Below are positions 1 to 64,000 of a stretch of 64,000 nucleotides of DNA, one piece after another. The position numbers and the translations under genes were made by a program. This DNA comes from Bryopsis sp. KO-2023 (Eukaryota; Chlorophyta; Ulvophyceae; Bryopsidales; Bryopsidaceae), in contig BSYQ01000005.1 of assembly GCA_030272585.1 (NCBI GenBank), positions 3,627,501 through 3,691,500 on the forward strand, written 5' to 3'. Every line of letters begins with the position of its first letter. Position 1 is the stretch's first letter. The notes below the pieces were generated by a model. The model saw only the letters and a program-made list of their open reading frames with translations. It had not been told where the DNA came from and ran no database searches.

Positions 1-840
1 GCAAGGAGTGCTGCTCGTGCGGCTGCCTACAAAAAGAAACAAGATCTTCGGGATGACTCACATTCGATTCGGTTGCAGCCTGTGAATAGTCAAGGTGTTC
101 GGATGATTTCTCCTCGTTTGATGGCATCTACACTTCAAGCTTGGATTCGGGGCCATACTCCGGATTTTGCACCTGTGATCGTGGATGTGCGAAGGGATTT
201 CAAAGGACAATTCTATATACAATTTGAGCCGGCTGATTGGGCAAAGGTGGACGAAATTCTGCAGATTCCGAATGAGGATGGCTTGACAATTCAACTCGAT
301 GCATTGGGTGACTGGAAAAGATTACCCCAGATGGAGTCTCCTCTAAAGAACAAGGTGGCGATGGTAATTAAGGACGTTCCGGTTCAAATTTCGGGGGCTG
401 AGTTCGAAACAGAATTGTATCATTCCAATTTCCAGGAGTGGGATTTACCGGCCCCTCATCAAGGAATGGATTTTTCAGAGTGTTTTGGACAAACAATGCG
501 ACTCAAGCGCAAGATTACTACACCTGGAGGCCCTGACTGGACTCCTACAAATGCATTCCGGATTTGGCTCCCAACCTCGATCGCAGAATCACTGGAGAAG
601 AAGGGACTTGTGCAGTACTCCTTCAACTGGCATGCTTGCTCCCGCTATACAAGAGCACCTGTGACTTGCTATCGTTGCGGAGAGCAAGGACACTTAATAA
701 AGGATTGCCCCAACCCGCCTCGTTGTCGCTCTTGTGGAGGCAACCACGAAACAATAGCGTGTCCCAGCGGCTACCCAAAACGGGGACCCCCAACCGACGT
801 GGGCACAATGGCCCCTTCTGGGTCTAGGTCCAGAAACTGA
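1..840 (+). CDS. LINE1 ORF1, gag-like nucleic-acid-binding protein (partial)
   Basis: The frame is open from base 1, so the start is off the left edge; 279 residues are visible. The C-terminal part has two zinc knuckles at about 660-760: C-x2-C-x4-H-x4-C followed closely by C-x2-C-x3-H-x4-C. Such paired knuckles are usual in ORF1 proteins of the I/Jockey/R1/Tad groups, which bind the element RNA to form the RNP. The region at 55-330 is closely related to residues in the middle of the LINE2 ORF, which tells that the two elements share a gag lineage. LINE2 lacks the knuckles. Confidence 0.85.
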   Translation, partial: ARSAARAAAYKKKQDLRDDSHSIRLQPVNSQGVRMISPRLMASTLQAWIRGHTPDFAPVIVDVRRDFKGQFYIQFEPADWAKVDEILQIPNEDGLTIQLDALGDWKRLPQMESPLKNKVAMVIKDVPVQISGAEFETELYHSNFQEWDLPAPHQGMDFSECFGQTMRLKRKITTPGGPDWTPTNAFRIWLPTSIAESLEKKGLVQYSFNWHACSRYTRAPVTCYRCGEQGHLIKDCPNPPRCRSCGGNHETIACPSGYPKRGPPTDVGTMAPSGSRSRN

Positions 841-1509
841 ACGGTCGATGAACATTCTGCTATCACACCCATAGAAAGAGCGTTAAAGTGATAGCCGAGC
901 ACGTTTTTTTTTACGCTTTGGATTAACAAGTCTGGGGGGATATTTTTACCCCTATTTTTATTGCAACCTCTTACGGGGTTTAAGGGGTTTTCGTCGGAGG
1001 GTATCGGAAGTCGTTGATAGAGATTCGAGGACTGGGGTTGGTGTTTGTTTTTGGTGGAGGATCACAGTCACAGTTTGCTCATTCAGAGGGTAGCATCCAG
1101 CGGGGGTTTTTATTTGTTTTTCGTGATATTCTTGGGAATTGCAAAGAAGTTTTGGATGGTGAAACAATAGAAGTGGACACTGGGGGTACGGGTATTGGGA
1201 TCGGGGATTCTTTTATTGGTGGGGATTACATTCATCGTGGCTTTTTCGGGCTGCCACTGGGGAGGGGGGATTTTTTGGGGGGTTTTAGAGTCCAGTAGGA
1301 GTTCTATTACTCTTCGCAAACATTTTTTCGGTATCGAAGGGAAATTTTGGGGGTGAATTACTGGAAGTAGACGATAGGGGTCTGGATATTGGGGTTAGGG
1401 TTTATTTTTTCGAGGAGGGCTTTCATTCGTGGGAGAGGGGGATTTTTTACGGGGTGAAAAAGAACATCTATTCATTTTGGGGACTTACACTCTGTTTCCG
1501 CAGTTTCAG
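841..1509 (+). other. LINE1 spacer between ORF1 and ORF2
   Basis: About 670 bases without a convincing ORF, rich in G and T runs. The ORF2 frame stays open upstream to 1429, but the first ATG in it is at 1510. I see no ORF1-ORF2 overlap, so ORF2 translation would need reinitiation or another route. Confidence 0.6.
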
Positions 1510-4500
1510 ATGCGCCTGGGCCAGATCAATCTGCAGGGGTCCTCACTGTTTGTCGAAGCCTTTCTTCGGAGTGGTGAATTCGATGGCATCGACGTCCTTC
1601 TGCTCCAGGAACTGCCGAGGTCTTTGGCTGATCCAGACCGGGATTTTGCTCCGTTCAAGCTTTGGCTGCCGCAAGTGGATGTCCCTCATGTGGGGATCCT
1701 CTACCGGGAATCCCTCAAACCAGAGCTCCTTCATTCGAACATGGACAGGGTTGTTGCAATTCGGCTGCCAGCTTCGCAATCCATGGAACCTGTCCTGTTG
1801 GTATCATCATATATACAATGGCGGTCAGCGGTAGGATTGGATCAACTCGACCAGTTTTTGAAAGCAACGTGGAAAACTTCACAAGTTCTGGTGATCAGCT
1901 CAGATTCAAATGCTCATTCACCGATTTGGGGCCCTCGTTCTACCCCACTCAATTCGAATGGAAGGAAACTACAGGATTTTTTGATTGACTGGGATCTACA
2001 CACCAGAAATAATGGTGCAGACAAGCATACCTTTCTCTCATCCCTGGGGATTCCAGCGTGGATTGACCTGACAATCACGTCGCGGATGGAGCTCATTTCG
2101 TCCTGGAAAGTGCACGACATCCGGTTAGACCTGAGTGATCATGCATTGGTGGAGTTCACTTTATTGGGGGCTAACACTACACCCGTTCAGGATTTTCCAT
2201 ATCACTGGAATTTGGCAGACTGGGAGGGACTCGAAAAGGGCCTTAAAACGGATCTGGATTCAATGTTTTGGACACGGGGGCTCTGGCTACAATCGAATTC
2301 GCTGAAGTTATTTGATCGGGCGCTGGAGTTATTCATGCAAATGGTTCAAGCCAGGATAAAGGAATTCGTACCTTGGAAACAAAACAGAGCTCAAAGGAAG
2401 GCGTGGTGGACTCCTCTGGTGGCTCAAGCATATCAAAGGATGCGGCGGGCCTCTCGGATGTACTGCAAACTTTGTGCTCGTTCTCCGGGTGCTGATACTA
2501 CAAAAAGACAAAAGGCAACTGTTACAACATTGAAACAATCATTCCAGACATTGATTGCAGAGGCGAAGGAAGAATCATGGCGTCACTTTGTGACATCTAC
2601 ACCCAAAGAGAATTTCTGGACTGTGGTCAAGAAAACGATCACCTCGAAAGGCGCACTACATCTATCGTACCTCATTGATGGGAATGGGACGGTTCAAGAT
2701 GAGGGAGAAAAAATGAAACAACTGCTATTTGAGAAATTTTTTCCAGACCCACAGGTGGATCCACACCCTACACATGCAGCTACAAAGCAGTTGGCTGTTG
2801 AATGGACAGCTGCGACCACTTCCAGTCCGGAACCAATCTCATTGGCAGAAGTGTGGGATGCCCTTTCTAAGAGCAACCCAAGAGGAGCACCGGGGGATGA
2901 TCACATTCCGTTTATATTTTGGCTGCGTACCTTTGGTTCTGTCGGGCAGACCATTCTCCACCTTTTCAACAAGTCGATCCAGCTGCAATACGTCCCTCGT
3001 CGGTGGAAATGCTCCTGTGTTTGCCCAATCCCCAAGTCTCAGGGATCCAGCTTCGAGATCAGTAACATGCGGCCGATCAGTCTTCTTCCCACTGTGGCTA
3101 AATGGTTGGAGCGGATTATGGCATCAAGGATCGCGGAGCATGCAGAAACACATTCTCTGCTACACACAACACAACACGGGTTTCGTTCAGGCAGATCTAC
3201 GACCACGGCACTTTATACAATCAGCAATTTTCTACAACAAGGACATGCACGCCGTTCGGTGTCAGTGGGGGCCTCTTTGGATCTAAAATCAGCCTTTGAC
3301 GTGGTTTGGAAAGAAAGGGTTATTCAGCGAATGGTGGAGGATGCTTACCAAGATTACATGATTGGCTGGACGCGCTCGTTTCTCTCGGACAGATGTGCTT
3401 CCTTGGAAATCCATGGGCGGCTCTATCTCCATTGGCCACACAAAGGAACTCCACAGGGCAGCCCGCTGAGCCCTTTGCTGTTTGCAAATTTTCTGGATGA
3501 GCTCCTGAGGTTGCTCCCGGAGGATATTTTGGTGGTTGCCTACGCGGATGATCTCTTCATTGCGTCCAGGGGCCTCTTGGATGTGGCACAGCTGGCTTTA
3601 CAGGCGGCCTTGGCGGTTTGTTCTAAATGGGCCTGCAGAGTACAAATGACGTTTTCAGTCCCGAAGTGTGGGGTTATTCTGTTTCGCCCGGCTAAAACAA
3701 GATTTGATGGGGCTTTTTCATTTTATCTTTCGGGACGGCTGATCCCTGCAGTTGATTCAGTAAAGGTGCTTGGGGTTACGTTTGATGCGCACCTGAGTTT
3801 TGAACCACATGTTTCGCTAGTGGTGAACAAGGCTAGAAAAAGACTGAATTTGCTAAGGCGATTTGCCGGGGTACATTGGGGATTTTCTGGGGGGGTTCTT
3901 TCTCGACTTTTCCTGATGACAATTGTTCCCTTACTGTTCTATGGCAGTCTCTGTTGGGCACATGTGGTGCACAACTCGCCAGGTGCGCCTCGAAGGATCC
4001 TGAAGATGCTGACCTCCATATTTCGGATTGGGGGACAGTGGGTGACGGGCTGCTTCAACTCCACATCAGTGGGAAAGCTGATTCTGCTGGCGGGTTTCCT
4101 CCCTCCAATACTGGAGCAAATGAAGTCCATCTTCAATGACACGATGCACCTCTACCGCTCCGGCTTCCTGTCAGGGTACATCATGGATTCAATTGCCACA
4201 TTCAAAGTTAAAGCTCTCACACAATTTGGGACATTTTTTCGTCAATTTGGTGGGACTTTCTGCTGGGGCAGAAACAGTCACTTGAAAAGATTTTATGTGG
4301 CACCTTTTGGGTTTGATCGCACTGCAACAGTGTTTTTACAAATGGGACACAAGTTTATTCAGGGGAATATGGATTCATTTCAAGCCCACGAAACTGAGAT
4401 TCGTGTCCATTCAAAAACTACTGATTCTGCTGGGGGGTTTACGGTTACCTTAACCCATGAGGAGCTGGGGCACCTGACATGGACACGTGCTGATGTGGGA

Positions 4501-5412
4501 TGGTTTAACTACCTGGATCTATGCATGGTGGGACTTCTGACTGGCCTGGAGGAATTGGGATTGGACCGCTTGAGAACTTGTGAAGACCTTGGCATCTGGT
4601 TACCACATGCAGCCGGAAAACTTCTGATGGTACAGAGGACCAAACTCCCGGATCACACTCGTCGAATTCGATCCATGTTGATGTCGGGCCCTGCAAATGT
4701 CACATGCCATTCAACTTCAAAAGGGGGATTTGCAAACAAGGCTGCTGGAGAGGGAGTAACTTCTGCGGATACTGATGGGGGGATCACAAGTTTAACTTCT
4801 GTTGAGCGTACCATGAATGAGGATGCTGCTGGACTGGAGCTGGCTCTCCATACACCCACCCCTGGTTCCATTATCTCGCCCTGGGACCAACACAAGACAG
4901 GAACACATTTTCAAGGCTTCCTCAACAAACAAGCTGACACACACTTCACAGTGGATTACCCTGAGGCTTCCATGGGTTGGCAGTTGAATCATCGCCGGGG
5001 GTGGATTGCATGGCCTCAGGTGCCGAGATGCCTGTCGTCCCTTCTCTTCCAGTTTGTCTCCGAGCACTTCCCGTGCAATGCTTTCCTGTGGACAATCAAA
5101 TCTTCACCATCAGCAAAGTGCAACTGTGGTGACCTAAGGCAAGACAGAGACCATCTGCTATTGCAATGCCCTTTGTTACAAGATGCCAGATGCTGTCTTC
5201 GGGAGGCGATAAGCCCTATGCCTTTGGAGGTGGGGACGCTAATGCGGGAGGAAAATATTCGGGCGGTGAGCATTTTTCTGCTGGAGGTGCGCCGCTTCAT
5301 TAATTCACAGGCAGGCGACTGGCTTGGTTGCCTTTCCACGGAAACCTTTGACGATGCGTTGGCTCTGCTGGAAACGGACTCCAAGGCGGTGGCGACGACG
5401 GACGAACAGTGA
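1510..5412 (+). CDS. LINE1 ORF2, APE endonuclease - reverse transcriptase
   Basis: 1300 residues from the first ATG; the endonuclease domain begins almost at this residue, which supports the start. The endonuclease motifs are visible: the catalytic glutamate in LLLQE near residue 32, the D-x-N motif in SDSNAH near 132, and SDHALVEF near 210. The reverse transcriptase spans roughly 450-750 with GTPQGSPLSPLLFA and the catalytic YADD near 678. The C-terminus has a C-x-C-x8-H-x4-C finger near 1204-1220, common in LINE ORF2 proteins. A stretch near 960-1030 could be a degenerate RNase H but lacks a clear DGS motif. The enzyme would nick the target and prime reverse transcription there; the endonuclease is the likely source of the tRNA-Ser specificity. 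The frame is intact, so this copy may have been active recently. Confidence 0.92.
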   Translation: MRLGQINLQGSSLFVEAFLRSGEFDGIDVLLLQELPRSLADPDRDFAPFKLWLPQVDVPHVGILYRESLKPELLHSNMDRVVAIRLPASQSMEPVLLVSSYIQWRSAVGLDQLDQFLKATWKTSQVLVISSDSNAHSPIWGPRSTPLNSNGRKLQDFLIDWDLHTRNNGADKHTFLSSLGIPAWIDLTITSRMELISSWKVHDIRLDLSDHALVEFTLLGANTTPVQDFPYHWNLADWEGLEKGLKTDLDSMFWTRGLWLQSNSLKLFDRALELFMQMVQARIKEFVPWKQNRAQRKAWWTPLVAQAYQRMRRASRMYCKLCARSPGADTTKRQKATVTTLKQSFQTLIAEAKEESWRHFVTSTPKENFWTVVKKTITSKGALHLSYLIDGNGTVQDEGEKMKQLLFEKFFPDPQVDPHPTHAATKQLAVEWTAATTSSPEPISLAEVWDALSKSNPRGAPGDDHIPFIFWLRTFGSVGQTILHLFNKSIQLQYVPRRWKCSCVCPIPKSQGSSFEISNMRPISLLPTVAKWLERIMASRIAEHAETHSLLHTTQHGFRSGRSTTTALYTISNFLQQGHARRSVSVGASLDLKSAFDVVWKERVIQRMVEDAYQDYMIGWTRSFLSDRCASLEIHGRLYLHWPHKGTPQGSPLSPLLFANFLDELLRLLPEDILVVAYADDLFIASRGLLDVAQLALQAALAVCSKWACRVQMTFSVPKCGVILFRPAKTRFDGAFSFYLSGRLIPAVDSVKVLGVTFDAHLSFEPHVSLVVNKARKRLNLLRRFAGVHWGFSGGVLSRLFLMTIVPLLFYGSLCWAHVVHNSPGAPRRILKMLTSIFRIGGQWVTGCFNSTSVGKLILLAGFLPPILEQMKSIFNDTMHLYRSGFLSGYIMDSIATFKVKALTQFGTFFRQFGGTFCWGRNSHLKRFYVAPFGFDRTATVFLQMGHKFIQGNMDSFQAHETEIRVHSKTTDSAGGFTVTLTHEELGHLTWTRADVGWFNYLDLCMVGLLTGLEELGLDRLRTCEDLGIWLPHAAGKLLMVQRTKLPDHTRRIRSMLMSGPANVTCHSTSKGGFANKAAGEGVTSADTDGGITSLTSVERTMNEDAAGLELALHTPTPGSIISPWDQHKTGTHFQGFLNKQADTHFTVDYPEASMGWQLNHRRGWIAWPQVPRCLSSLLFQFVSEHFPCNAFLWTIKSSPSAKCNCGDLRQDRDHLLLQCPLLQDARCCLREAISPMPLEVGTLMREENIRAVSIFLLEVRRFINSQAGDWLGCLSTETFDDALALLETDSKAVATTDEQ

Positions 5413-5690
5413 TGCGGACGAGTTTCGGCAGCAAGGGGTGCAAACTGGCCGCCTTCGTGAGGGGTTCTTTTATACGGAAATAAGGTTTAGGTTTGGGGAT
5501 CTTGTCATTTGACAGGTGCTAGAGTGTGAGAGAGGAATGAGGACTGTGGGTTACGTAAGGGGTTCTTTTTTTTGGGACAGTTCACTTTTTTCGGCGCTGC
5601 CGCAAGGCAGTCTCCGGTTGTGTTGTACAATTAATTGGGACATTCATTTTTGCCGATATAAAAAAGGCATTGTAATCAACAAAAATTCCA
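5413..5690 (+). other. LINE1 3' UTR
   Basis: It shares GGTTACGT, GGGACAGTTCA and the GCGCTGCCGCAAGGCAG hairpin-like stretch with the 3' ends of LINE2 (about 36795-36973) and of the LINE fragment in every array unit. This is the probable recognition region for the reverse transcriptase. Confidence 0.75.
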
Positions 5691-5756
5691 GATTAAGGAG
5701 GTGGACTCGAAATCCACCGGGTTTATCCCGCGCAGGTTCAAATCTTGCTCTCAGCG
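5691..5756 (+). pseudogene. tRNA-Ser(CGA) 3' part, cut by LINE1
   Basis: It begins at gene base 17 (GATTAAGGAGGTGG, the expected target duplication) and keeps the anticodon arm with CGA, variable arm and T arm. The T stem has a C-to-T change compared with the array genes. The first 30 bases lie beyond the 5' end of LINE1, outside the window. Confidence 0.85.
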
Positions 5757-5808
5757 TGGGGCTCATCTTTTTTTCGGAGCGGCCGAAGAAAGGAATGCAA
5801 GGAGGATG

Positions 5809-5880
5809 CGCCGTTGCCGGGAATTGAACCCGGGTCTTCTACGTGACAAGCAGGAATACTGACCACTGTACTACAACGAC
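5809..5880 (-). pseudogene. decayed tRNA-Asp(GTC)
   Basis: It has the same arrangement relative to tRNA-Ser as in the array unit, but substitutions weaken the anticodon stem (one C-A mismatch and one G-T pair). Acceptor and T arm are still well formed, so activity cannot be excluded. Confidence 0.7.
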
Positions 5881-6579
5881 CCAATCACGACCGGTTGGTG
5901 GATCTTTCTTGTGGGTGATGGGTTTTGAATTGTGGGTGAAGAGTGTTTGAATGGAAATATTGTGTTGGTGTTGTTGTTGATGTCGATGGGAGGTTGTTGG
6001 TGTGGATATGGGTGATGGATGTTGATGGTCGAAGATGAAAGTGTTGATAAAGAGATAAAATGCGATGTGATGTGTTTTGAAACCGATAGTTATGAAGTGT
6101 GGCTTGTGATTGTATTGTAACCAAATGTTTTTATTGCGATGACTTTATAGGGTTCCAAATGTTGCGATTCAAATCATATCAATTACATTCGTTCAAATCC
6201 CGTTTTCCTTGTCGTTGAGATGTAGCGAAACATTATTGTATTGACTAAGTTCCCCAGTGTGTAGTTCCTAAGTCGATCAAATCTGAGTTCAATCTCATCA
6301 AGATATATCTGTCTTCGTCGTTTTCGTTTTCGTCGTTGGTGTAGTTCTTGAGGCTGCACTTAATTCCGGGCTCTCTTTGTCTTGGGTGTGTTTGTTGGCG
6401 TTGATCGCTTTCTCCTGTTGGGCACTGGTGGGTGTGGAGGTGATGGCTCGTCAGAGAGGGATTCGAAAGCGTTCTGAGGGATTTGTTGGGGAGGGATGAG
6501 TGGGGAAGCGTCCGAACCGGATGGTGCTCCAAATGGGTTCGTAGATGGGGGTAAAGGTGGCAGAGGTGTGATGGATGGT
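5881..6579. other. unassigned DNA left of gypsy A
   Basis: It diverges from the array unit right after the tRNA-Asp remnant. Reading frames on the minus strand are Ser/Thr/His/Pro-rich and look non-coding. I recognise no element, tRNA or terminal repeat here. Confidence 0.4.
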
Positions 6580-7151
6580 TGAAACGGATTCTTATCCGAG
6601 GCTGAATACTTCCAGCCGCCACTTAATCCGTTCTTCGCACACGTTGGGAGACGACCAGAAGTTCTGTAGAAACGGTCTGAGACACGAGAGTATACAACTG
6701 AAATCTTATTTCAACAAGATTGTTCTTTACAACGATTCCCAGCCTTTTATACTCTCAGCCCAGAGCTTCTAGAAAACTCCCAGCCCATCTCCTAACCTTA
6801 CAAATACTAGCTATCATCTAGCTCTCCCCAAAACGTCTCTATCATTTCTCAGCTCAGCCCTTCTAGCCAGAGCTCCGACTAACCCTTTATAACCCTTGAT
6901 AACCTCTAGACTAAGGACCCAGACTGAAGCTCCTTTCAGTCTGACTCCCGACTCTCTACCCAAACTCTCAGCCATCTGAGATCTGACACTGAATATACTG
7001 AACCTGGTTCGAACTCTTTTCGTTACGTTTCAGCCTCTCATTGAGCATCATGTAACTACCCCATTCCCAGTCAGTCCGCGACTACCTGGAACTCTCAGAC
7101 TGTAACCTCTGTTTTCCGCCTAGATCTTCGCCTACTAAGTCAGCCGTTTCA
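6580..7151 (-). repeat. Gypsy A 3' LTR
   Basis: 572 bp with terminal inverted TGAAACGG/CCGTTTCA; about 98% identical by eye to the right LTR. Confidence 0.92.
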
Positions 7152-7666
7152 CTCCTCCCCCCTTAGAGAGAGATCGCTGACCCAGCGATGTTGTGTACAC
7201 TAAGTTCGTATTGCACGACTTCACCAGAACTGCCAAGTGACTTAACTCGCTTATTCCGAGAATACCTCTGATATAGCTGTAAGCAATATTCTCCGACGTT
7301 TTCCGTAACAACTTCCCGATTGCGACTTGAGCTGAATGTTGGTTTCTGCTTATGGTTACTTCTGCCGCTGTGACATCCCATCCCAGCCCGTTCACACATA
7401 AACCCAACCCTGTTCAATAGACTTCACAGCCCACACTGAAAATCACACAGTCTCAGCTCCAGTCAAACTGTAATTTTCACAAGTGTTTTTACACACCCAG
7501 CATGTTAATTGTTTTCCAGAAATTCCCTTTTACCCCCACTTGATCCATTCACTGTTCTTTTCCTTTTTCTTCCAAAAACAAAATAAAATTCAAACACCCA
7601 AATACCAACAGAAAATCATATTTCACTCTTGATCCTTTTTTTTTTTTTTTTTTAAATATATTCAAC
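7152..7666 (-). other. Gypsy A 3' untranslated region and purine tract
   Basis: It runs from the stop of the accessory ORF to the 3' LTR. It holds an A-tract (T-run at about 7638-7655 on the plus strand) and the purine tract next to the LTR. No ORF with recognisable similarity is present. Confidence 0.6.
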
Positions 7667-9002
7667 TCAGGCTTTTCTGAGTTTCACATTTCTGGATCCC
7701 CCTGAACTTCCAGGAGGTTTCCTTTTCTTTCCTTCTGGTTCACTGTCTCCGCCTGGCTCATTGTCGACCCAATCCCCATCGTAATCCGTTGGTTCTGCCT
7801 CGTCTTCGGCTGCCTCGAATTTTCTCAGGGGCAGAGATAGGACTTTACGGTTACGGTCACCGTACCGGACCGTAACCACCGTAACCGGACCGTAACCGGA
7901 GTACAAATTTACTCTGACCGTAATTGACCGTAAAATTCCGTAAAATTCCGTAAAAATCCGTAAATTTCCGTAAAAATCCGTAAATGACCGTAAATTTCCG
8001 TAAATGACCGTAAATTTCCGTAAATGACCGTAAATGACCGTAAATTAGTAAAAATTTACGGTTACGGGACCTTTTTACGGCCGTATTACGGTGACCGTAA
8101 CCCGACCGTAACCGGACCGGACCGGAGGCGGACCAAAAAATCGGCCCAAGTCCTATCTCTGCTCAGGGGGCCCACGGTCCGCTTTGCCTTCATATACACT
8201 CCCCGAGTATAATCCGACCCCAACTTGAAGCCCAAGGCGCAGAGTTTGCAGGTTTCCGAGTGTATCACCATTGGTGGCCCTGTTTCAGCTGGTACCCACA
8301 TTCTCCGCCAGTCTCGTTTTCCTCATCCACTTCCAGACTGACACTCAGCCACACCCGATCCCGACACCCGATATTCGTGCACACCCAGTGCCGTTGGCAG
8401 TCTTCTCCGGTCGGCTGACAGTCTCTGCTCGAGGTCCGACAAAACACGCAGGTGTGTTTTTCCCCCTCTTCTTGCTTTGGTTCTCCGCCTCCTCTTCCCG
8501 ACCTGGCCTCCACCATGCTCCTCAGAAGCTCGACTTGTCCTTGGAGTTGCTGGTTCCGCACTTGCTCCTCCCGCAGCTTGTCTTCGACCCCGTCGAGCTT
8601 TTGTCGCATTTCCTCATCCGCTCCTTCCATCATCATCTTTTCCGCCTCCCTTTTCGCCGCGTCCGCTGAGGTTTCCGCCATCGCCAATTTTACGCTGAGG
8701 GCCTCGTTTTCCGCCAAATATTTCTCCCGATCGTTGAGCAACCGGGTGCGTTCAGCCTCCCAGCTATCTCTTTCCGCCTGAAATCCCCCCTCTTCTTCCA
8801 GCTCGGCGATCTTTTTTTCCAACCTCTCCTTCTCTTCTCCCCATTCCTGTTGTTCCCTTTCCTGGATTTTCTCCATCCTTTTTTCCTCTGCCATATACTG
8901 CTCCAGCATCCCTTGCAGCTTTTCCACCACTCCTGTCACCTTCCCAGCGTTATCCTTGATCTCCTCCAAAAGTGCCTGGGCTCCTGCCTTGAATTCCACC
9001 AT
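7667..9002 (-). pseudogene. Gypsy A 3' accessory ORF, coiled coil plus CxxC...CxxHxxC...CxxC domain (MITE-split, frameshifted)
   Basis: It starts at an ATG 114 bases after the pol stop, in the position env has in some gypsy elements. Residues from about 10 to 170 are Glu/Lys/Arg/Gln-rich and predicted coiled coil by heptad-like content. A Cys/His cluster follows: C-x2-C at about 8437-8456, C-x2-H-x2-C at about 8378-8400 and C-x2-C at about 8233-8247. A one-base frame change lies between about 8268 and 8320. A 330-bp MITE is inserted at 7832-8161; reading across it keeps the frame into an acidic then basic tail ending at 7667. There is no signal peptide or membrane segment, so it is not an envelope protein. 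Gypsy B has an ORF with the same ligand pattern in the same position. Function unknown. Confidence 0.7.
7832..8161. mobile_element. 330-bp hAT MITE made of CCGTAA repeats
   Basis: The ends are CAGAGATAGGACTT and its inverse, with an 8-bp duplication CTCAGGGG (7824-7831 and 8162-8169). The interior is almost wholly CCGTAA/TTACGG units. The ends and the motif are the same as those of the 4885-bp hAT element at 42174-47058, so that family is the likely source of transposase. Confidence 0.93.
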
Positions 9003-9115
9003 TTTTTTCTCCACAAAAAAAGTCGTCCCGAAACGTCCTCTGTCCTTTGTCTTGCGTTCGTCCTGTGTTTGCGCTCCGTTTGCTCTGTACACTCTCAAAC
9101 TCGAAAAAACCAGAA

Positions 9116-12100
9116 CTAGTCCATGGGAGACTTTTGACGTAAATACTCCTGCAGCACTTGCTGCGCATTACCCAAGTGATGGGACGGGAGCCACTGGTCC
9201 TCTTCCGATCCGTATCCTTCCCAGGAAACCAAGTACTCTGTCACATTCTTCTTTTTTCGCCGTTTGGTTCGATGTGTCTTGATCTTTTCGACGATATATT
9301 CCTCGACTCCTTCCAACACCACTGGATCTGGAGGTGGAGAAATAACCCTGGCTGGAAACTCCTTTGATCCATCTTCAAAAGCTTTTAGTTTGGAAACATG
9401 AAAAACATCATGTATTTTCCAGTGATTAGGAAGTTCCAACCTGTAAGTTACTGATGTCACAATATCAATAATTCTAAAAGGTCCACAAAACTTAGATACC
9501 AACTTCCGGCCCATCATTGGCGGTAAGGGTAAATCAGCTGTCGATAAAAAGACATACTGATTTAATGCAAAACTTGCATCCCTCCGCCCTCGGTTTGCGA
9601 CAGCCCTCTGTCGCTGTTGGCTTTTCAAAATCGCTTTCCGAGCCAGCTGTAAACTTTTAGCCCAAACTGTCCACCATTCATCTGAAACTGGAGCTGAGTC
9701 TAACAAATCCTGAGGAGATCTGGGATGTTGCCCATAAACCAAATAAAAAGGTGTAAAACCTGTAGATGAATGAACGGATGAGTTATAAGCAAACTCAGCC
9801 GCCACTAATTTAGTGTCCCAATCACCCCTTATGGTCGAAATATAAATCCGCAACATATCTCCGACTACTCGATTTGCTCTTTCAGTCATTCCATCAGTTT
9901 CAGGGTGATATCCAGAGGACATAGCTAAACGAGTCCCCGCTAATTCCCACAGTTTTCGCCAAAACTGGCCTGTAAAACGAGTATCTCGATCGGAAATAAT
10001 AGCCTCTGGCAACCCATGATGTCTAAAAATTGTATCAAAGAAAATTTCGGCTACCCCACTAGCTGTAACTGCAGTAGTGGTGGCTACCAAGTGAATCATT
10101 CGACTAAAACGATCAACCATAACCACTAAATAATCATGACCCTTCTGTGTCATAGGTAAAGGTCCCACAAAATCCAAACAAACTTCTTTCCAGCGTTCGT
10201 CTGGAAATGGAATTGGCTGATATAACCCCAATGGTTTTTGAGTGCTAGACTTGTTTTTCTGACAGCCAACACAAGTTCTAACATATCGTTCGACATCCTC
10301 AGTACATCTAGGCCAATAATATCGTTTTCGAACATTTGCGACAGTTTTGTGTCGCCCAAAATGTCCAGCCTGATCATGACATTCCGCCAACACTGTTTGT
10401 CGAATCTCCTTTTTCTTTGGAATATACCAAAACCATTTGTCTTTCAGACTATACCACAATTTTGTGCCATCCCACCTATAACGCGGATCTTTTTCACCAG
10501 CTTCCCAATTAGCAATGACTTCTTTGCAATGTTCATCCTCTTGATATGCAAGTCTAACCTGTTCCTGAAAAACTACGCCTGATAGTGAAGCTTGTGGGTG
10601 ACGCAATAGTGGTCGGCTGTGTTGATTGGATTCGTGATAACTTGCTGGCTAACGCAAGTATACTTGTGGGGTTTGTTGATTTAGACAACTCTCTAGCTAG
10701 CGCGGTTGTGAACGCTACTAGAGCACTTGGGTTGGGAAGTGATTGCGTCAGGCAAACACTTAACACACACACACACAAACACACACACAAGCGGGAACAC
10801 ACCAATCCCACGAATCCCGAGTTCTTACAAAATAAAGTGAACGTCAAAACAACGAGTGGGCCTCTTAAGTACCCCTAAGTGTAGTACGCTGACGCATGCC
10901 CCAAACTCTGGGTCTAATCTGTCTTACTCGTGAACCCACATGCGTCAGCCACCCTCGGCTCTATCCCAAACTACCTCGTGAGCGCTAAAAGACTAACATA
11001 CGCCCCCCCCGCAAAAAGTGGGCGCCCACGCACACCAAACACAAAGAAAAACAAAAATACAAAAACACAAACACAAAACTCACCCACTCCCATACCCACA
11101 CCCAACTGTCTTGGACCTGTCTCTTGCTCTGACGTCTCTGACAGCTGCTGCACGCACACACTTGGTCGACGATAACTCCTTTTCCCTCCTCCTTAACGCT
11201 GTTCCGGCGCTTGCGCTTGCTGATTAGCACGCTGCTCCTGCGCATGCGCTTGCTGCACTGCACGATACCGGACACAGGGATCAAATGCGGCAGCCACCCT
11301 CTTGGACTTTAGGAATGGCAGATCCCTTGTGATGCCGGACACCTTGAGCTGCCGCTTCACACACATGTTGCAGTGTGGCAACTTCTCGTGCTCAGCCGGG
11401 AACGGAGGGATTTCTTCGAACGTCGAGCGTGTCAGCGTCAACATATGGGCAGGTAGAGAGAATGGGGAGACGGTGGCGATGGACTTGTTGTCCACTTCCG
11501 CGACTTTTTGGACCGCCGTGACGATGCGCCCCAGCATCGAGTATGCCAACCAGTGAGCATCACACACGAGGTGATACCCACAAGGAAGGACGGAATACTT
11601 CTTCTGCGTCAGCCGCTGAGCACTTGCCTGCATTGGGCTTCTCCCGCACCAAATGCACATGGGCAACTCGTGAAAGTGCCGGTTGCCGCGGTAATTTTGC
11701 AAGGCTCGGTCCCTGGGGTTAGTATATTGGACCTTCGGCCATTTCTCTGACGCAGTGATGGGGCCAATCTCGCAATAATTGCGGCGGGTGTATCGGCAGC
11801 CATTATGTTTGTCGGAAAGAAAGATATAAACAACGGTTTGTGCGTCTTTAGACTCTTTTTCACTCAGGAGCTCGCTCCGTTTACACAAACACTAGGGCAA
11901 AATGGTTCGAGGGCTGCGCTTATAAGGCTGGGTGACTCGTACACTTTCCTCGTTGGGTTATTGGGGTGAGACACCAACGTTTTGCTCGGTTGGAGTCTCG
12001 TCAAGACCACCTCAACACGTCACTTGATAGGGGTTTTCTCGGAACAACCACACTATCTCGAATGTGACATCGTTTGCCCGGTTTCTAAAGTACTACTGAA

Positions 12101-15100
12101 GCTACACTTACTGCGCCAGCCAAATAACTTAGGCACCTAACGCATTAAAGTTAAAGAGTTGGTTTGGAAGTCGACAGAGTTTTTCTAAGGTATCCTTTTT
12201 CGCGCCCCCTTGCTATAAGGAGTTCCACCTTAGCCATCAAACACTCTGCTTCCCTATTCTCTTCCTTTCTGCAACTCTTTTCTTTCTTTCTCTTTAAATG
12301 CGCGAAGTATATCTGGTGCGTTAACCAGATTAGCTTCAGGTTCCCAAGTAGCGTCAAGTAGATCGTATCCTTTCCACAGCACTAGGTATTCACGATTGCG
12401 TTTACCTCTAGCCCTTAGGATATTTTCGACCTCATACTCTACTTCGCTACCAATCAACTCTCCTTCTGGAGGTTGTATCTGCCTGCTGTTATCACTCGAG
12501 GCGTGATAACGCTTGAACTTAGAAACATGAAACACTGGGTGAATGAGCCATGTTTCCGGAAGTTGAACTCTGTAAGCCACCTTTGATATTTTCTCCACAA
12601 TTTCAAAGGGACCCACAAATCGACGGCGCAGTTTGGGACTCACTTTGTTCAAAGCAGCCAACGGAATAAAACGGCTTTTTATCAGGACTTTATCCCCTTT
12701 CTCAAAAGCAATATCTTTCCTCTTCTTGTTTGCACTCACACACATTCTGTGTTGTGCTCTAGAGTAATATGCTTTTGCGGTATCTAAGTCCTGTGCCATC
12801 CGTGCTACCATAGTCTTAACTGCTTCCACTTGAAATTGCGTTACCGTCCCACCAATGTTTGGTGTTTCTGGATGGTACCCATACATCAAGTATGCAGGTG
12901 CGAACCCTGTACTCGCATTCACTGCATTGTTTGCTGCAAACTCTGCTGTAGGTAAATACTCAACCCACTTATGGGGATACCTCTCAGCATATGGCCTTAG
13001 AAAATTTTCCAGAGTACGTATGGTAACCTCACTCTGCCCATCCGTCTGAGGGTGGTAAGCTGTACTCATACGAATCTCTGTACCCAGAGCTTTAAAAAGC
13101 GTCTGCCAGAACTTGCTGGTAAAGCGAGGGTCTCGATCAGACACAATCACTTTAGGTAGGCCATGGTTGCGGTAAACATGTTCGATAAAAAGTTGGGCGT
13201 ATCCTGCAGCGGTAATCTCTTTAGTACATGGGGCGAAATGCACAAACTTGGTAAGTCTATCGACAAAGACAGCTACAGCACTAAACCCATTGGATGCTGG
13301 TAGATCTGTCACCAAGTCAGTGGTAATCTGCTCCCACTTCCGCTCAGGTATTGGCAGGGGTTGAAGTAAGCCCATAGGCTTCTGTGTGTCAGCCTTTATT
13401 TGTTGGCACACAGGGCATTCGCGCACAAATGCCTTCAACTCATTCATCCACCCCTTCCACCAATATCGCCGCGCTAGGATTTCTCCTGTTCGCGCTGGTC
13501 CTGTATGGCCTGCTGAAGGTGTCTCATGGCACTCCTTCATGATCTTATTGCGCTGGCCTTTAGGAACCACCACTTTCTCGACTAATCCTCTCTTTGGGAC
13601 CGTCCAGAGTATTCCCTCTCTGAGGAAATATCCCTCAACTTCCTCGCCACTCTCAAGCTTCCGCAATATCTTCACCAAGGAGTTATCAGCTTGGAGGGCT
13701 TGTTTCCACTCGTCTTGGCTTGCTTGATGCACTTGCCAAGTGGAAATGTTCATCGCAGTTTCCACGGGCTTAGGAACACTGCGGGAGAGAGCATCTGCTA
13801 ACACATTAGCCTTGCCTTTGATATAGGAGATCTTGGGGTTGATCGAAGTCAGGTACCCCGCCTCAAGCCATCTTGCTTGGGTTCTAGAAAGGTTCCTCTG
13901 CGACAGAATATGCGTCAGAGGTTGGTGGTCAGTGAACACTGTTACTCCACCCGCACAACCTTCTAGATAATGTCTCCACTGCACCATCGCATAACATATT
14001 GCACACAACTCTTTGTCGTATGGTGCATAGTTAAGCTCGGCAGGCTTGAATCTACGTGAGAGGTAAGCTATTGGCTGTAGCCCCTCTCCATGATCCTGTG
14101 TTAACACGGCACCGATGGCCTCATTCGACGCATCAGTGATCACAGTGTAAGGCAGTGACGCATCTGGAAAAATAAGGACGGGAGCTTGACTTAAACGCTT
14201 TTTCAGTTCATTGAATGCGCCACGCTCAACCTGTCCCCATCTCCAGGGATGGTCTTTTTTCACTAAGTCATGGAGTGGTCCAGCAACATGTGCAAACTGG
14301 GGAATGAATTTCCTGTAGTATGAAACCATTCCAAGGAAACTACGTACATCGCTAACACTCTGTAGTTCCTTCCACTCCTTCACTGCCTTCACTTTTTGTT
14401 CCTGTGGTTCTAACCCACTTCCGCTAATGCGGTAGCCAAGATAGTCTACTGTTGCGACAGCCAGCTCACTTTTACTTGCCTTAGCAAAAAGCTGATATTC
14501 TGCTAGTCGCGACAGGACTTTCTCTAAGTGTTCGGCATGCTGTTCCATATTTTCAGAGAAGATGAGTATGTCATCGATAAAGACAACAACAAAATCATCT
14601 AAAAACTCTGCGAGTAGGTCTTGCACTAGAGTTTGGAATTGCGCTGGGCAATTGGTTAGCCCAAAAGGCGCTACCAAAAACTCAAAGTGACCGTATCTCG
14701 TGCGGAACGCTGTTTTATCTGTATCAGATGGCCTTACTGGAAATTGCCAATAGCCTGATCGCAGATCTAACTTTGAGAACACTTTGGCTTTGAACACTCT
14801 ATCCATCAATTCTTCTGGCAGGGGTAAAGGATATCGGTTTTTCACCGTCACCTTATTAATCCACCTGTAATCCACACACATCCTTAAGCCTCCATCCTTT
14901 TTTGGTACAAACAGGATTGGCGCGCCCCAAGGGGACTCGGATGGTTTGATTTTCTTCTGTTCCAGAAGGTAGTCCACTTGTGCTTTCACTTCATCCAGCT
15001 CTGCTGGTGAAAGCTTGTATATTGGACGATGGATAGGTGTTGGATCCTCCAGGTCTATCTTAAATTCATGACCTTTTCTCTTCGGAGGGATCCCTGGGGG

Positions 15101-18100
15101 TAAATCACGAGGGAACACACCACGGTGTGTTTCTACCACCTTTTTAATTTCGGCAGGGGTGTCTGAACGAATAAGTTTACCAATCTCATCCTCAGTGTTG
15201 AATGGCTGTGTTCGCTCTATTGCGTCAGGCAATTCATGTTGGCCTAAAGCTTTCTCTTCAGATTCTTGCACTACAACCATGAATGCTGTCTCTGTTTTGA
15301 GATGACGCATCATTCGTTTAGCTGAACACTCAGTCACTGGCACTTCTTGCAGTATCGACTGTACTTTTCGTTCAGGTTCAATACTCTCTTGGGTTGGATG
15401 ACGCAACGGGAGATGAAACACTTGGCTGTTTTTGCAAACTGAAATCTCATTTTGCTGAAAGTCTATGCGGGGGTTTTCTTTCTGCAACCAAGGCATGCCC
15501 AATATTAGGTCATAACCAAGGTCTGGGAACAGATCCGCTTTCATTTTGCACTTCAGCCCTCCTATCTTTACTCGGAGGTTGTTACAGCTGCCAGCCAGTT
15601 CTTTAATATCTCCGTTTGCCAACATTGCTCTCTTGGAGCTTGGTGTAATCGACAACCCGAGATCACGCGCTACCTTATCATTGATATAGTTTGCGGTACT
15701 TCCACAATCAATGAATGCATAAAGGTCCGTGGTCTTGATCCGTGCTTTTACTTCGTACCCTCTCACAGGCACTTCTTGAATTTTTAACAGAGGGCATGTG
15801 TCACCCTTGGTTGACGAAGTTGATCGAACTTCTGACACATTAACTCGCTCTGTGGTAGACCGCTGGGTTGTTTCTGACCCACTATCGTCTACGTCTGCAG
15901 GCAGGGACTCCTGTAGACTACTCTGCGACTCCAATGAGCCCACAGATTCACTAACAGAGGGAAGAGATGCAGATGACGCATGAGGCGCGTCCATCTCATC
16001 CGGTGTGCTTTCCTTCTGTTCATTGTTCCAATCGCAGTTGTCATGTGCCGATTGGGTAGATGTGGAGAGTGTCTCTGTTCTCTCTTCACGCGGTGTACTA
16101 GTCCGCTCCTCAGGTTTTCCGCTGTGAGTACTTTTAACCTTTTTCGAGGCACCTACTTTTGATCTATGCTTCCTACGCCGCCTACGAACTCTATTTCGCT
16201 TACGACGTTTGCGTCGGCCAGGCTCAGACGAAGCAGTTTCCTGCCTGGCGGTCAGTTTAACATTTTTTTTTACATCGGGGAGGTTTTTCACCTCCTCCAA
16301 TCTAGGACATTGCCTCACAGGGTGACCCTTCTTTCCACAAAGATAACAATTATATCCCCCTCCCCCCTGGGGGTTCTGTCTTCCCTGATTGGCTTGTCCT
16401 CTTCCACGGTTACCACCACCGCGTCCACGTCCACCACCACCACGTCCTCCTCCTCGTCCTTGTTGCTGTTGCTGCTGCTGTTGTACTCCTGCGGCAGCTT
16501 GTGGTGGTGCTTGGGCTGGTGGTGTAGGGTTCTGCTGCTGCTGACCCTGATTCTGGCCTTTTTTCTTTCTTCCACCACGCCAGACTCCTTTCTTTTTCGG
16601 ATTGGTCTGCCCTCCTTGGCCTTGTGTTCCAACTCCAAGGGCTTCCAATCGTTCGGCGGATATGATGGCAGCCTCGACATCTCGAGGTACCGTTGCAGCG
16701 ACTAACTTCTGAACTTCACTCTTAAGTCCATCCACGAAGAGCAAATACTGGTGATCCTCTTCGAGGTCTGGAATCCTCAAGACTAACCGCTGAAACTCTT
16801 TAACGAACTGTTTCACGGTTCCAGTCTGCTTGAGTTTGTGGAGGTCACGCCACGCTTCATCTCGATCACTAGAGAATTCGAAAGCTGTAGCTAAGCCATC
16901 CATGAAGTCCATCCAGTCACGGAAGGGTGGTCTTTCACCTCGGTGAATTTTCAACTCTTGCATCGTTAACCAATCCGAGGCAGCCCCATAAAGGTTAGTG
17001 GCCATAATCGATTGCCACTGTGCTTCATGCACTCCGCAGGTTCTCAAGTACCGCGTCATGAGCACTTGCCATTTACGGGCTTTTGGTTCTCCACTTCCGT
17101 TAAATGCGCGAGGCATTTGCAACTTGACGGTGCTAGGCAACCACTGTCCTTGCCTAGGAGGTCCTGGGCCTGCCGGTCCAGCGCCACCTCCACCTCCACC
17201 TCCATCAGGAGGTCCACCGGGAGGTCCACCGCCTCCACCATCTCCACCGCCGCCACCACCTCCTCCGCCATCAGGCGCACCTGGAATGCGGGAAGGTGGG
17301 CGGTTTCGTCTGTCGCGGTAATCATCACCGCCATCATCATCTGGGTCGTCATCACCAGGGTCTCCAAAGTTTCCACGCATACGCGGAACTCGACTGGGTC
17401 CACCAGTAGACTCATATGAACCAAGTGCAGCAAAGGGATTATTTTCTACCCTTGCTCCCAAAGCACTTAACCCAAGTCCCAATCTTCCAGTACGTGTGGG
17501 GATCTGCATGGGTTCTTTTCCTTTCTCTTCTCTGACCTGTGCCTTAGCACGCTCAAGGTCAATTTGATATAACACTTCTGCTGAGGAGAGAACTCTTGGG
17601 TTAATTCGTGTGGGTCTACGTGATCCATCGGCAGAGTCGGGTTCTGAGATGCGTACTCCAGGCTGAGCTCTTGTACTTGGAGGTATCAACTGAGGGAATG
17701 TGAAATCAGCGTCTGGTGCGCTATCCACTGCAGTGCATGGTGGTGCTTCTGCAGCAACAATTTCACCCTCCTCGACCTGTACTGCTGGAGGAGCCGGTAT
17801 TGTTGAGGTTCCTGCCCCAACCATTCCTACCGCGAAGCTCTGGTCTAGTGGCGGCCATGATGCAGCCAACTGCTTTACTGATTTCTTCGGCAGCGGCATC
17901 CCAAAGGCTGAGTCCTCAGGCTCAGGGGAAGTTGATTCTTCACGCTCTGGTGATACTGCTCGAGCATCACTTCCACTTTGGGCACTCTGGCTTCCGCCAC
18001 TCACATCCTCCATGCTTCGTTCCAGGCCAGATAATCTTAAGGCAACCACATCAGCTGCATCTTGCTGCTGATCCCAGGTTTTGGATGCCTTTTTCTCCAA

Positions 18101-21100
18101 GGCAATCAAATCTTTTTGAATTGCTACTCTTGAGCTCTGCAAACGCTTCACCTCAGCACCTTGTTTATGCAAGGACTCCCGAAACAATTCTAGAGTCCGT
18201 TCGACTTTTTCATTGGAATCCGCAACAGTTCCTAATAAGCCTTCAATTCTCCGCCCTTGAACAAGGGATAACTCGGAGAGTTGTTTTAACTGAAGTGCTG
18301 AGGCTTCAGTTGCTTCTTTTAGGTCAGCAAAACGAGAGTCCGCTAGAATGTCTGCGGCATCCATTCTCCTCGTTATTGCATCCACAGAAGCTTTGATCTC
18401 GGCTCTTTCTTTCCTATGGTCGATATCTTGGCGTAATAGCCTCTGCTCGTATCGACTATGTTGAGCCGCTACTGAATCCAGCTTCTGCTGTTGCGACACC
18501 ACCGCATGCTGTGTGGCCTCAACCTGTTGCGCATGCTGGTGCTGTGTTTCCAGCGCCTGCCCGATCACCTCTGATGCGCCAGCCAGTTGGTTCGACACAG
18601 AGGCCTCAGTATGGGCTAGCCTCTGCCCCAGTGTCTGGTCAACTTGCTGCAGGTGACCCCTTAGCCCGTGGGCTAAATCGTCCACACGGTCATGGACCGC
18701 GTCCACATCCTCTCTTAAGGCTTCCGCATCAGCTCCCATGTCTATGTCGACAGCTGCTTGCTGGACATTGTGGATGTTCTGGACGTTTATTTGTTGATAC
18801 ACAACATTGGGTGCGTCAGGCAATTCCTCATCGAACTCAGGTTCAATCCCTGGCTCTTCGACTTGAGGCTCGCGCACTGCCAATGCGTGTTCACGGTCAG
18901 CCATGGTCTCTCAGCCACTATTTGGGAGTACTCAACAACCACGGTTGGAGTTTCTCTCTACCAAACAAACAAACAAAAACGTTTGTTGCGCCACGTTCAC
19001 AAGTTTCGATCTCAAGAACTTAAAGTTCTTGCCTAGCTCCGAAACCAATTGATAGTGAAGCTTGTGGGTGACGCAATAGTGGTCGGCTGTGTTGATTGGA
19101 TTCGTGATAACTTGCTGGCTAACGCAAGTATACTTGTGGGGTTTGTTGATTTAGACAACTCTCTAGCTAGCGCGGTTGTGAACGCTACTAGAGCACTTGG
19201 GTTGGGAAGTGATTGCGTCAGGCAAACACTTAACACACACACACACAAACACACACACAAGCGGGAACACACCAATCCCACGAATCCCGAGTTCTTACAA
19301 AATAAAGTGAACGTCAAAACAACGAGTGGGCCTCTTAAGTACCCCTAAGTGTAGTACGCTGACGCATGCCCCAAACTCTGGGTCTAATCTGTCTTACTCG
19401 TGAACCCACATGCGTCAGCCACCCTCGGCTCTATCCCAAACTACCTCGTGAGCGCTAAAAGACTAACAACGCCTGCTCGGACTTTTGCCACAGCGTTTAA
19501 TTCCATTTCCGACCTTCGACTTAATGCATCTGCAACTGTATTTTCTTTTCCAGGTTTGTATTTAATCTCAAAATCAAACTCCTGTAAAGTTTCCATCCAC
19601 CTAGCCTGTCTACTGGATAATTTAGGCTGCGTCTGAATATATTTCAGCGGAGCGTGGTCCGTGTGAACCACAAATTTCCTCGCCCCCAAATAATGTCGCC
19701 AAGTTTTCAAACAATAGACTATCGCATACAGTTCTTTTTCGTGTGTCGGATAATTCCTTTCAGCTGAATTTAATTTCCGACTTTCAAACGCGGCTAGTTG
19801 TTGCCCCTGACCTTGATCTTGCGTCAAAACTCCTCCAATAGCAAAATCCGATGCGTCTGTAGTTACTTCAAAACTCAACTCCGGATCTGGAATTATCAAC
19901 ACAGGTGCCTCCTGCATGCTCTTTTTTAGCGTCTGAAACGCTTTCTCCTGACTTTCAGTCCACTGCCATTTAACTTCCTTCCTTGTTAGTTCATGTAACG
20001 GCGTTGCAATCCCAGAGTATCCCTTAATAAATTTCCGATAATAATTCGCTAAACCCAAAAACGACCTAATATCCCGAACTGTCTGAGGTTGTGCCCACTC
20101 CTGAATGGCTAAAACTTTCTTAGGTACCACGGAGAGTCCCTCTCTTCCGACTATGTGTCCCAAAAATTCGACTTCTGTCATCCCCAAATCACATTTGTCC
20201 GGTGAAACGTAAAGTTTGTGTTTTTCGAGTAGCTGAAACACTTGTCTAAGATGTTCCTTATGCTCTTCCCAGTTCCGACTGTAAACTAAGATATCATCGA
20301 GATAAACTATAACAAACTTATCCAGATGTGGTCGAAAAACATCGTTCATCACATTCATAAAAGTTGCTGGTGCATTTGTCAACCCCATTGGCATAACTGT
20401 GTATTCGTAAGATCCATATCTAGTTCGAAAAGCAGTTTTCGCCCAATCCTTTTTTGCCATCCTGACTTGATAATATCCCGAACACAAATCTATTTTCGAG
20501 AAGTATTTTGCGCCATGAAGCTGATCTATCGGTTCATCTATTCTTGGAATCGGGTAAGCGTTTTTCACCGTCACCTTATTCAATGCCCGATAATCTACGC
20601 ACATACGTAGTTTCCCATTTTTCTTCGGTACAAAAATTACCGGTGCTCCCCAAGGTGATCTACTCGGTCGAATAAACCCTTTTTCCGACATGGCTGCAAT
20701 CTGAGTTTTCAGTTCTGCCATTTCCTTGATGCCTAATCGATAAGGTGCTTTACTTTGTGGAACCGTGCCTGGTTCCAACTGGATCGTGTGCTCGATACCT
20801 CTGGAAGGGGGTATCTCACTGGGTAATTCTTCCACAAAAGTATTAGGAAATTCCTGTCTGATTTCTGCTGCAAGTTCAGCTTGTCTGGAAACATTTTGTT
20901 CAGAGTCAGTTCTGTTCAAACATGTTTCAAACACCATCAGCACATACTGTTCCTCTTCCTCCTCTCCGGGGTTTGCCGGAGGAATCAAATGTTCTTTCAG
21001 CCCGTCTGAAACTACTACCTCATTTGTTCGAAAATCAACCCGGGGATTATGCTTAGCCAGCCAAGTTTTTCCCAATATAGCATCATACTTAGCAAGAGAC

Positions 21101-21609
21101 ATTTCATGAAAAATCTCCCTACTAGCAAAATCTCCAAATCTGAGAGTAGCCCTGATCTTCCCTTTAGATTCTAAGGTACTTCCCCCAGCCAGGCTAACTT
21201 TTTCTTCTTGTTTTTCTAATTCCAGTTTATTTTTCTCGCAAAATTTTCGAGCTAAAAAGCAATCAGTTGCTCCACAATCTATTAATATCTCAGCTGCAAA
21301 ACCTGAGATTTCCCCTTTCGCAGTAATCAGTTGTCTAGTTCGGTTATCAGTTTCAGCCACTGCTAGAAATCCGAACTTAGTCATGTCTAAATCTGTCCCA
21401 TCAAATGAATGGACTTCTAGGTTATCTAGGTTATCAGGTCTAGTCGGTTCCTTGGACGTTTCTTGCAACGAAAAATCCCTCGAACTCCTTGAATTCCTCG
21501 AACTCGCAGGCTTCCCCTTAACTTCACACCCTGCGAGTTTACCTAACATACTCATTTTCGCGAGGGGCATTCTCGAGCGTAATGCCCTCGACGCCCACAC
21601 TTGTAACAC
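9116..21609 (-). CDS. Gypsy A pol: protease-RT-RNase H-integrase-chromodomain (split by gypsy B)
   Basis: The coding segments are 21609-19469 and 10574-9116; together 1199 codons, in frame once gypsy B and one copy of its ACGCC duplication are removed. Visible in order: protease DCGA near residue 112, RT with YLDD near 437, RNase H with TDASD near 585, the integrase H-H-C-C finger starting near 780, DRDTRF of the DDE core near 908, and a C-terminal chromodomain near 1140-1190 (EYLVSWEGY). Chromodomains steer integration of chromoviruses to marked chromatin. Pol starts in the -1 frame relative to gag and overlaps its end (21609-21552), so a -1 frameshift is expected. The break falls between RNase H and integrase. 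Confidence 0.92.
10580..10998 (-). repeat. Gypsy B 3' LTR
   Basis: 419 bp from TGATAGTG to GACTAACA. It contains a CA-rich run near 10765-10800. Confidence 0.95.
11193..11888 (-). CDS. Gypsy B 3' accessory ORF with CxxC...CxxHxxC...CxxC pattern
   Basis: The frame is open for about 230 codons after pol but lacks an ATG before the first CxxC motif; a TAG stands at 11892-11894. It may be reached by splicing or frameshift, or begin at a non-ATG codon. Ligand clusters are C-x2-C at about 11646-11662, C-x2-H-x2-C at about 11562-11584, and C-x2-C at about 11358-11372. The order and spacing type match the accessory ORF of gypsy A, though the rest of the sequence is different. The tail is Gln/Ala-rich. 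No signal peptide or membrane segment is visible. Function unknown; a zinc-binding fold is inferred. Confidence 0.6.
   Translation of the reverse strand: MCKRSELLSEKESKDAQTVVYIFLSDKHNGCRYTRRNYCEIGPITASEKWPKVQYTNPRDRALQNYRGNRHFHELPMCIWCGRSPMQASAQRLTQKKYSVLPCGYHLVCDAHWLAYSMLGRIVTAVQKVAEVDNKSIATVSPFSLPAHMLTLTRSTFEEIPPFPAEHEKLPHCNMCVKRQLKVSGITRDLPFLKSKRVAAAFDPCVRYRAVQQAHAQEQRANQQAQAPEQR
11889..12253 (-). other. Gypsy B spacer between pol and accessory ORF
   Basis: 365 bases without a clear ORF. If the accessory ORF is spliced, its first exon or 5' splice site could lie here or upstream. Confidence 0.4.
12254..18904 (-). CDS. Gypsy B gag-pol polyprotein, single ORF
   Basis: 2216 residues from an ATG 145 bases inside the 5' LTR. 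The N-terminal 300 residues are Gln/Glu/Ala-rich and likely coiled coil. A Gly/Pro-rich linker at about 540-590 precedes the gag capsid region (about 620-740). The CCHC knuckle is near 852-866, followed by a very basic stretch. Pol continues in the same frame: protease DCGS near 1065, RT FIDD near 1443 (F for the usual Y/L), RNase H TDASN near 1590, integrase zinc finger near 1793, DRDPRF near 1926, chromodomain about 2150-2200. No stop or frameshift separates gag from pol, as in Tf1-type elements, so the Gag:Pol ratio must be set after translation. The frame is intact. Confidence 0.95.
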   Translation of the reverse strand: MADREHALAVREPQVEEPGIEPEFDEELPDAPNVVYQQINVQNIHNVQQAAVDIDMGADAEALREDVDAVHDRVDDLAHGLRGHLQQVDQTLGQRLAHTEASVSNQLAGASEVIGQALETQHQHAQQVEATQHAVVSQQQKLDSVAAQHSRYEQRLLRQDIDHRKERAEIKASVDAITRRMDAADILADSRFADLKEATEASALQLKQLSELSLVQGRRIEGLLGTVADSNEKVERTLELFRESLHKQGAEVKRLQSSRVAIQKDLIALEKKASKTWDQQQDAADVVALRLSGLERSMEDVSGGSQSAQSGSDARAVSPEREESTSPEPEDSAFGMPLPKKSVKQLAASWPPLDQSFAVGMVGAGTSTIPAPPAVQVEEGEIVAAEAPPCTAVDSAPDADFTFPQLIPPSTRAQPGVRISEPDSADGSRRPTRINPRVLSSAEVLYQIDLERAKAQVREEKGKEPMQIPTRTGRLGLGLSALGARVENNPFAALGSYESTGGPSRVPRMRGNFGDPGDDDPDDDGGDDYRDRRNRPPSRIPGAPDGGGGGGGGGDGGGGGPPGGPPDGGGGGGGAGPAGPGPPRQGQWLPSTVKLQMPRAFNGSGEPKARKWQVLMTRYLRTCGVHEAQWQSIMATNLYGAASDWLTMQELKIHRGERPPFRDWMDFMDGLATAFEFSSDRDEAWRDLHKLKQTGTVKQFVKEFQRLVLRIPDLEEDHQYLLFVDGLKSEVQKLVAATVPRDVEAAIISAERLEALGVGTQGQGGQTNPKKKGVWRGGRKKKGQNQGQQQQNPTPPAQAPPQAAAGVQQQQQQQQGRGGGRGGGGRGRGGGNRGRGQANQGRQNPQGGGGYNCYLCGKKGHPVRQCPRLEEVKNLPDVKKNVKLTARQETASSEPGRRKRRKRNRVRRRRRKHRSKVGASKKVKSTHSGKPEERTSTPREERTETLSTSTQSAHDNCDWNNEQKESTPDEMDAPHASSASLPSVSESVGSLESQSSLQESLPADVDDSGSETTQRSTTERVNVSEVRSTSSTKGDTCPLLKIQEVPVRGYEVKARIKTTDLYAFIDCGSTANYINDKVARDLGLSITPSSKRAMLANGDIKELAGSCNNLRVKIGGLKCKMKADLFPDLGYDLILGMPWLQKENPRIDFQQNEISVCKNSQVFHLPLRHPTQESIEPERKVQSILQEVPVTECSAKRMMRHLKTETAFMVVVQESEEKALGQHELPDAIERTQPFNTEDEIGKLIRSDTPAEIKKVVETHRGVFPRDLPPGIPPKRKGHEFKIDLEDPTPIHRPIYKLSPAELDEVKAQVDYLLEQKKIKPSESPWGAPILFVPKKDGGLRMCVDYRWINKVTVKNRYPLPLPEELMDRVFKAKVFSKLDLRSGYWQFPVRPSDTDKTAFRTRYGHFEFLVAPFGLTNCPAQFQTLVQDLLAEFLDDFVVVFIDDILIFSENMEQHAEHLEKVLSRLAEYQLFAKASKSELAVATVDYLGYRISGSGLEPQEQKVKAVKEWKELQSVSDVRSFLGMVSYYRKFIPQFAHVAGPLHDLVKKDHPWRWGQVERGAFNELKKRLSQAPVLIFPDASLPYTVITDASNEAIGAVLTQDHGEGLQPIAYLSRRFKPAELNYAPYDKELCAICYAMVQWRHYLEGCAGGVTVFTDHQPLTHILSQRNLSRTQARWLEAGYLTSINPKISYIKGKANVLADALSRSVPKPVETAMNISTWQVHQASQDEWKQALQADNSLVKILRKLESGEEVEGYFLREGILWTVPKRGLVEKVVVPKGQRNKIMKECHETPSAGHTGPARTGEILARRYWWKGWMNELKAFVRECPVCQQIKADTQKPMGLLQPLPIPERKWEQITTDLVTDLPASNGFSAVAVFVDRLTKFVHFAPCTKEITAAGYAQLFIEHVYRNHGLPKVIVSDRDPRFTSKFWQTLFKALGTEIRMSTAYHPQTDGQSEVTIRTLENFLRPYAERYPHKWVEYLPTAEFAANNAVNASTGFAPAYLMYGYHPETPNIGGTVTQFQVEAVKTMVARMAQDLDTAKAYYSRAQHRMCVSANKKRKDIAFEKGDKVLIKSRFIPLAALNKVSPKLRRRFVGPFEIVEKISKVAYRVQLPETWLIHPVFHVSKFKRYHASSDNSRQIQPPEGELIGSEVEYEVENILRARGKRNREYLVLWKGYDLLDATWEPEANLVNAPDILRAFKEKERKELQKGRE
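18905..19049 (-). promoter_or_regulatory. Gypsy B leader and primer binding site
   Basis: TTGGTTTCGGAGC starts right inside the 5' LTR (about 19036-19048 on the plus strand as its complement). The rest is a short leader with a CAAA repeat. Confidence 0.8.
19050..19468 (-). repeat. Gypsy B 5' LTR
   Basis: 419 bp; I see no difference from the left copy. Confidence 0.95.
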
Positions 21610-24600
21610 TTCACCTCTCCGTCTGCTTTTTCTTTCTTCCAGACTGGCTTATTTCTTTCTCTCTCTTTATCACCTCGCTGTCTCTGCTGTCTCTGTTGTC
21701 GCCTCCTTCCGACGTAGTCCAACTCCATGTGATCCGATCTGCGATTTCCGCCGCCGCCGCCGCGATCTCGATTCAAGATCGAATTCCCGGATTGAGCTCC
21801 TCCCCACCTTTCCGCCACTCGAATAGCTTCATCCAAGGTCTTGGGGTTTTGGAGGTCGGTCTCGATGCCAACCCTCCCTCGCAAACCATCGACGAACTTG
21901 TGTATTTTCTCGCCCTCTGATGCGTCGGAAATATACAACATCAGCTGTCTAAAGCGATGCGTGTATTCCCGCACAGACATTCCGCCTTGGCGTAAATTCG
22001 CCCATTCTGTCCGTGTGCGGCGCAAAAAATGCGGTTCCCCGAACTGGTTCTTCAGCTCCTCGCAGAAGTCCTCATGTTAGACTTGGGGGTGCAAGTCTAA
22101 GAAGAGCTAAAAACTAAAACTTATGAGTCCATGACCTTGAAGCCCATTAATACCATGACCCCCAAGGATCCTAGCGTCCCCGCATGGTACCTAGGACAAC
22201 CATCCTAGGTGGGCACCCGACATAGGTCTAGTCATCATGACTAGACCTGACTCACATGTCCACGTCAGCATGACTACGCATGACTGTACATGACTGTACA
22301 TGACTGGACCTGACTGGATGTAGCTCTTAACATCCCTAACATACCTCCCCCCCTAATCAGTCTCCTCCTGGAGACTCCTTTCCGCACTTCTATATAGCCC
22401 ATAGAATGATACAGAGTCCCACAACGAACCCCAACTCTTATCATTCAACTATATAAAGTGTTTCGATAACTTGGAGATGTTATCATAAGTGTATTCGTCA
22501 GAATAAGCCCCTACTCTGATATAGGTCATCCGAGTCCTTCTCATACACGGAGTGCTTCTCGGATCTACCAAGACCATACACTTCTCTACACTGGTGGCGA
22601 ACCAATGTACATCAACTGAAGTCTCGCAACTTCATCTACTTCCATTTATATTCTCATTTTGAATGGATCCCATCTAGAGTTCAAAATAGAATATAGCGAG
22701 AAATTCAATTTAGTTCACTAGTTCATTGAAAATGAGATATGTTCTGAAACATGTCCTCACTTAACGAGAACTTGATCTCGTTCACAAGATCTGGAACTCT
22801 TTTCATATCGACACTCGATTATGAAGAAACATTACCCCACACAAGTCACGAACGAAGTCGCCTACTTCGACGTACCGGAATAGGGGGAATCAACGTTGAT
22901 TTCTTTCTCTTCTGGTACTGCTCTACCAGCTCCCGAGCGTTCTCCAAATTCGCTTCAGGCTCCCAAGAGTTGTGCTCATGTGAGTATCCCGTCCACTTTA
23001 CCAAGTATTGCGGAACTACTCGTCGACCGACCTTTACTTCACGGTAGTCGAGGAGGTCTTCTACCTCATACTCTAGTTCTTCCTGTATATCCACAGGTGG
23101 CGGAGGAGGTTGTGTCTTTCCATGCGACCAATACCTCTTAAGTAAAGAAGCATGAAAGACTGGATGAATAGGAAGCGAATCAGGCAATTCCAATCGGAAC
23201 GCGACCTGTTCTGCCATCGGTTTTCGTTTTTGGACACCTTCCAAAACACGAAAAGGACCCAACCAACGTGGCAATAACTTCCTTGATCCAGGGTGTTTCA
23301 ATTTGATATGTCGTGCATCCAGCAAGACCATATCGCCTACTTGAACATCAACTGAACACCTACGCACATCAGCATAAGTTTTCATCCGTTGCTGAGCACT
23401 TTCTAAACACCGCTTTGCTTTGACAATCGCCTCACGAATGTCCTCGGTCATCTTCTTCACCGCCGGTACTCCAATCTGTGTCCTTTGTCTACTCAGACCT
23501 CCAGGACCCATGACATTAGATGTCTTGGATGGAAGTTGTACCGTTAATGGTGTCCACGGATCTCTACCGTAGTTCAAGAAGAACGGTGTTTCACCAGTAG
23601 CCATCGACTTAGAGTTGTTCAATGCAAACTCTACCACTGGCAACAAGTCACTCCAATCTCTTTGACGAGGTCCTACGAAATGCCGTAAGGTATCTTCGAG
23701 GATCCTATTCATTGCTTCAGTCTGTCCATCACTCTGTGGATGAAAAGCTGTCGACAATGCTTGAGTGACCCCTAAGGTCTTACAAAGCTCTCTAAAGAAC
23801 TTTGAAGTCCACCTAGGATCTCTATCGCTTACGAGGTGCTTAGGAAGACCGTGCAAACGGAAGACCTCAGTAACGAAGAGTTTCGCCGTTTGTACCGCAT
23901 CACACGTAGTGTGCGTTGGTACGCATCGCACCATCTTTGTGAGTCGATCCACAAAAACTAAGATAGCGTCAAATGCTTCCGCTCCTGATTTAGGCAAATC
24001 AGTAATCAAATCCATTGAAACCGATTCCCATCGACCATCAGGAATACGTAAAGGTTGCAAAGGACCAGGCACCTTGCCGCGACGGTGTTTGTTCCTTTGA
24101 CATGCATCGCATCCCTTTACAAAGTTTGCGATATCTCCCTCTACGCCAGGCCACCAAAAGTATTTTAAGACTGTTCTTTGGGTCTTGCGGATCCCAAAAT
24201 GTCCTACATATACACTTGCATGGCTATCATGTAGGATATCTTCTCTAAGATTATCCCAATTTGGTACTACTACTCGTGCACCATTCCACCACAGGCCTGA
24301 GTGCTTTTGACAACCTGAAGCGGCGACATCTTCGGTTTCAAACCACTCATCCCTAGTGATCCCCTCAGTCAATCTCTCCTTTAGCATCGACGTACCGGGC
24401 CGGGGCGAGGACGGATCCCCATTCCAAGTTGGTCGTTTCTGGCCACCTCCCAGCTCCGAGAGTATTCCGATCTGCTGAGAATACGACGGATATCGTGACA
24501 AGGGGTCTGCCACGTTCGTCCGTCCCGGCCTGTATTCCCACTCGAACCGGAACCCCTGGAGGACTTCGAGCCAACGTGCCGACCTTCGAGAGAGAGTTTC

Positions 24601-27600
24601 CTGGGAATGGAAATATGTGTTAGGCTGGTGATCACACACCACCTTAAACACACGCACATCCAGGTAGCATCGCCACAACTTAAGAGCATGCACTACGGCG
24701 AACATTTCCTTGTCACCTATGCTCCAGTTAAGTTGGGCTCCTGATAACTTTCGACTTTCAAAAGCTATAGGATGTTCCTCTTGCAACAAGATTGCACCGA
24801 TCGCATAATCCGAAGCATCTGCGATAACTTCAAAATCCTTTTCGAAGTTAGGCATTGCCAAACAAGGTGCATGTGTTAAATTCTCTTTAACACCATCAAA
24901 GCCTCTTTGACAATCCTCGGTCCAACTCCACTCTTTACCCTTCCTAAGTAACTTTGTGAGTGGGGCTACAAGCTTGCTGTAACCTTGCACAAATCTCCGG
25001 AAATAGTTAGAGAGCCCTAAAAATGAACGCAATTCCGCAACGTTCTTTGGGACTGGCCACTCTACTACTTTCTCTGTTTTCCTTTTGTCAGCGGAAATAC
25101 CATCTTGATTTATAACAAATCCAAGATAGTGAAGCTCTTTCTTAAAGAAATCACATTTTGATCTCTTCAAGAACACTTTGTGCTCACGCAAGCGTTTCAT
25201 CACCGCTCGCAAATGTTGCACATGTTCCTCCGGAGTTTTGCTGAATACAAGTATGTCGTCAAGGTAGATTAGAACCGACTTCCCAATCATACCCGAGAAT
25301 ACTTGATTCATCCAAGTCTGGAATACTGCAGGTGCATTCGTCAAGCCCATTGGAAGCACTTTGTATTCATACAGACCGAATGGGGTTTTGAAAGCAGTCT
25401 TCGGTTGGTCTGACTCCTTCACTCGAAGTTGCCAATACCCTGCTTTCAAATCTAAGGCCGAAAAGAACTTCGAACCTTGCAGTTGATCAAGGAGATCATC
25501 TATCCTTGGTAGTGGATACTGATTCCTGATCGTCAACTTATTTAAGCCTCTATAGTCGATACACATTCGTCGAGTACCATCTGGTTTGGGAACAAACAAG
25601 ATTGGTGCACCCCACGGACTACAACTAGGCTTAATCAAACCCTTCTGCAGCATATCAGAGACTTGATCTTCAATCTCTTTTCTTTCACCCGGTGTGTAAC
25701 GAAACATTGGTCTATGTACCGGTTTCGCTCCAGGGACAAGATCAATTGCTGCATCCTCTTCTCGAGATGGAGGGCATTCCGCCAACTCATCTGAGAATCT
25801 GTCTTTATACTCATCTAACAGACTTTCCAGCTCTGTTTGATATGAAGACACTCGAGGATTTTTGGGCAATTCGGGTACCCCAGATTCCTCCCCCTCAAAA
25901 GGGTTCGGGACCTCCCGAACTATAACCAGAAAAGGACATAACTCCGTATTACGGAGTTGTCTTCGAGCTTGGGCTATACTCAACAAGGGATTGATCCGTG
26001 CATTAGGCGGACTAGGGGCACGCACAACCAAATTAGGTCGTATCGTGAGTCGGTTTCCCCGTGTAGCTAGAACCGAAGCACTACCAGTAGAAAAATTCAT
26101 CAGTACTCGGTGATTGCATAACCACACATCCCCGAGGTACAAATCAAAATGCTTTGTAGTGATGACTTGACACTCGATTTTCATCCGCAAGCCTTGCAAA
26201 CGCAAGTTAATCGAGGTTATCCCTACGATATCCAATGGAGTTCCATCGGCCATTTCGATTTTGGTACCTTGCTTACATCTATAACTAAGCCCTGTGCTTT
26301 CGCAGAAATGCTTGGAGATATAAGCGTAGCCAGCGGCGCCAGAATCTAACAGAATCTGACCAGGGGAACCAGAAATCAAACCTTTGAACGACATTGACAT
26401 TCTGAGATTACAATCCTCTCCTGGAATCGAGTTACCGGGTAACTCCGCTGTAGGTGGATCGTAATATATATCAACGGGCCAAAGAAGACCTGGTGCTTTA
26501 CCGCTGCTAAGAGCAAACAATTTTGCTCCTTTTCGATATTGTGCAATCAATCGCATTTGATTGATTTCTTTTTGTCTAACTGCCATATTATGAGGGATTA
26601 AAAAATCGTTCGTCCAGGATCCATCCAAATATGGTGTCCCGCTACTGACGATGCAAGAAACTCTTGTCCAGTGCAAAACTTTTTACAAATCGCAAATCTT
26701 TCATCATTGGTAGATGAGTCAAAAGTGAACTCTCTACTTGCATTCTGCAAACGATGAAGTTCCGATTTTAAAAGTTGCATTCCAGAGATGCAATCGTTCT
26801 CCGGCACCTTCTCTTCTTTACTAGGCATAGGATCTTGGGCGTCCCCAATGGGATCGACGTCCAAATCATCCTCACCACATCGGATAGAGTCATCATTTCT
26901 GTCAACAGACATAACCTGGTCAGGGTCATTCTCCACAGAAATATCCGATTTGTTCTCGGGCTTCGTAATATCCGTATCCATCGGATCAAATATTACATCT
27001 TTCGGATCTGAGTTTTTCGATACCTCCTTTCGAGATAACCCAGATGCAAGAACTTCTATACTAGGAAGTTCTTTCCCGAAACAAGCGAGACTCTTCCGTA
27101 CCTTTCCAGTATCACACACATGACCTGGAGAATAAGATGCTCCACATCTGAAACAAAGGTTCGCGGCCTTGCGCCGTTCCCACTCTTTCTGGGTAAGACC
27201 CGCAGGAAAAGATGTTTTACCAACTTTACTCTTACGAGTCTGTTGAGAACCACCACCAAATCTCGATGTAAAGCTCGGCATCATTCGGTTTTTCTTCCGA
27301 TTAACCGGATACACCTTTCCTTTTTCCTCTTTTCGAGATCTCTTTGATCCAACGGTACTCTCCTCCTTTTCTTTGGCACCTTTTTCCAATACTGGGTATC
27401 GCTCATCATGCGATACTCCTTTTGCCAATACATGGGTACGGAATTCCTCATATGAAGTCCATTCATGACCCGAAGTATCAGTGGCAACCGCTTCCTTCAA
27501 CACTCCATGGAGGTTGCGGTGTAAGAACCAAATTTTTGAAATACTATCAATTTTGGTCTTACGAAGAGTAAAATATGTGTCCATTTGGCGCACATATTCT

Positions 27601-30020
27601 CCAGTATTGCATCGCCGGTTAATGTGGTCTTTGAATGTGGACAGTTTTTGCGTCACCGCATATTCGGTGGCCAACTCACCAAAACTTCCATCATCCATAG
27701 CAACACACATTTCCTCCCAAGTCAGGTTTCCTCCAGAAATTTTCTCTTCCCCGACTCGAGCGATGAGGTGCTTGATTCCCTTGGGTCCTAAGAATGTTGG
27801 TCCAATCCGACCCCATTCTTCTCGAGGAACCCCCTCGGCAATCCAAAAGATCTCCAAAATGACCTTATGTTCTTTCCAAGGACATTGGCCATCAAATTTA
27901 TCAGGTTTGGCCGTGGAAGACTTTTTACTTCCCGACCCTACAGAAGTACTACCTCTTCTGGTAGTCACTTCTCGTTCCCTCTCACGGTCATCGACCTCTT
28001 TACGGAACGCCTGATGTTCAGATTGCATTAAAGCAATCCGACTTTGGAGTTCTTCTACCGTTAAAGCGGTAATGTCCTCTTCACCAGAAGGGTCTGGTCT
28101 CGACATCTTAAAGAAGGCTAGTGATTAACCTGCATCGCAGGAAAATCAATCCAGCAGCAAAATTTTCCTCATGTATATTGGTTCTTATCAAAGTACCAAC
28201 TATACATTGACATTCGTGGATCAAATTTGTATCTCAATACAAATCATCCCTATGAAAATTGACCTTGTATTCAGTGAAAATCATTCACTTTCGCAAATAC
28301 AATCAATTTTCATTGAAGCTCATTTTGCTCAGGAAAATAATCGCTATTCATTCTCTCATTTTAGCGGATTAATTCTTCAACTCGATTTTATCGATCAACA
28401 ATCATCTGTCTCCATTAGCGAATTACGACAAGTCCTATTCCTCAAGGCTCAAGAGAGCGTACCATACCATACGAACCACTAACAAAAGCCCTCAATTTTA
28501 CACAGACCACTGCGCTAGCAAACCGATCCCGAAAGACCAGGGGTCTAGTGATTTCAAAGGGCAATAGTGGCTCTCCGTACAGCTAGGATAGGAGTGCCGA
28601 GTAACGCTCTTTAGACGTGAAAATTGCCGAATCGATTTAATCAAATATCCAAGATCAACACTAATAAAACTCAAGAGAAATGAACTTCCTTCCTCTTACT
28701 TCCCTCATCTCCTTTTATTGACCAAATAAAAGGTCTCCTTTTGTTATACCGACTCAAGCTCCCCTAGCACTTGAGTCCTTATACTCGTTCCACCATCTAA
28801 GAGAGTACTCTTAGTGGCTTCTCGCGAGCATATGGTATAACAACCTCTCTACTCTTAGTATCTTCAGGTGTTAACCCTGCCCATACAAAGTTAACCCCAC
28901 CCTTTGGATAAAAGAGAAACTTTTATAGTTCAAAAACTATACTATCTTGAAGTCGCAACGTGTCGACGTTCAAAATGATTCTAAAACACCTAGAACCGAC
29001 ACGGACGACCTCAAAACACTCAAATTCCGACGCGAAACTTTAAAACGTCATAACTTTGCGCACACGCATCGGATTCACTCGCAACAAATTGCAACGGATG
29101 CATCTTGTTCCGTAGATGCTTTTAGACACCTTATATGTTCGATTCCGTGACGTATTTGGTCCGGAACGGGCCAAAACGTGTCGCTAATCGAACAGCTCCG
29201 ATTTCCCTGCAGAAAATCCGCGCGCCGCAATAAGCAGTGCGACTCCACTTTCCACACGATAGGATGCTTGCCAAAGCTCCGAAACCAAGTTGTTAGACTT
29301 GGGGGTGCAAGTCTAAGAAGAGCTAAAAACTAAAACTTATGAGTCCATGACCTTGAAGCCCATTAATACCATGACCCCCAAGGATCCTAGCGTCCCCGCA
29401 TGGTACCTAGGACAACCATCCTAGGTGGGCACCCGACATAGGTCTAGTCATCATGACTAGACCTGACTCACATGTCCACGTCAGCATGACTACGCATGAC
29501 TGTACATGACTGTACATGACTGGACCTGACTGGATGTAGCTCTTAACATCCCTAACACCTCATATGTCGGCAAAGGTCGGCCTCCATCAGTCTCCGACTC
29601 CTCCACTCTTGTCCTCCACCATGTCGCGGCTGGCCCTCTCAGTAGAGATCCTGCCAGGCGGAGTTTCGAGACTCCATCTTCGACATGGGTGGCGTCAAAA
29701 TGCACTCGGAGGCTGAACAACCAATCCTGGATAGGAGGGTCATTCTGCCTGCCTCCCCACAGATCAGGTCGGGCTGGCTTGCTTCTCAGGTCATTACCTC
29801 GACCACCACTTCCAGCCGCCGTTCCAGCCTGTGCTGCAGTTGCCGCCCCGATTGCAGTTCCCACCTTGTCGGTTAGTTGCTCCAAAATTGAGCTCCCCAC
29901 AGCCTCATTCACCGCCGTGCTCAGCATTCCCGATACTTCTTCGACCACGCCTTGCACTCGGTTCAACCTCCCCATCACCTCCTCATACGCCGCCCTCAAC
30001 TCAGCCACCTGTTGCTCCAT
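21552..30020 (-). CDS. Gypsy A gag (split by gypsy C)
   Basis: The coding segments are 30020-29558 and 22069-21552; together 326 codons plus stop, in frame once gypsy C and one CCTCA are removed. The N-terminal part is a probable coiled coil, followed by the gag capsid region with the LRGPAATWW motif and, after the break, [18 protein letters not shown] knuckle ([14 protein letters not shown]) ends the protein near residues 308-321. Gag would form the virus-like particle and bind the element RNA. It starts 7 bases after the stop of the preceding small ORF. Confidence 0.9.
22075..22341 (-). repeat. Gypsy C 3' LTR
   Basis: 267 bp, TGTTAGAC to CCCTAACA. It contains a GACTGTACAT direct repeat near 22280-22305. 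Confidence 0.95.
22342..22845 (-). other. Gypsy C 3' untranslated region
   Basis: About 500 bases between the pol stop and the 3' LTR with the purine tract at its end. No ORF like the accessory genes of gypsy A and B is present. Confidence 0.6.
22846..26676 (-). CDS. Gypsy C pol: protease-RT-RNase H-integrase-chromodomain
   Basis: 1276 codons, intact. Protease DSGA near residue 113, RT YLDD near 473, RNase H with ADASD near 618, integrase zinc finger near 818, DRDPRW near 953, chromodomain near 1200-1250 ([10 protein letters not shown]). It overlaps the end of gag by 79 bases in the -1 frame, so expression by -1 frameshifting is likely; the codon used as M at the frame start need not be a real start. 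Identical LTRs and open frames suggest recent activity. Confidence 0.94.
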   Translation of the reverse strand: MHWTRVSCIVSSGTPYLDGSWTNDFLIPHNMAVRQKEINQMRLIAQYRKGAKLFALSSGKAPGLLWPVDIYYDPPTAELPGNSIPGEDCNLRMSMSFKGLISGSPGQILLDSGAAGYAYISKHFCESTGLSYRCKQGTKIEMADGTPLDIVGITSINLRLQGLRMKIECQVITTKHFDLYLGDVWLCNHRVLMNFSTGSASVLATRGNRLTIRPNLVVRAPSPPNARINPLLSIAQARRQLRNTELCPFLVIVREVPNPFEGEESGVPELPKNPRVSSYQTELESLLDEYKDRFSDELAECPPSREEDAAIDLVPGAKPVHRPMFRYTPGERKEIEDQVSDMLQKGLIKPSCSPWGAPILFVPKPDGTRRMCIDYRGLNKLTIRNQYPLPRIDDLLDQLQGSKFFSALDLKAGYWQLRVKESDQPKTAFKTPFGLYEYKVLPMGLTNAPAVFQTWMNQVFSGMIGKSVLIYLDDILVFSKTPEEHVQHLRAVMKRLREHKVFLKRSKCDFFKKELHYLGFVINQDGISADKRKTEKVVEWPVPKNVAELRSFLGLSNYFRRFVQGYSKLVAPLTKLLRKGKEWSWTEDCQRGFDGVKENLTHAPCLAMPNFEKDFEVIADASDYAIGAILLQEEHPIAFESRKLSGAQLNWSIGDKEMFAVVHALKLWRCYLDVRVFKVVCDHQPNTYFHSQETLSRRSARWLEVLQGFRFEWEYRPGRTNVADPLSRYPSYSQQIGILSELGGGQKRPTWNGDPSSPRPGTSMLKERLTEGITRDEWFETEDVAASGCQKHSGLWWNGARVVVPNWDNLREDILHDSHASVYVGHFGIRKTQRTVLKYFWWPGVEGDIANFVKGCDACQRNKHRRGKVPGPLQPLRIPDGRWESVSMDLITDLPKSGAEAFDAILVFVDRLTKMVRCVPTHTTCDAVQTAKLFVTEVFRLHGLPKHLVSDRDPRWTSKFFRELCKTLGVTQALSTAFHPQSDGQTEAMNRILEDTLRHFVGPRQRDWSDLLPVVEFALNNSKSMATGETPFFLNYGRDPWTPLTVQLPSKTSNVMGPGGLSRQRTQIGVPAVKKMTEDIREAIVKAKRCLESAQQRMKTYADVRRCSVDVQVGDMVLLDARHIKLKHPGSRKLLPRWLGPFRVLEGVQKRKPMAEQVAFRLELPDSLPIHPVFHASLLKRYWSHGKTQPPPPPVDIQEELEYEVEDLLDYREVKVGRRVVPQYLVKWTGYSHEHNSWEPEANLENARELVEQYQKRKKSTLIPPIPVRRSRRLRS
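26598..28106 (-). CDS. Gypsy C gag
   Basis: 502 residues from ATG. The N-terminus has a short coiled-coil-like segment and a Ser/Lys-rich linker. The capsid region is around residues 70-230. A knuckle-like C-x2-C...H-x-C cluster lies near 319-332 ([14 protein letters not shown]), less regular than the usual CCHC. The C-terminal third is Asp/Glu-rich and extends well past the knuckle, which is unusual for gag. Confidence 0.88.
   Translation of the reverse strand: MSRPDPSGEEDITALTVEELQSRIALMQSEHQAFRKEVDDREREREVTTRRGSTSVGSGSKKSSTAKPDKFDGQCPWKEHKVILEIFWIAEGVPREEWGRIGPTFLGPKGIKHLIARVGEEKISGGNLTWEEMCVAMDDGSFGELATEYAVTQKLSTFKDHINRRCNTGEYVRQMDTYFTLRKTKIDSISKIWFLHRNLHGVLKEAVATDTSGHEWTSYEEFRTHVLAKGVSHDERYPVLEKGAKEKEESTVGSKRSRKEEKGKVYPVNRKKNRMMPSFTSRFGGGSQQTRKSKVGKTSFPAGLTQKEWERRKAANLCFRCGASYSPGHVCDTGKVRKSLACFGKELPSIEVLASGLSRKEVSKNSDPKDVIFDPMDTDITKPENKSDISVENDPDQVMSVDRNDDSIRCGEDDLDVDPIGDAQDPMPSKEEKVPENDCISGMQLLKSELHRLQNASREFTFDSSTNDERFAICKKFCTGQEFLASSVAGHHIWMDPGRTIF
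28107..29290 (-). other. Gypsy C 5' leader with primer binding site
   Basis: Almost 1.2 kb between the 5' LTR and gag, long for a gypsy leader. The primer site is at its right end. The rest is AT-rich with no convincing ORF. Confidence 0.7.
29291..29557 (-). repeat. Gypsy C 5' LTR
   Basis: 267 bp; identical by eye to the left copy. Confidence 0.95.
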
Positions 30021-30027
30021 CTCAGAC

Positions 30028-31406
30028 TCAGATATCCTCGGTTAGGGTATTCCTCGGATAAGTGAATTCGGATACCCTGACTTTCTTCGACTGCCTGCTC
30101 TGATCGAGAAGTTCCACCGCCTCTCCTTCCTGATTTACCAGCGTGTCTGGTACCCTCTTCCTCTCTGGATCCCCGGTACACCTCCTCACGATCTGCCGCT
30201 CCTCTTGGGTCAGCTGCAGAAACCGATCTCCAAACAATCCCAGTGGTCGAATAGGGGGAAGTTCCAGCCCCTCCGAGTTCACTACCGGCTCGTTCTCGTG
30301 CCCTTTAACGTTGTGGATCCCAGGCATACTATGGATCTGATCGATCTTCCAAAACTAAGGTAATATTAGGTCACAGCAGTAATCCGACATCATAACTGCG
30401 TCCTATAACCGATTTTAGCAATGATCGGTTTTTTTTTGTTTTTTTTTCATTTTTGGCTGATCGGTGATCGTGATCGTGATCGGCCGATCAAATGTTGATC
30501 GTGCTCTTGATCGTCCGATCACATGTTGATCGTGATCGTGATCGGTTCGCCGATCACCGATCTGATCGGTTGTTCCGATCACGATCCCGATCACGATCAA
30601 GCGCCGCGACCTGTCGGCACTTCATCGGCTGACCTTGATCGGTGTGATCGTGATCGGCCCTGCATCCGATCATGATCGGTATTGATCATTTGATCGATGA
30701 ATTGATCGGTCTCGCGAAAATGCCGACAAGTCACCACCCGCAGGTGGTTCTGAGGTGGAAGGATTCGAACCGGGTACCTAACGGATTAGAAGCATACTCA
30801 CTAACGCTTGGACCACTCGGAGCCACGGTTTGTAGGTCATCCGTGTCATTATATACGTGATCTGTCAGTCCGACAAACTGAGGTATATAATGACACGGAT
30901 GACCTAGTGACTGTGGCTCCGAGTGGTCCAAGCGTTAATGCGTCTGTCTCTAGTCTGTTAGGTCCCAGGTTCGAATCCTTGCACCTCAGAAACACTTGCG
31001 GGTGGTGATTTCTCGGCATTTGTGATGGACCGATCAATGGACCGATCATGATCCGATCTAATCGGCATCTCCGATCACGATCCCGATCACGATCAAGCGC
31101 CTCGCCCTGTCGGCGCTTGATCGGCCGATGTTGGACGGTGTGATCGTGATCGGCCGATCAAAGTTGGCCGATTAAATCGGTCAGCCGATCAGATTGGTGA
31201 TCGGCCGATCTCCATCGATGATCGGCCAAACCGATTTGATCGGCGATCGATCTGATCGGAAAAACCCGATCACGATTTAATCGGTCGGACCGATCAATCC
31301 ACGACCGATTAGATCGTGATCGGATCCATAGTATGATCCCAGGTTGAGCTAGAACCCACTGCACCTTATAAGAATCGTTGAGCCGCTCGATTCGTTCTTC
31401 TTTCAT
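30028..31406 (-). CDS. Gypsy A small ORF c (split by the TIR element)
   Basis: The coding segments are 31406-31336 and 30316-30028; reading across without the insertion and one copy of its 8-bp duplication keeps the frame (Q-P-G-I-H-N at the join). The ATG overlaps the stop of the preceding ORF as ATGA. The product is about 119 residues, Glu/Arg/Lys-rich, without a known domain. Its stop lies 7 bases before the gag ATG. It may be a leader protein or an N-terminal gag module. Confidence 0.55.
30749..30826 (-). ncRNA. tRNA-like Pol III unit, left arm
   Basis: It reads leftward. It has an A-box-like TGGCTCCGAGTGG and a perfect B box GGTTCGAATCC; TATATAA lies 23-29 bases upstream (30849-30855). 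The fold is poor compared with the array tRNAs, so this is a tRNA-derived promoter rather than a working tRNA. Confidence 0.6.
30913..30992 (+). ncRNA. tRNA-like Pol III unit, right arm
   Basis: Mirror copy of the left unit: A box at the 5' end, GGTTCGAATCC B box, and TATATAA at 30884-30890, again 23-29 bases upstream. The two units point away from each other into the GATC-rich arms. Confidence 0.6.
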
Positions 31407-31699
31407 GGATGGAAGAACTCAGACAAGGCGAGGTCTGCTCTCTCCTCCTCGTCGAGGCTGTAGAACCTGGGGTTTGTCGGAAAGTCCGGTTCTCCTGCGG
31501 CTGATGGTGGCTGATTCTCTTTGTCAGCCTGTTCTTCCAGCTCTTTCAGGAAGCAGAGTAGGTCGAGTTCTTCGTAGTTCAGTTGGACCTCGTTCCTCCT
31601 AGCTTCCCTTCGCACTACTGGTAATTCCAGTTCCTCGCCGGGATACTGCCACTCGATTCTGTAGTAAAGCTCGAAGAGGAAGTCAATCCAAGGGTCCAT
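31403..31699 (-). CDS. Gypsy A small ORF b
   Basis: 98 residues from ATG, acidic, rich in Glu, Leu and aromatic residues near the N-terminus; no domain recognised. It starts 8 bases after the stop of ORF a and its TGA overlaps the ATG of ORF c. Confidence 0.5.
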   Translation of the reverse strand: MDPWIDFLFELYYRIEWQYPGEELELPVVRREARRNEVQLNYEELDLLCFLKELEEQADKENQPPSAAGEPDFPTNPRFYSLDEEERADLALSEFFHP

Positions 31700-31707
31700 A
31701 AACAAAC

Positions 31708-31932
31708 TTACTGAGGTTCCGCCTGAGTTGGGGTTTCAAGGGTAAGCGGGAGATCAACTGTCGCCTCCGTCTCAGTTCTCGATTCGCTTGATCCTGTGCT
31801 TTCAGTATCACTATTGTCTTCGTCTAAGTGCAGAACTTCCAACGGGTTCTCTTCCAGCCAGAGGTCTACAAGCAGTAACCTAGGGTCTTCTTCTTCGCCA
31901 AACCAGTACTCTTCTTCTCTGATTATAGGCAT
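31708..31932 (-). CDS. Gypsy A small ORF a
   Basis: 74 residues from the first ATG after the primer binding site; strongly acidic with Ser/Thr/Glu-rich C-terminus. The frame is also open back into the LTR. No domain recognised. It could be a leader peptide or the first part of a gag once read by frameshifts. Confidence 0.45.
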   Translation of the reverse strand: MPIIREEEYWFGEEEDPRLLLVDLWLEENPLEVLHLDEDNSDTESTGSSESRTETEATVDLPLTLETPTQAEPQ

Positions 31933-31939
31933 AAGAAAC

Positions 31940-31954
31940 TCGCTCCGAAACCAG
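31940..31954 (-). promoter_or_regulatory. Gypsy A primer binding site
   Basis: On the minus strand it reads CTGGTTTCGGAGCGAG right after the 5' LTR. The same TGGTTTCGGAGC core is used by gypsy B and C. Confidence 0.8.
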
Positions 31955-32525
31955 TGAAACGGATTCTTTATCCGAGGCTGAATACTTCCAGCCGCCACTT
32001 AATCCGTTTTTCGCACACGTTGGGAGACGACCAGAAATTCTGTAGAAACGGTCTGAGACACGAGAGTATACAACTGAATCTTATTTCAACAAGCTTGTTC
32101 TTAACAACGATTCCCAGCCTTTTATACTCTCAGCCCAGAGCTTCTAGAAAACTCCCAGCCCATCTCCTAACCTTACAAACACTAGCTATCATCTAGCTCT
32201 CCCCAAAACGTCTCTATCATTTCTCAGCTCAGCCCTTCTAGCCAGAGCTCCGACTAACCCTTTTTAACCCTTGATAACCTCTAGACTAAGGACCCAGACT
32301 GAAGCTCCGTTCAGTCTGACTCCCGACTCTCTACCCAACTCTCAGCCATCTGAGATCTGACACTGAATATACTGAACCTGGTTCGAACTCTTTTCGTTAC
32401 GTTTCAGCCTCTCATTGAGCATCATGTAACTACCCCATTCCCAGTCAGTCCGCGACTACCTGGAACTCTCAGACTGTAACCTCTGTTTTCCGCCTAGATC
32501 TTCGCCTACTAAGTCAGCCGTTTCA
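31955..32525 (-). repeat. Gypsy A 5' LTR
   Basis: 571 bp. Immediately to its right the sequence enters the middle of the solo LTR of array copy 1. Confidence 0.92.
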
Positions 32526-32732
32526 CCTGTACTACACTACAGTCTACTTAAGACGCACTTCGCGCCATTGTAATCATTCTTATTATTCTCTCACGCTTGG
32601 TCACTCCAGCCAGTCGTGACAGGCAGTTTCCGGATTCATGAGTGGGACACGGGACTGGGTGTTGTACGTTCAACTGGGGATCGGACCTCAAAATTCCGCC
32701 GATGTACAAAAGGCGTGTAAAAATGAATTCCA

Positions 32733-32766
32733 GGTGAAGGAGGTGGACTCGAAATCCATTGGTGCT
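32733..32766 (+). pseudogene. tRNA-Ser(CGA) pseudogene, 3' remnant, copy 1
   Basis: Starts with the right target duplication GGTGAAGGAGGTGG. The LINE fragment before it is 32526-32732, including the end of the solo LTR to 32621. The first half is lost at the gypsy A border. Confidence 0.8.
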
Positions 32767-32840
32767 GTCATCGTAGCGCTCCGTCACAGCGTTGATGGGG
32801 CGCGCAACAACGACGCAGGAGGCGTTTGGGCCGTACGAGG

Positions 32841-32913
32841 TTCCGTCGCCGGGACTCGAACCCGGGTCTTGTGGGTGAAAGCCACATGTCTTGACCACCT
32901 AGACTACGACGGA
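32841..32913 (-). tRNA. tRNA-Glu(TTC), copy 1
   Basis: Cloverleaf with acceptor TCCGTCG/CGACGGA and anticodon loop CTTTCAC. One D-arm base differs from the other copies. Confidence 0.93.
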
Positions 32914-33512
32914 AGATCCACGAGACACGTCCCGTATGCCGAGTTTCGGAGCGTCGAGGGTTTTTGGAAGCTGGCGGGAAGCTGGCGGGGACAAGTGCCC
33001 TCGCGCACGGGAACGGGGTTGCGCCAGAACTTCGGGAGGGTGTTCGTTCGTGGTTAGGACTCGTTTCGAGTTTTTTCATCGTTGCGATTTTTGGGTGCTC
33101 GGATTTGGATGCACGAGAGATATCAGTAATGGCCCATTTTGTTGGCTCGGATTGTCACGTAAAAGGAGTTGTTCGTTTTCCATGGGTTTTCGTGTCTCTT
33201 CGGATTTTGGTGTTTTTCTTTCCCTCTGGGAGACCGATTCGTTTCTCTCTATTTTCATCGTTCTTTTCTTATTTTTGTGCCGTTCTTTCCCTCCTTTTCT
33301 TCCAATAATCTTTCTATTCATTGTTTCCCCTTTCCGTGCTTTTTTCTGTTTTTCTTTTTTCGATTCTTTCTCGAAAAAATATATATATATTGAGCTACCC
33401 GGGCGTGCCTGAAGCCGGAGCGCGCCGATCCCGTGGATCCCGATCTCGGTAATCTCGATCTCGCACAGGGTCGACAGAGTCTCCACGGAGCGAGCACCGG
33501 ATACGTCGTCGA

Positions 33513-33594
33513 GCTGAGATGTCCGAGTGGTTAAGGAGGTGGACTCGAAATCCACTGGGTTTATCCCGCGCAGGTTCAAATCCTGCTCTCAGCG
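33513..33594 (+). tRNA. tRNA-Ser(CGA), copy 1
   Basis: Acceptor GCTGAGA/TCTCAGC, long variable arm, anticodon loop CTCGAAA. It is an unoccupied target of the LINE family. Confidence 0.95.
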
Positions 33595-33646
33595 TCCCGC
33601 CCGTGCTTTTCTCGGAGCGGCCGAAGAAAGGGATGCAAGGAGGCTG

Positions 33647-33718
33647 CGCCGTTGCCGGGAATTGAACCCGGGTCTCCTGCGTGACAGGCAGGAATACTGA
33701 CCACTATACTACAACGAC
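33647..33718 (-). tRNA. tRNA-Asp(GTC), copy 1
   Basis: Acceptor GTCGTTG/CAACGGC, anticodon loop CTGTCAC. Confidence 0.95.
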
Positions 33719-33856
33719 CCGATCACGACGATGAGGAGGCGACGAGGCCGGTGACGAGGCTGGTGACGAGGCTGATGATGAGGCCGGTGACGAGGATGGA
33801 CCACGGGACGCCCCATGATGACGTGAGTTGGGGTGTCCGAGTGGTTAAGGAGGTGG

Positions 33857-34539
33857 CCTTTCTCTTGAAAAAATGTTTCGTGAAAAATTTTTCTATTCGC
33901 CGTTTTGTGTGGTGACACCCGCTTCACTCGCCGGAATCGACTGGGATACACACGCCCCAAGGACTCGCCACCCTCCCTTGAGGTGGCCCTCATTTTTTCG
34001 AAGCTCTCCAACGAATTTTGGCCATTTCTGTGGTCGTCATCAGTTGCTGTTGGGTCAAGGGATGCGCCTGCGAGTGGATTTTCGCTGGCAAACACTCGCT
34101 TATACCTACTGAGGAGTCGAAACTCAGTCCATCACCCAGGCTGGACCACTGCGCGACATTTGGGGACTGCTACTGGTTTGCTGTGGGATCCTCACAAAGG
34201 TCGGAGAATTCCTTTGTCATTCGTCACGGCTTGCCTATCTCGGCCTCACTTGCACCAGACGACACCTGCTGAGGAGTCGAACCTCAGTCCACCACCCAGG
34301 TCTGTTTGCTCTCGATTCTATCTCTGATCGTGACGCCAGGGTCGTCACTGCGGACGTCGGGAGTTTCTGGCTGGTGGGTTCTATTCGTCAAAGACTCCAC
34401 GAGAGTCGGTGGGCCACTAACCTCACAGTTGCGTTCTTTATCCTCTCCCCTCTTGGGTTGGCTCGGTTTTTGCAGTGGATCTCTGGAGCTGTTGGGATCG
34501 AAGTCGAGATCAGACCCTCCTATTTTCGAAAGGGTCGTT
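33857..34539 (+). other. LINE2 5' region
   Basis: About 680 bases before the likely ORF start. The reading frame is open back to about 34306, but the first well-placed ATG is at 34540. No other gene seen. Confidence 0.5.
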
Positions 34540-36756
34540 ATGGGACGCACGAGTCACAACTGGCGGAAAGGCTTGCGCGCGCAGGGCGACGCTCAGGCGA
34601 TGGGAACACCTAATTCCAACGAGGATTTGGTGGAGGTGACTCTTTTTTGGAAGGCGCTCAACAGTGTGGAGAGAATTTCGTCAGTGGTGTTGGACTTTGT
34701 GAGTGCCCTTGGGTCACGCAACCCCTCACTCAAGGAGGTGCCCTTGGACAAGGTTTTGGAAGGGGATCATATATTTGGTGAGATTGTTGCTGATCTGTTC
34801 GACTCTATGGGACCACTACTCACTCAGGCTGTGGAGGACTTTGGGAAGTATTCCCCTCGAGAATTTGGGTTTTCTACTTTGGCCACTGCAACTGCTAAGA
34901 TCATAGCTCCCAATTCACATTTACAGTTACAATTGGAATCTCAGGAGCAAACCAACAGAACACCACACAATCATTCAAGGGACGGTTTTCAAGCCCATGA
35001 GAATTCTGGCTTGCAAGACCCACAATCATCTCATTCTCGAGACCATCACATTTCTATGGGGGACTTGTCTTCGGTTCCTTGGGATGGATCAGTGGATGTC
35101 ACTCAGCAACACTTGGATAAGGAGAGGACTACCAATTCAGTGGCGACGCTAGCAACGACTCCCTCGGGGGAAGACAGTGGATCCTATAGAGAAGGGGCTC
35201 CTTTTTTCGTACCTACACATATCGACCACGACACCAAACAAAATGTTCGGGATGACTCATATTCCATTCGGTTGCAGCCTGTGAATGATCAGGGTATACG
35301 GATGATTTCTCCTCGTTTCATGGCATCTACACTTCAAGCTTGGATTCGTGGCCACACCCCAGATTTTGCACCTGGGATCGTGGATGTGCGAAGGAACTTT
35401 AAGGGAGAATTTTTCATTCAGTTTGAACCAGCTGATTGGGCTAAGGTTAACGAAATTCTACAGATGCCAAATGGGGATGGCTTGACAATATCACTCAAGG
35501 CTTTGGGAAACTGGAAAAGACTACCACAAGTACCTCTACCATTAAAGGGAGCAGCTGCATTTTTGGATGACTCTGGAGAACACACCAACATACCCCAGGG
35601 TCGCCAGGAAACAACTGATGGGTCAGCTCCAACGCTGGCTACGATTGATAAGGAGGCAGTTAGACGAGGCAGCGATCTTCTGCCAAGGACAGACTCCATT
35701 CAGTTGCCACACGCCAAGGAGTTGGACCTGCAGCAAATTCAACATACTCTGACCGACGTAATGGAGGAGATTGATGAAGTTGGGAATCACACCGGCAGTA
35801 ACAATCAAGAGGAAGGGAGGGTACACTTTCGTGACAGGGGCACACTCAAGGGAGGACAAATAACAACCCAGCAAGGGCACCGGGATACTATACAAATTGA
35901 TCATGAAACACAAGGGACACTTCTGAACACAAGGGACACTCATAGACTTGATCAGGTTGGGAATCACACCGGCAGTAACACTCAAAAGGAAGGGAAGGTA
36001 CACTTTCATGACAGGGGCACATTCCAGGTACACGGCTTAAGGCACAGAAGTTCTCATGGAGAGTTTGAATTTGAGGGCACAGAAACATTACCATGTACTC
36101 AGCCAGCCACCTCCAAGCGCCAGGGGTCCCTCCACTCTCTCTCTACTCAGGTGGATCATTTGTTACAAGGGGTTATGGATCAGGTTGCCAGTGGGAAGGC
36201 ATCTGCAGGGGACATTGCATCACACACTAAAAGGATACCACAAAGGACAGTGAACACAAGAGGAACTGCAGGTCACAAGGGGGTCAAGAGCCAACAGAGC
36301 CACAAAAGGACTTGGGACTCTCACAAAGGGTTTAAGGATGCAAAGTGGCACTCACAGCGAACACAAGGAAAGAACGAGACCTCGGCGACTTGGAAACGAT
36401 CAACCAACAAGGGACGAGATGTGAAACATACCAAGATCCAGGAAAATACAGGCGCTCATTTCACCAGGCATTCGCCCACTATCGTTCCGCCCTTCTCGCC
36501 AGGGATCGCTGCTGCCTACGGCTGGTGCCGAGGTCAGTATTGTCGGTCCAACTCACTCCAAGACGATTGGCTATCGCAGCACCCTTGCGCGATACACTGC
36601 TCCTCCATCGTGCCCCCCTACTGGCCTGGGTGGAACGCGGTAGAATCGAACTACCCTGCACCGTTCGTTCCTTGGCTACAGCCCTTCGACCTTTCGGAAT
36701 TTCGCGACACTGGTCGTCCATGGCCAGGGTATCGACGTCGAAGACAGTGGGTTTGA
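34540..36756 (+). CDS. LINE2 gag-like ORF
   Basis: 738 residues from the ATG at 34540. Residues at about 235-330 match LINE1 ORF1 closely (shared IRLQPVN, FMASTLQAWIRGHTPDFAP and FEPADWAKV-type stretches). After the common LPQ motif the two proteins part: LINE2 continues with a hydrophilic region containing two copies of a 25-residue repeat (VGNHTGSN...VHF.DRGT, near 35779 and 35958). It lacks both zinc knuckles. The frame is fully open across more than 2.2 kb, which would not last without selection or recent birth. A gag-only LINE partner is known from Drosophila HeT-A; here the role is inferred. Confidence 0.75.
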   Translation: MGRTSHNWRKGLRAQGDAQAMGTPNSNEDLVEVTLFWKALNSVERISSVVLDFVSALGSRNPSLKEVPLDKVLEGDHIFGEIVADLFDSMGPLLTQAVEDFGKYSPREFGFSTLATATAKIIAPNSHLQLQLESQEQTNRTPHNHSRDGFQAHENSGLQDPQSSHSRDHHISMGDLSSVPWDGSVDVTQQHLDKERTTNSVATLATTPSGEDSGSYREGAPFFVPTHIDHDTKQNVRDDSYSIRLQPVNDQGIRMISPRFMASTLQAWIRGHTPDFAPGIVDVRRNFKGEFFIQFEPADWAKVNEILQMPNGDGLTISLKALGNWKRLPQVPLPLKGAAAFLDDSGEHTNIPQGRQETTDGSAPTLATIDKEAVRRGSDLLPRTDSIQLPHAKELDLQQIQHTLTDVMEEIDEVGNHTGSNNQEEGRVHFRDRGTLKGGQITTQQGHRDTIQIDHETQGTLLNTRDTHRLDQVGNHTGSNTQKEGKVHFHDRGTFQVHGLRHRSSHGEFEFEGTETLPCTQPATSKRQGSLHSLSTQVDHLLQGVMDQVASGKASAGDIASHTKRIPQRTVNTRGTAGHKGVKSQQSHKRTWDSHKGFKDAKWHSQRTQGKNETSATWKRSTNKGRDVKHTKIQENTGAHFTRHSPTIVPPFSPGIAAAYGWCRGQYCRSNSLQDDWLSQHPCAIHCSSIVPPYWPGWNAVESNYPAPFVPWLQPFDLSEFRDTGRPWPGYRRRRQWV

Positions 36757-37097
36757 AGTGGGGTTTTTCTGAAAGTGTGATGTGGGGGAATTTGTTATTT
36801 GCGCGATGGGAATGAGAGTGAGAGCGCTGTGGGTTAGGTTACGTGAGGGGTTCTTTTTTGGGACAGTTCACTTTTTTCGGCGCTGCTGCAAGGCAGTCTC
36901 CGGTTGTGTTGTACAATTAATTGGGACATTCATTTTTGCCGATATAAAAAAGGCAATGTAATCAAAAATTCCAGGTTAAGGAGGTGGACTAGAAATCCAC
37001 TGGGTTTATCCCGCGCAGGTTCGAATCCTGCCCTCAACGAGGCGAGTGTTGAGTTCGCAAACGGAGGGGGTTTCGGAAAGGTTGCGAAAAGGTACGT

Positions 37098-37180
37098 TGT
37101 GGTGAGTGGGATTCGAACCCACGCTCGTCTCCGAACTAGAACCTGAATCTAGCGCCTTGGACCAACTCGGCCATCACCAC
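37098..37180 (-). tRNA. tRNA-Leu(CAG), copy 1
   Basis: Acceptor GTGGTGA/TCACCAC, anticodon loop TTCAGGT, long variable arm. Confidence 0.94.
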
Positions 37181-37297
37181 ACGATCAGACCTAGGGAGCC
37201 CCTCCCCACGAGGGCCCCGCCCCGGACCGGGGTCGGAACGGTGGAAGACGGCGCCGAGGAGCACTCCGACATCGTCGGCACGAAAACGTTTTCCGTG

Positions 37298-37383
37298 GCC
37301 TCGGTGGCGCAGTTGGTTAGCGCGTCGGTCTCATAACCTCGTGAGCCATCCGGAGGTCACCAGTTCGATCCTGGTCCGGGGCA
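37298..37383 (+). tRNA. tRNA-Met(CAT), intron-containing, copy 1
   Basis: Acceptor GCCTCGG/CCGGGGC and loop CTCATAA; about 12 extra bases sit after the anticodon at the usual 37/38 site. Looks like an elongator Met gene. Confidence 0.93.
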
Positions 37384-37449
37384 CTCCTCTTCTTTTCGGT
37401 CGAAGGAGAGCATCGCGCACACGAAAAAATGGAACGATCGGGGCACGCT

Positions 37450-37522
37450 CACACCCGGCGGGACTCGAACCCGCAACCCCCAGATTAGAAGTCTGGTGCG
37501 CTATCCATTACGCCACGGGTGC
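37450..37522 (-). tRNA. tRNA-Arg(TCT), copy 1
   Basis: Acceptor GCACCCG/CGGGTGT, loop CTTCTAA. It has one D-arm base different from the other copies. Confidence 0.93.
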
Positions 37523-37666
37523 TCACGAGGGATGGTTCCCCGCGAGGCCGCAACGAGCGGCGAAAAGAAGGATAAGAGGGGGGAAAACGGGTGCCCTTTT
37601 GACGGGCCGTGGCGTTTCCACGTCGACCCCCACGGGGAACGACTCGTGATGACTCATTCTGAATGA

Positions 37667-37740
37667 GCCCGCTTAGCTCAGATGGCTAGAGCGCGCCCTT
37701 CGTAAGGGCGAGGCCGAGAGTTCGACTCTCTCAGTGGGCA
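37667..37740 (+). tRNA. tRNA-Thr(CGT), copy 1
   Basis: Acceptor GCCCGCT/AGTGGGC, loop TTCGTAA; TTTT follows within 15 bases. Confidence 0.94.
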
Positions 37741-37818
37741 ACCCTCCTTTTCCTCGCGGGGCAAATTCCGCCACGAACGAGGGGCCCCGAGGTCGGAACG
37801 CGACAAAGGCATCGCGTC

Positions 37819-37890
37819 GGGATGTTGGTCTAGTGGTATGATTCTCGCTTCGGGTGCGAGAGGTCCCGAGTTCGATTCCCGGACATCCCC
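37819..37890 (+). tRNA. tRNA-Pro(CGG), copy 1
   Basis: Acceptor GGGATGT/ACATCCC, loop TTCGGGT. Confidence 0.95.
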
Positions 37891-37913
37891 CTCCCTCCAT
37901 CGTCTCTTTCTCG

Positions 37914-38070
37914 GATCTCAGAGATCTTTTTATCGGATTCCGTCGATCTTTTTCTCGGATCTTAGAGATCTTTTCTTTCCGGATCTCAGAGATCTTTTTC
38001 TCGGATCTCCGAGATCTTTTTTTTTTTCCGGATCTCAAAGATTTTTCCCTCGGATCTCAGAGATCTTTTC
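37914..38070. terminator. hairpin-T repeat block between convergent tRNA-Pro and tRNA-Thr, copy 1
   Basis: Seven imperfect units of GATCTCAGAGATC followed by a T-tract. Each unit can form a hairpin with a T-run. Copy 2 lacks one 24-base unit. Confidence 0.55.
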
Positions 38071-38094
38071 CCCAACAGCGTGGCCCAAAGCTGG

Positions 38095-38168
38095 TGCCAC
38101 CTGTGAGAGTCGAACTCACGGCCTTTCGCTTACAAAGCGAATGCTCTAACCATCTGAGCTAAGGTGGC
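38095..38168 (-). tRNA. tRNA-Thr(TGT), copy 1
   Basis: Loop TTTGTAA. This copy alone has a fully paired acceptor GCCACCT/AGGTGGC. Confidence 0.94.
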
Positions 38169-38275
38169 TTCGGGGTCTCGCTACTCCCGCACGTGGGCGA
38201 ACGACGAGGACGGTCGCTCTCGACTTCGTTTCGGGCCCGATCGCTCCCCTCCCGTCGCATGCTTCGCGTGGCGTC

Positions 38276-38349
38276 GGACCTGTAGCTCAGTCGGTTAGAG
38301 CGCTGGTCTTATGAGCCGGAAGTCGCGGGTTCAATCCCCGCCACGTCCA
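38276..38349 (+). tRNA. tRNA-Ile(TAT), copy 1
   Basis: Loop CTTATGA, no intron. This copy alone has CACGTCC on the 3' acceptor side, giving a C-C mismatch with GGACCTG. Confidence 0.92.
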
Positions 38350-38425
38350 CGACTCGCAAGAATGCACCGACATCGCGTCCGTCCGAGAAAGACAAGAAGC
38401 ACAACAACCAAGAAACGTGGGGGTG

Positions 38426-38506
38426 TGTGGCGAGTGGGATTTGAACCCACGCCCTTTCGGACTGGAACCTTACTCCAGCGCCTTGGACCAACTCGGCCAT
38501 CGCCAC
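38426..38506 (-). tRNA. tRNA-Leu(AAG), copy 1
   Basis: Acceptor GTGGCGA/TCGCCAC, loop GTAAGGT. Confidence 0.93.
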
Positions 38507-38632
38507 GTTTGAGGGAGGGGAGGGACGGAAGGGATCCATGGGACGGCAGCCTCCCATCGGGGTCGACGGATGCAAGGGAGACGCTCGCCGCACGCTGAAC
38601 GAGCTGAGATGTCCGAGTGGTGAAGGAGGTGG

Positions 38633-39055
38633 AGAGAGAGAGGAATGTGGGTTGGGTTACGTAAGGGTTTCTTTTTGGGGACAGTTCATTCTGTTCACGG
38701 CGCTGCCGCAAGGCAGTGTTACAGCCGTCCTGGCCTCCCAGAACGGCCGGATTTCGTTCAAGGCGTGTCAATGAGCCTGGCGGTACGATTGTACCACAGG
38801 TCAGCTCACTGGTCACATCGATGGGACGGGTGAGTCGCATGTGACTCACCTGTACTACACTACAGTCTACTTAAGGCGCACTTCGCGCCATTGTAATCAT
38901 TCTTATTATTCTCTCACGCTTGGTCACTCCAGCCAGTCGTGACAGGCAGTTTCCGGATTCGTGAGTGGGACACGGGACTGGGTGTTGTACGTTCAACTGG
39001 GGATCGGACCTCAAAATTCCGCCGATGTACAAAAGGCGTGTAAAAATGAATTCCA
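38633..39055 (+). mobile_element. 5'-truncated LINE fragment carrying a solo LTR
   Basis: About 190 bases of LINE 3' UTR (similar to 5527-5690), ending AATGAATTCCA, with a 228-bp solo LTR inside at 38717-38944. It is part of every array unit, so it predates amplification of the array. Confidence 0.88.
38717..38944. repeat. solo LTR in the LINE fragment
   Basis: 228 bp from TGTTACAG to CGTGACA, flanked by GGCAG on both sides (38712-38716 and 38945-38949). LINE1 lacks it at the same point. Its family is not otherwise in the window. Confidence 0.8.
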
Positions 39056-39163
39056 GGTGAAGGAGGTGGACTCGAAATCCATTGGTGCTGTCATCGTAGC
39101 GCTCCGTCACAGCGTTGATGGGGCGCGCAACAACGACGCAGGAGGCGTTTGGGCCGTACGAGG

Positions 39164-39236
39164 TTCCGTCGCCGGGACTCGAACCCGGGTCTTGTGGGTG
39201 AAAGCCACATGTCCTGACCACCTAGACTACGACGGA
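39164..39236 (-). tRNA. tRNA-Glu(TTC), copy 2
   Basis: Full cloverleaf: acceptor TCCGTCG/CGACGGA, anticodon stem GTGG/CCAC around CTTTCAC, B box GGTTCGAGTCC. Confidence 0.95.
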
Positions 39237-39835
39237 AGATCCACGAGACACGTCCCGTATGCCGAGTTTCGGAGCGTCGAGGGTTTTTGGAAGCTGGCGG
39301 GAAGCTGGCGGGGACAAGTGCCCTCGCGCACGGGAACGGGGTTGCGCCAGAACTTCGGGAGGGTGTTCGTTCGTGGTTAGGACTCGTTTCGAGTTTTTTC
39401 ATCGTTGCGATTTTTGGGTGCTCGGATTTGGATGCACGAGAGATATCAGTAATGGCCCATTTTGTTGGCTCGGATTGTCACGTAAAAGGAGTTGTTCGTT
39501 TTCCATGGGTTTTCGTGTCTCTTCGGATTTTGGTGTTTTTCTTTCCCTCTGGGAGACCGATTCGTTTCTCTCTATTTTCATCGTTCTTTTCTTATTTTTG
39601 TGCCGTTCTTTCCCTCCTTTTCTTCCAATAATCTTTCTATTCATTGTTTCCCCTTTCCGTGCTTTTTTCTGTTTTTCTTTTTTCGATTCTTTCTCGAAAA
39701 AATATATATATATTGAGCTACCCGGGCGTGCCTGAAGCCGGAGCGCGCCGATCCCGTGGATCCCGATCTCGGTAATCTCGATCTCGCACAGGGTCGACAG
39801 AGTCTCCACGGAGCGAGCACCGGATACGTCGTCGA
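39237..39835. other. long array spacer between tRNA-Glu and tRNA-Ser
   Basis: About 600 bases, the longest gene-free part of the unit. It has a pyrimidine-rich stretch (39540-39690) and an (AT)n run near 39700-39713, about 125 bases before tRNA-Ser. Long frames on both strands have no protein-like features and I take them as chance. Confidence 0.6.
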
Positions 39836-39917
39836 GCTGAGATGTCCGAGTGGTTAAGGAGGTGGACTCGAAATCCACTGGGTTTATCCCGCGCAGGTTC
39901 AAATCCTGCTCTCAGCG
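39836..39917 (+). tRNA. tRNA-Ser(CGA), copy 2
   Basis: Perfect acceptor and T stem; target sequence GGTTAAGGAGGTGG intact at gene bases 17-30. TTTT lies 13 bases downstream. Confidence 0.96.
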
Positions 39918-39969
39918 TCCCGCCCGTGCTTTTCTCGGAGCGGCCGAAGAAAGGGATGCAAGGAGGCTG

Positions 39970-40041
39970 CGCCGTTGCCGGGAATTGAACCCGGGTCTCC
40001 TGCGTGACAGGCAGGAATACTGACCACTATACTACAACGAC
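39970..40041 (-). tRNA. tRNA-Asp(GTC), copy 2
   Basis: 72 bases; acceptor GTCGTTG, CTGTCAC loop, B box GGTTCAATTCC. It closely resembles green-plant tRNA-Asp from memory. Confidence 0.96.
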
Positions 40042-40149
40042 CCGATCACGACGATGAGGAGGCGACGAGGCCGGTGACGAGGCTGGTGACGAGGCTGATG
40101 ATGAGGCCGGTGACGAGGATGGACCACGGGACGCCCCATGATGACGTGA

Positions 40150-40231
40150 GTTGGGGTGTCCGAGTGGTTAAGGAGGTGGACTAGAAATCCACTGGGTTTA
40201 TCCCGCGCAGGTTCGAATCCTGCCCTCAACG
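40150..40231 (+). tRNA. tRNA-Ser(AGA), copy 2
   Basis: Acceptor GTTGGGG/CCTCAAC, loop CTAGAAA. This is the empty-site version of the gene broken by LINE2 in copy 1. Confidence 0.95.
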
Positions 40232-40289
40232 AGGCGAGTGTTGAGTTCGCAAACGGAGGGGGTTTCGGAAAGGTTGCGAAAAGGTACGT

Positions 40290-40372
40290 TGTGGTGAGTG
40301 GGATTCGAACCCACGCTCGTCTCCGAACTAGAACCTGAATCTAGCGCCTTGGACCAACTCGGCCATCACCAC
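40290..40372 (-). tRNA. tRNA-Leu(CAG), copy 2
   Basis: CTAGA/TCTAG anticodon stem around TTCAGGT; variable arm TTCGGAGACGAG region. Confidence 0.95.
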
Positions 40373-40489
40373 ACGATCAGACCTAGGGAGCCCCTCCCCA
40401 CGAGGGCCCCGCCCCGGACCGGGGTCGGAACGGTGGAAGACGGCGCCGAGGAGCACTCCGACATCGTCGGCACGAAAACGTTTTCCGTG

Positions 40490-40575
40490 GCCTCGGTGGC
40501 GCAGTTGGTTAGCGCGTCGGTCTCATAACCTCGTGAGCCATCCGGAGGTCACCAGTTCGATCCTGGTCCGGGGCA
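40490..40575 (+). tRNA. tRNA-Met(CAT) with intron, copy 2
   Basis: 86 bases including about 12 intron bases (CCTCGTGAGCCA region) after CTCATAA. Confidence 0.94.
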
Positions 40576-40641
40576 CTCCTCTTCTTTTCGGTCGAAGGAG
40601 AGCATCGCGCACACGAAAAAATGGAACGATCGGGGCACGCT

Positions 40642-40714
40642 CACACCCGGCGGGACTCGAACCCGCAACCCCCAGATTAGAAGTCTGGTGCGCTATCCAT
40701 TGCGCCACGGGTGC
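40642..40714 (-). tRNA. tRNA-Arg(TCT), copy 2
   Basis: CCAGA/TCTGG anticodon stem, loop CTTCTAA, no intron. Confidence 0.95.
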
Positions 40715-40858
40715 TCACGAGGGATGGTTCCCCGCGAGGCCGCAACGAGCGGCGAAAAGAAGGACAAGAGGGGGGAAAACGGGTGCCCTTTTGACGGGCC
40801 GTGGCGTTTCCACGTCGACCCCCACGGGGAACGACTCGTGATGACTCATTCTGAATGA

Positions 40859-40932
40859 GCCCGCTTAGCTCAGATGGCTAGAGCGCGCCCTTCGTAAGGG
40901 CGAGGCCGAGAGTTCGACTCTCTCAGTGGGCA
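40859..40932 (+). tRNA. tRNA-Thr(CGT), copy 2
   Basis: CGCCC/GGGCG anticodon stem around TTCGTAA. Confidence 0.95.
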
Positions 40933-41010
40933 ACCCTCCTTTTCCTCGCGGGGCAAATTCCGCCACGAACGAGGGGCCCCGAGGTCGGAACGCGACAAAG
41001 GCATCGCGTC

Positions 41011-41082
41011 GGGATGTTGGTCTAGTGGTATGATTCTCGCTTCGGGTGCGAGAGGTCCCGAGTTCGATTCCCGGACATCCCC
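41011..41082 (+). tRNA. tRNA-Pro(CGG), copy 2
   Basis: CTCGC/GCGAG anticodon stem around TTCGGGT. Confidence 0.95.
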
Positions 41083-41263
41083 CTCCCTCCATCGTCTCTT
41101 TCTCGGATCTCAGAGATCTTTTTATCGGATTCCGTCGATCTTTTTCTCGGATCTTAGAGATCTTTTTCTCGGATCTCCGAGATCTTTTTTTTTTTTCCGG
41201 ATCTCAAAGATTTTTCCCTCGGATCTCAGAGATCTTTTCCCCAACAACGTGGCCCAAAGCTGG

Positions 41264-41337
41264 TGCCACCTGTGAGAGTCGAACTCACGGCCTTTCGCTT
41301 ACAAAGCGAATGCTCTAACCATCTGAGCTAATGTGGC
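41264..41337 (-). tRNA. tRNA-Thr(TGT), copy 2
   Basis: Loop TTTGTAA. The 5' acceptor reads GCCACAT, giving an A-G mismatch against AGGTGGC that copies 3-7 also have. Confidence 0.92.
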
Positions 41338-41444
41338 TTCGGGGTCTCGCTACTCCCGCACGTGGGCGAACGACGAGGACGGTCGCTCTCGACTTCGTTT
41401 CGGGCCCGATCGCTCCCCTCCCGTCGCATGCTTCGCGTGGCGTC

Positions 41445-41518
41445 GGACCTGTAGCTCAGTCGGTTAGAGCGCTGGTCTTATGAGCCGGAAGTCGCGGGTT
41501 CAATCCCCGCCAGGTCCA
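41445..41518 (+). tRNA. tRNA-Ile(TAT), copy 2
   Basis: Fully paired acceptor GGACCTG/CAGGTCC; loop CTTATGA. Confidence 0.94.
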
Positions 41519-41594
41519 CGACTCGCAAGAATGCACCGACATCGCGTCCGTCCGAGAAAGACAAGAAGCACAACAACCAAGAAACGTGGGGGTG

Positions 41595-41675
41595 TGTGGC
41601 GAGTGGGATTTGAACCCACGCCCTTTCGGACTGGAACCTTACTCCAGCGCCTTGGACCAACTCGGCCATCGCCAC
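41595..41675 (-). tRNA. tRNA-Leu(AAG), copy 2
   Basis: CTGGA/TCCAG anticodon stem around GTAAGGT. Confidence 0.94.
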
Positions 41676-42529
41676 GTTTGAGGGAGGGGAGGGACGGAAG
41701 GGATCCGTGGGACGGCAGCCCCCCATCGGGGTCGACGGATGCAAGGGAGACGCTCGCCGCACGTTGAACGAGCTGAGATGTCCGAGTGGTGAAGGAGGTG
41801 GAGAGAGAGAGGAATGTGGGTTGGGTTACGTAAGGGTTTCTTTTTGGGGACAGTTCATTCTGTTCACGGCGCTGCCGCAAGGCAGTGTTACAGCCGTCCT
41901 GGCCTCCCAGAACGGCCGGATTTCGTTCAAGGCGTGTCAGTGAGCCTGGCGGTACGATTGTACCACAGGTCAGCTCACTGGTCACATCGATGGGACGGGT
42001 GAGTCGCATGTGACTCACCTGTACTACACTACAGTCTACTTAAGGCGCACTTCGCGCCATTGTAATCATTCTTATTATTCTCTCACGCTTGGTCACTCCA
42101 GCCAGTCGTGACAGGCAGTTTCCGGATTCGTGAGTGGGACACGGGACTGGGTGTTGTACGTTCAACTGGGGATCAGAGATAGGACTTGGGCCGATTTTTT
42201 GGTCCGGCTCCGGTCCGGTCCGGTTACGGTCGGGTTACGGTCACCGTACTACGGCCGTAACTCCGTACCGTAACCGGACTCGTTTACTCCGGTTACGGTC
42301 CGGCTGATTTACGGTTGGTTACGGTCCTGGTTACGGTGGTTTTTTATGGTTTACGGTTTTACGGGTTACGGTGTTACGGTCAGAATTTACGGTGGTCCGG
42401 TGGGTCAATTACGGTGTTACGGTCAGTCTTTTACGGTTGTTTTTACGGTCCGTAGTGCACCGTAGTTGCCAAAGTACGGTACGGGATGTACGGAGTCATT
42501 ACGGGTCACTACGGTTGCTACGGTCACAC

Positions 42530-43125
42530 CTGATACAGGGAGAAACATCCACAGAGTGGTTGTAAAACCATTTATATTTGTTCCCACCCAGCCCAACATC
42601 CCACAGAGTCCCAACAGGTCATGAACCCACAGAGTCACAACCATTAACTCAAATGATCCCACCCATCAACCCACAGAATCCCAACTGTTTATCAACCCAC
42701 AGTATCCCAACAGCCCATCAACCCACATAATCCCAACAGCCCATCAACCCACAGAGTCACAACCATTAACTCACATGATCCCACCCATCAACCCACAGAA
42801 TCCCAACTGTTTATAAACCCACAGTATCCCAACAGCCCATCAACCCACATAATCCCAACAACCCATCAACCCACAGAGTCACAACCATTAACTCACATGA
42901 TCCCACCCATCAACCCACAGAATCCCAACTGTTTATAAACCCACAGTATCCCAACAGCCCATCAACCCACATAATCCCAACAGCCCATCAACCCACAGAG
43001 TCACAACCATTAACATCCCATCGGATGATTCATTTTGATTCTATTTTTTTTTTGGTTTTCCCCCCCCCTTCCCCCCCCTTCCCCCCCCTCCCCCCTTTCC
43101 CCATTGAATCACCCCCCCCCTCCAA
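42530..43125. repeat. 121-bp minisatellite and C-rich tract in hAT
   Basis: About three and a half copies of a 121-bp unit made of shorter CCCACAGAATCCCAAC-like words at 42590-43017, then C-runs at 43050-43125 just after the transposase stop. No ORF. Confidence 0.8.
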
Positions 43126-46100
43126 TCAACCCCGCTCTTCACACCAGCCCGATAAAAGTGAAAGCTCGGTGACGTGATCATCGGATAACCGTGACCTTCT
43201 AGAACGCACTATGTGTCCCAGTTTTGAAAACGCACGCTCACTAGCAGCTGAGCTGCTTGGGACAGCAAGATACCGACGAGCCAACTCACTGACTATCGGA
43301 AGTCGACTTTTATTTTCCCGCCACCACACCAGGGGTTCACTACACTTGCCCATATTCTGTCTCTCACCCAGAAATCTGTCTATTTCATGCAAAGCCAAGG
43401 TCCTGTCACCCCCACCACCACCGTCATCGCTGTCATCGCTGCACAAGACTGTGCTTATGTTCCCTTTTCTTTTTTTGGTTTGTGTGGCTTGGACGGTGAT
43501 CTCCCCCTTCTCGATCAGATCACGTGCATGATCCGAAAGCAGTATCCTGAGGTGCCTCAGCATGGAGGACTTGTGGAAGAGGAGTCTCTCAGGGTAAAAC
43601 CGGAGCATCCCCTGGGGAGCAGGAAAATCAGCTTGGTTGTCGGGCAGCAGTTGCAAAAACAGGTACGCTTCTTCGAGGGATCGCCACCGCACTGACACAT
43701 CCATAAGAGCGCACAACATCCAGGCCAGCCCGAGCTGCGGGTCGCTCCATTCCTTCTCCAGCTTGTCCACCATGGCATACACAATTGGCGACAGCGCCTG
43801 GATGTTCGGTGGGGGGGATCTCCCCTCCTTCACGGCCTCCACATTTGTTCTGATCCAGTCTTTCCAAAAACTGTGGATCCTCGCGAACGTCAGGACCACC
43901 CTCCCGCTTGTCACTGTTTTCGATGCCTCCAATCTAAAACAAGACATCACATTGAATGAATACTTGATAAATAACGGGCTGCAGTTCAGTTTGTTATTCC
44001 CTGTTTTTTCTTTTGTCGTTTTGTTCACACTACTTGAAAAATCATACATCTTCTCAATAATCAAGTTTTTTGTTTGGTTTTTTTTCTGCAATGTTGTACT
44101 TACAGGTGTGTGGCATCCCTCGCAATTTTCAGCAACTCCAACAGGCTCTCCAGCAGCGTCCACTGCCGTGGTGTTATTTCACGGTGCTCATCCCCCTCCC
44201 CATGTTGCTCAGCTAGCAATCGATCGATTGCTGGCCTGAGCCTCACGGCTCTCTGGAGCATGATGAAGGTGCTGTTCCACCGTGTGCTCACGATCGTGGG
44301 GAGTTGCAGCACCCTAGGTTTTCTTGGTGGGGGTGCCGGCTGCGATGATGGTGCACCAGACTGTTGCGAAGGGCCACCAGCCTGTTGAGAAGGGCCAACC
44401 ACTTCCACATCCATGGTCTCTGCCGTGCCCTCTCCCTGCAGATCACACAACACTTGTCACCTCACAGACATGCATTGAAATCGATTGGAACACAACATGT
44501 CAATGATAGTGAAAATTTGTTCGACCGTAAAAAACCGTAAAAAACCGTAAACACCGTAAAACACCGTAAACACCGTAAACACCGTAAAAAAACCGTAAAA
44601 AACCGTAAAAAACCCGTAAAACACCCGTAAAACACCCGTAAAAAACCGTAAAACACCGTAAAACACCGTAAAAAACCGGAAAAAACCGGAAAAAACCGGA
44701 ACCGGACCAAAATTTTGGAAAAAAAAATACAACTCAATAATCACCTGTGATGTCAGATCTTCCACAGCAGCAGCAGCAGCAGCAGCTGCAGCAATATCAT
44801 CAAGATCCTGACTGGTGGGACCCTGCAGCCAAACAACACCCAAAACAAGCCATTTAGATGTCAGAAAAAATTCAACTTATAACAAGAAGCAAGCAGCAAC
44901 ACAGAAAAAGGGAAGTGAATGGAAGCAACAGAAAATAAAGGAGAGTTTATCCACCTGTGGCGCCATATCCTGTGCATCCTCCAGCGAGTCCTCGCTTTCC
45001 TCCTCCCCGAGGTCCGCCGGCATGTACTCCACCTCCCCCCCCTCCCCCCCTTCCCCCCCTTCCCCCCTTTCCCACATCTCTACCTGAGCCTGACTGAACT
45101 TAGTTTTAAAAGTAGAGGAGCGCCGTACATGGGCTGCTACCCCTTTCAACACATCTATTGCCTCTAGTAGTAAGGCCGTGTGTTTATTGACCCTCCCAAT
45201 AACGCCTATATGCCCTAAGCCCAGCTGCACCACATTGTGGAGCATGTGCAAGGAGCACCTGAGCCAGTCAAATTCTAATTCTTCTTGAAGGGCCTTCCTA
45301 ATATTCGATCCACAATCTGAAATTATGGTCGGCCTCATTTCTCCTAACTGAGCTGACCCCCCAAAGTACCCCTGAAGCAGTTTTGGAATTTCCACCGAAA
45401 GAACCTCTGCGGTTATGCTTGTATACTCTAACCTATGCGATCCTAATGTCCTAGTCTGCAAAACCCACTCTGTATCTACCCAGCTGCATGTGAATGTTAT
45501 ATATTCACATGAAGTCCTACTCTTCCACAGGTCGGTCGTAAAAGCGGTTACCTTCCATGGGACGGACCTCGTCAACCTTTCCATCTCGCTCTTGTAGACA
45601 GAACTGATCTCGCGCTTTATGGTTTTGGGATCCACTTTTGGGCATTTGGGTTCAAGCACCCTGGCGAACTCGAGGAAGGCTGGAGTGCATGGAGTCCCAA
45701 AAGGAAGGGAGTCCCTCGCCACCCACTTTGCCGCTTCCCTGACGAACCTCTTGTATCCGGCACTGCCGGCTTGGTAGCGCACATTCTGTACATCACACAT
45801 GCACATCAGCACCACATGCAGTCCCCCAAAATTCAGGCTGGAAATTCCAGCATCCAGCAACACAACAACACATGCAGTCCCCCAAAATTCAGGCTGGAAA
45901 TTCCAGCAACACAACAACACATGCAGTCCCCCAAAAATCAGGCTGGAAATTCCAGCATCCAGCAACACAACAACACATGCAGTCCCCCAAAAATCAGGCT
46001 GGAAATTCCAGCATCCAGCAACACAACAACACATGCATTAACATCACAAGCAATCACAAACCTACCCGGTGTAGAGACTTGGATATCAGCGTCTCGGATG

Positions 46101-46594
46101 GGTCCTCGCTTGACTTCCCCCCCTTTCCTGGCTTCAAATGGCCTGCTGCTGCCATTTTCGACGTCCATTCTGCTAGTGGGAAGTCCTTCCCATCCTTCGC
46201 AGCATCATCGATCCACCCCTTGGCAGTGGTGAGGACATCATGGTCTTTCACACCATGCCTCCCAGAGCAGTGGGACTTGAGGCCACTGTAGGACCCCTTG
46301 GCTGCAGACATCCACACCAAAATAAAAAACTACTCCAGAAATATTAACCCAGAAAAAGAAAAAAAAAAAAAATACAAAATACTTACACCAAGAGCACATG
46401 TGTCCGCACAGCAAACACTTCAGCTTGACCAGCCTGTCCTCTTTTTTCTTCCCCTTTTCTCCTTTTACATAGGCCTCCCACGAGCCGTCGTCGAGCTGCA
46501 CCACCAGGGTCGCCAGCGGTGCGTAGTCGACAGGACGCAACCCCGCATCCTTTCTGACCTCGCCCATCAACTGAACATCCGACGTCGCCGACAT
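43126..46594 (-). CDS. hAT transposase, six exons
   Basis: My exon model on the minus strand: 46594-46387, 46301-46066, 45785-44955, 44822-44745, 44435-44104, 43933-43126. All introns are GT-AG and the joined frame gives 830 codons without a stop. A BED-type zinc finger crosses the first intron (CLLC near residue 65, then GLKSHCSGRH). Catalytic-core candidates are D in TTDLW near 233, D in ISDCGSN near 305 and E in SERAFS near 794; the C-terminal end is the hAT dimerisation region (YLAVPSSSAASERAFS). Low-complexity runs encode Gly-Glu and poly-Ala stretches. The enzyme would cut at the CAGAG ends and make 8-bp duplications. Splice sites are predicted by eye. Confidence 0.85.
44520..44705. repeat. 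CCGTAAAA repeat block in transposase intron 4
   Basis: About twenty units of ACCGTAAA-type words, the same motif as in the element's subterminal regions, here inside an intron. Confidence 0.8.
45816..46042. repeat. 56-bp minisatellite in transposase intron 2
   Basis: Four full units starting CATGCAGTCCCCCAAAA at about 45816, 45871, 45920 and 45976, plus a partial one at 46032; one unit is 7 bases short. Confidence 0.85.
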
Positions 46595-47225
46595 ACTGAA
46601 CACACTCCGGAAAAAAACGAAAACACACCGCGAGACAGTAGAAAACCAAAGGAGAAACTAGCGATGGGAGAGTGGCTAGGTTATAAGGGAGGTTGCGTAC
46701 GACGGGACAGCTTCCCACCGTAACTCCTCTTTACGGTGGAACGGACTCCGGTTTGCGGTTTACGGTGTTACGGTCACGTGATTACGGCGCTACGGTGGAT
46801 GATTTACGGTGCTACGGTTGTTGATTTACGGTGAGTTTACGGCATGCTCCGGTGTACGGTGATAACCGAACCGTAAATCCGTCATTTCATGCTCCGGACC
46901 GCCGTAATGACGCCGTAGTACTACGGATAACATTTACGGTGGTCCGGTTCCGAGCACGAAAACCACTCCGGTCCGGACCGGAGTGACCGTAACCGTAAGT
47001 GACCGGAGTGAGGTTACGGTACGGTTTACGGTACCGTAACCGTAAAGTCCTATCTCTGCTGGGGATCGGACCTCAAAATTCCGCCGATGTACAAAAGGCG
47101 TGTAAAAATGAATTCCAGGTGAAGGAGGTGGACTCGAAATCCATTGGTGCTGTCATCGTAGCGCTCCGTCACAGCGTTGATGGGGCGCGCAACAACGACG
47201 CAGGAGGCGTTTGGGCCGTACGAGG

Positions 47226-47298
47226 TTCCGTCGCCGGGACTCGAACCCGGGTCTTGTGGGTGAAAGCCACATGTCCTGACCACCTAGACTACGACGGA
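47226..47298 (-). tRNA. tRNA-Glu(TTC), copy 3
   Basis: First tRNA gene after the hAT insertion; matches copy 2. Confidence 0.95.
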
Positions 47299-47897
47299 AG
47301 ATCCACGAGACACGTCCCGTATGCCGAGTTTCGGAGCGTCGAGGGTTTTTGGAAGCTGGCGGGAAGCTGGCGGGGACAAGTGCCCTCGCGCACGGGAACG
47401 GGGTTGCGCCAGAACTTCGGGAGGGTGTTCGTTCGTGGTTAGGACTCGTTTCGAGTTTTTTCATCGTTGCGATTTTTGGGTGCTCGGATTTGGATGCACG
47501 AGAGATATCAGTAATGGCCCATTTTGTTGGCTCGGATTGTCACGTAAAAGGAGTTGTTCGTTTTCCATGGGTTTTCGTGTCTCTTCGGATTTTGGTGTTT
47601 TTCTTTCCCTCTGGGAGACCGATTCGTTTCTCTCTATTTTCATCGTTCTTTTCTTATTTTTGTGCCGTTCTTTCCCTCCTTTTCTTCCAATAATCTTTCT
47701 ATTCATTGTTTCCCCTTTCCGTGCTTTTTTCTGTTTTTCTTTTTTCGATTCTTTCTCGAAAAAATATATATATATTGAGCTACCCGGGCGTGCCTGAAGC
47801 CGGAGCGCGCCGATCCCGTGGATCCCGATCTCGGTAATCTCGATCTCGCACAGGGTCGACAGAGTCTCCACGGAGCGAGCACCGGATACGTCGTCGA

Positions 47898-47979
47898 GCT
47901 GAGATGTCCGAGTGGTTAAGGAGGTGGACTCGAAATCCACTGGGTTTATCCCGCGCAGGTTCAAATCCTGCTCTCAGCG
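47898..47979 (+). tRNA. tRNA-Ser(CGA), copy 3
   Basis: Intact LINE target; matches copy 2. Confidence 0.95.
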
Positions 47980-48031
47980 TCCCGCCCGTGCTTTTCTCGG
48001 AGCGGCCGAAGAAAGGGATGCAAGGAGGCTG

Positions 48032-48103
48032 CGCCGTTGCCGGGAATTGAACCCGGGTCTCCTGCGTGACAGGCAGGAATACTGACCACTATACTACAAC
48101 GAC
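48032..48103 (-). tRNA. tRNA-Asp(GTC), copy 3
   Basis: Matches copy 2. Confidence 0.95.
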
Positions 48104-48211
48104 CCGATCACGACGATGAGGAGGCGACGAGGCCGGTGACGAGGCTGGTGACGAGGCTGATGATGAGGCCGGTGACGAGGATGGACCACGGGACGCCCCA
48201 TGATGACGTGA

Positions 48212-48293
48212 GTTGGGGTGTCCGAGTGGTTAAGGAGGTGGACTAGAAATCCACTGGGTTTATCCCGCGCAGGTTCGAATCCTGCCCTCAACG
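48212..48293 (+). tRNA. tRNA-Ser(AGA), copy 3
   Basis: Intact LINE target; matches copy 2. Confidence 0.95.
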
Positions 48294-48351
48294 AGGCGAG
48301 TGTTGAGTTCGCAAACGGAGGGGGTTTCGGAAAGGTTGCGAAAAGGTACGT

Positions 48352-48434
48352 TGTGGTGAGTGGGATTCGAACCCACGCTCGTCTCCGAACTAGAACCTGA
48401 ATCTAGCGCCTTGGACCAACTCGGCCATCACCAC
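48352..48434 (-). tRNA. tRNA-Leu(CAG), copy 3
   Basis: Matches copy 2. Confidence 0.95.
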
Positions 48435-48551
48435 ACGATCAGACCTAGGGAGCCCCTCCCCACGAGGGCCCCGCCCCGGACCGGGGTCGGAACGGTGGAA
48501 GACGGCGCCGAGGAGCACTCCGACATCGTCGGCACGAAAACGTTTTCCGTG

Positions 48552-48637
48552 GCCTCGGTGGCGCAGTTGGTTAGCGCGTCGGTCTCATAACCTCGTGAGC
48601 CATCCGGAGGTCACCAGTTCGATCCTGGTCCGGGGCA
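48552..48637 (+). tRNA. tRNA-Met(CAT) with intron, copy 3
   Basis: Same intron as copy 2. Confidence 0.94.
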
Positions 48638-48703
48638 CTCCTCTTCTTTTCGGTCGAAGGAGAGCATCGCGCACACGAAAAAATGGAACGATCGGGGCAC
48701 GCT

Positions 48704-48776
48704 CACACCCGGCGGGACTCGAACCCGCAACCCCCAGATTAGAAGTCTGGTGCGCTATCCATTGCGCCACGGGTGC
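48704..48776 (-). tRNA. tRNA-Arg(TCT), copy 3
   Basis: Matches copy 2. Confidence 0.95.
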
Positions 48777-48920
48777 TCACGAGGGATGGTTCCCCGCGAG
48801 GCCGCAACGAGCGGCGAAAAGAAGGACAAGAGGGGGGAAAACGGGTGCCCTTTTGACGGGCCGTGGCGTTTCCACGTCGACCCCCACGGGGAACGACTCG
48901 TGATGACTCATTCTGAATGA

Positions 48921-48994
48921 GCCCGCTTAGCTCAGATGGCTAGAGCGCGCCCTTCGTAAGGGCGAGGCCGAGAGTTCGACTCTCTCAGTGGGCA
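48921..48994 (+). tRNA. tRNA-Thr(CGT), copy 3
   Basis: Matches copy 2. Confidence 0.95.
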
Positions 48995-49072
48995 ACCCTC
49001 CTTTTCCTCGCGGGGCAAATTCCGCCACGAACGAGGGGCCCCGAGGTCGGAACGCGACAAAGGCATCGCGTC

Positions 49073-49144
49073 GGGATGTTGGTCTAGTGGTATGATTCTC
49101 GCTTCGGGTGCGAGAGGTCCCGAGTTCGATTCCCGGACATCCCC
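49073..49144 (+). tRNA. tRNA-Pro(CGG), copy 3
   Basis: Matches copy 2; followed by the full-length hairpin-T block. Confidence 0.95.
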
Positions 49145-49349
49145 CTCCCTCCATCGTCTCTTTCTCGGATCTCAGAGATCTTTTTATCGGATTCCGTCGA
49201 TCTTTTTCTCGGATCTTAGAGATCTTTTCTTTCCGGATCTCAGAGATCTTTTTCTCGGATCTCCGAGATCTTTTTTTTTTTTCCGGATCTCAAAGATTTT
49301 TCCCTCGGATCTCAGAGATCTTTTCCCCAACAGCGTGGCCCAAAGCTGG

Positions 49350-49423
49350 TGCCACCTGTGAGAGTCGAACTCACGGCCTTTCGCTTACAAAGCGAATGCT
49401 CTAACCATCTGAGCTAATGTGGC
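49350..49423 (-). tRNA. tRNA-Thr(TGT), copy 3
   Basis: Has the A-G acceptor mismatch. Confidence 0.92.
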
Positions 49424-49530
49424 TTCGGGGTCTCGCTACTCCCGCACGTGGGCGAACGACGAGGACGGTCGCTCTCGACTTCGTTTCGGGCCCGATCGCT
49501 CCCCTCTCGTCGCATGCTTCGCGTGGCGTC

Positions 49531-49604
49531 GGACCTGTAGCTCAGTCGGTTAGAGCGCTGGTCTTATGAGCCGGAAGTCGCGGGTTCAATCCCCGCCAGG
49601 TCCA
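49531..49604 (+). tRNA. tRNA-Ile(TAT), copy 3
   Basis: Paired acceptor as in copy 2. Confidence 0.94.
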
Positions 49605-49680
49605 CGACTCGCAAGAATGCACCGACATCGCGTCCGTCCGAGAAAGACAAGAAGCACAACAACCAAGAAACGTGGGGGTG

Positions 49681-49761
49681 TGTGGCGAGTGGGATTTGAA
49701 CCCACGCCCTTTCGGACTGGAACCTTACTCCAGCGCCTTGGACCAACTCGGCCATCGCCAC
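49681..49761 (-). tRNA. tRNA-Leu(AAG), copy 3
   Basis: Matches copy 2. Confidence 0.94.
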
Positions 49762-49857
49762 GTTTGAGGGAGGGGAGGGACGGAAGGGATCCGTGGGACG
49801 GCAGCCCCCCATCGGGGTCGACGGATGCAAGGGAGACGCTCGCCGCACGCTGAACGA

Positions 49858-50344
49858 GCTGAGATGTCCGAGTGGTGAAGGAGGTGGAGAGAGAGAGGAA
49901 TGTGGGTTGGGTTACGTAAGGGTTTCTTTTTGGGGACAGTTCATTCTGTTCACGGCGCTGCCGCAAGGCAGTGTTACAGCCGTCCTGGCCTCCCAGAACG
50001 GCCGGATTTCGTTCAAGGCGTGTCAGTGAGCCTGGCGGTACGATTGTACCACAGGTCAGCTCACTGGTCACATCGATGGGACGGGTGAGTCGCATGTGAC
50101 TCACCTGTACTACACTACAGTCTACTTAAGGCGCACTTCGCGCCATTGTAATCATTCTTATTATTCTCTCACGCTTGGTCACTCCAGCCAGTCGTGACAG
50201 GCAGTTTCCGGATTCGTGAGTGGGACACGGGACTGGGTGTTGTACGTTCAACTGGGGATCGGACCTCAAAATTCCGCCGATGTACAAAAGGCGTGTAAAA
50301 ATGAATTCCAGGTGAAGGAGGTGGACTCGAAATCCATTGGTGCT
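49858..50344 (+). pseudogene. tRNA-Ser(CGA) pseudogene with LINE fragment, copy 3/4 border
   Basis: LINE fragment 49888-50310; solo LTR 49972-50199. Confidence 0.9.
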
Positions 50345-50418
50345 GTCATCGTAGCGCTCCGTCACAGCGTTGATGGGGCGCGCAACAACAACGCAGGAGG
50401 CGTTTGGGCCGTACGAGG

Positions 50419-50491
50419 TTCCGTCGCCGGGACTCGAACCCGGGTCTTGTGGGTGAAAGCCACATGTCCTGACCACCTAGACTACGACGGA
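50419..50491 (-). tRNA. tRNA-Glu(TTC), copy 4
   Basis: Matches copy 2. Confidence 0.95.
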
Positions 50492-51090
50492 AGATCCACG
50501 AGACACGTCCCGTATGCCGAGTTTCGGAGCGTCGAGGGTTTTTGGAAGCTGGCGGGAAGCTGGCGGGGACAAGTGCCCTCGCGCACGGGAACGGGGTTGC
50601 GCCAGAACTTCGGGAGGGTGTTCGTTCGTGGTTAGGACTCGTTTCGAGTTTTTTCATCGTTGCGATTTTTGGGTGCTCGGATTTGGATGCACGAGAGATA
50701 TCAGTAATGGCCCATTTTGTTGGCTCGGATTGTCACGTAAAAGGAGTTGTTCGTTTTCCATGGGTTTTCGTGTCTCTTCGGATTTTGGTGTTTTTCTTTC
50801 CCTCTGGGAGACCGATTCGTTTCTCTCTATTTTCATCGTTCTTTTCTTATTTTTGTGCCGTTCTTTCCCTCCTTTTCTTCCAATAATCTTTCTATTCATT
50901 GTTTCCCCTTTCCGTGCTTTTTTCTGTTTTTCTTTTTTCGATTCTTTCTCGAAAAAATATATATATATTGAGCTACCCGGGCGTGCCTGAAGCCGGAGCG
51001 CGCCGATCCCGTGGATCCCGATCTCGGTAATCTCGATCTCGCACAGGGTCGACAGAGTCTCCACGGAGCGAGCACCGGATACGTCGTCGA

Positions 51091-51172
51091 GCTGAGATGT
51101 CCGAGTGGTTAAGGAGGTGGACTCGAAATCCACTGGGTTTATCCCGCGCAGGTTCAAATCCTGCTCTCAGCG
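51091..51172 (+). tRNA. tRNA-Ser(CGA), copy 4
   Basis: Matches copy 2. Confidence 0.95.
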
Positions 51173-51224
51173 TCCCGCCCGTGCTTTTCTCGGAGCGGCC
51201 GAAGAAAGGGATGCAAGGAGGCTG

Positions 51225-51296
51225 CGCCGTTGCCGGGAATTGAACCCGGGTCTCCTGCGTGACAGGCAGGAATACTGACCACTATACTACAACGAC
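51225..51296 (-). tRNA. tRNA-Asp(GTC), copy 4
   Basis: Matches copy 2. Confidence 0.95.
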
Positions 51297-51404
51297 CCGA
51301 TCACGACGATGAGGAGGCGACGAGGCCGGTGACGAGGCTGGTGACGAGGCTGATGATGAGGCCGGTGACGAGGATGGACCACGGGACGCCCCATGATGAC
51401 GTGA

Positions 51405-51486
51405 GTTGGGGTGTCCGAGTGGTTAAGGAGGTGGACTAGAAATCCACTGGGTTTATCCCGCGCAGGTTCGAATCCTGCCCTCAACG
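51405..51486 (+). tRNA. tRNA-Ser(AGA), copy 4
   Basis: Matches copy 2. Confidence 0.95.
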
Positions 51487-51544
51487 AGGCGAGTGTTGAG
51501 TTCGCAAACGGAGGGGGTTTCGGAAAGGTTGCGAAAAGGTACGT

Positions 51545-51627
51545 TGTGGTGAGTGGGATTCGAACCCACGCTCGTCTCCGAACTAGAACCTGAATCTAGC
51601 GCCTTGGACCAACTCGGCCATCACCAC
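51545..51627 (-). tRNA. tRNA-Leu(CAG), copy 4
   Basis: Matches copy 2. Confidence 0.95.
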
Positions 51628-51744
51628 ACGATCAGACCTAGGGAGCCCCTCCCCACGAGGGCCCCGCCCCGGACCGGGGTCGGAACGGTGGAAGACGGCG
51701 CCGAGGAGCACTCCGACATCGTCGGCACGAAAACGTTTTCCGTG

Positions 51745-51830
51745 GCCTCGGTGGCGCAGTTGGTTAGCGCGTCGGTCTCATAACCTCGTGAGCCATCCGG
51801 AGGTCACCAGTTCGATCCTGGTCCGGGGCA
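51745..51830 (+). tRNA. tRNA-Met(CAT) with intron, copy 4
   Basis: Same intron as copy 2. Confidence 0.94.
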
Positions 51831-51896
51831 CTCCTCTTCTTTTCGGTCGAAGGAGAGCATCGCGCACACGAAAAAATGGAACGATCGGGGCACGCT

Positions 51897-51969
51897 CACA
51901 CCCGGCGGGACTCGAACCCGCAACCCCCAGATTAGAAGTCTGGTGCGCTATCCATTGCGCCACGGGTGC
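51897..51969 (-). tRNA. tRNA-Arg(TCT), copy 4
   Basis: Matches copy 2. Confidence 0.95.
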
Positions 51970-52113
51970 TCACGAGGGATGGTTCCCCGCGAGGCCGCAA
52001 CGAGCGGCGAAAAGAAGGACAAGAGGGGGGAAAACGGGTGCCCTTTTGACGGGCCGTGGCGTTTCCACGTCGACCCCCACGGGGAACGACTCGTGATGAC
52101 TCATTCTGAATGA

Positions 52114-52187
52114 GCCCGCTTAGCTCAGATGGCTAGAGCGCGCCCTTCGTAAGGGCGAGGCCGAGAGTTCGACTCTCTCAGTGGGCA
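52114..52187 (+). tRNA. tRNA-Thr(CGT), copy 4
   Basis: Matches copy 2. Confidence 0.95.
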
Positions 52188-52265
52188 ACCCTCCTTTTCC
52201 TCGCGGGGCAAATTCCGCCACGAACGAGGGGCCCCGAGGTCGGAACGCGACAAAGGCATCGCGTC

Positions 52266-52337
52266 GGGATGTTGGTCTAGTGGTATGATTCTCGCTTCGG
52301 GTGCGAGAGGTCCCGAGTTCGATTCCCGGACATCCCC
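52266..52337 (+). tRNA. tRNA-Pro(CGG), copy 4
   Basis: Matches copy 2. Confidence 0.95.
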
Positions 52338-52542
52338 CTCCCTCCATCGTCTCTTTCTCGGATCTCAGAGATCTTTTTATCGGATTCCGTCGATCTTTTT
52401 CTCGGATCTTAGAGATCTTTTCTTTCCGGATCTCAGAGATCTTTTTCTCGGATCTCCGAGATCTTTTTTTTTTTTCCGGATCTCAAAGATTTTTCCCTCG
52501 GATCTCAGAGATCTTTTCCCCAACAGCGTGGCCCAAAGCTGG

Positions 52543-52616
52543 TGCCACCTGTGAGAGTCGAACTCACGGCCTTTCGCTTACAAAGCGAATGCTCTAACCA
52601 TCTGAGCTAATGTGGC
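52543..52616 (-). tRNA. tRNA-Thr(TGT), copy 4
   Basis: Has the A-G acceptor mismatch. Confidence 0.92.
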
Positions 52617-52723
52617 TTCGGGGTCTCGCTACTCCCGCACGTGGGCGAACGACGAGGACGGTCGCTCTCGACTTCGTTTCGGGCCCGATCGCTCCCCTCT
52701 CGTCGCATGCTTCGCGTGGCGTC

Positions 52724-52797
52724 GGACCTGTAGCTCAGTCGGTTAGAGCGCTGGTCTTATGAGCCGGAAGTCGCGGGTTCAATCCCCGCCAGGTCCA
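52724..52797 (+). tRNA. tRNA-Ile(TAT), copy 4
   Basis: Paired acceptor as in copy 2. Confidence 0.94.
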
Positions 52798-52873
52798 CGA
52801 CTCGCAAGAATGCACCGACATCGCGTCCGTCCGAGAAAGACAAGAAGCACAACAACCAAGAAACGTGGGGGTG

Positions 52874-52954
52874 TGTGGCGAGTGGGATTTGAACCCACGC
52901 CCTTTCGGACTGGAACCTTACTCCAGCGCCTTGGACCAACTCGGCCATCGCCAC
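52874..52954 (-). tRNA. tRNA-Leu(AAG), copy 4
   Basis: Matches copy 2. Confidence 0.94.
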
Positions 52955-53050
52955 GTTTGAGGGAGGGGAGGGACGGAAGGGATCCGTGGGACGGCAGCCC
53001 CCCATCGGGGTCGACGGATGCAAGGGAGACGCTCGCCGCACGCTGAACGA

Positions 53051-53537
53051 GCTGAGATGTCCGAGTGGTGAAGGAGGTGGAGAGAGAGAGGAATGTGGGT
53101 TGGGTTACGTAAGGGTTTCTTTTTGGGGACAGTTCATTCTGTTCACGGCGCTGCCGCAAGGCAGTGTTACAGCCGTCCTGGCCTCCCAGAACGGCCGGAT
53201 TTCGTTCAAGGCGTGTCAGTGAGCCTGGCGGTACGATTGTACCACAGGTCAGCTCACTGGTCACATCGATGGGACGGGTGAGTCGCATGTGACTCACCTG
53301 TACTACACTACAGTCTACTTAAGGCGCACTTCGCGCCATTGTAATCATTCTTATTATTCTCTCACGCTTGGTCACTCCAGCCAGTCGTGACAGGCAGTTT
53401 CCGGATTCGTGAGTGGGACACGGGACTGGGTGTTGTACGTTCAACTGGGGATCGGACCTCAAAATTCCGCCGATGTACAAAAGGCGTGTAAAAATGAATT
53501 CCAGGTGAAGGAGGTGGACTCGAAATCCATTGGTGCT
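53051..53537 (+). pseudogene. tRNA-Ser(CGA) pseudogene with LINE fragment, copy 4/5 border
   Basis: LINE fragment 53081-53503; solo LTR 53165-53392. Confidence 0.9.
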
Positions 53538-53611
53538 GTCATCGTAGCGCTCCGTCACAGCGTTGATGGGGCGCGCAACAACGACGCAGGAGGCGTTTGG
53601 GCCGTACGAGG

Positions 53612-53684
53612 TTCCGTCGCCGGGACTCGAACCCGGGTCTTGTGGGTGAAAGCCACATGTCCTGACCACCTAGACTACGACGGA
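53612..53684 (-). tRNA. tRNA-Glu(TTC), copy 5
   Basis: Matches copy 2. Confidence 0.95.
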
Positions 53685-54283
53685 AGATCCACGAGACACG
53701 TCCCGTATGCCGAGTTTCGGAGCGTCGAGGGTTTTTGGAAGCTGGCGGGAAGCTGGCGGGGACAAGTGCCCTCGCGCACGGGAACGGGGTTGCGCCAGAA
53801 CTTCGGGAGGGTGTTCGTTCGTGGTTAGGACTCGTTTCGAGTTTTTTCATCGTTGCGATTTTTGGGTGCTCGGATTTGGATGCACGAGAGATATCAGTAA
53901 TGGCCCATTTTGTTGGCTCGGATTGTCACGTAAAAGGAGTTGTTCGTTTTCCATGGGTTTTCGTGTCTCTTCGGATTTTGGTGTTTTTCTTTCCCTCTGG
54001 GAGACCGATTCGTTTCTCTCTATTTTCATCGTTCTTTTCTTATTTTTGTGCCGTTCTTTCCCTCCTTTTCTTCCAATAATCTTTCTATTCATTGTTTCCC
54101 CTTTCCGTGCTTTTTTCTGTTTTTCTTTTTTCGATTCTTTCTCGAAAAAATATATATATATTGAGCTACCCGGGCGTGCCTGAAGCCGGAGCGCGCCGAT
54201 CCCGTGGATCCCGATCTCGGTAATCTCGATCTCGCACAGGGTCGACAGAGTCTCCACGGAGCGAGCACCGGATACGTCGTCGA

Positions 54284-54365
54284 GCTGAGATGTCCGAGTG
54301 GTTAAGGAGGTGGACTCGAAATCCACTGGGTTTATCCCGCGCAGGTTCAAATCCTGCTCTCAGCG
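54284..54365 (+). tRNA. tRNA-Ser(CGA), copy 5
   Basis: Matches copy 2. Confidence 0.95.
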
Positions 54366-54417
54366 TCCCGCCCGTGCTTTTCTCGGAGCGGCCGAAGAAA
54401 GGGATGCAAGGAGGCTG

Positions 54418-54489
54418 CGCCGTTGCCGGGAATTGAACCCGGGTCTCCTGCGTGACAGGCAGGAATACTGACCACTATACTACAACGAC
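54418..54489 (-). tRNA. tRNA-Asp(GTC), copy 5
   Basis: Matches copy 2. Confidence 0.95.
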
Positions 54490-54597
54490 CCGATCACGAC
54501 GATGAGGAGGCGACGAGGCCGGTGACGAGGCTGGTGACGAGGCTGATGATGAGGCCGGTGACGAGGATGGACCACGGGACGCCCCATGATGACGTGA

Positions 54598-54679
54598 GTT
54601 GGGGTGTCCGAGTGGTTAAGGAGGTGGACTAGAAATCCACTGGGTTTATCCCGCGCAGGTTCGAATCCTGCCCTCAACG
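54598..54679 (+). tRNA. tRNA-Ser(AGA), copy 5
   Basis: Matches copy 2. Confidence 0.95.
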
Positions 54680-54737
54680 AGGCGAGTGTTGAGTTCGCAA
54701 ACGGAGGGGGTTTCGGAAAGGTTGCGAAAAGGTACGT

Positions 54738-54820
54738 TGTGGTGAGTGGGATTCGAACCCACGCTCGTCTCCGAACTAGAACCTGAATCTAGCGCCTTGG
54801 ACCAACTCGGCCATCACCAC
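54738..54820 (-). tRNA. tRNA-Leu(CAG), copy 5
   Basis: Matches copy 2. Confidence 0.95.
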
Positions 54821-54937
54821 ACGATCAGACCTAGGGAGCCCCTCCCCACGAGGGCCCCGCCCCGGACCGGGGTCGGAACGGTGGAAGACGGCGCCGAGGA
54901 GCACTCCGACATCGTCGGCACGAAAACGTTTTCCGTG

Positions 54938-55023
54938 GCCTCGGTGGCGCAGTTGGTTAGCGCGTCGGTCTCATAACCTCGTGAGCCATCCGGAGGTCAC
55001 CAGTTCGATCCTGGTCCGGGGCA
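54938..55023 (+). tRNA. tRNA-Met(CAT) with intron, copy 5
   Basis: Same intron as copy 2. Confidence 0.94.
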
Positions 55024-55089
55024 CTCCTCTTCTTTTCGGTCGAAGGAGAGCATCGCGCACACGAAAAAATGGAACGATCGGGGCACGCT

Positions 55090-55162
55090 CACACCCGGCG
55101 GGACTCGAACCCGCAACCCCCAGATTAGAAGTCTGGTGCGCTATCCATTGCGCCACGGGTGC
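55090..55162 (-). tRNA. tRNA-Arg(TCT), copy 5
   Basis: Matches copy 2. Confidence 0.95.
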
Positions 55163-55306
55163 TCACGAGGGATGGTTCCCCGCGAGGCCGCAACGAGCGG
55201 CGAAAAGAAGGACAAGAGGGGGGAAAACGGGTGCCCTTTTGACGGGCCGTGGCGTTTCCACGTCGACCCCCACGGGGAACGACTCGTGATGACTCATTCT
55301 GAATGA

Positions 55307-55380
55307 GCCCGCTTAGCTCAGATGGCTAGAGCGCGCCCTTCGTAAGGGCGAGGCCGAGAGTTCGACTCTCTCAGTGGGCA
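55307..55380 (+). tRNA. tRNA-Thr(CGT), copy 5
   Basis: Matches copy 2. Confidence 0.95.
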
Positions 55381-55458
55381 ACCCTCCTTTTCCTCGCGGG
55401 GCAAATTCCGCCACGAACGAGGGGCCCCGAGGTCGGAACGCGACAAAGGCATCGCGTC

Positions 55459-55530
55459 GGGATGTTGGTCTAGTGGTATGATTCTCGCTTCGGGTGCGAG
55501 AGGTCCCGAGTTCGATTCCCGGACATCCCC
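55459..55530 (+). tRNA. tRNA-Pro(CGG), copy 5
   Basis: Matches copy 2. Confidence 0.95.
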
Positions 55531-55735
55531 CTCCCTCCATCGTCTCTTTCTCGGATCTCAGAGATCTTTTTATCGGATTCCGTCGATCTTTTTCTCGGAT
55601 CTTAGAGATCTTTTCTTTCCGGATCTCAGAGATCTTTTTCTCGGATCTCCGAGATCTTTTTTTTTTTTCCGGATCTCAAAGATTTTTCCCTCGGATCTCA
55701 GAGATCTTTTCCCCAACAACGTGGCCCAAAGCTGG

Positions 55736-55809
55736 TGCCACCTGTGAGAGTCGAACTCACGGCCTTTCGCTTACAAAGCGAATGCTCTAACCATCTGAGC
55801 TAATGTGGC
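55736..55809 (-). tRNA. tRNA-Thr(TGT), copy 5
   Basis: Has the A-G acceptor mismatch. Confidence 0.92.
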
Positions 55810-55916
55810 TTCGGGGTCTCGCTACTCCCGCACGTGGGCGAACGACGAGGACGGTCGCTCTCGACTTCGTTTCGGGCCCGATCGCTCCCCTCCCGTCGCA
55901 TGCTTCGCGTGGCGTC

Positions 55917-55990
55917 GGACCTGTAGCTCAGTCGGTTAGAGCGCTGGTCTTATGAGCCGGAAGTCGCGGGTTCAATCCCCGCCAGGTCCA
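55917..55990 (+). tRNA. tRNA-Ile(TAT), copy 5
   Basis: Paired acceptor as in copy 2. Confidence 0.94.
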
Positions 55991-56066
55991 CGACTCGCAA
56001 GAATGCACCGACATCGCGTCCGTCCGAGAAAGACAAGAAGCACAACAACCAAGAAACGTGGGGGTG

Positions 56067-56147
56067 TGTGGCGAGTGGGATTTGAACCCACGCCCTTTCG
56101 GACTGGAACCTTACTCCAGCGCCTTGGACCAACTCGGCCATCGCCAC
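56067..56147 (-). tRNA. tRNA-Leu(AAG), copy 5
   Basis: Matches copy 2. Confidence 0.94.
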
Positions 56148-56243
56148 GTTTGAGGGAGGGGAGGGACGGAAGGGATCCGTGGGACGGCAGCCCCCCATCG
56201 GGGTCGACGGATGCAAGGGAGACGCTCGCCGCACGTTGAACGA

Positions 56244-56730
56244 GCTGAGATGTCCGAGTGGTGAAGGAGGTGGAGAGAGAGAGGAATGTGGGTTGGGTTA
56301 CGTAAGGGTTTCTTTTTGGGGACAGTTCATTCTGTTCACGGCGCTGCCGCAAGGCAGTGTTACAGCCGTCCTGGCCTCCCAGAACGGCCGGATTTCGTTC
56401 AAGGCGTGTCAGTGAGCCTGGCGGTACGATTGTACCACAGGTCAGCTCACTGGTCACATCGATGGGACGGGTGAGTCGCATGTGACTCACCTGTACTACA
56501 CTACAGTCTACTTAAGGCGCACTTCGCGCCATTGTAATCATTCTTATTATTCTCTCACGCTTGGTCACTCCAGCCAGTCGTGACAGGCAGTTTCCGGATT
56601 CGTGAGTGGGACACGGGACTGGGTGTTGTACGTTCAACTGGGGATCGGACCTCAAAATTCCGCCGATGTACAAAAGGCGTGTAAAAATGAATTCCAGGTG
56701 AAGGAGGTGGACTCGAAATCCATTGGTGCT
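56244..56730 (+). pseudogene. tRNA-Ser(CGA) pseudogene with LINE fragment, copy 5/6 border
   Basis: LINE fragment 56274-56696; solo LTR 56358-56585. Confidence 0.9.
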
Positions 56731-56804
56731 GTCATCGTAGCGCTCCGTCACAGCGTTGATGGGGCGCGCAACAACGACGCAGGAGGCGTTTGGGCCGTAC
56801 GAGG

Positions 56805-56877
56805 TTCCGTCGCCGGGACTCGAACCCGGGTCTTGTGGGTGAAAGCCACATGTCCTGACCACCTAGACTACGACGGA
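56805..56877 (-). tRNA. tRNA-Glu(TTC), copy 6
   Basis: Matches copy 2. Confidence 0.95.
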
Positions 56878-57476
56878 AGATCCACGAGACACGTCCCGTA
56901 TGCCGAGTTTCGGAGCGTCGAGGGTTTTTGGAAGCTGGCGGGAAGCTGGCGGGGACAAGTGCCCTCGCGCACGGGAACGGGGTTGCGCCAGAACTTCGGG
57001 AGGGTGTTCGTTCGTGGTTAGGACTCGTTTCGAGTTTTTTCATCGTTGCGATTTTTGGGTGCTCGGATTTGGATGCACGAGAGATATCAGTAATGGCCCA
57101 TTTTGTTGGCTCGGATTGTCACGTAAAAGGAGTTGTTCGTTTTCCATGGGTTTTCGTGTCTCTTCGGATTTTGGTGTTTTTCTTTCCCTCTGGGAGACCG
57201 ATTCGTTTCTCTCTATTTTCATCGTTCTTTTCTTATTTTTGTGCCGTTCTTTCCCTCCTTTTCTTCCAATAATCTTTCTATTCATTGTTTCCCCTTTCCG
57301 TGCTTTTTTCTGTTTTTCTTTTTTCGATTCTTTCTCGAAAAAATATATATATATTGAGCTACCCGGGCGTGCCTGAAGCCGGAGCGCGCCGATCCCGTGG
57401 ATCCCGATCTCGGTAATCTCGATCTCGCACAGGGTCGACAGAGTCTCCACGGAGCGAGCACCGGATACGTCGTCGA

Positions 57477-57558
57477 GCTGAGATGTCCGAGTGGTTAAGG
57501 AGGTGGACTCGAAATCCACTGGGTTTATCCCGCGCAGGTTCAAATCCTGCTCTCAGCG
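57477..57558 (+). tRNA. tRNA-Ser(CGA), copy 6
   Basis: Matches copy 2. Confidence 0.95.
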
Positions 57559-57610
57559 TCCCGCCCGTGCTTTTCTCGGAGCGGCCGAAGAAAGGGATGC
57601 AAGGAGGCTG

Positions 57611-57682
57611 CGCCGTTGCCGGGAATTGAACCCGGGTCTCCTGCGTGACAGGCAGGAATACTGACCACTATACTACAACGAC
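57611..57682 (-). tRNA. tRNA-Asp(GTC), copy 6
   Basis: Matches copy 2. Confidence 0.95.
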
Positions 57683-57790
57683 CCGATCACGACGATGAGG
57701 AGGCGACGAGGCCGGTGACGAGGCTGGTGACGAGGCTGATGATGAGGCCGGTGACGAGGATGGACCACGGGACGCCCCATGATGACGTGA

Positions 57791-57872
57791 GTTGGGGTGT
57801 CCGAGTGGTTAAGGAGGTGGACTAGAAATCCACTGGGTTTATCCCGCGCAGGTTCGAATCCTGCCCTCAACG
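57791..57872 (+). tRNA. tRNA-Ser(AGA), copy 6
   Basis: Matches copy 2. Confidence 0.95.
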
Positions 57873-57930
57873 AGGCGAGTGTTGAGTTCGCAAACGGAGG
57901 GGGTTTCGGAAAGGTTGCGAAAAGGTACGT

Positions 57931-58013
57931 TGTGGTGAGTGGGATTCGAACCCACGCTCGTCTCCGAACTAGAACCTGAATCTAGCGCCTTGGACCAACT
58001 CGGCCATCACCAC
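57931..58013 (-). tRNA. tRNA-Leu(CAG), copy 6
   Basis: Matches copy 2. Confidence 0.95.
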
Positions 58014-58130
58014 ACGATCAGACCTAGGGAGCCCCTCCCCACGAGGGCCCCGCCCCGGACCGGGGTCGGAACGGTGGAAGACGGCGCCGAGGAGCACTCC
58101 GACATCGTCGGCACGAAAACGTTTTCCGTG

Positions 58131-58216
58131 GCCTCGGTGGCGCAGTTGGTTAGCGCGTCGGTCTCATAACCTCGTGAGCCATCCGGAGGTCACCAGTTCG
58201 ATCCTGGTCCGGGGCA
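58131..58216 (+). tRNA. tRNA-Met(CAT) with intron, copy 6
   Basis: Same intron as copy 2. Confidence 0.94.
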
Positions 58217-58282
58217 CTCCTCTTCTTTTCGGTCGAAGGAGAGCATCGCGCACACGAAAAAATGGAACGATCGGGGCACGCT

Positions 58283-58355
58283 CACACCCGGCGGGACTCG
58301 AACCCGCAACCCCCAGATTAGAAGTCTGGTGCGCTATCCATTGCGCCACGGGTGC
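58283..58355 (-). tRNA. tRNA-Arg(TCT), copy 6
   Basis: Matches copy 2. Confidence 0.95.
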
Positions 58356-58499
58356 TCACGAGGGATGGTTCCCCGCGAGGCCGCAACGAGCGGCGAAAAG
58401 AAGGACAAGAGGGGGGAAAACGGGTGCCCTTTTGACGGGCCGTGGCGTTTCCACGTCGACCCCCACGGGGAACGACTCGTGATGACTCATTCTGAATGA

Positions 58500-58573
58500 G
58501 CCCGCTTAGCTCAGATGGCTAGAGCGCGCCCTTCGTAAGGGCGAGGCCGAGAGTTCGACTCTCTCAGTGGGCA
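58500..58573 (+). tRNA. tRNA-Thr(CGT), copy 6
   Basis: Matches copy 2. Confidence 0.95.
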
Positions 58574-58651
58574 ACCCTCCTTTTCCTCGCGGGGCAAATT
58601 CCGCCACGAACGAGGGGCCCCGAGGTCGGAACGCGACAAAGGCATCGCGTC

Positions 58652-58723
58652 GGGATGTTGGTCTAGTGGTATGATTCTCGCTTCGGGTGCGAGAGGTCCC
58701 GAGTTCGATTCCCGGACATCCCC
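58652..58723 (+). tRNA. tRNA-Pro(CGG), copy 6
   Basis: Matches copy 2. Confidence 0.95.
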
Positions 58724-58928
58724 CTCCCTCCATCGTCTCTTTCTCGGATCTCAGAGATCTTTTTATCGGATTCCGTCGATCTTTTTCTCGGATCTTAGAG
58801 ATCTTTTCTTTCCGGATCTCAGAGATCTTTTTCTCGGATCTCCGAGATCTTTTTTTTTTTTCCGGATCTCAAAGATTTTTCCCTCGGATCTCAGAGATCT
58901 TTTCCCCAACAACGTGGCCCAAAGCTGG

Positions 58929-59002
58929 TGCCACCTGTGAGAGTCGAACTCACGGCCTTTCGCTTACAAAGCGAATGCTCTAACCATCTGAGCTAATGTG
59001 GC
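58929..59002 (-). tRNA. tRNA-Thr(TGT), copy 6
   Basis: Has the A-G acceptor mismatch. Confidence 0.92.
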
Positions 59003-59109
59003 TTCGGGGTCTCGCTACTCCCGCACGTGGGCGAACGACGAGGACGGTCGCTCTCGACTTCGTTTCGGGCCCGATCGCTCCCCTCCCGTCGCATGCTTCG
59101 CGTGGCGTC

Positions 59110-59183
59110 GGACCTGTAGCTCAGTCGGTTAGAGCGCTGGTCTTATGAGCCGGAAGTCGCGGGTTCAATCCCCGCCAGGTCCA
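59110..59183 (+). tRNA. tRNA-Ile(TAT), copy 6
   Basis: Paired acceptor as in copy 2. Confidence 0.94.
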
Positions 59184-59259
59184 CGACTCGCAAGAATGCA
59201 CCGACATCGCGTCCGTCCGAGAAAGACAAGAAGCACAACAACCAAGAAACGTGGGGGTG

Positions 59260-59340
59260 TGTGGCGAGTGGGATTTGAACCCACGCCCTTTCGGACTGGA
59301 ACCTTACTCCAGCGCCTTGGACCAACTCGGCCATCGCCAC
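59260..59340 (-). tRNA. tRNA-Leu(AAG), copy 6
   Basis: Matches copy 2. Confidence 0.94.
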
Positions 59341-59436
59341 GTTTGAGGGAGGGGAGGGACGGAAGGGATCCGTGGGACGGCAGCCCCCCATCGGGGTCGA
59401 CGGATGCAAGGGAGACGCTCGCCGCACGTTGAACGA

Positions 59437-59923
59437 GCTGAGATGTCCGAGTGGTGAAGGAGGTGGAGAGAGAGAGGAATGTGGGTTGGGTTACGTAAGG
59501 GTTTCTTTTTGGGGACAGTTCATTCTGTTCACGGCGCTGCCGCAAGGCAGTGTTACAGCCGTCCTGGCCTCCCAGAACGGCCGGATTTCGTTCAAGGCGT
59601 GTCAGTGAGCCTGGCGGTACGATTGTACCACAGGTCAGCTCACTGGTCACATCGATGGGACGGGTGAGTCGCATGTGACTCACCTGTACTACACTACAGT
59701 CTACTTAAGGCGCACTTCGCGCCATTGTAATCATTCTTATTATTCTCTCACGCTTGGTCACTCCAGCCAGTCGTGACAGGCAGTTTCCGGATTCGTGAGT
59801 GGGACACGGGACTGGGTGTTGTACGTTCAACTGGGGATCGGACCTCAAAATTCCGCCGATGTACAAAAGGCGTGTAAAAATGAATTCCAGGTGAAGGAGG
59901 TGGACTCGAAATCCATTGGTGCT
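59437..59923 (+). pseudogene. tRNA-Ser(CGA) pseudogene with LINE fragment, copy 6/7 border
   Basis: LINE fragment 59467-59889; solo LTR 59551-59778. Confidence 0.9.
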
Positions 59924-59997
59924 GTCATCGTAGCGCTCCGTCACAGCGTTGATGGGGCGCGCAACAACGACGCAGGAGGCGTTTGGGCCGTACGAGG

Positions 59998-60070
59998 TTC
60001 CGTCGCCGGGACTCGAACCCGGGTCTTGTGGGTGAAAGCCACATGTCCTGACCACCTAGACTACGACGGA
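59998..60070 (-). tRNA. tRNA-Glu(TTC), copy 7
   Basis: Matches copy 2. Confidence 0.95.
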
Positions 60071-60669
60071 AGATCCACGAGACACGTCCCGTATGCCGAG
60101 TTTCGGAGCGTCGAGGGTTTTTGGAAGCTGGCGGGAAGCTGGCGGGGACAAGTGCCCTCGCGCACGGGAACGGGGTTGCGCCAGAACTTCGGGAGGGTGT
60201 TCGTTCGTGGTTAGGACTCGTTTCGAGTTTTTTCATCGTTGCGATTTTTGGGTGCTCGGATTTGGATGCACGAGAGATATCAGTAATGGCCCATTTTGTT
60301 GGCTCGGATTGTCACGTAAAAGGAGTTGTTCGTTTTCCATGGGTTTTCGTGTCTCTTCGGATTTTGGTGTTTTTCTTTCCCTCTGGGAGACCGATTCGTT
60401 TCTCTCTATTTTCATCGTTCTTTTCTTATTTTTGTGCCGTTCTTTCCCTCCTTTTCTTCCAATAATCTTTCTATTCATTGTTTCCCCTTTCCGTGCTTTT
60501 TTCTGTTTTTCTTTTTTCGATTCTTTCTCGAAAAAATATATATATATTGAGCTACCCGGGCGTGCCTGAAGCCGGAGCGCGCCGATCCCGTGGATCCCGA
60601 TCTCGGTAATCTCGATCTCGCACAGGGTCGACAGAGTCTCCACGGAGCGAGCACCGGATACGTCGTCGA

Positions 60670-60751
60670 GCTGAGATGTCCGAGTGGTTAAGGAGGTGGA
60701 CTCGAAATCCACTGGGTTTATCCCGCGCAGGTTCAAATCCTGCTCTCAGCG
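60670..60751 (+). tRNA. tRNA-Ser(CGA), copy 7
   Basis: Matches copy 2. Confidence 0.95.
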
Positions 60752-60803
60752 TCCCGCCCGTGCTTTTCTCGGAGCGGCCGAAGAAAGGGATGCAAGGAGG
60801 CTG

Positions 60804-60875
60804 CGCCGTTGCCGGGAATTGAACCCGGGTCTCCTGCGTGACAGGCAGGAATACTGACCACTATACTACAACGAC
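60804..60875 (-). tRNA. tRNA-Asp(GTC), copy 7
   Basis: Matches copy 2. Confidence 0.95.
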
Positions 60876-60983
60876 CCGATCACGACGATGAGGAGGCGAC
60901 GAGGCCGGTGACGAGGCTGGTGACGAGGCTGATGATGAGGCCGGTGACGAGGATGGACCACGGGACGCCCCATGATGACGTGA

Positions 60984-61065
60984 GTTGGGGTGTCCGAGTG
61001 GTTAAGGAGGTGGACTAGAAATCCACTGGGTTTATCCCGCGCAGGTTCGAATCCTGCCCTCAACG
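60984..61065 (+). tRNA. tRNA-Ser(AGA), copy 7
   Basis: Matches copy 2. Confidence 0.95.
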
Positions 61066-61123
61066 AGGCGAGTGTTGAGTTCGCAAACGGAGGGGGTTTC
61101 GGAAAGGTTGCGAAAAGGTACGT

Positions 61124-61206
61124 TGTGGTGAGTGGGATTCGAACCCACGCTCGTCTCCGAACTAGAACCTGAATCTAGCGCCTTGGACCAACTCGGCCAT
61201 CACCAC
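61124..61206 (-). tRNA. tRNA-Leu(CAG), copy 7
   Basis: Matches copy 2. Confidence 0.95.
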
Positions 61207-61323
61207 ACGATCAGACCTAGGGAGCCCCTCCCCACGAGGGCCCCGCCCCGGACCGGGGTCGGAACGGTGGAAGACGGCGCCGAGGAGCACTCCGACATCG
61301 TCGGCACGAAAACGTTTTCCGTG

Positions 61324-61409
61324 GCCTCGGTGGCGCAGTTGGTTAGCGCGTCGGTCTCATAACCTCGTGAGCCATCCGGAGGTCACCAGTTCGATCCTGG
61401 TCCGGGGCA
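61324..61409 (+). tRNA. tRNA-Met(CAT) with intron, copy 7
   Basis: Same intron as copy 2. Confidence 0.94.
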
Positions 61410-61475
61410 CTCCTCTTCTTTTCGGTCGAAGGAGAGCATCGCGCACACGAAAAAATGGAACGATCGGGGCACGCT

Positions 61476-61548
61476 CACACCCGGCGGGACTCGAACCCGC
61501 AACCCCCAGATTAGAAGTCTGGTGCGCTATCCATTGCGCCACGGGTGC
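61476..61548 (-). tRNA. tRNA-Arg(TCT), copy 7
   Basis: Matches copy 2. Confidence 0.95.
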
Positions 61549-61692
61549 TCACGAGGGATGGTTCCCCGCGAGGCCGCAACGAGCGGCGAAAAGAAGGACA
61601 AGAGGGGGGAAAACGGGTGCCCTTTTGACGGGCCGTGGCGTTTCCACGTCGACCCCCACGGGGAACGACTCGTGATGACTCATTCTGAATGA

Positions 61693-61766
61693 GCCCGCTT
61701 AGCTCAGATGGCTAGAGCGCGCCCTTCGTAAGGGCGAGGCCGAGAGTTCGACTCTCTCAGTGGGCA
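61693..61766 (+). tRNA. tRNA-Thr(CGT), copy 7
   Basis: Matches copy 2. Confidence 0.95.
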
Positions 61767-61844
61767 ACCCTCCTTTTCCTCGCGGGGCAAATTCCGCCAC
61801 GAACGAGGGGCCCCGAGGTCGGAACGCGACAAAGGCATCGCGTC

Positions 61845-61916
61845 GGGATGTTGGTCTAGTGGTATGATTCTCGCTTCGGGTGCGAGAGGTCCCGAGTTCG
61901 ATTCCCGGACATCCCC
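61845..61916 (+). tRNA. tRNA-Pro(CGG), copy 7
   Basis: Matches copy 2. Confidence 0.95.
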
Positions 61917-62121
61917 CTCCCTCCATCGTCTCTTTCTCGGATCTCAGAGATCTTTTTATCGGATTCCGTCGATCTTTTTCTCGGATCTTAGAGATCTTTT
62001 CTTTCCGGATCTCAGAGATCTTTTTCTCGGATCTCCGAGATCTTTTTTTTTTTTCCGGATCTCAAAGATTTTTCCCTCGGATCTCAGAGATCTTTTCCCC
62101 AACAACGTGGCCCAAAGCTGG

Positions 62122-62195
62122 TGCCACCTGTGAGAGTCGAACTCACGGCCTTTCGCTTACAAAGCGAATGCTCTAACCATCTGAGCTAATGTGGC
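62122..62195 (-). tRNA. tRNA-Thr(TGT), copy 7
   Basis: Has the A-G acceptor mismatch. Confidence 0.92.
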
Positions 62196-62302
62196 TTCGG
62201 GGTCTCGCTACTCCCGCACGTGGGCGAACGACGAGGACGGTCGCTCTCGACTTCGTTTCGGGCCCGATCGCTCCCCTCCCGTCGCATGCTTCGCGTGGCG
62301 TC

Positions 62303-62376
62303 GGACCTGTAGCTCAGTCGGTTAGAGCGCTGGTCTTATGAGCCGGAAGTCGCGGGTTCAATCCCCGCCAGGTCCA
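62303..62376 (+). tRNA. tRNA-Ile(TAT), copy 7
   Basis: Paired acceptor as in copy 2. Confidence 0.94.
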
Positions 62377-62452
62377 CGACTCGCAAGAATGCACCGACAT
62401 CGCGTCCGTCCGAGAAAGACAAGAAGCACAACAACCAAGAAACGTGGGGGTG

Positions 62453-62533
62453 TGTGGCGAGTGGGATTTGAACCCACGCCCTTTCGGACTGGAACCTTAC
62501 TCCAGCACCTTGGACCAACTCGGCCATCGCCAC
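62453..62533 (-). tRNA. tRNA-Leu(AAG), copy 7
   Basis: One base differs from the other copies near 62506 (CCAGCACC for CCAGCGCC), at the junction of D arm and anticodon stem. Confidence 0.92.
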
Positions 62534-62629
62534 GTTTGAGGGAGGGGAGGGACGGAAGGGATCCGTGGGACGGCAGCCCCCCATCGGGGTCGACGGATGC
62601 AAGGGAGACGCTCGCCGCACGTTGAACGA

Positions 62630-63116
62630 GCTGAGATGTCCGAGTGGTGAAGGAGGTGGAGAGAGAGAGGAATGTGGGTTGGGTTACGTAAGGGTTTCTT
62701 TTTGGGGACAGTTCATTCTGTTCACGGCGCTGCCGCAAGGCAGTGTTACAGCCGTCCTGGCCTCCCAGAACGGCCGGATTTCGTTCAAGGCGTGTCAGTG
62801 AGCCTGGCGGTACGATTGTACCACAGGTCAGCTCACTGGTCACATCGATGGGACGGGTGAGTCGCATGTGACTCACCTGTACTACACTACAGTCTACTTA
62901 AGGCGCACTTCGCGCCATTGTAATCATTCTTATTATTCTCTCACGCTTGGTCACTCCAGCCAGTCGTGACAGGCAGTTTCCGGATTCGTGAGTGGGACAC
63001 GGGACTGGGTGTTGTACGTTCAACTGGGGATCGGACCTCAAAATTCCGCCGATGTACAAAAGGCGTGTAAAAATGAATTCCAGGTGAAGGAGGTGGACTC
63101 GAAATCCATTGGTGCT
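62630..63116 (+). pseudogene. tRNA-Ser(CGA) pseudogene with LINE fragment, copy 7/8 border
   Basis: LINE fragment 62660-63082; solo LTR 62744-62971. Confidence 0.9.
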
Positions 63117-63190
63117 GTCATCGTAGCGCTCCGTCACAGCGTTGATGGGGCGCGCAACAACGACGCAGGAGGCGTTTGGGCCGTACGAGG

Positions 63191-63263
63191 TTCCGTCGCC
63201 GGGACTCGAACCCGGGTCTTGTGGGTGAAAGCCACATGTCCTGACCACCTAGACTACGACGGA
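63191..63263 (-). tRNA. tRNA-Glu(TTC), copy 8
   Basis: Matches copy 2. Confidence 0.95.
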
Positions 63264-63862
63264 AGATCCACGAGACACGTCCCGTATGCCGAGTTTCGGA
63301 GCGTCGAGGGTTTTTGGAAGCTGGCGGGAAGCTGGCGGGGACAAGTGCCCTCGCGCACGGGAACGGGGTTGCGCCAGAACTTCGGGAGGGTGTTCGTTCG
63401 TGGTTAGGACTCGTTTCGAGTTTTTTCATCGTTGCGATTTTTGGGTGCTCGGATTTGGATGCACGAGAGATATCAGTAATGGCCCATTTTGTTGGCTCGG
63501 ATTGTCACGTAAAAGGAGTTGTTCGTTTTCCATGGGTTTTCGTGTCTCTTCGGATTTTGGTGTTTTTCTTTCCCTCTGGGAGACCGATTCGTTTCTCTCT
63601 ATTTTCATCGTTCTTTTCTTATTTTTGTGCCGTTCTTTCCCTCCTTTTCTTCCAATAATCTTTCTATTCATTGTTTCCCCTTTCCGTGCTTTTTTCTGTT
63701 TTTCTTTTTTCGATTCTTTCTCGAAAAAATATATATATATTGAGCTACCCGGGCGTGCCTGAAGCCGGAGCGCGCCGATCCCGTGGATCCCGATCTCGGT
63801 AATCTCGATCTCGCACAGGGTCGACAGAGTCTCCACGGAGCGAGCACCGGATACGTCGTCGA

Positions 63863-63944
63863 GCTGAGATGTCCGAGTGGTTAAGGAGGTGGACTCGAAA
63901 TCCACTGGGTTTATCCCGCGCAGGTTCAAATCCTGCTCTCAGCG
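63863..63944 (+). tRNA. tRNA-Ser(CGA), copy 8
   Basis: Last complete tRNA gene in the window. Confidence 0.95.
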
Positions 63945-64000
63945 TCCCGCCCGTGCTTTTCTCGGAGCGGCCGAAGAAAGGGATGCAAGGAGGCTGCGCC

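Follow-up and report, generated by a model that had tools for sequence, protein, structure and literature searches.

The locus and its elements

The window (the whole stretch of 64,000 nucleotides of Bryopsis sp. KO-2023 DNA that was analysed) holds LINE copies of three kinds at tRNA-Ser genes: the autonomous LINE1, the non-autonomous LINE2, and a truncated copy repeated with a tRNA array (Table 1). The nuclear genome of Bryopsis is reportedly the subject of a 2024 paper. LINE1 belongs to a type of about 7 kb and enters the window at the position of element base 1388 in the copy on contig C16. Its 5' end is out of view, as the assembly has N immediately before the window's first base.

Table 1. 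Coordinates of the elements, their flanks and the empty target genes in the window.
Feature	Position	Strand
LINE1, autonomous type; 5' part beyond the window	1..5690	+
ORF1, 3' part with CCHC zinc knuckle (PF00098)	73..840	+
ORF2, 1327 aa, open	1429..5412	+
LINE1 3' end common to aligned family copies, final AATTCCA	5574..5690	+
Decayed tRNA-Ser(CGA), bases 17-82, directly 3' of LINE1	5691..5756	+
5' flank of LINE2: tRNA-Ser(AGA) bases 1-30	33827..33856	+
LINE2 target site duplication, left copy (GGTTAAGGAGGTGG)	33843..33856	+
LINE2, non-autonomous type, 3117 bp	33857..36973	+
LINE2 single long ORF, 816 aa from TTG	34306..36756	+
LINE2 target site duplication, right copy (GGTTAAGGAGGTGG)	36974..36987	+
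3' flank of LINE2: tRNA-Ser(AGA) bases 17-82	36974..37039	+
Array copy, example: 14-bp duplication, 423-bp insert, 14-bp duplication	38619..39069	+
Intact tRNA-Ser(CGA), empty target; half-sites CGAGT (39847-39851) and ACTCG (39866-39870) around the 14 bp	39836..39917	+
Intact tRNA-Ser(AGA), empty target; half-sites CGAGT and ACTAG	40150..40231	+

ORF2 of LINE1 combines a LINE-type reverse transcriptase (PF00078, aa 534-785, YADD) and an apurinic-type endonuclease (PF14529, aa 124-241) in one reading frame, and its C-terminus carries a cysteine/histidine cluster. RVT_1 and Exo_endo_phos_2 were the only Pfam matches at E <= 5, in a collection that may hold no model of the restriction-like LINE endonuclease, and no RNase H domain was matched at that threshold. 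The endonuclease keeps the residues invariant in 11 aligned relatives (N34, Y128, D159, N161, D213, H238). Its closest PDB structure is the R1Bm endonuclease (E = 4.9e-8), followed by that of TRAS1 (E = 0.015), with no further apurinic-type LINE endonuclease in the PDB at E <= 1. ORF2 of LINE1 and that of the C16 copy differ by 17 synonymous and 14 nonsynonymous changes (ratio 0.25). Weak signals hint at two small RNA hairpins in the LINE1 3' end. A 3'-UTR structure of two hairpins and an outer stem was rejected, with 96.9% of cells paired in eight copies, a single compensatory change and 60 of 500 shuffles equal, and the 151-nt 3' fold was no better than its shuffles, 48 of 200 of which equalled it (z = -0.77).

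LINE2 has two stretches in common with LINE1, ~290 bp within ORF1 (86%) and the final ~135 bp (96%), and its first ~49 bp are 86% alike to two LINE1-type 5' ends elsewhere in the genome. Pfam gave no match to its long ORF at E <= 0.001. In all three copies compared the frame stays open, over 827, 808 and 729 codons from stop to stop, with a dN/dS of 0.59-0.70 in three pairs, which is weak as a sign of selection. Judged by its sequence, the 3.1-kb element is a non-autonomous partner of the ~7-kb autonomous element, with which it has both ends and the insertion site in common.

The insertion point in tRNA-Ser

The family lies within tRNA-Ser genes in sense orientation, with junctions between gene bases 16 and 17 and between bases 30 and 31. 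The duplication at these insertions consists of bases 17-30, exactly 14 bp. The first-pass annotation had placed LINE2 after base 30 of tRNA-Ser(AGA) with bases 17-30 duplicated, and LINE1 directly before base 17 of a tRNA-Ser(CGA); the repeat around LINE2 and the junction at 5690 bear out both placements. The LINE2 duplication is delimited exactly because the next base differs on either side, and the flanks of LINE2 are identical to a neighbouring empty AGA unit (214/214 and 200/200 bases). In the CGA gene 3' of LINE1, base 18 is A rather than G.

The array fragment is flanked on either side by GGTGAAGGAGGTGG (for example at 38619-38632 and 39056-39069). Its 423-bp insert is a 5'-truncated LINE 3' end, which itself contains an extra insert of ~0.23 kb. 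The window holds seven 5' and eight 3' junctions of this copy, and the genome holds 45 GGTGAAGG array junctions. The fragment is best read as a single insertion co-amplified with the 3,193-bp units, so raw counts overstate the number of events. The fragment had been assigned to a tRNA-Ser(CGA) gene: the 14-bp duplication holds, and the resemblance of the host sequence to tRNA-Ser(CGA) ends at about base 42. ARAGORN found no tRNA in this host sequence once the insert was removed. An uninterrupted GGTG gene would show as the exact string GAGTGGTGAAGGAGGTGGACT, for which the genome gives 0 matches. Since the array copy is 5'-truncated and the GGTG variant that it duplicates was met in no uninterrupted gene, its duplication derives from the local target.

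Genome-wide census of element ends

A genome-wide search with the 3' 150 bases of LINE1 placed eight of ten non-array 3' ends directly before tRNA-Ser base 17, with 40 of the 45 candidate 3' ends scored. The other two (C16:718688-718839 and C2:4252930-4253058) lie in stretches where no tRNA was found. Both flanks of the C16 copy have TGTAGGAG in common, which was considered as a short duplication. All six detected 5' ends begin at element base 1 immediately after GGTTAAGGAGGTGG, five of them following tRNA-Ser base 30; the same search gave four further hits with 3 mismatches, against 8 in a control. No family 3' end precedes the near-match at C3:7082118, and another near-match lies at C8:5237583. 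Family ORF2 pieces without detected ends lie at C5:2728301-2732171, C5:2759893 and C5:3985861-3988531, with flanks read in part. The copies C5:2790 and C5:2917 have identical flanks, with elements just 91.5% alike over 780 bp.

The insertion hosts are a CGA gene, an AGA gene and a CGA-like relic, and 342 intact target sites are present in the genome of 91.09 Mb. At least three insertions are independent: the 7-kb autonomous type, the 3.1-kb non-autonomous type and the truncated array copy. The strict event number is 3 and not 10, because some copies may have been relocated among tRNA-Ser genes by ectopic gene conversion. Three events had also been proposed earlier; the array fragments count as one. 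The view that the shared base is not due to chance agrees with our own arithmetic, in which a second and a third independent insertion would fall on any of the 342 intact target sites with a probability of ~1.4e-11, that is, (342/91.09e6)^2. Copies mostly outside tRNA-Ser, or with varying junctions, were not seen in the genome census, which supports the proposal of site-specific LINE insertion in tRNA-Ser. The most probable reading, at roughly 0.87, is that a sequence-specific LINE family has the multicopy tRNA-Ser genes of this alga as its home.

Alternative explanations

The shared position might also be the legacy of one ancient insertion that was copied with the tRNA arrays and spread between tRNA-Ser genes by gene conversion, with no site-specific insertion at all. 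The co-amplification of the array junctions fits such copying, the 94% identity of CGA and AGA genes over 66 bp is perhaps enough for conversion, and the copy C5:5889610-5892561 pairs a CGA 5' half with an AGA 3' half. We nevertheless regard it as very improbable: the 5' ends of the autonomous and non-autonomous types have no more than the first 49 bp in common, yet both types use the same base, the array copy has a different truncation point and a private duplication variant, the LINE2 flanks are fully identical to an empty AGA gene, and the C16 copy has kept its exact 3' end outside the arrays. Slimmer still are the prospects of targeting through Pol III factors rather than DNA sequence. tRNA genes are Pol III genes, so the insertions do lie where such factors act, but the precision is that of one base, and each array unit holds about ten other tRNA genes, yet the non-array 3' ends favour tRNA-Ser and the two exceptions lie away from any tRNA found. 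In Dictyostelium TRE5-A, a LINE likewise linked to tRNA genes and the model for such targeting, insertion takes place at a distance close to the target and not inside it, according to the part of the source available (PMC3706591), whereas the Bryopsis family occupies a fixed base inside the gene.

A different possibility concerns the 14-bp repeat, which would be no true duplication if the element RNA carried tRNA-Ser through base 30 and its 5' end were joined by homology. GAGTGGTTAAGGAGGTGG precedes the 5' end of the C16 copy in a flank that is no tRNA gene, and a 14-bp copy of the C16 3' flank was not seen; on at least one occasion, therefore, the element seems to have taken tRNA sequence along. 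The array copy, by contrast, lacks the 5' part and still has a 14-bp duplication with the local variant; its cDNA end therefore carried no tRNA sequence. As a general account, this origin of the repeat is unlikely, and leader joining may be a route for full-length copies only.

Relationship to known target-specific elements

In a quick reverse transcriptase tree of 76 rows, the family falls within a separate 12-row group (SH-aLRT 94) beside the R1-side group. The AU test rejects neither a clade that unites the family with four R1-side rows (p = 0.144) nor a clade with six rows of group C (p = 0.185), a group that we take to be Tad1-like from a motif. The ORF2 endonuclease is of the apurinic type related to R1/TRAS, as expected of the R1 clade. 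R1 of arthropod 28S rDNA resembles the Bryopsis family in its apurinic-type endonuclease, in a 14-bp duplication called typical of R1, and in its non-autonomous partners, the R2/R1 hybrid SIDEs with an R1 3' end, as described in the accessible part of PMC3414825. The two differ in target, 28S rDNA as opposed to tRNA-Ser, and the Bryopsis family stands outside the R1-side clade in the tree, although the AU test leaves an R1 clade unrejected.

Dewa is a member of the Tx1 clade. It is also a target-specific LINE linked to a tRNA gene, but is inserted in the tRNA-Leu spacer (PMC3706591, in part), whereas the Bryopsis family lies inside the gene. The same excerpt describes Dada, DNA transposons that share a fixed position inside tRNA genes (tRNA-Leu and tRNA-Ala, besides U6 and U1) and differ in having a DDE transposase and 6-7 bp duplications, where the Bryopsis family is a retrotransposon with a reverse transcriptase/endonuclease ORF and 14 bp. 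LINEs specific for tRNA genes are published as well: NeSL-1_TV (tRNA-Pro), LIN15_SM (tRNA-Arg) and LIN25_SM (tRNA-Glu), treated in an excerpt of PMC4640811 that classes the NeSL group with the restriction-like-endonuclease LINEs. The first-pass description of insertion inside tRNA-Ser as a distinct target choice was in this respect overstated. The NeSL-related elements are likewise inserted in tRNA genes, with a restriction-like endonuclease where that excerpt applies, while the Bryopsis family has an apurinic-type enzyme and tRNA-Ser as its target. What is new here, against published tRNA-specific LINEs that are NeSL-related in the text available, is that an apurinic-type endonuclease accompanies insertion at one fixed base within a tRNA gene; the available portions of the open-licence literature contained no report of this family, nor of an apurinic-type-endonuclease LINE inside tRNA genes. 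For LINEs, tRNA genes in tandem arrays would add another multicopy safe harbour. An element whose natural target is tRNA-Ser could be of use as a model of precise insertion, or as a tool for it.

Half-sites and a possible insertion mechanism

Inverted CGAGT...ACTCG half-sites fall exactly at both cuts, 14 bp apart. Counting the tRNA-Ser sites, 0.2% of window positions show five outward matches at this spacing. The dyad covers five bases in the CGA gene but no more than three in a row in the AGA gene. At other spacings, from 4 to 24, the CGA gene contains eight further inverted pairs, each 4 or 5 bases long, and several of these are tRNA stems. From the arrangement of these motifs, the half-site spacing may set the duplication length of 14 bp, which would provide a direct, testable rule for it. 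The ORF2 endonuclease would nick the antisense strand at CC^ACTCG, and the element RNA would be copied from this nick, starting at its 3' end (AAUUCCA), by target-primed reverse transcription. The sense strand would be cut 14 bp away, at the mirror half-site GG^ACTCG or, in the AGA gene, GG^ACTAG, and the duplication length would thereby be fixed. About 340 target sites are still intact, and this is proposed as the reason why the damage is tolerated.

A joint reading can be ventured, as a possibility we consider rather doubtful: an apurinic-type LINE lineage separate from R1 would have independently acquired R1-like two-strand targeting of tRNA-Ser, together with the half-site rule, a tRNA-Ser leader and a non-autonomous family. 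One endonuclease would recognise the same ACTC(G) half-site on both strands, and the spacing from D arm to anticodon loop would therefore set the 14-bp duplication. The element RNA would begin within the tRNA-Ser gene and guide 5' joining, as the C16 copy might illustrate, and the non-autonomous 3.1-kb family would use the same machinery. A Pol III start from the split tRNA gene was considered as the element promoter but not adopted: all six 5' ends carry a run of at least five T within their first 36 bases, at which Pol III would be expected to stop.

Insertion at a fixed base of tRNA-Ser genes

The first-pass annotation had proposed that LINEs enter tRNA-Ser genes at one base and duplicate 14 bp. 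This is borne out for LINE2, a non-autonomous copy (33857-36973) inserted behind base 30 of a tRNA-Ser(AGA) gene, bases 17-30 of which recur 3' of the element; the duplication is exactly 14 bp, since the next base differs at either side. LINE1, an autonomous-type copy, ends at 5690, immediately 5' of base 17 of a tRNA-Ser(CGA) with one change (GATTAAGG). A third insertion, the 5'-truncated array copy carried by tandem tRNA units, is flanked on both sides by GGTGAAGGAGGTGG.

These units, of 3,193 bp each, fill the right half of the window, across which 86 tRNA genes are found. The gene at 37298-37384 (and its repeats) is called by ARAGORN as tRNA-??? with a 4-base anticodon (cata), and could be an intron-containing elongator tRNA-Met. 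The array copy at 38619-39069 (and its repeats) holds an additional insert of about 0.23 kb, which is missing from those read around 2.8-2.9 and 3.1 Mb, and in one unit the array copy is enlarged by about 4.9 kb of further sequence (41788-47131).

Coordinates of features in the window and on the contigs (C)
Feature	Location	Strand	Remark
Tandem tRNA array	window 32700-64000	both	12 tRNA genes found per 3,193-bp unit
ORF with hAT dimerisation domain	window 43126-44163	minus	inside the ~4.9 kb of extra DNA of one array unit
LTR-retrotransposon proteins (RT, integrase)	window 9116-10606, 19441-26676	minus	
Non-array 3' ends at tRNA-Ser base 17	C5 at 3633, 3664, 3988, 2920, 5889, 2802, 2914, 3145 kb		
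ORF2 pieces at least 91% alike	C5:3629001, C16:727895, C5:2728301-2732171, C5:2759893, C5:3985861-3988531, C5:3999298		
Distant LINEs near contig ends	C6:8332(+), C7:13871(+), C2:32370(+), C2:74389(+), C2:8811508(-), C3:8216669-8220367(-)		

Census of element ends

The genome searched comprises 91.09 Mb in 28 contigs, and the window corresponds to C5:3627501-3691500. An exon of one of its carboxypeptidase genes matches BSKO_07929 of Bryopsis sp. KO-2023, a green alga in the Bryopsidales, with 100% identity along 97% of the exon; by this single protein, the host appears to be that alga. Intact target sites (CCGAGTGGTNAAGGAGGTGGACT, at most 3 mismatches) number 342 in a pattern search, against none in the control, and those listed are all on C5. 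With the 3'-terminal 151 bases of LINE1 as query (40 of 45 candidate places scored), the family 3' end was found at 10 places outside array units; in line with the first-pass expectation that most copies end there, eight join tRNA-Ser base 17, and two lie elsewhere (C16:718688-718839 and C2:4252930-4253058). The remaining 30 scored places are partial query matches, and all 20 of those read are array copies. The junction of ATTCCA with GGTNAAGGAGGTGG occurs 53 times at no more than one mismatch, always on C5, as the variants GGTG (45, the array copies), GGTT (7) and GATT (1). Two more matches at 2 mismatches lie on C3, which is no family junction, and C8; the reversed-pattern control gave three.

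At the other end, the 5'-terminal 444 bases of LINE2 have six matches, each from base 1 (6 of 6 candidates scored), and all are directly preceded by GGTTAAGGAGGTGG; a search for this junction returned four further matches at 3 mismatches, versus eight in the control. Five of these 5' ends lie within tRNA-Ser, and the sixth belongs to an autonomous-type element on contig C16.

Array copies and independent insertions (INDEPENDENCE)

The array copies read have a common 5' truncation point and a common private duplication variant, so they are best counted as one insertion, apparently amplified together with the arrays; their tRNA-Ser(CGA)-like carrier is a relic past about base 42. Such co-amplification does not account for the other copies. 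The flanks of LINE2 are identical to those of the adjacent empty AGA unit, the copies at C5:2790 and C5:2917 have identical flanks around elements 91.5% alike across 780 bp, and the 5'-end match between autonomous and non-autonomous types is limited to about 49 bp. Some copies could nevertheless have been relocated by gene conversion, and the strict minimum is therefore three insertion events. The copy at C5:5889610-5892561 has the 5' half of a CGA gene on one side and the 3' half of an AGA gene on the other; cutting of two adjacent genes, or recombination, would produce this. We infer that C5:2790103 (5' end) and C5:2802627 (3' end) pair as one copy.

Proposed target cutting and insertion mechanism

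The orientation, the fixed junctions, the duplication of 14 bp from the local target and the 5' truncation of the array copy are seen directly and are hallmarks of target-primed reverse transcription, whose enzymatic steps we infer. In tRNA-Ser(CGA), CGAGT (bases 12-16) and ACTCG (bases 31-35) are inverted repeats of each other, and their inner ends coincide exactly with the two cut sites; the AGA gene has ACTAG as its second half-site. A single endonuclease reading ^ACTC(G) on either strand would give the constant 14-bp duplication. Across the window, 0.2% of positions show five outward matches spaced 14 bp. In the CGA gene, no other pair of at least 4 has that spacing; eight more such inverted pairs, several of which are tRNA stems, are spaced differently (between 4 and 24).

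The C16 copy sits away from the arrays, and no tRNA gene is found around it; its 3' flank begins GGTACGG and its 5' end is preceded by 18 tRNA-Ser bases (GAGTGGTTAAGGAGGTGG). We read this single case as a probable off-target event whose RNA carried part of an upstream tRNA-Ser. Addition of tRNA sequence to R2 5' ends by template jumps is reported (PMC3414825).

Elements and their relatives

The autonomous type measures about 7.08 kb by summing bases 1-1387 of the C16 copy and the 5,690 bases of LINE1, whose 5' end is outside view. It has an ORF1 with a CCHC knuckle and an ORF2 (1,327 codons in LINE1; 1,317 stop to stop in the C16 copy) encoding an apurinic-type endonuclease and an RT. In the C16 copy, ORF1 is interrupted by a stop and an 8.9-kb insert lies 3' of ORF2. 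With 36 of 205 candidates scored, ORF2 pieces are found at six places as a lower bound, five of them on C5, the contig bearing the tRNA-Ser arrays. The non-autonomous type (3.1 kb) has both ends in common with the autonomous type and a single long ORF, in which a Pfam search found no domain. At C5:3985861-3999681, a rearranged locus, a LINE1-type ORF2 piece in opposite orientation adjoins the C5:3988 copy, and a second piece lies 10 kb off.

Among solved structures, the endonuclease is closest to R1Bm. One row of the RT tree (P0008) is R1Bm or a near-identical R1, because its residues 1-239 match chain 2ei9 (R1Bmks ORF2; E = 4.2e-161). In this tree of 76 rows, LINE1 belongs to a group of 12 rows (SH-aLRT 94) that neighbours one of 19 rows containing R1; a clade of LINE1 with R1 rows is nevertheless not rejected (p = 0.144), and neither is one with group C, another group of the tree (p = 0.185). 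The first-pass view of tRNA-Ser insertion as a distinct target choice goes too far: LINEs specific for tRNA-Pro, -Arg and -Glu are already published and grouped with NeSL (PMC4640811). Dewa occupies a tRNA-Leu spacer, and TRE5-A lies away from its target (PMC3706591). New relative to these elements are the type of endonuclease, the site in tRNA-Ser, the dyad of half-sites and a green alga as host.

Other elements

Of the more distant LINEs of the genome, those at six places (27-42% identical there) sit no more than about 77 kb from a contig end and have their 5' end facing it, and others are found far from ends; those near ends perhaps represent a subtelomeric lineage. No clear telomere repeat was seen in the 1.2 kb 3' of one distant-LINE ORF2. 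In the window, the LTR-retrotransposon proteins include chromodomains (in 9116-10606 and 22846-26676), and the CATGACTGTA repeats at 22269 and 29485 may be the LTRs of a single element. Short satellite-like repeats of the CCGTAAATTT / ACCGTAAAAA type occur at 7916-8045 and 44524-44698.
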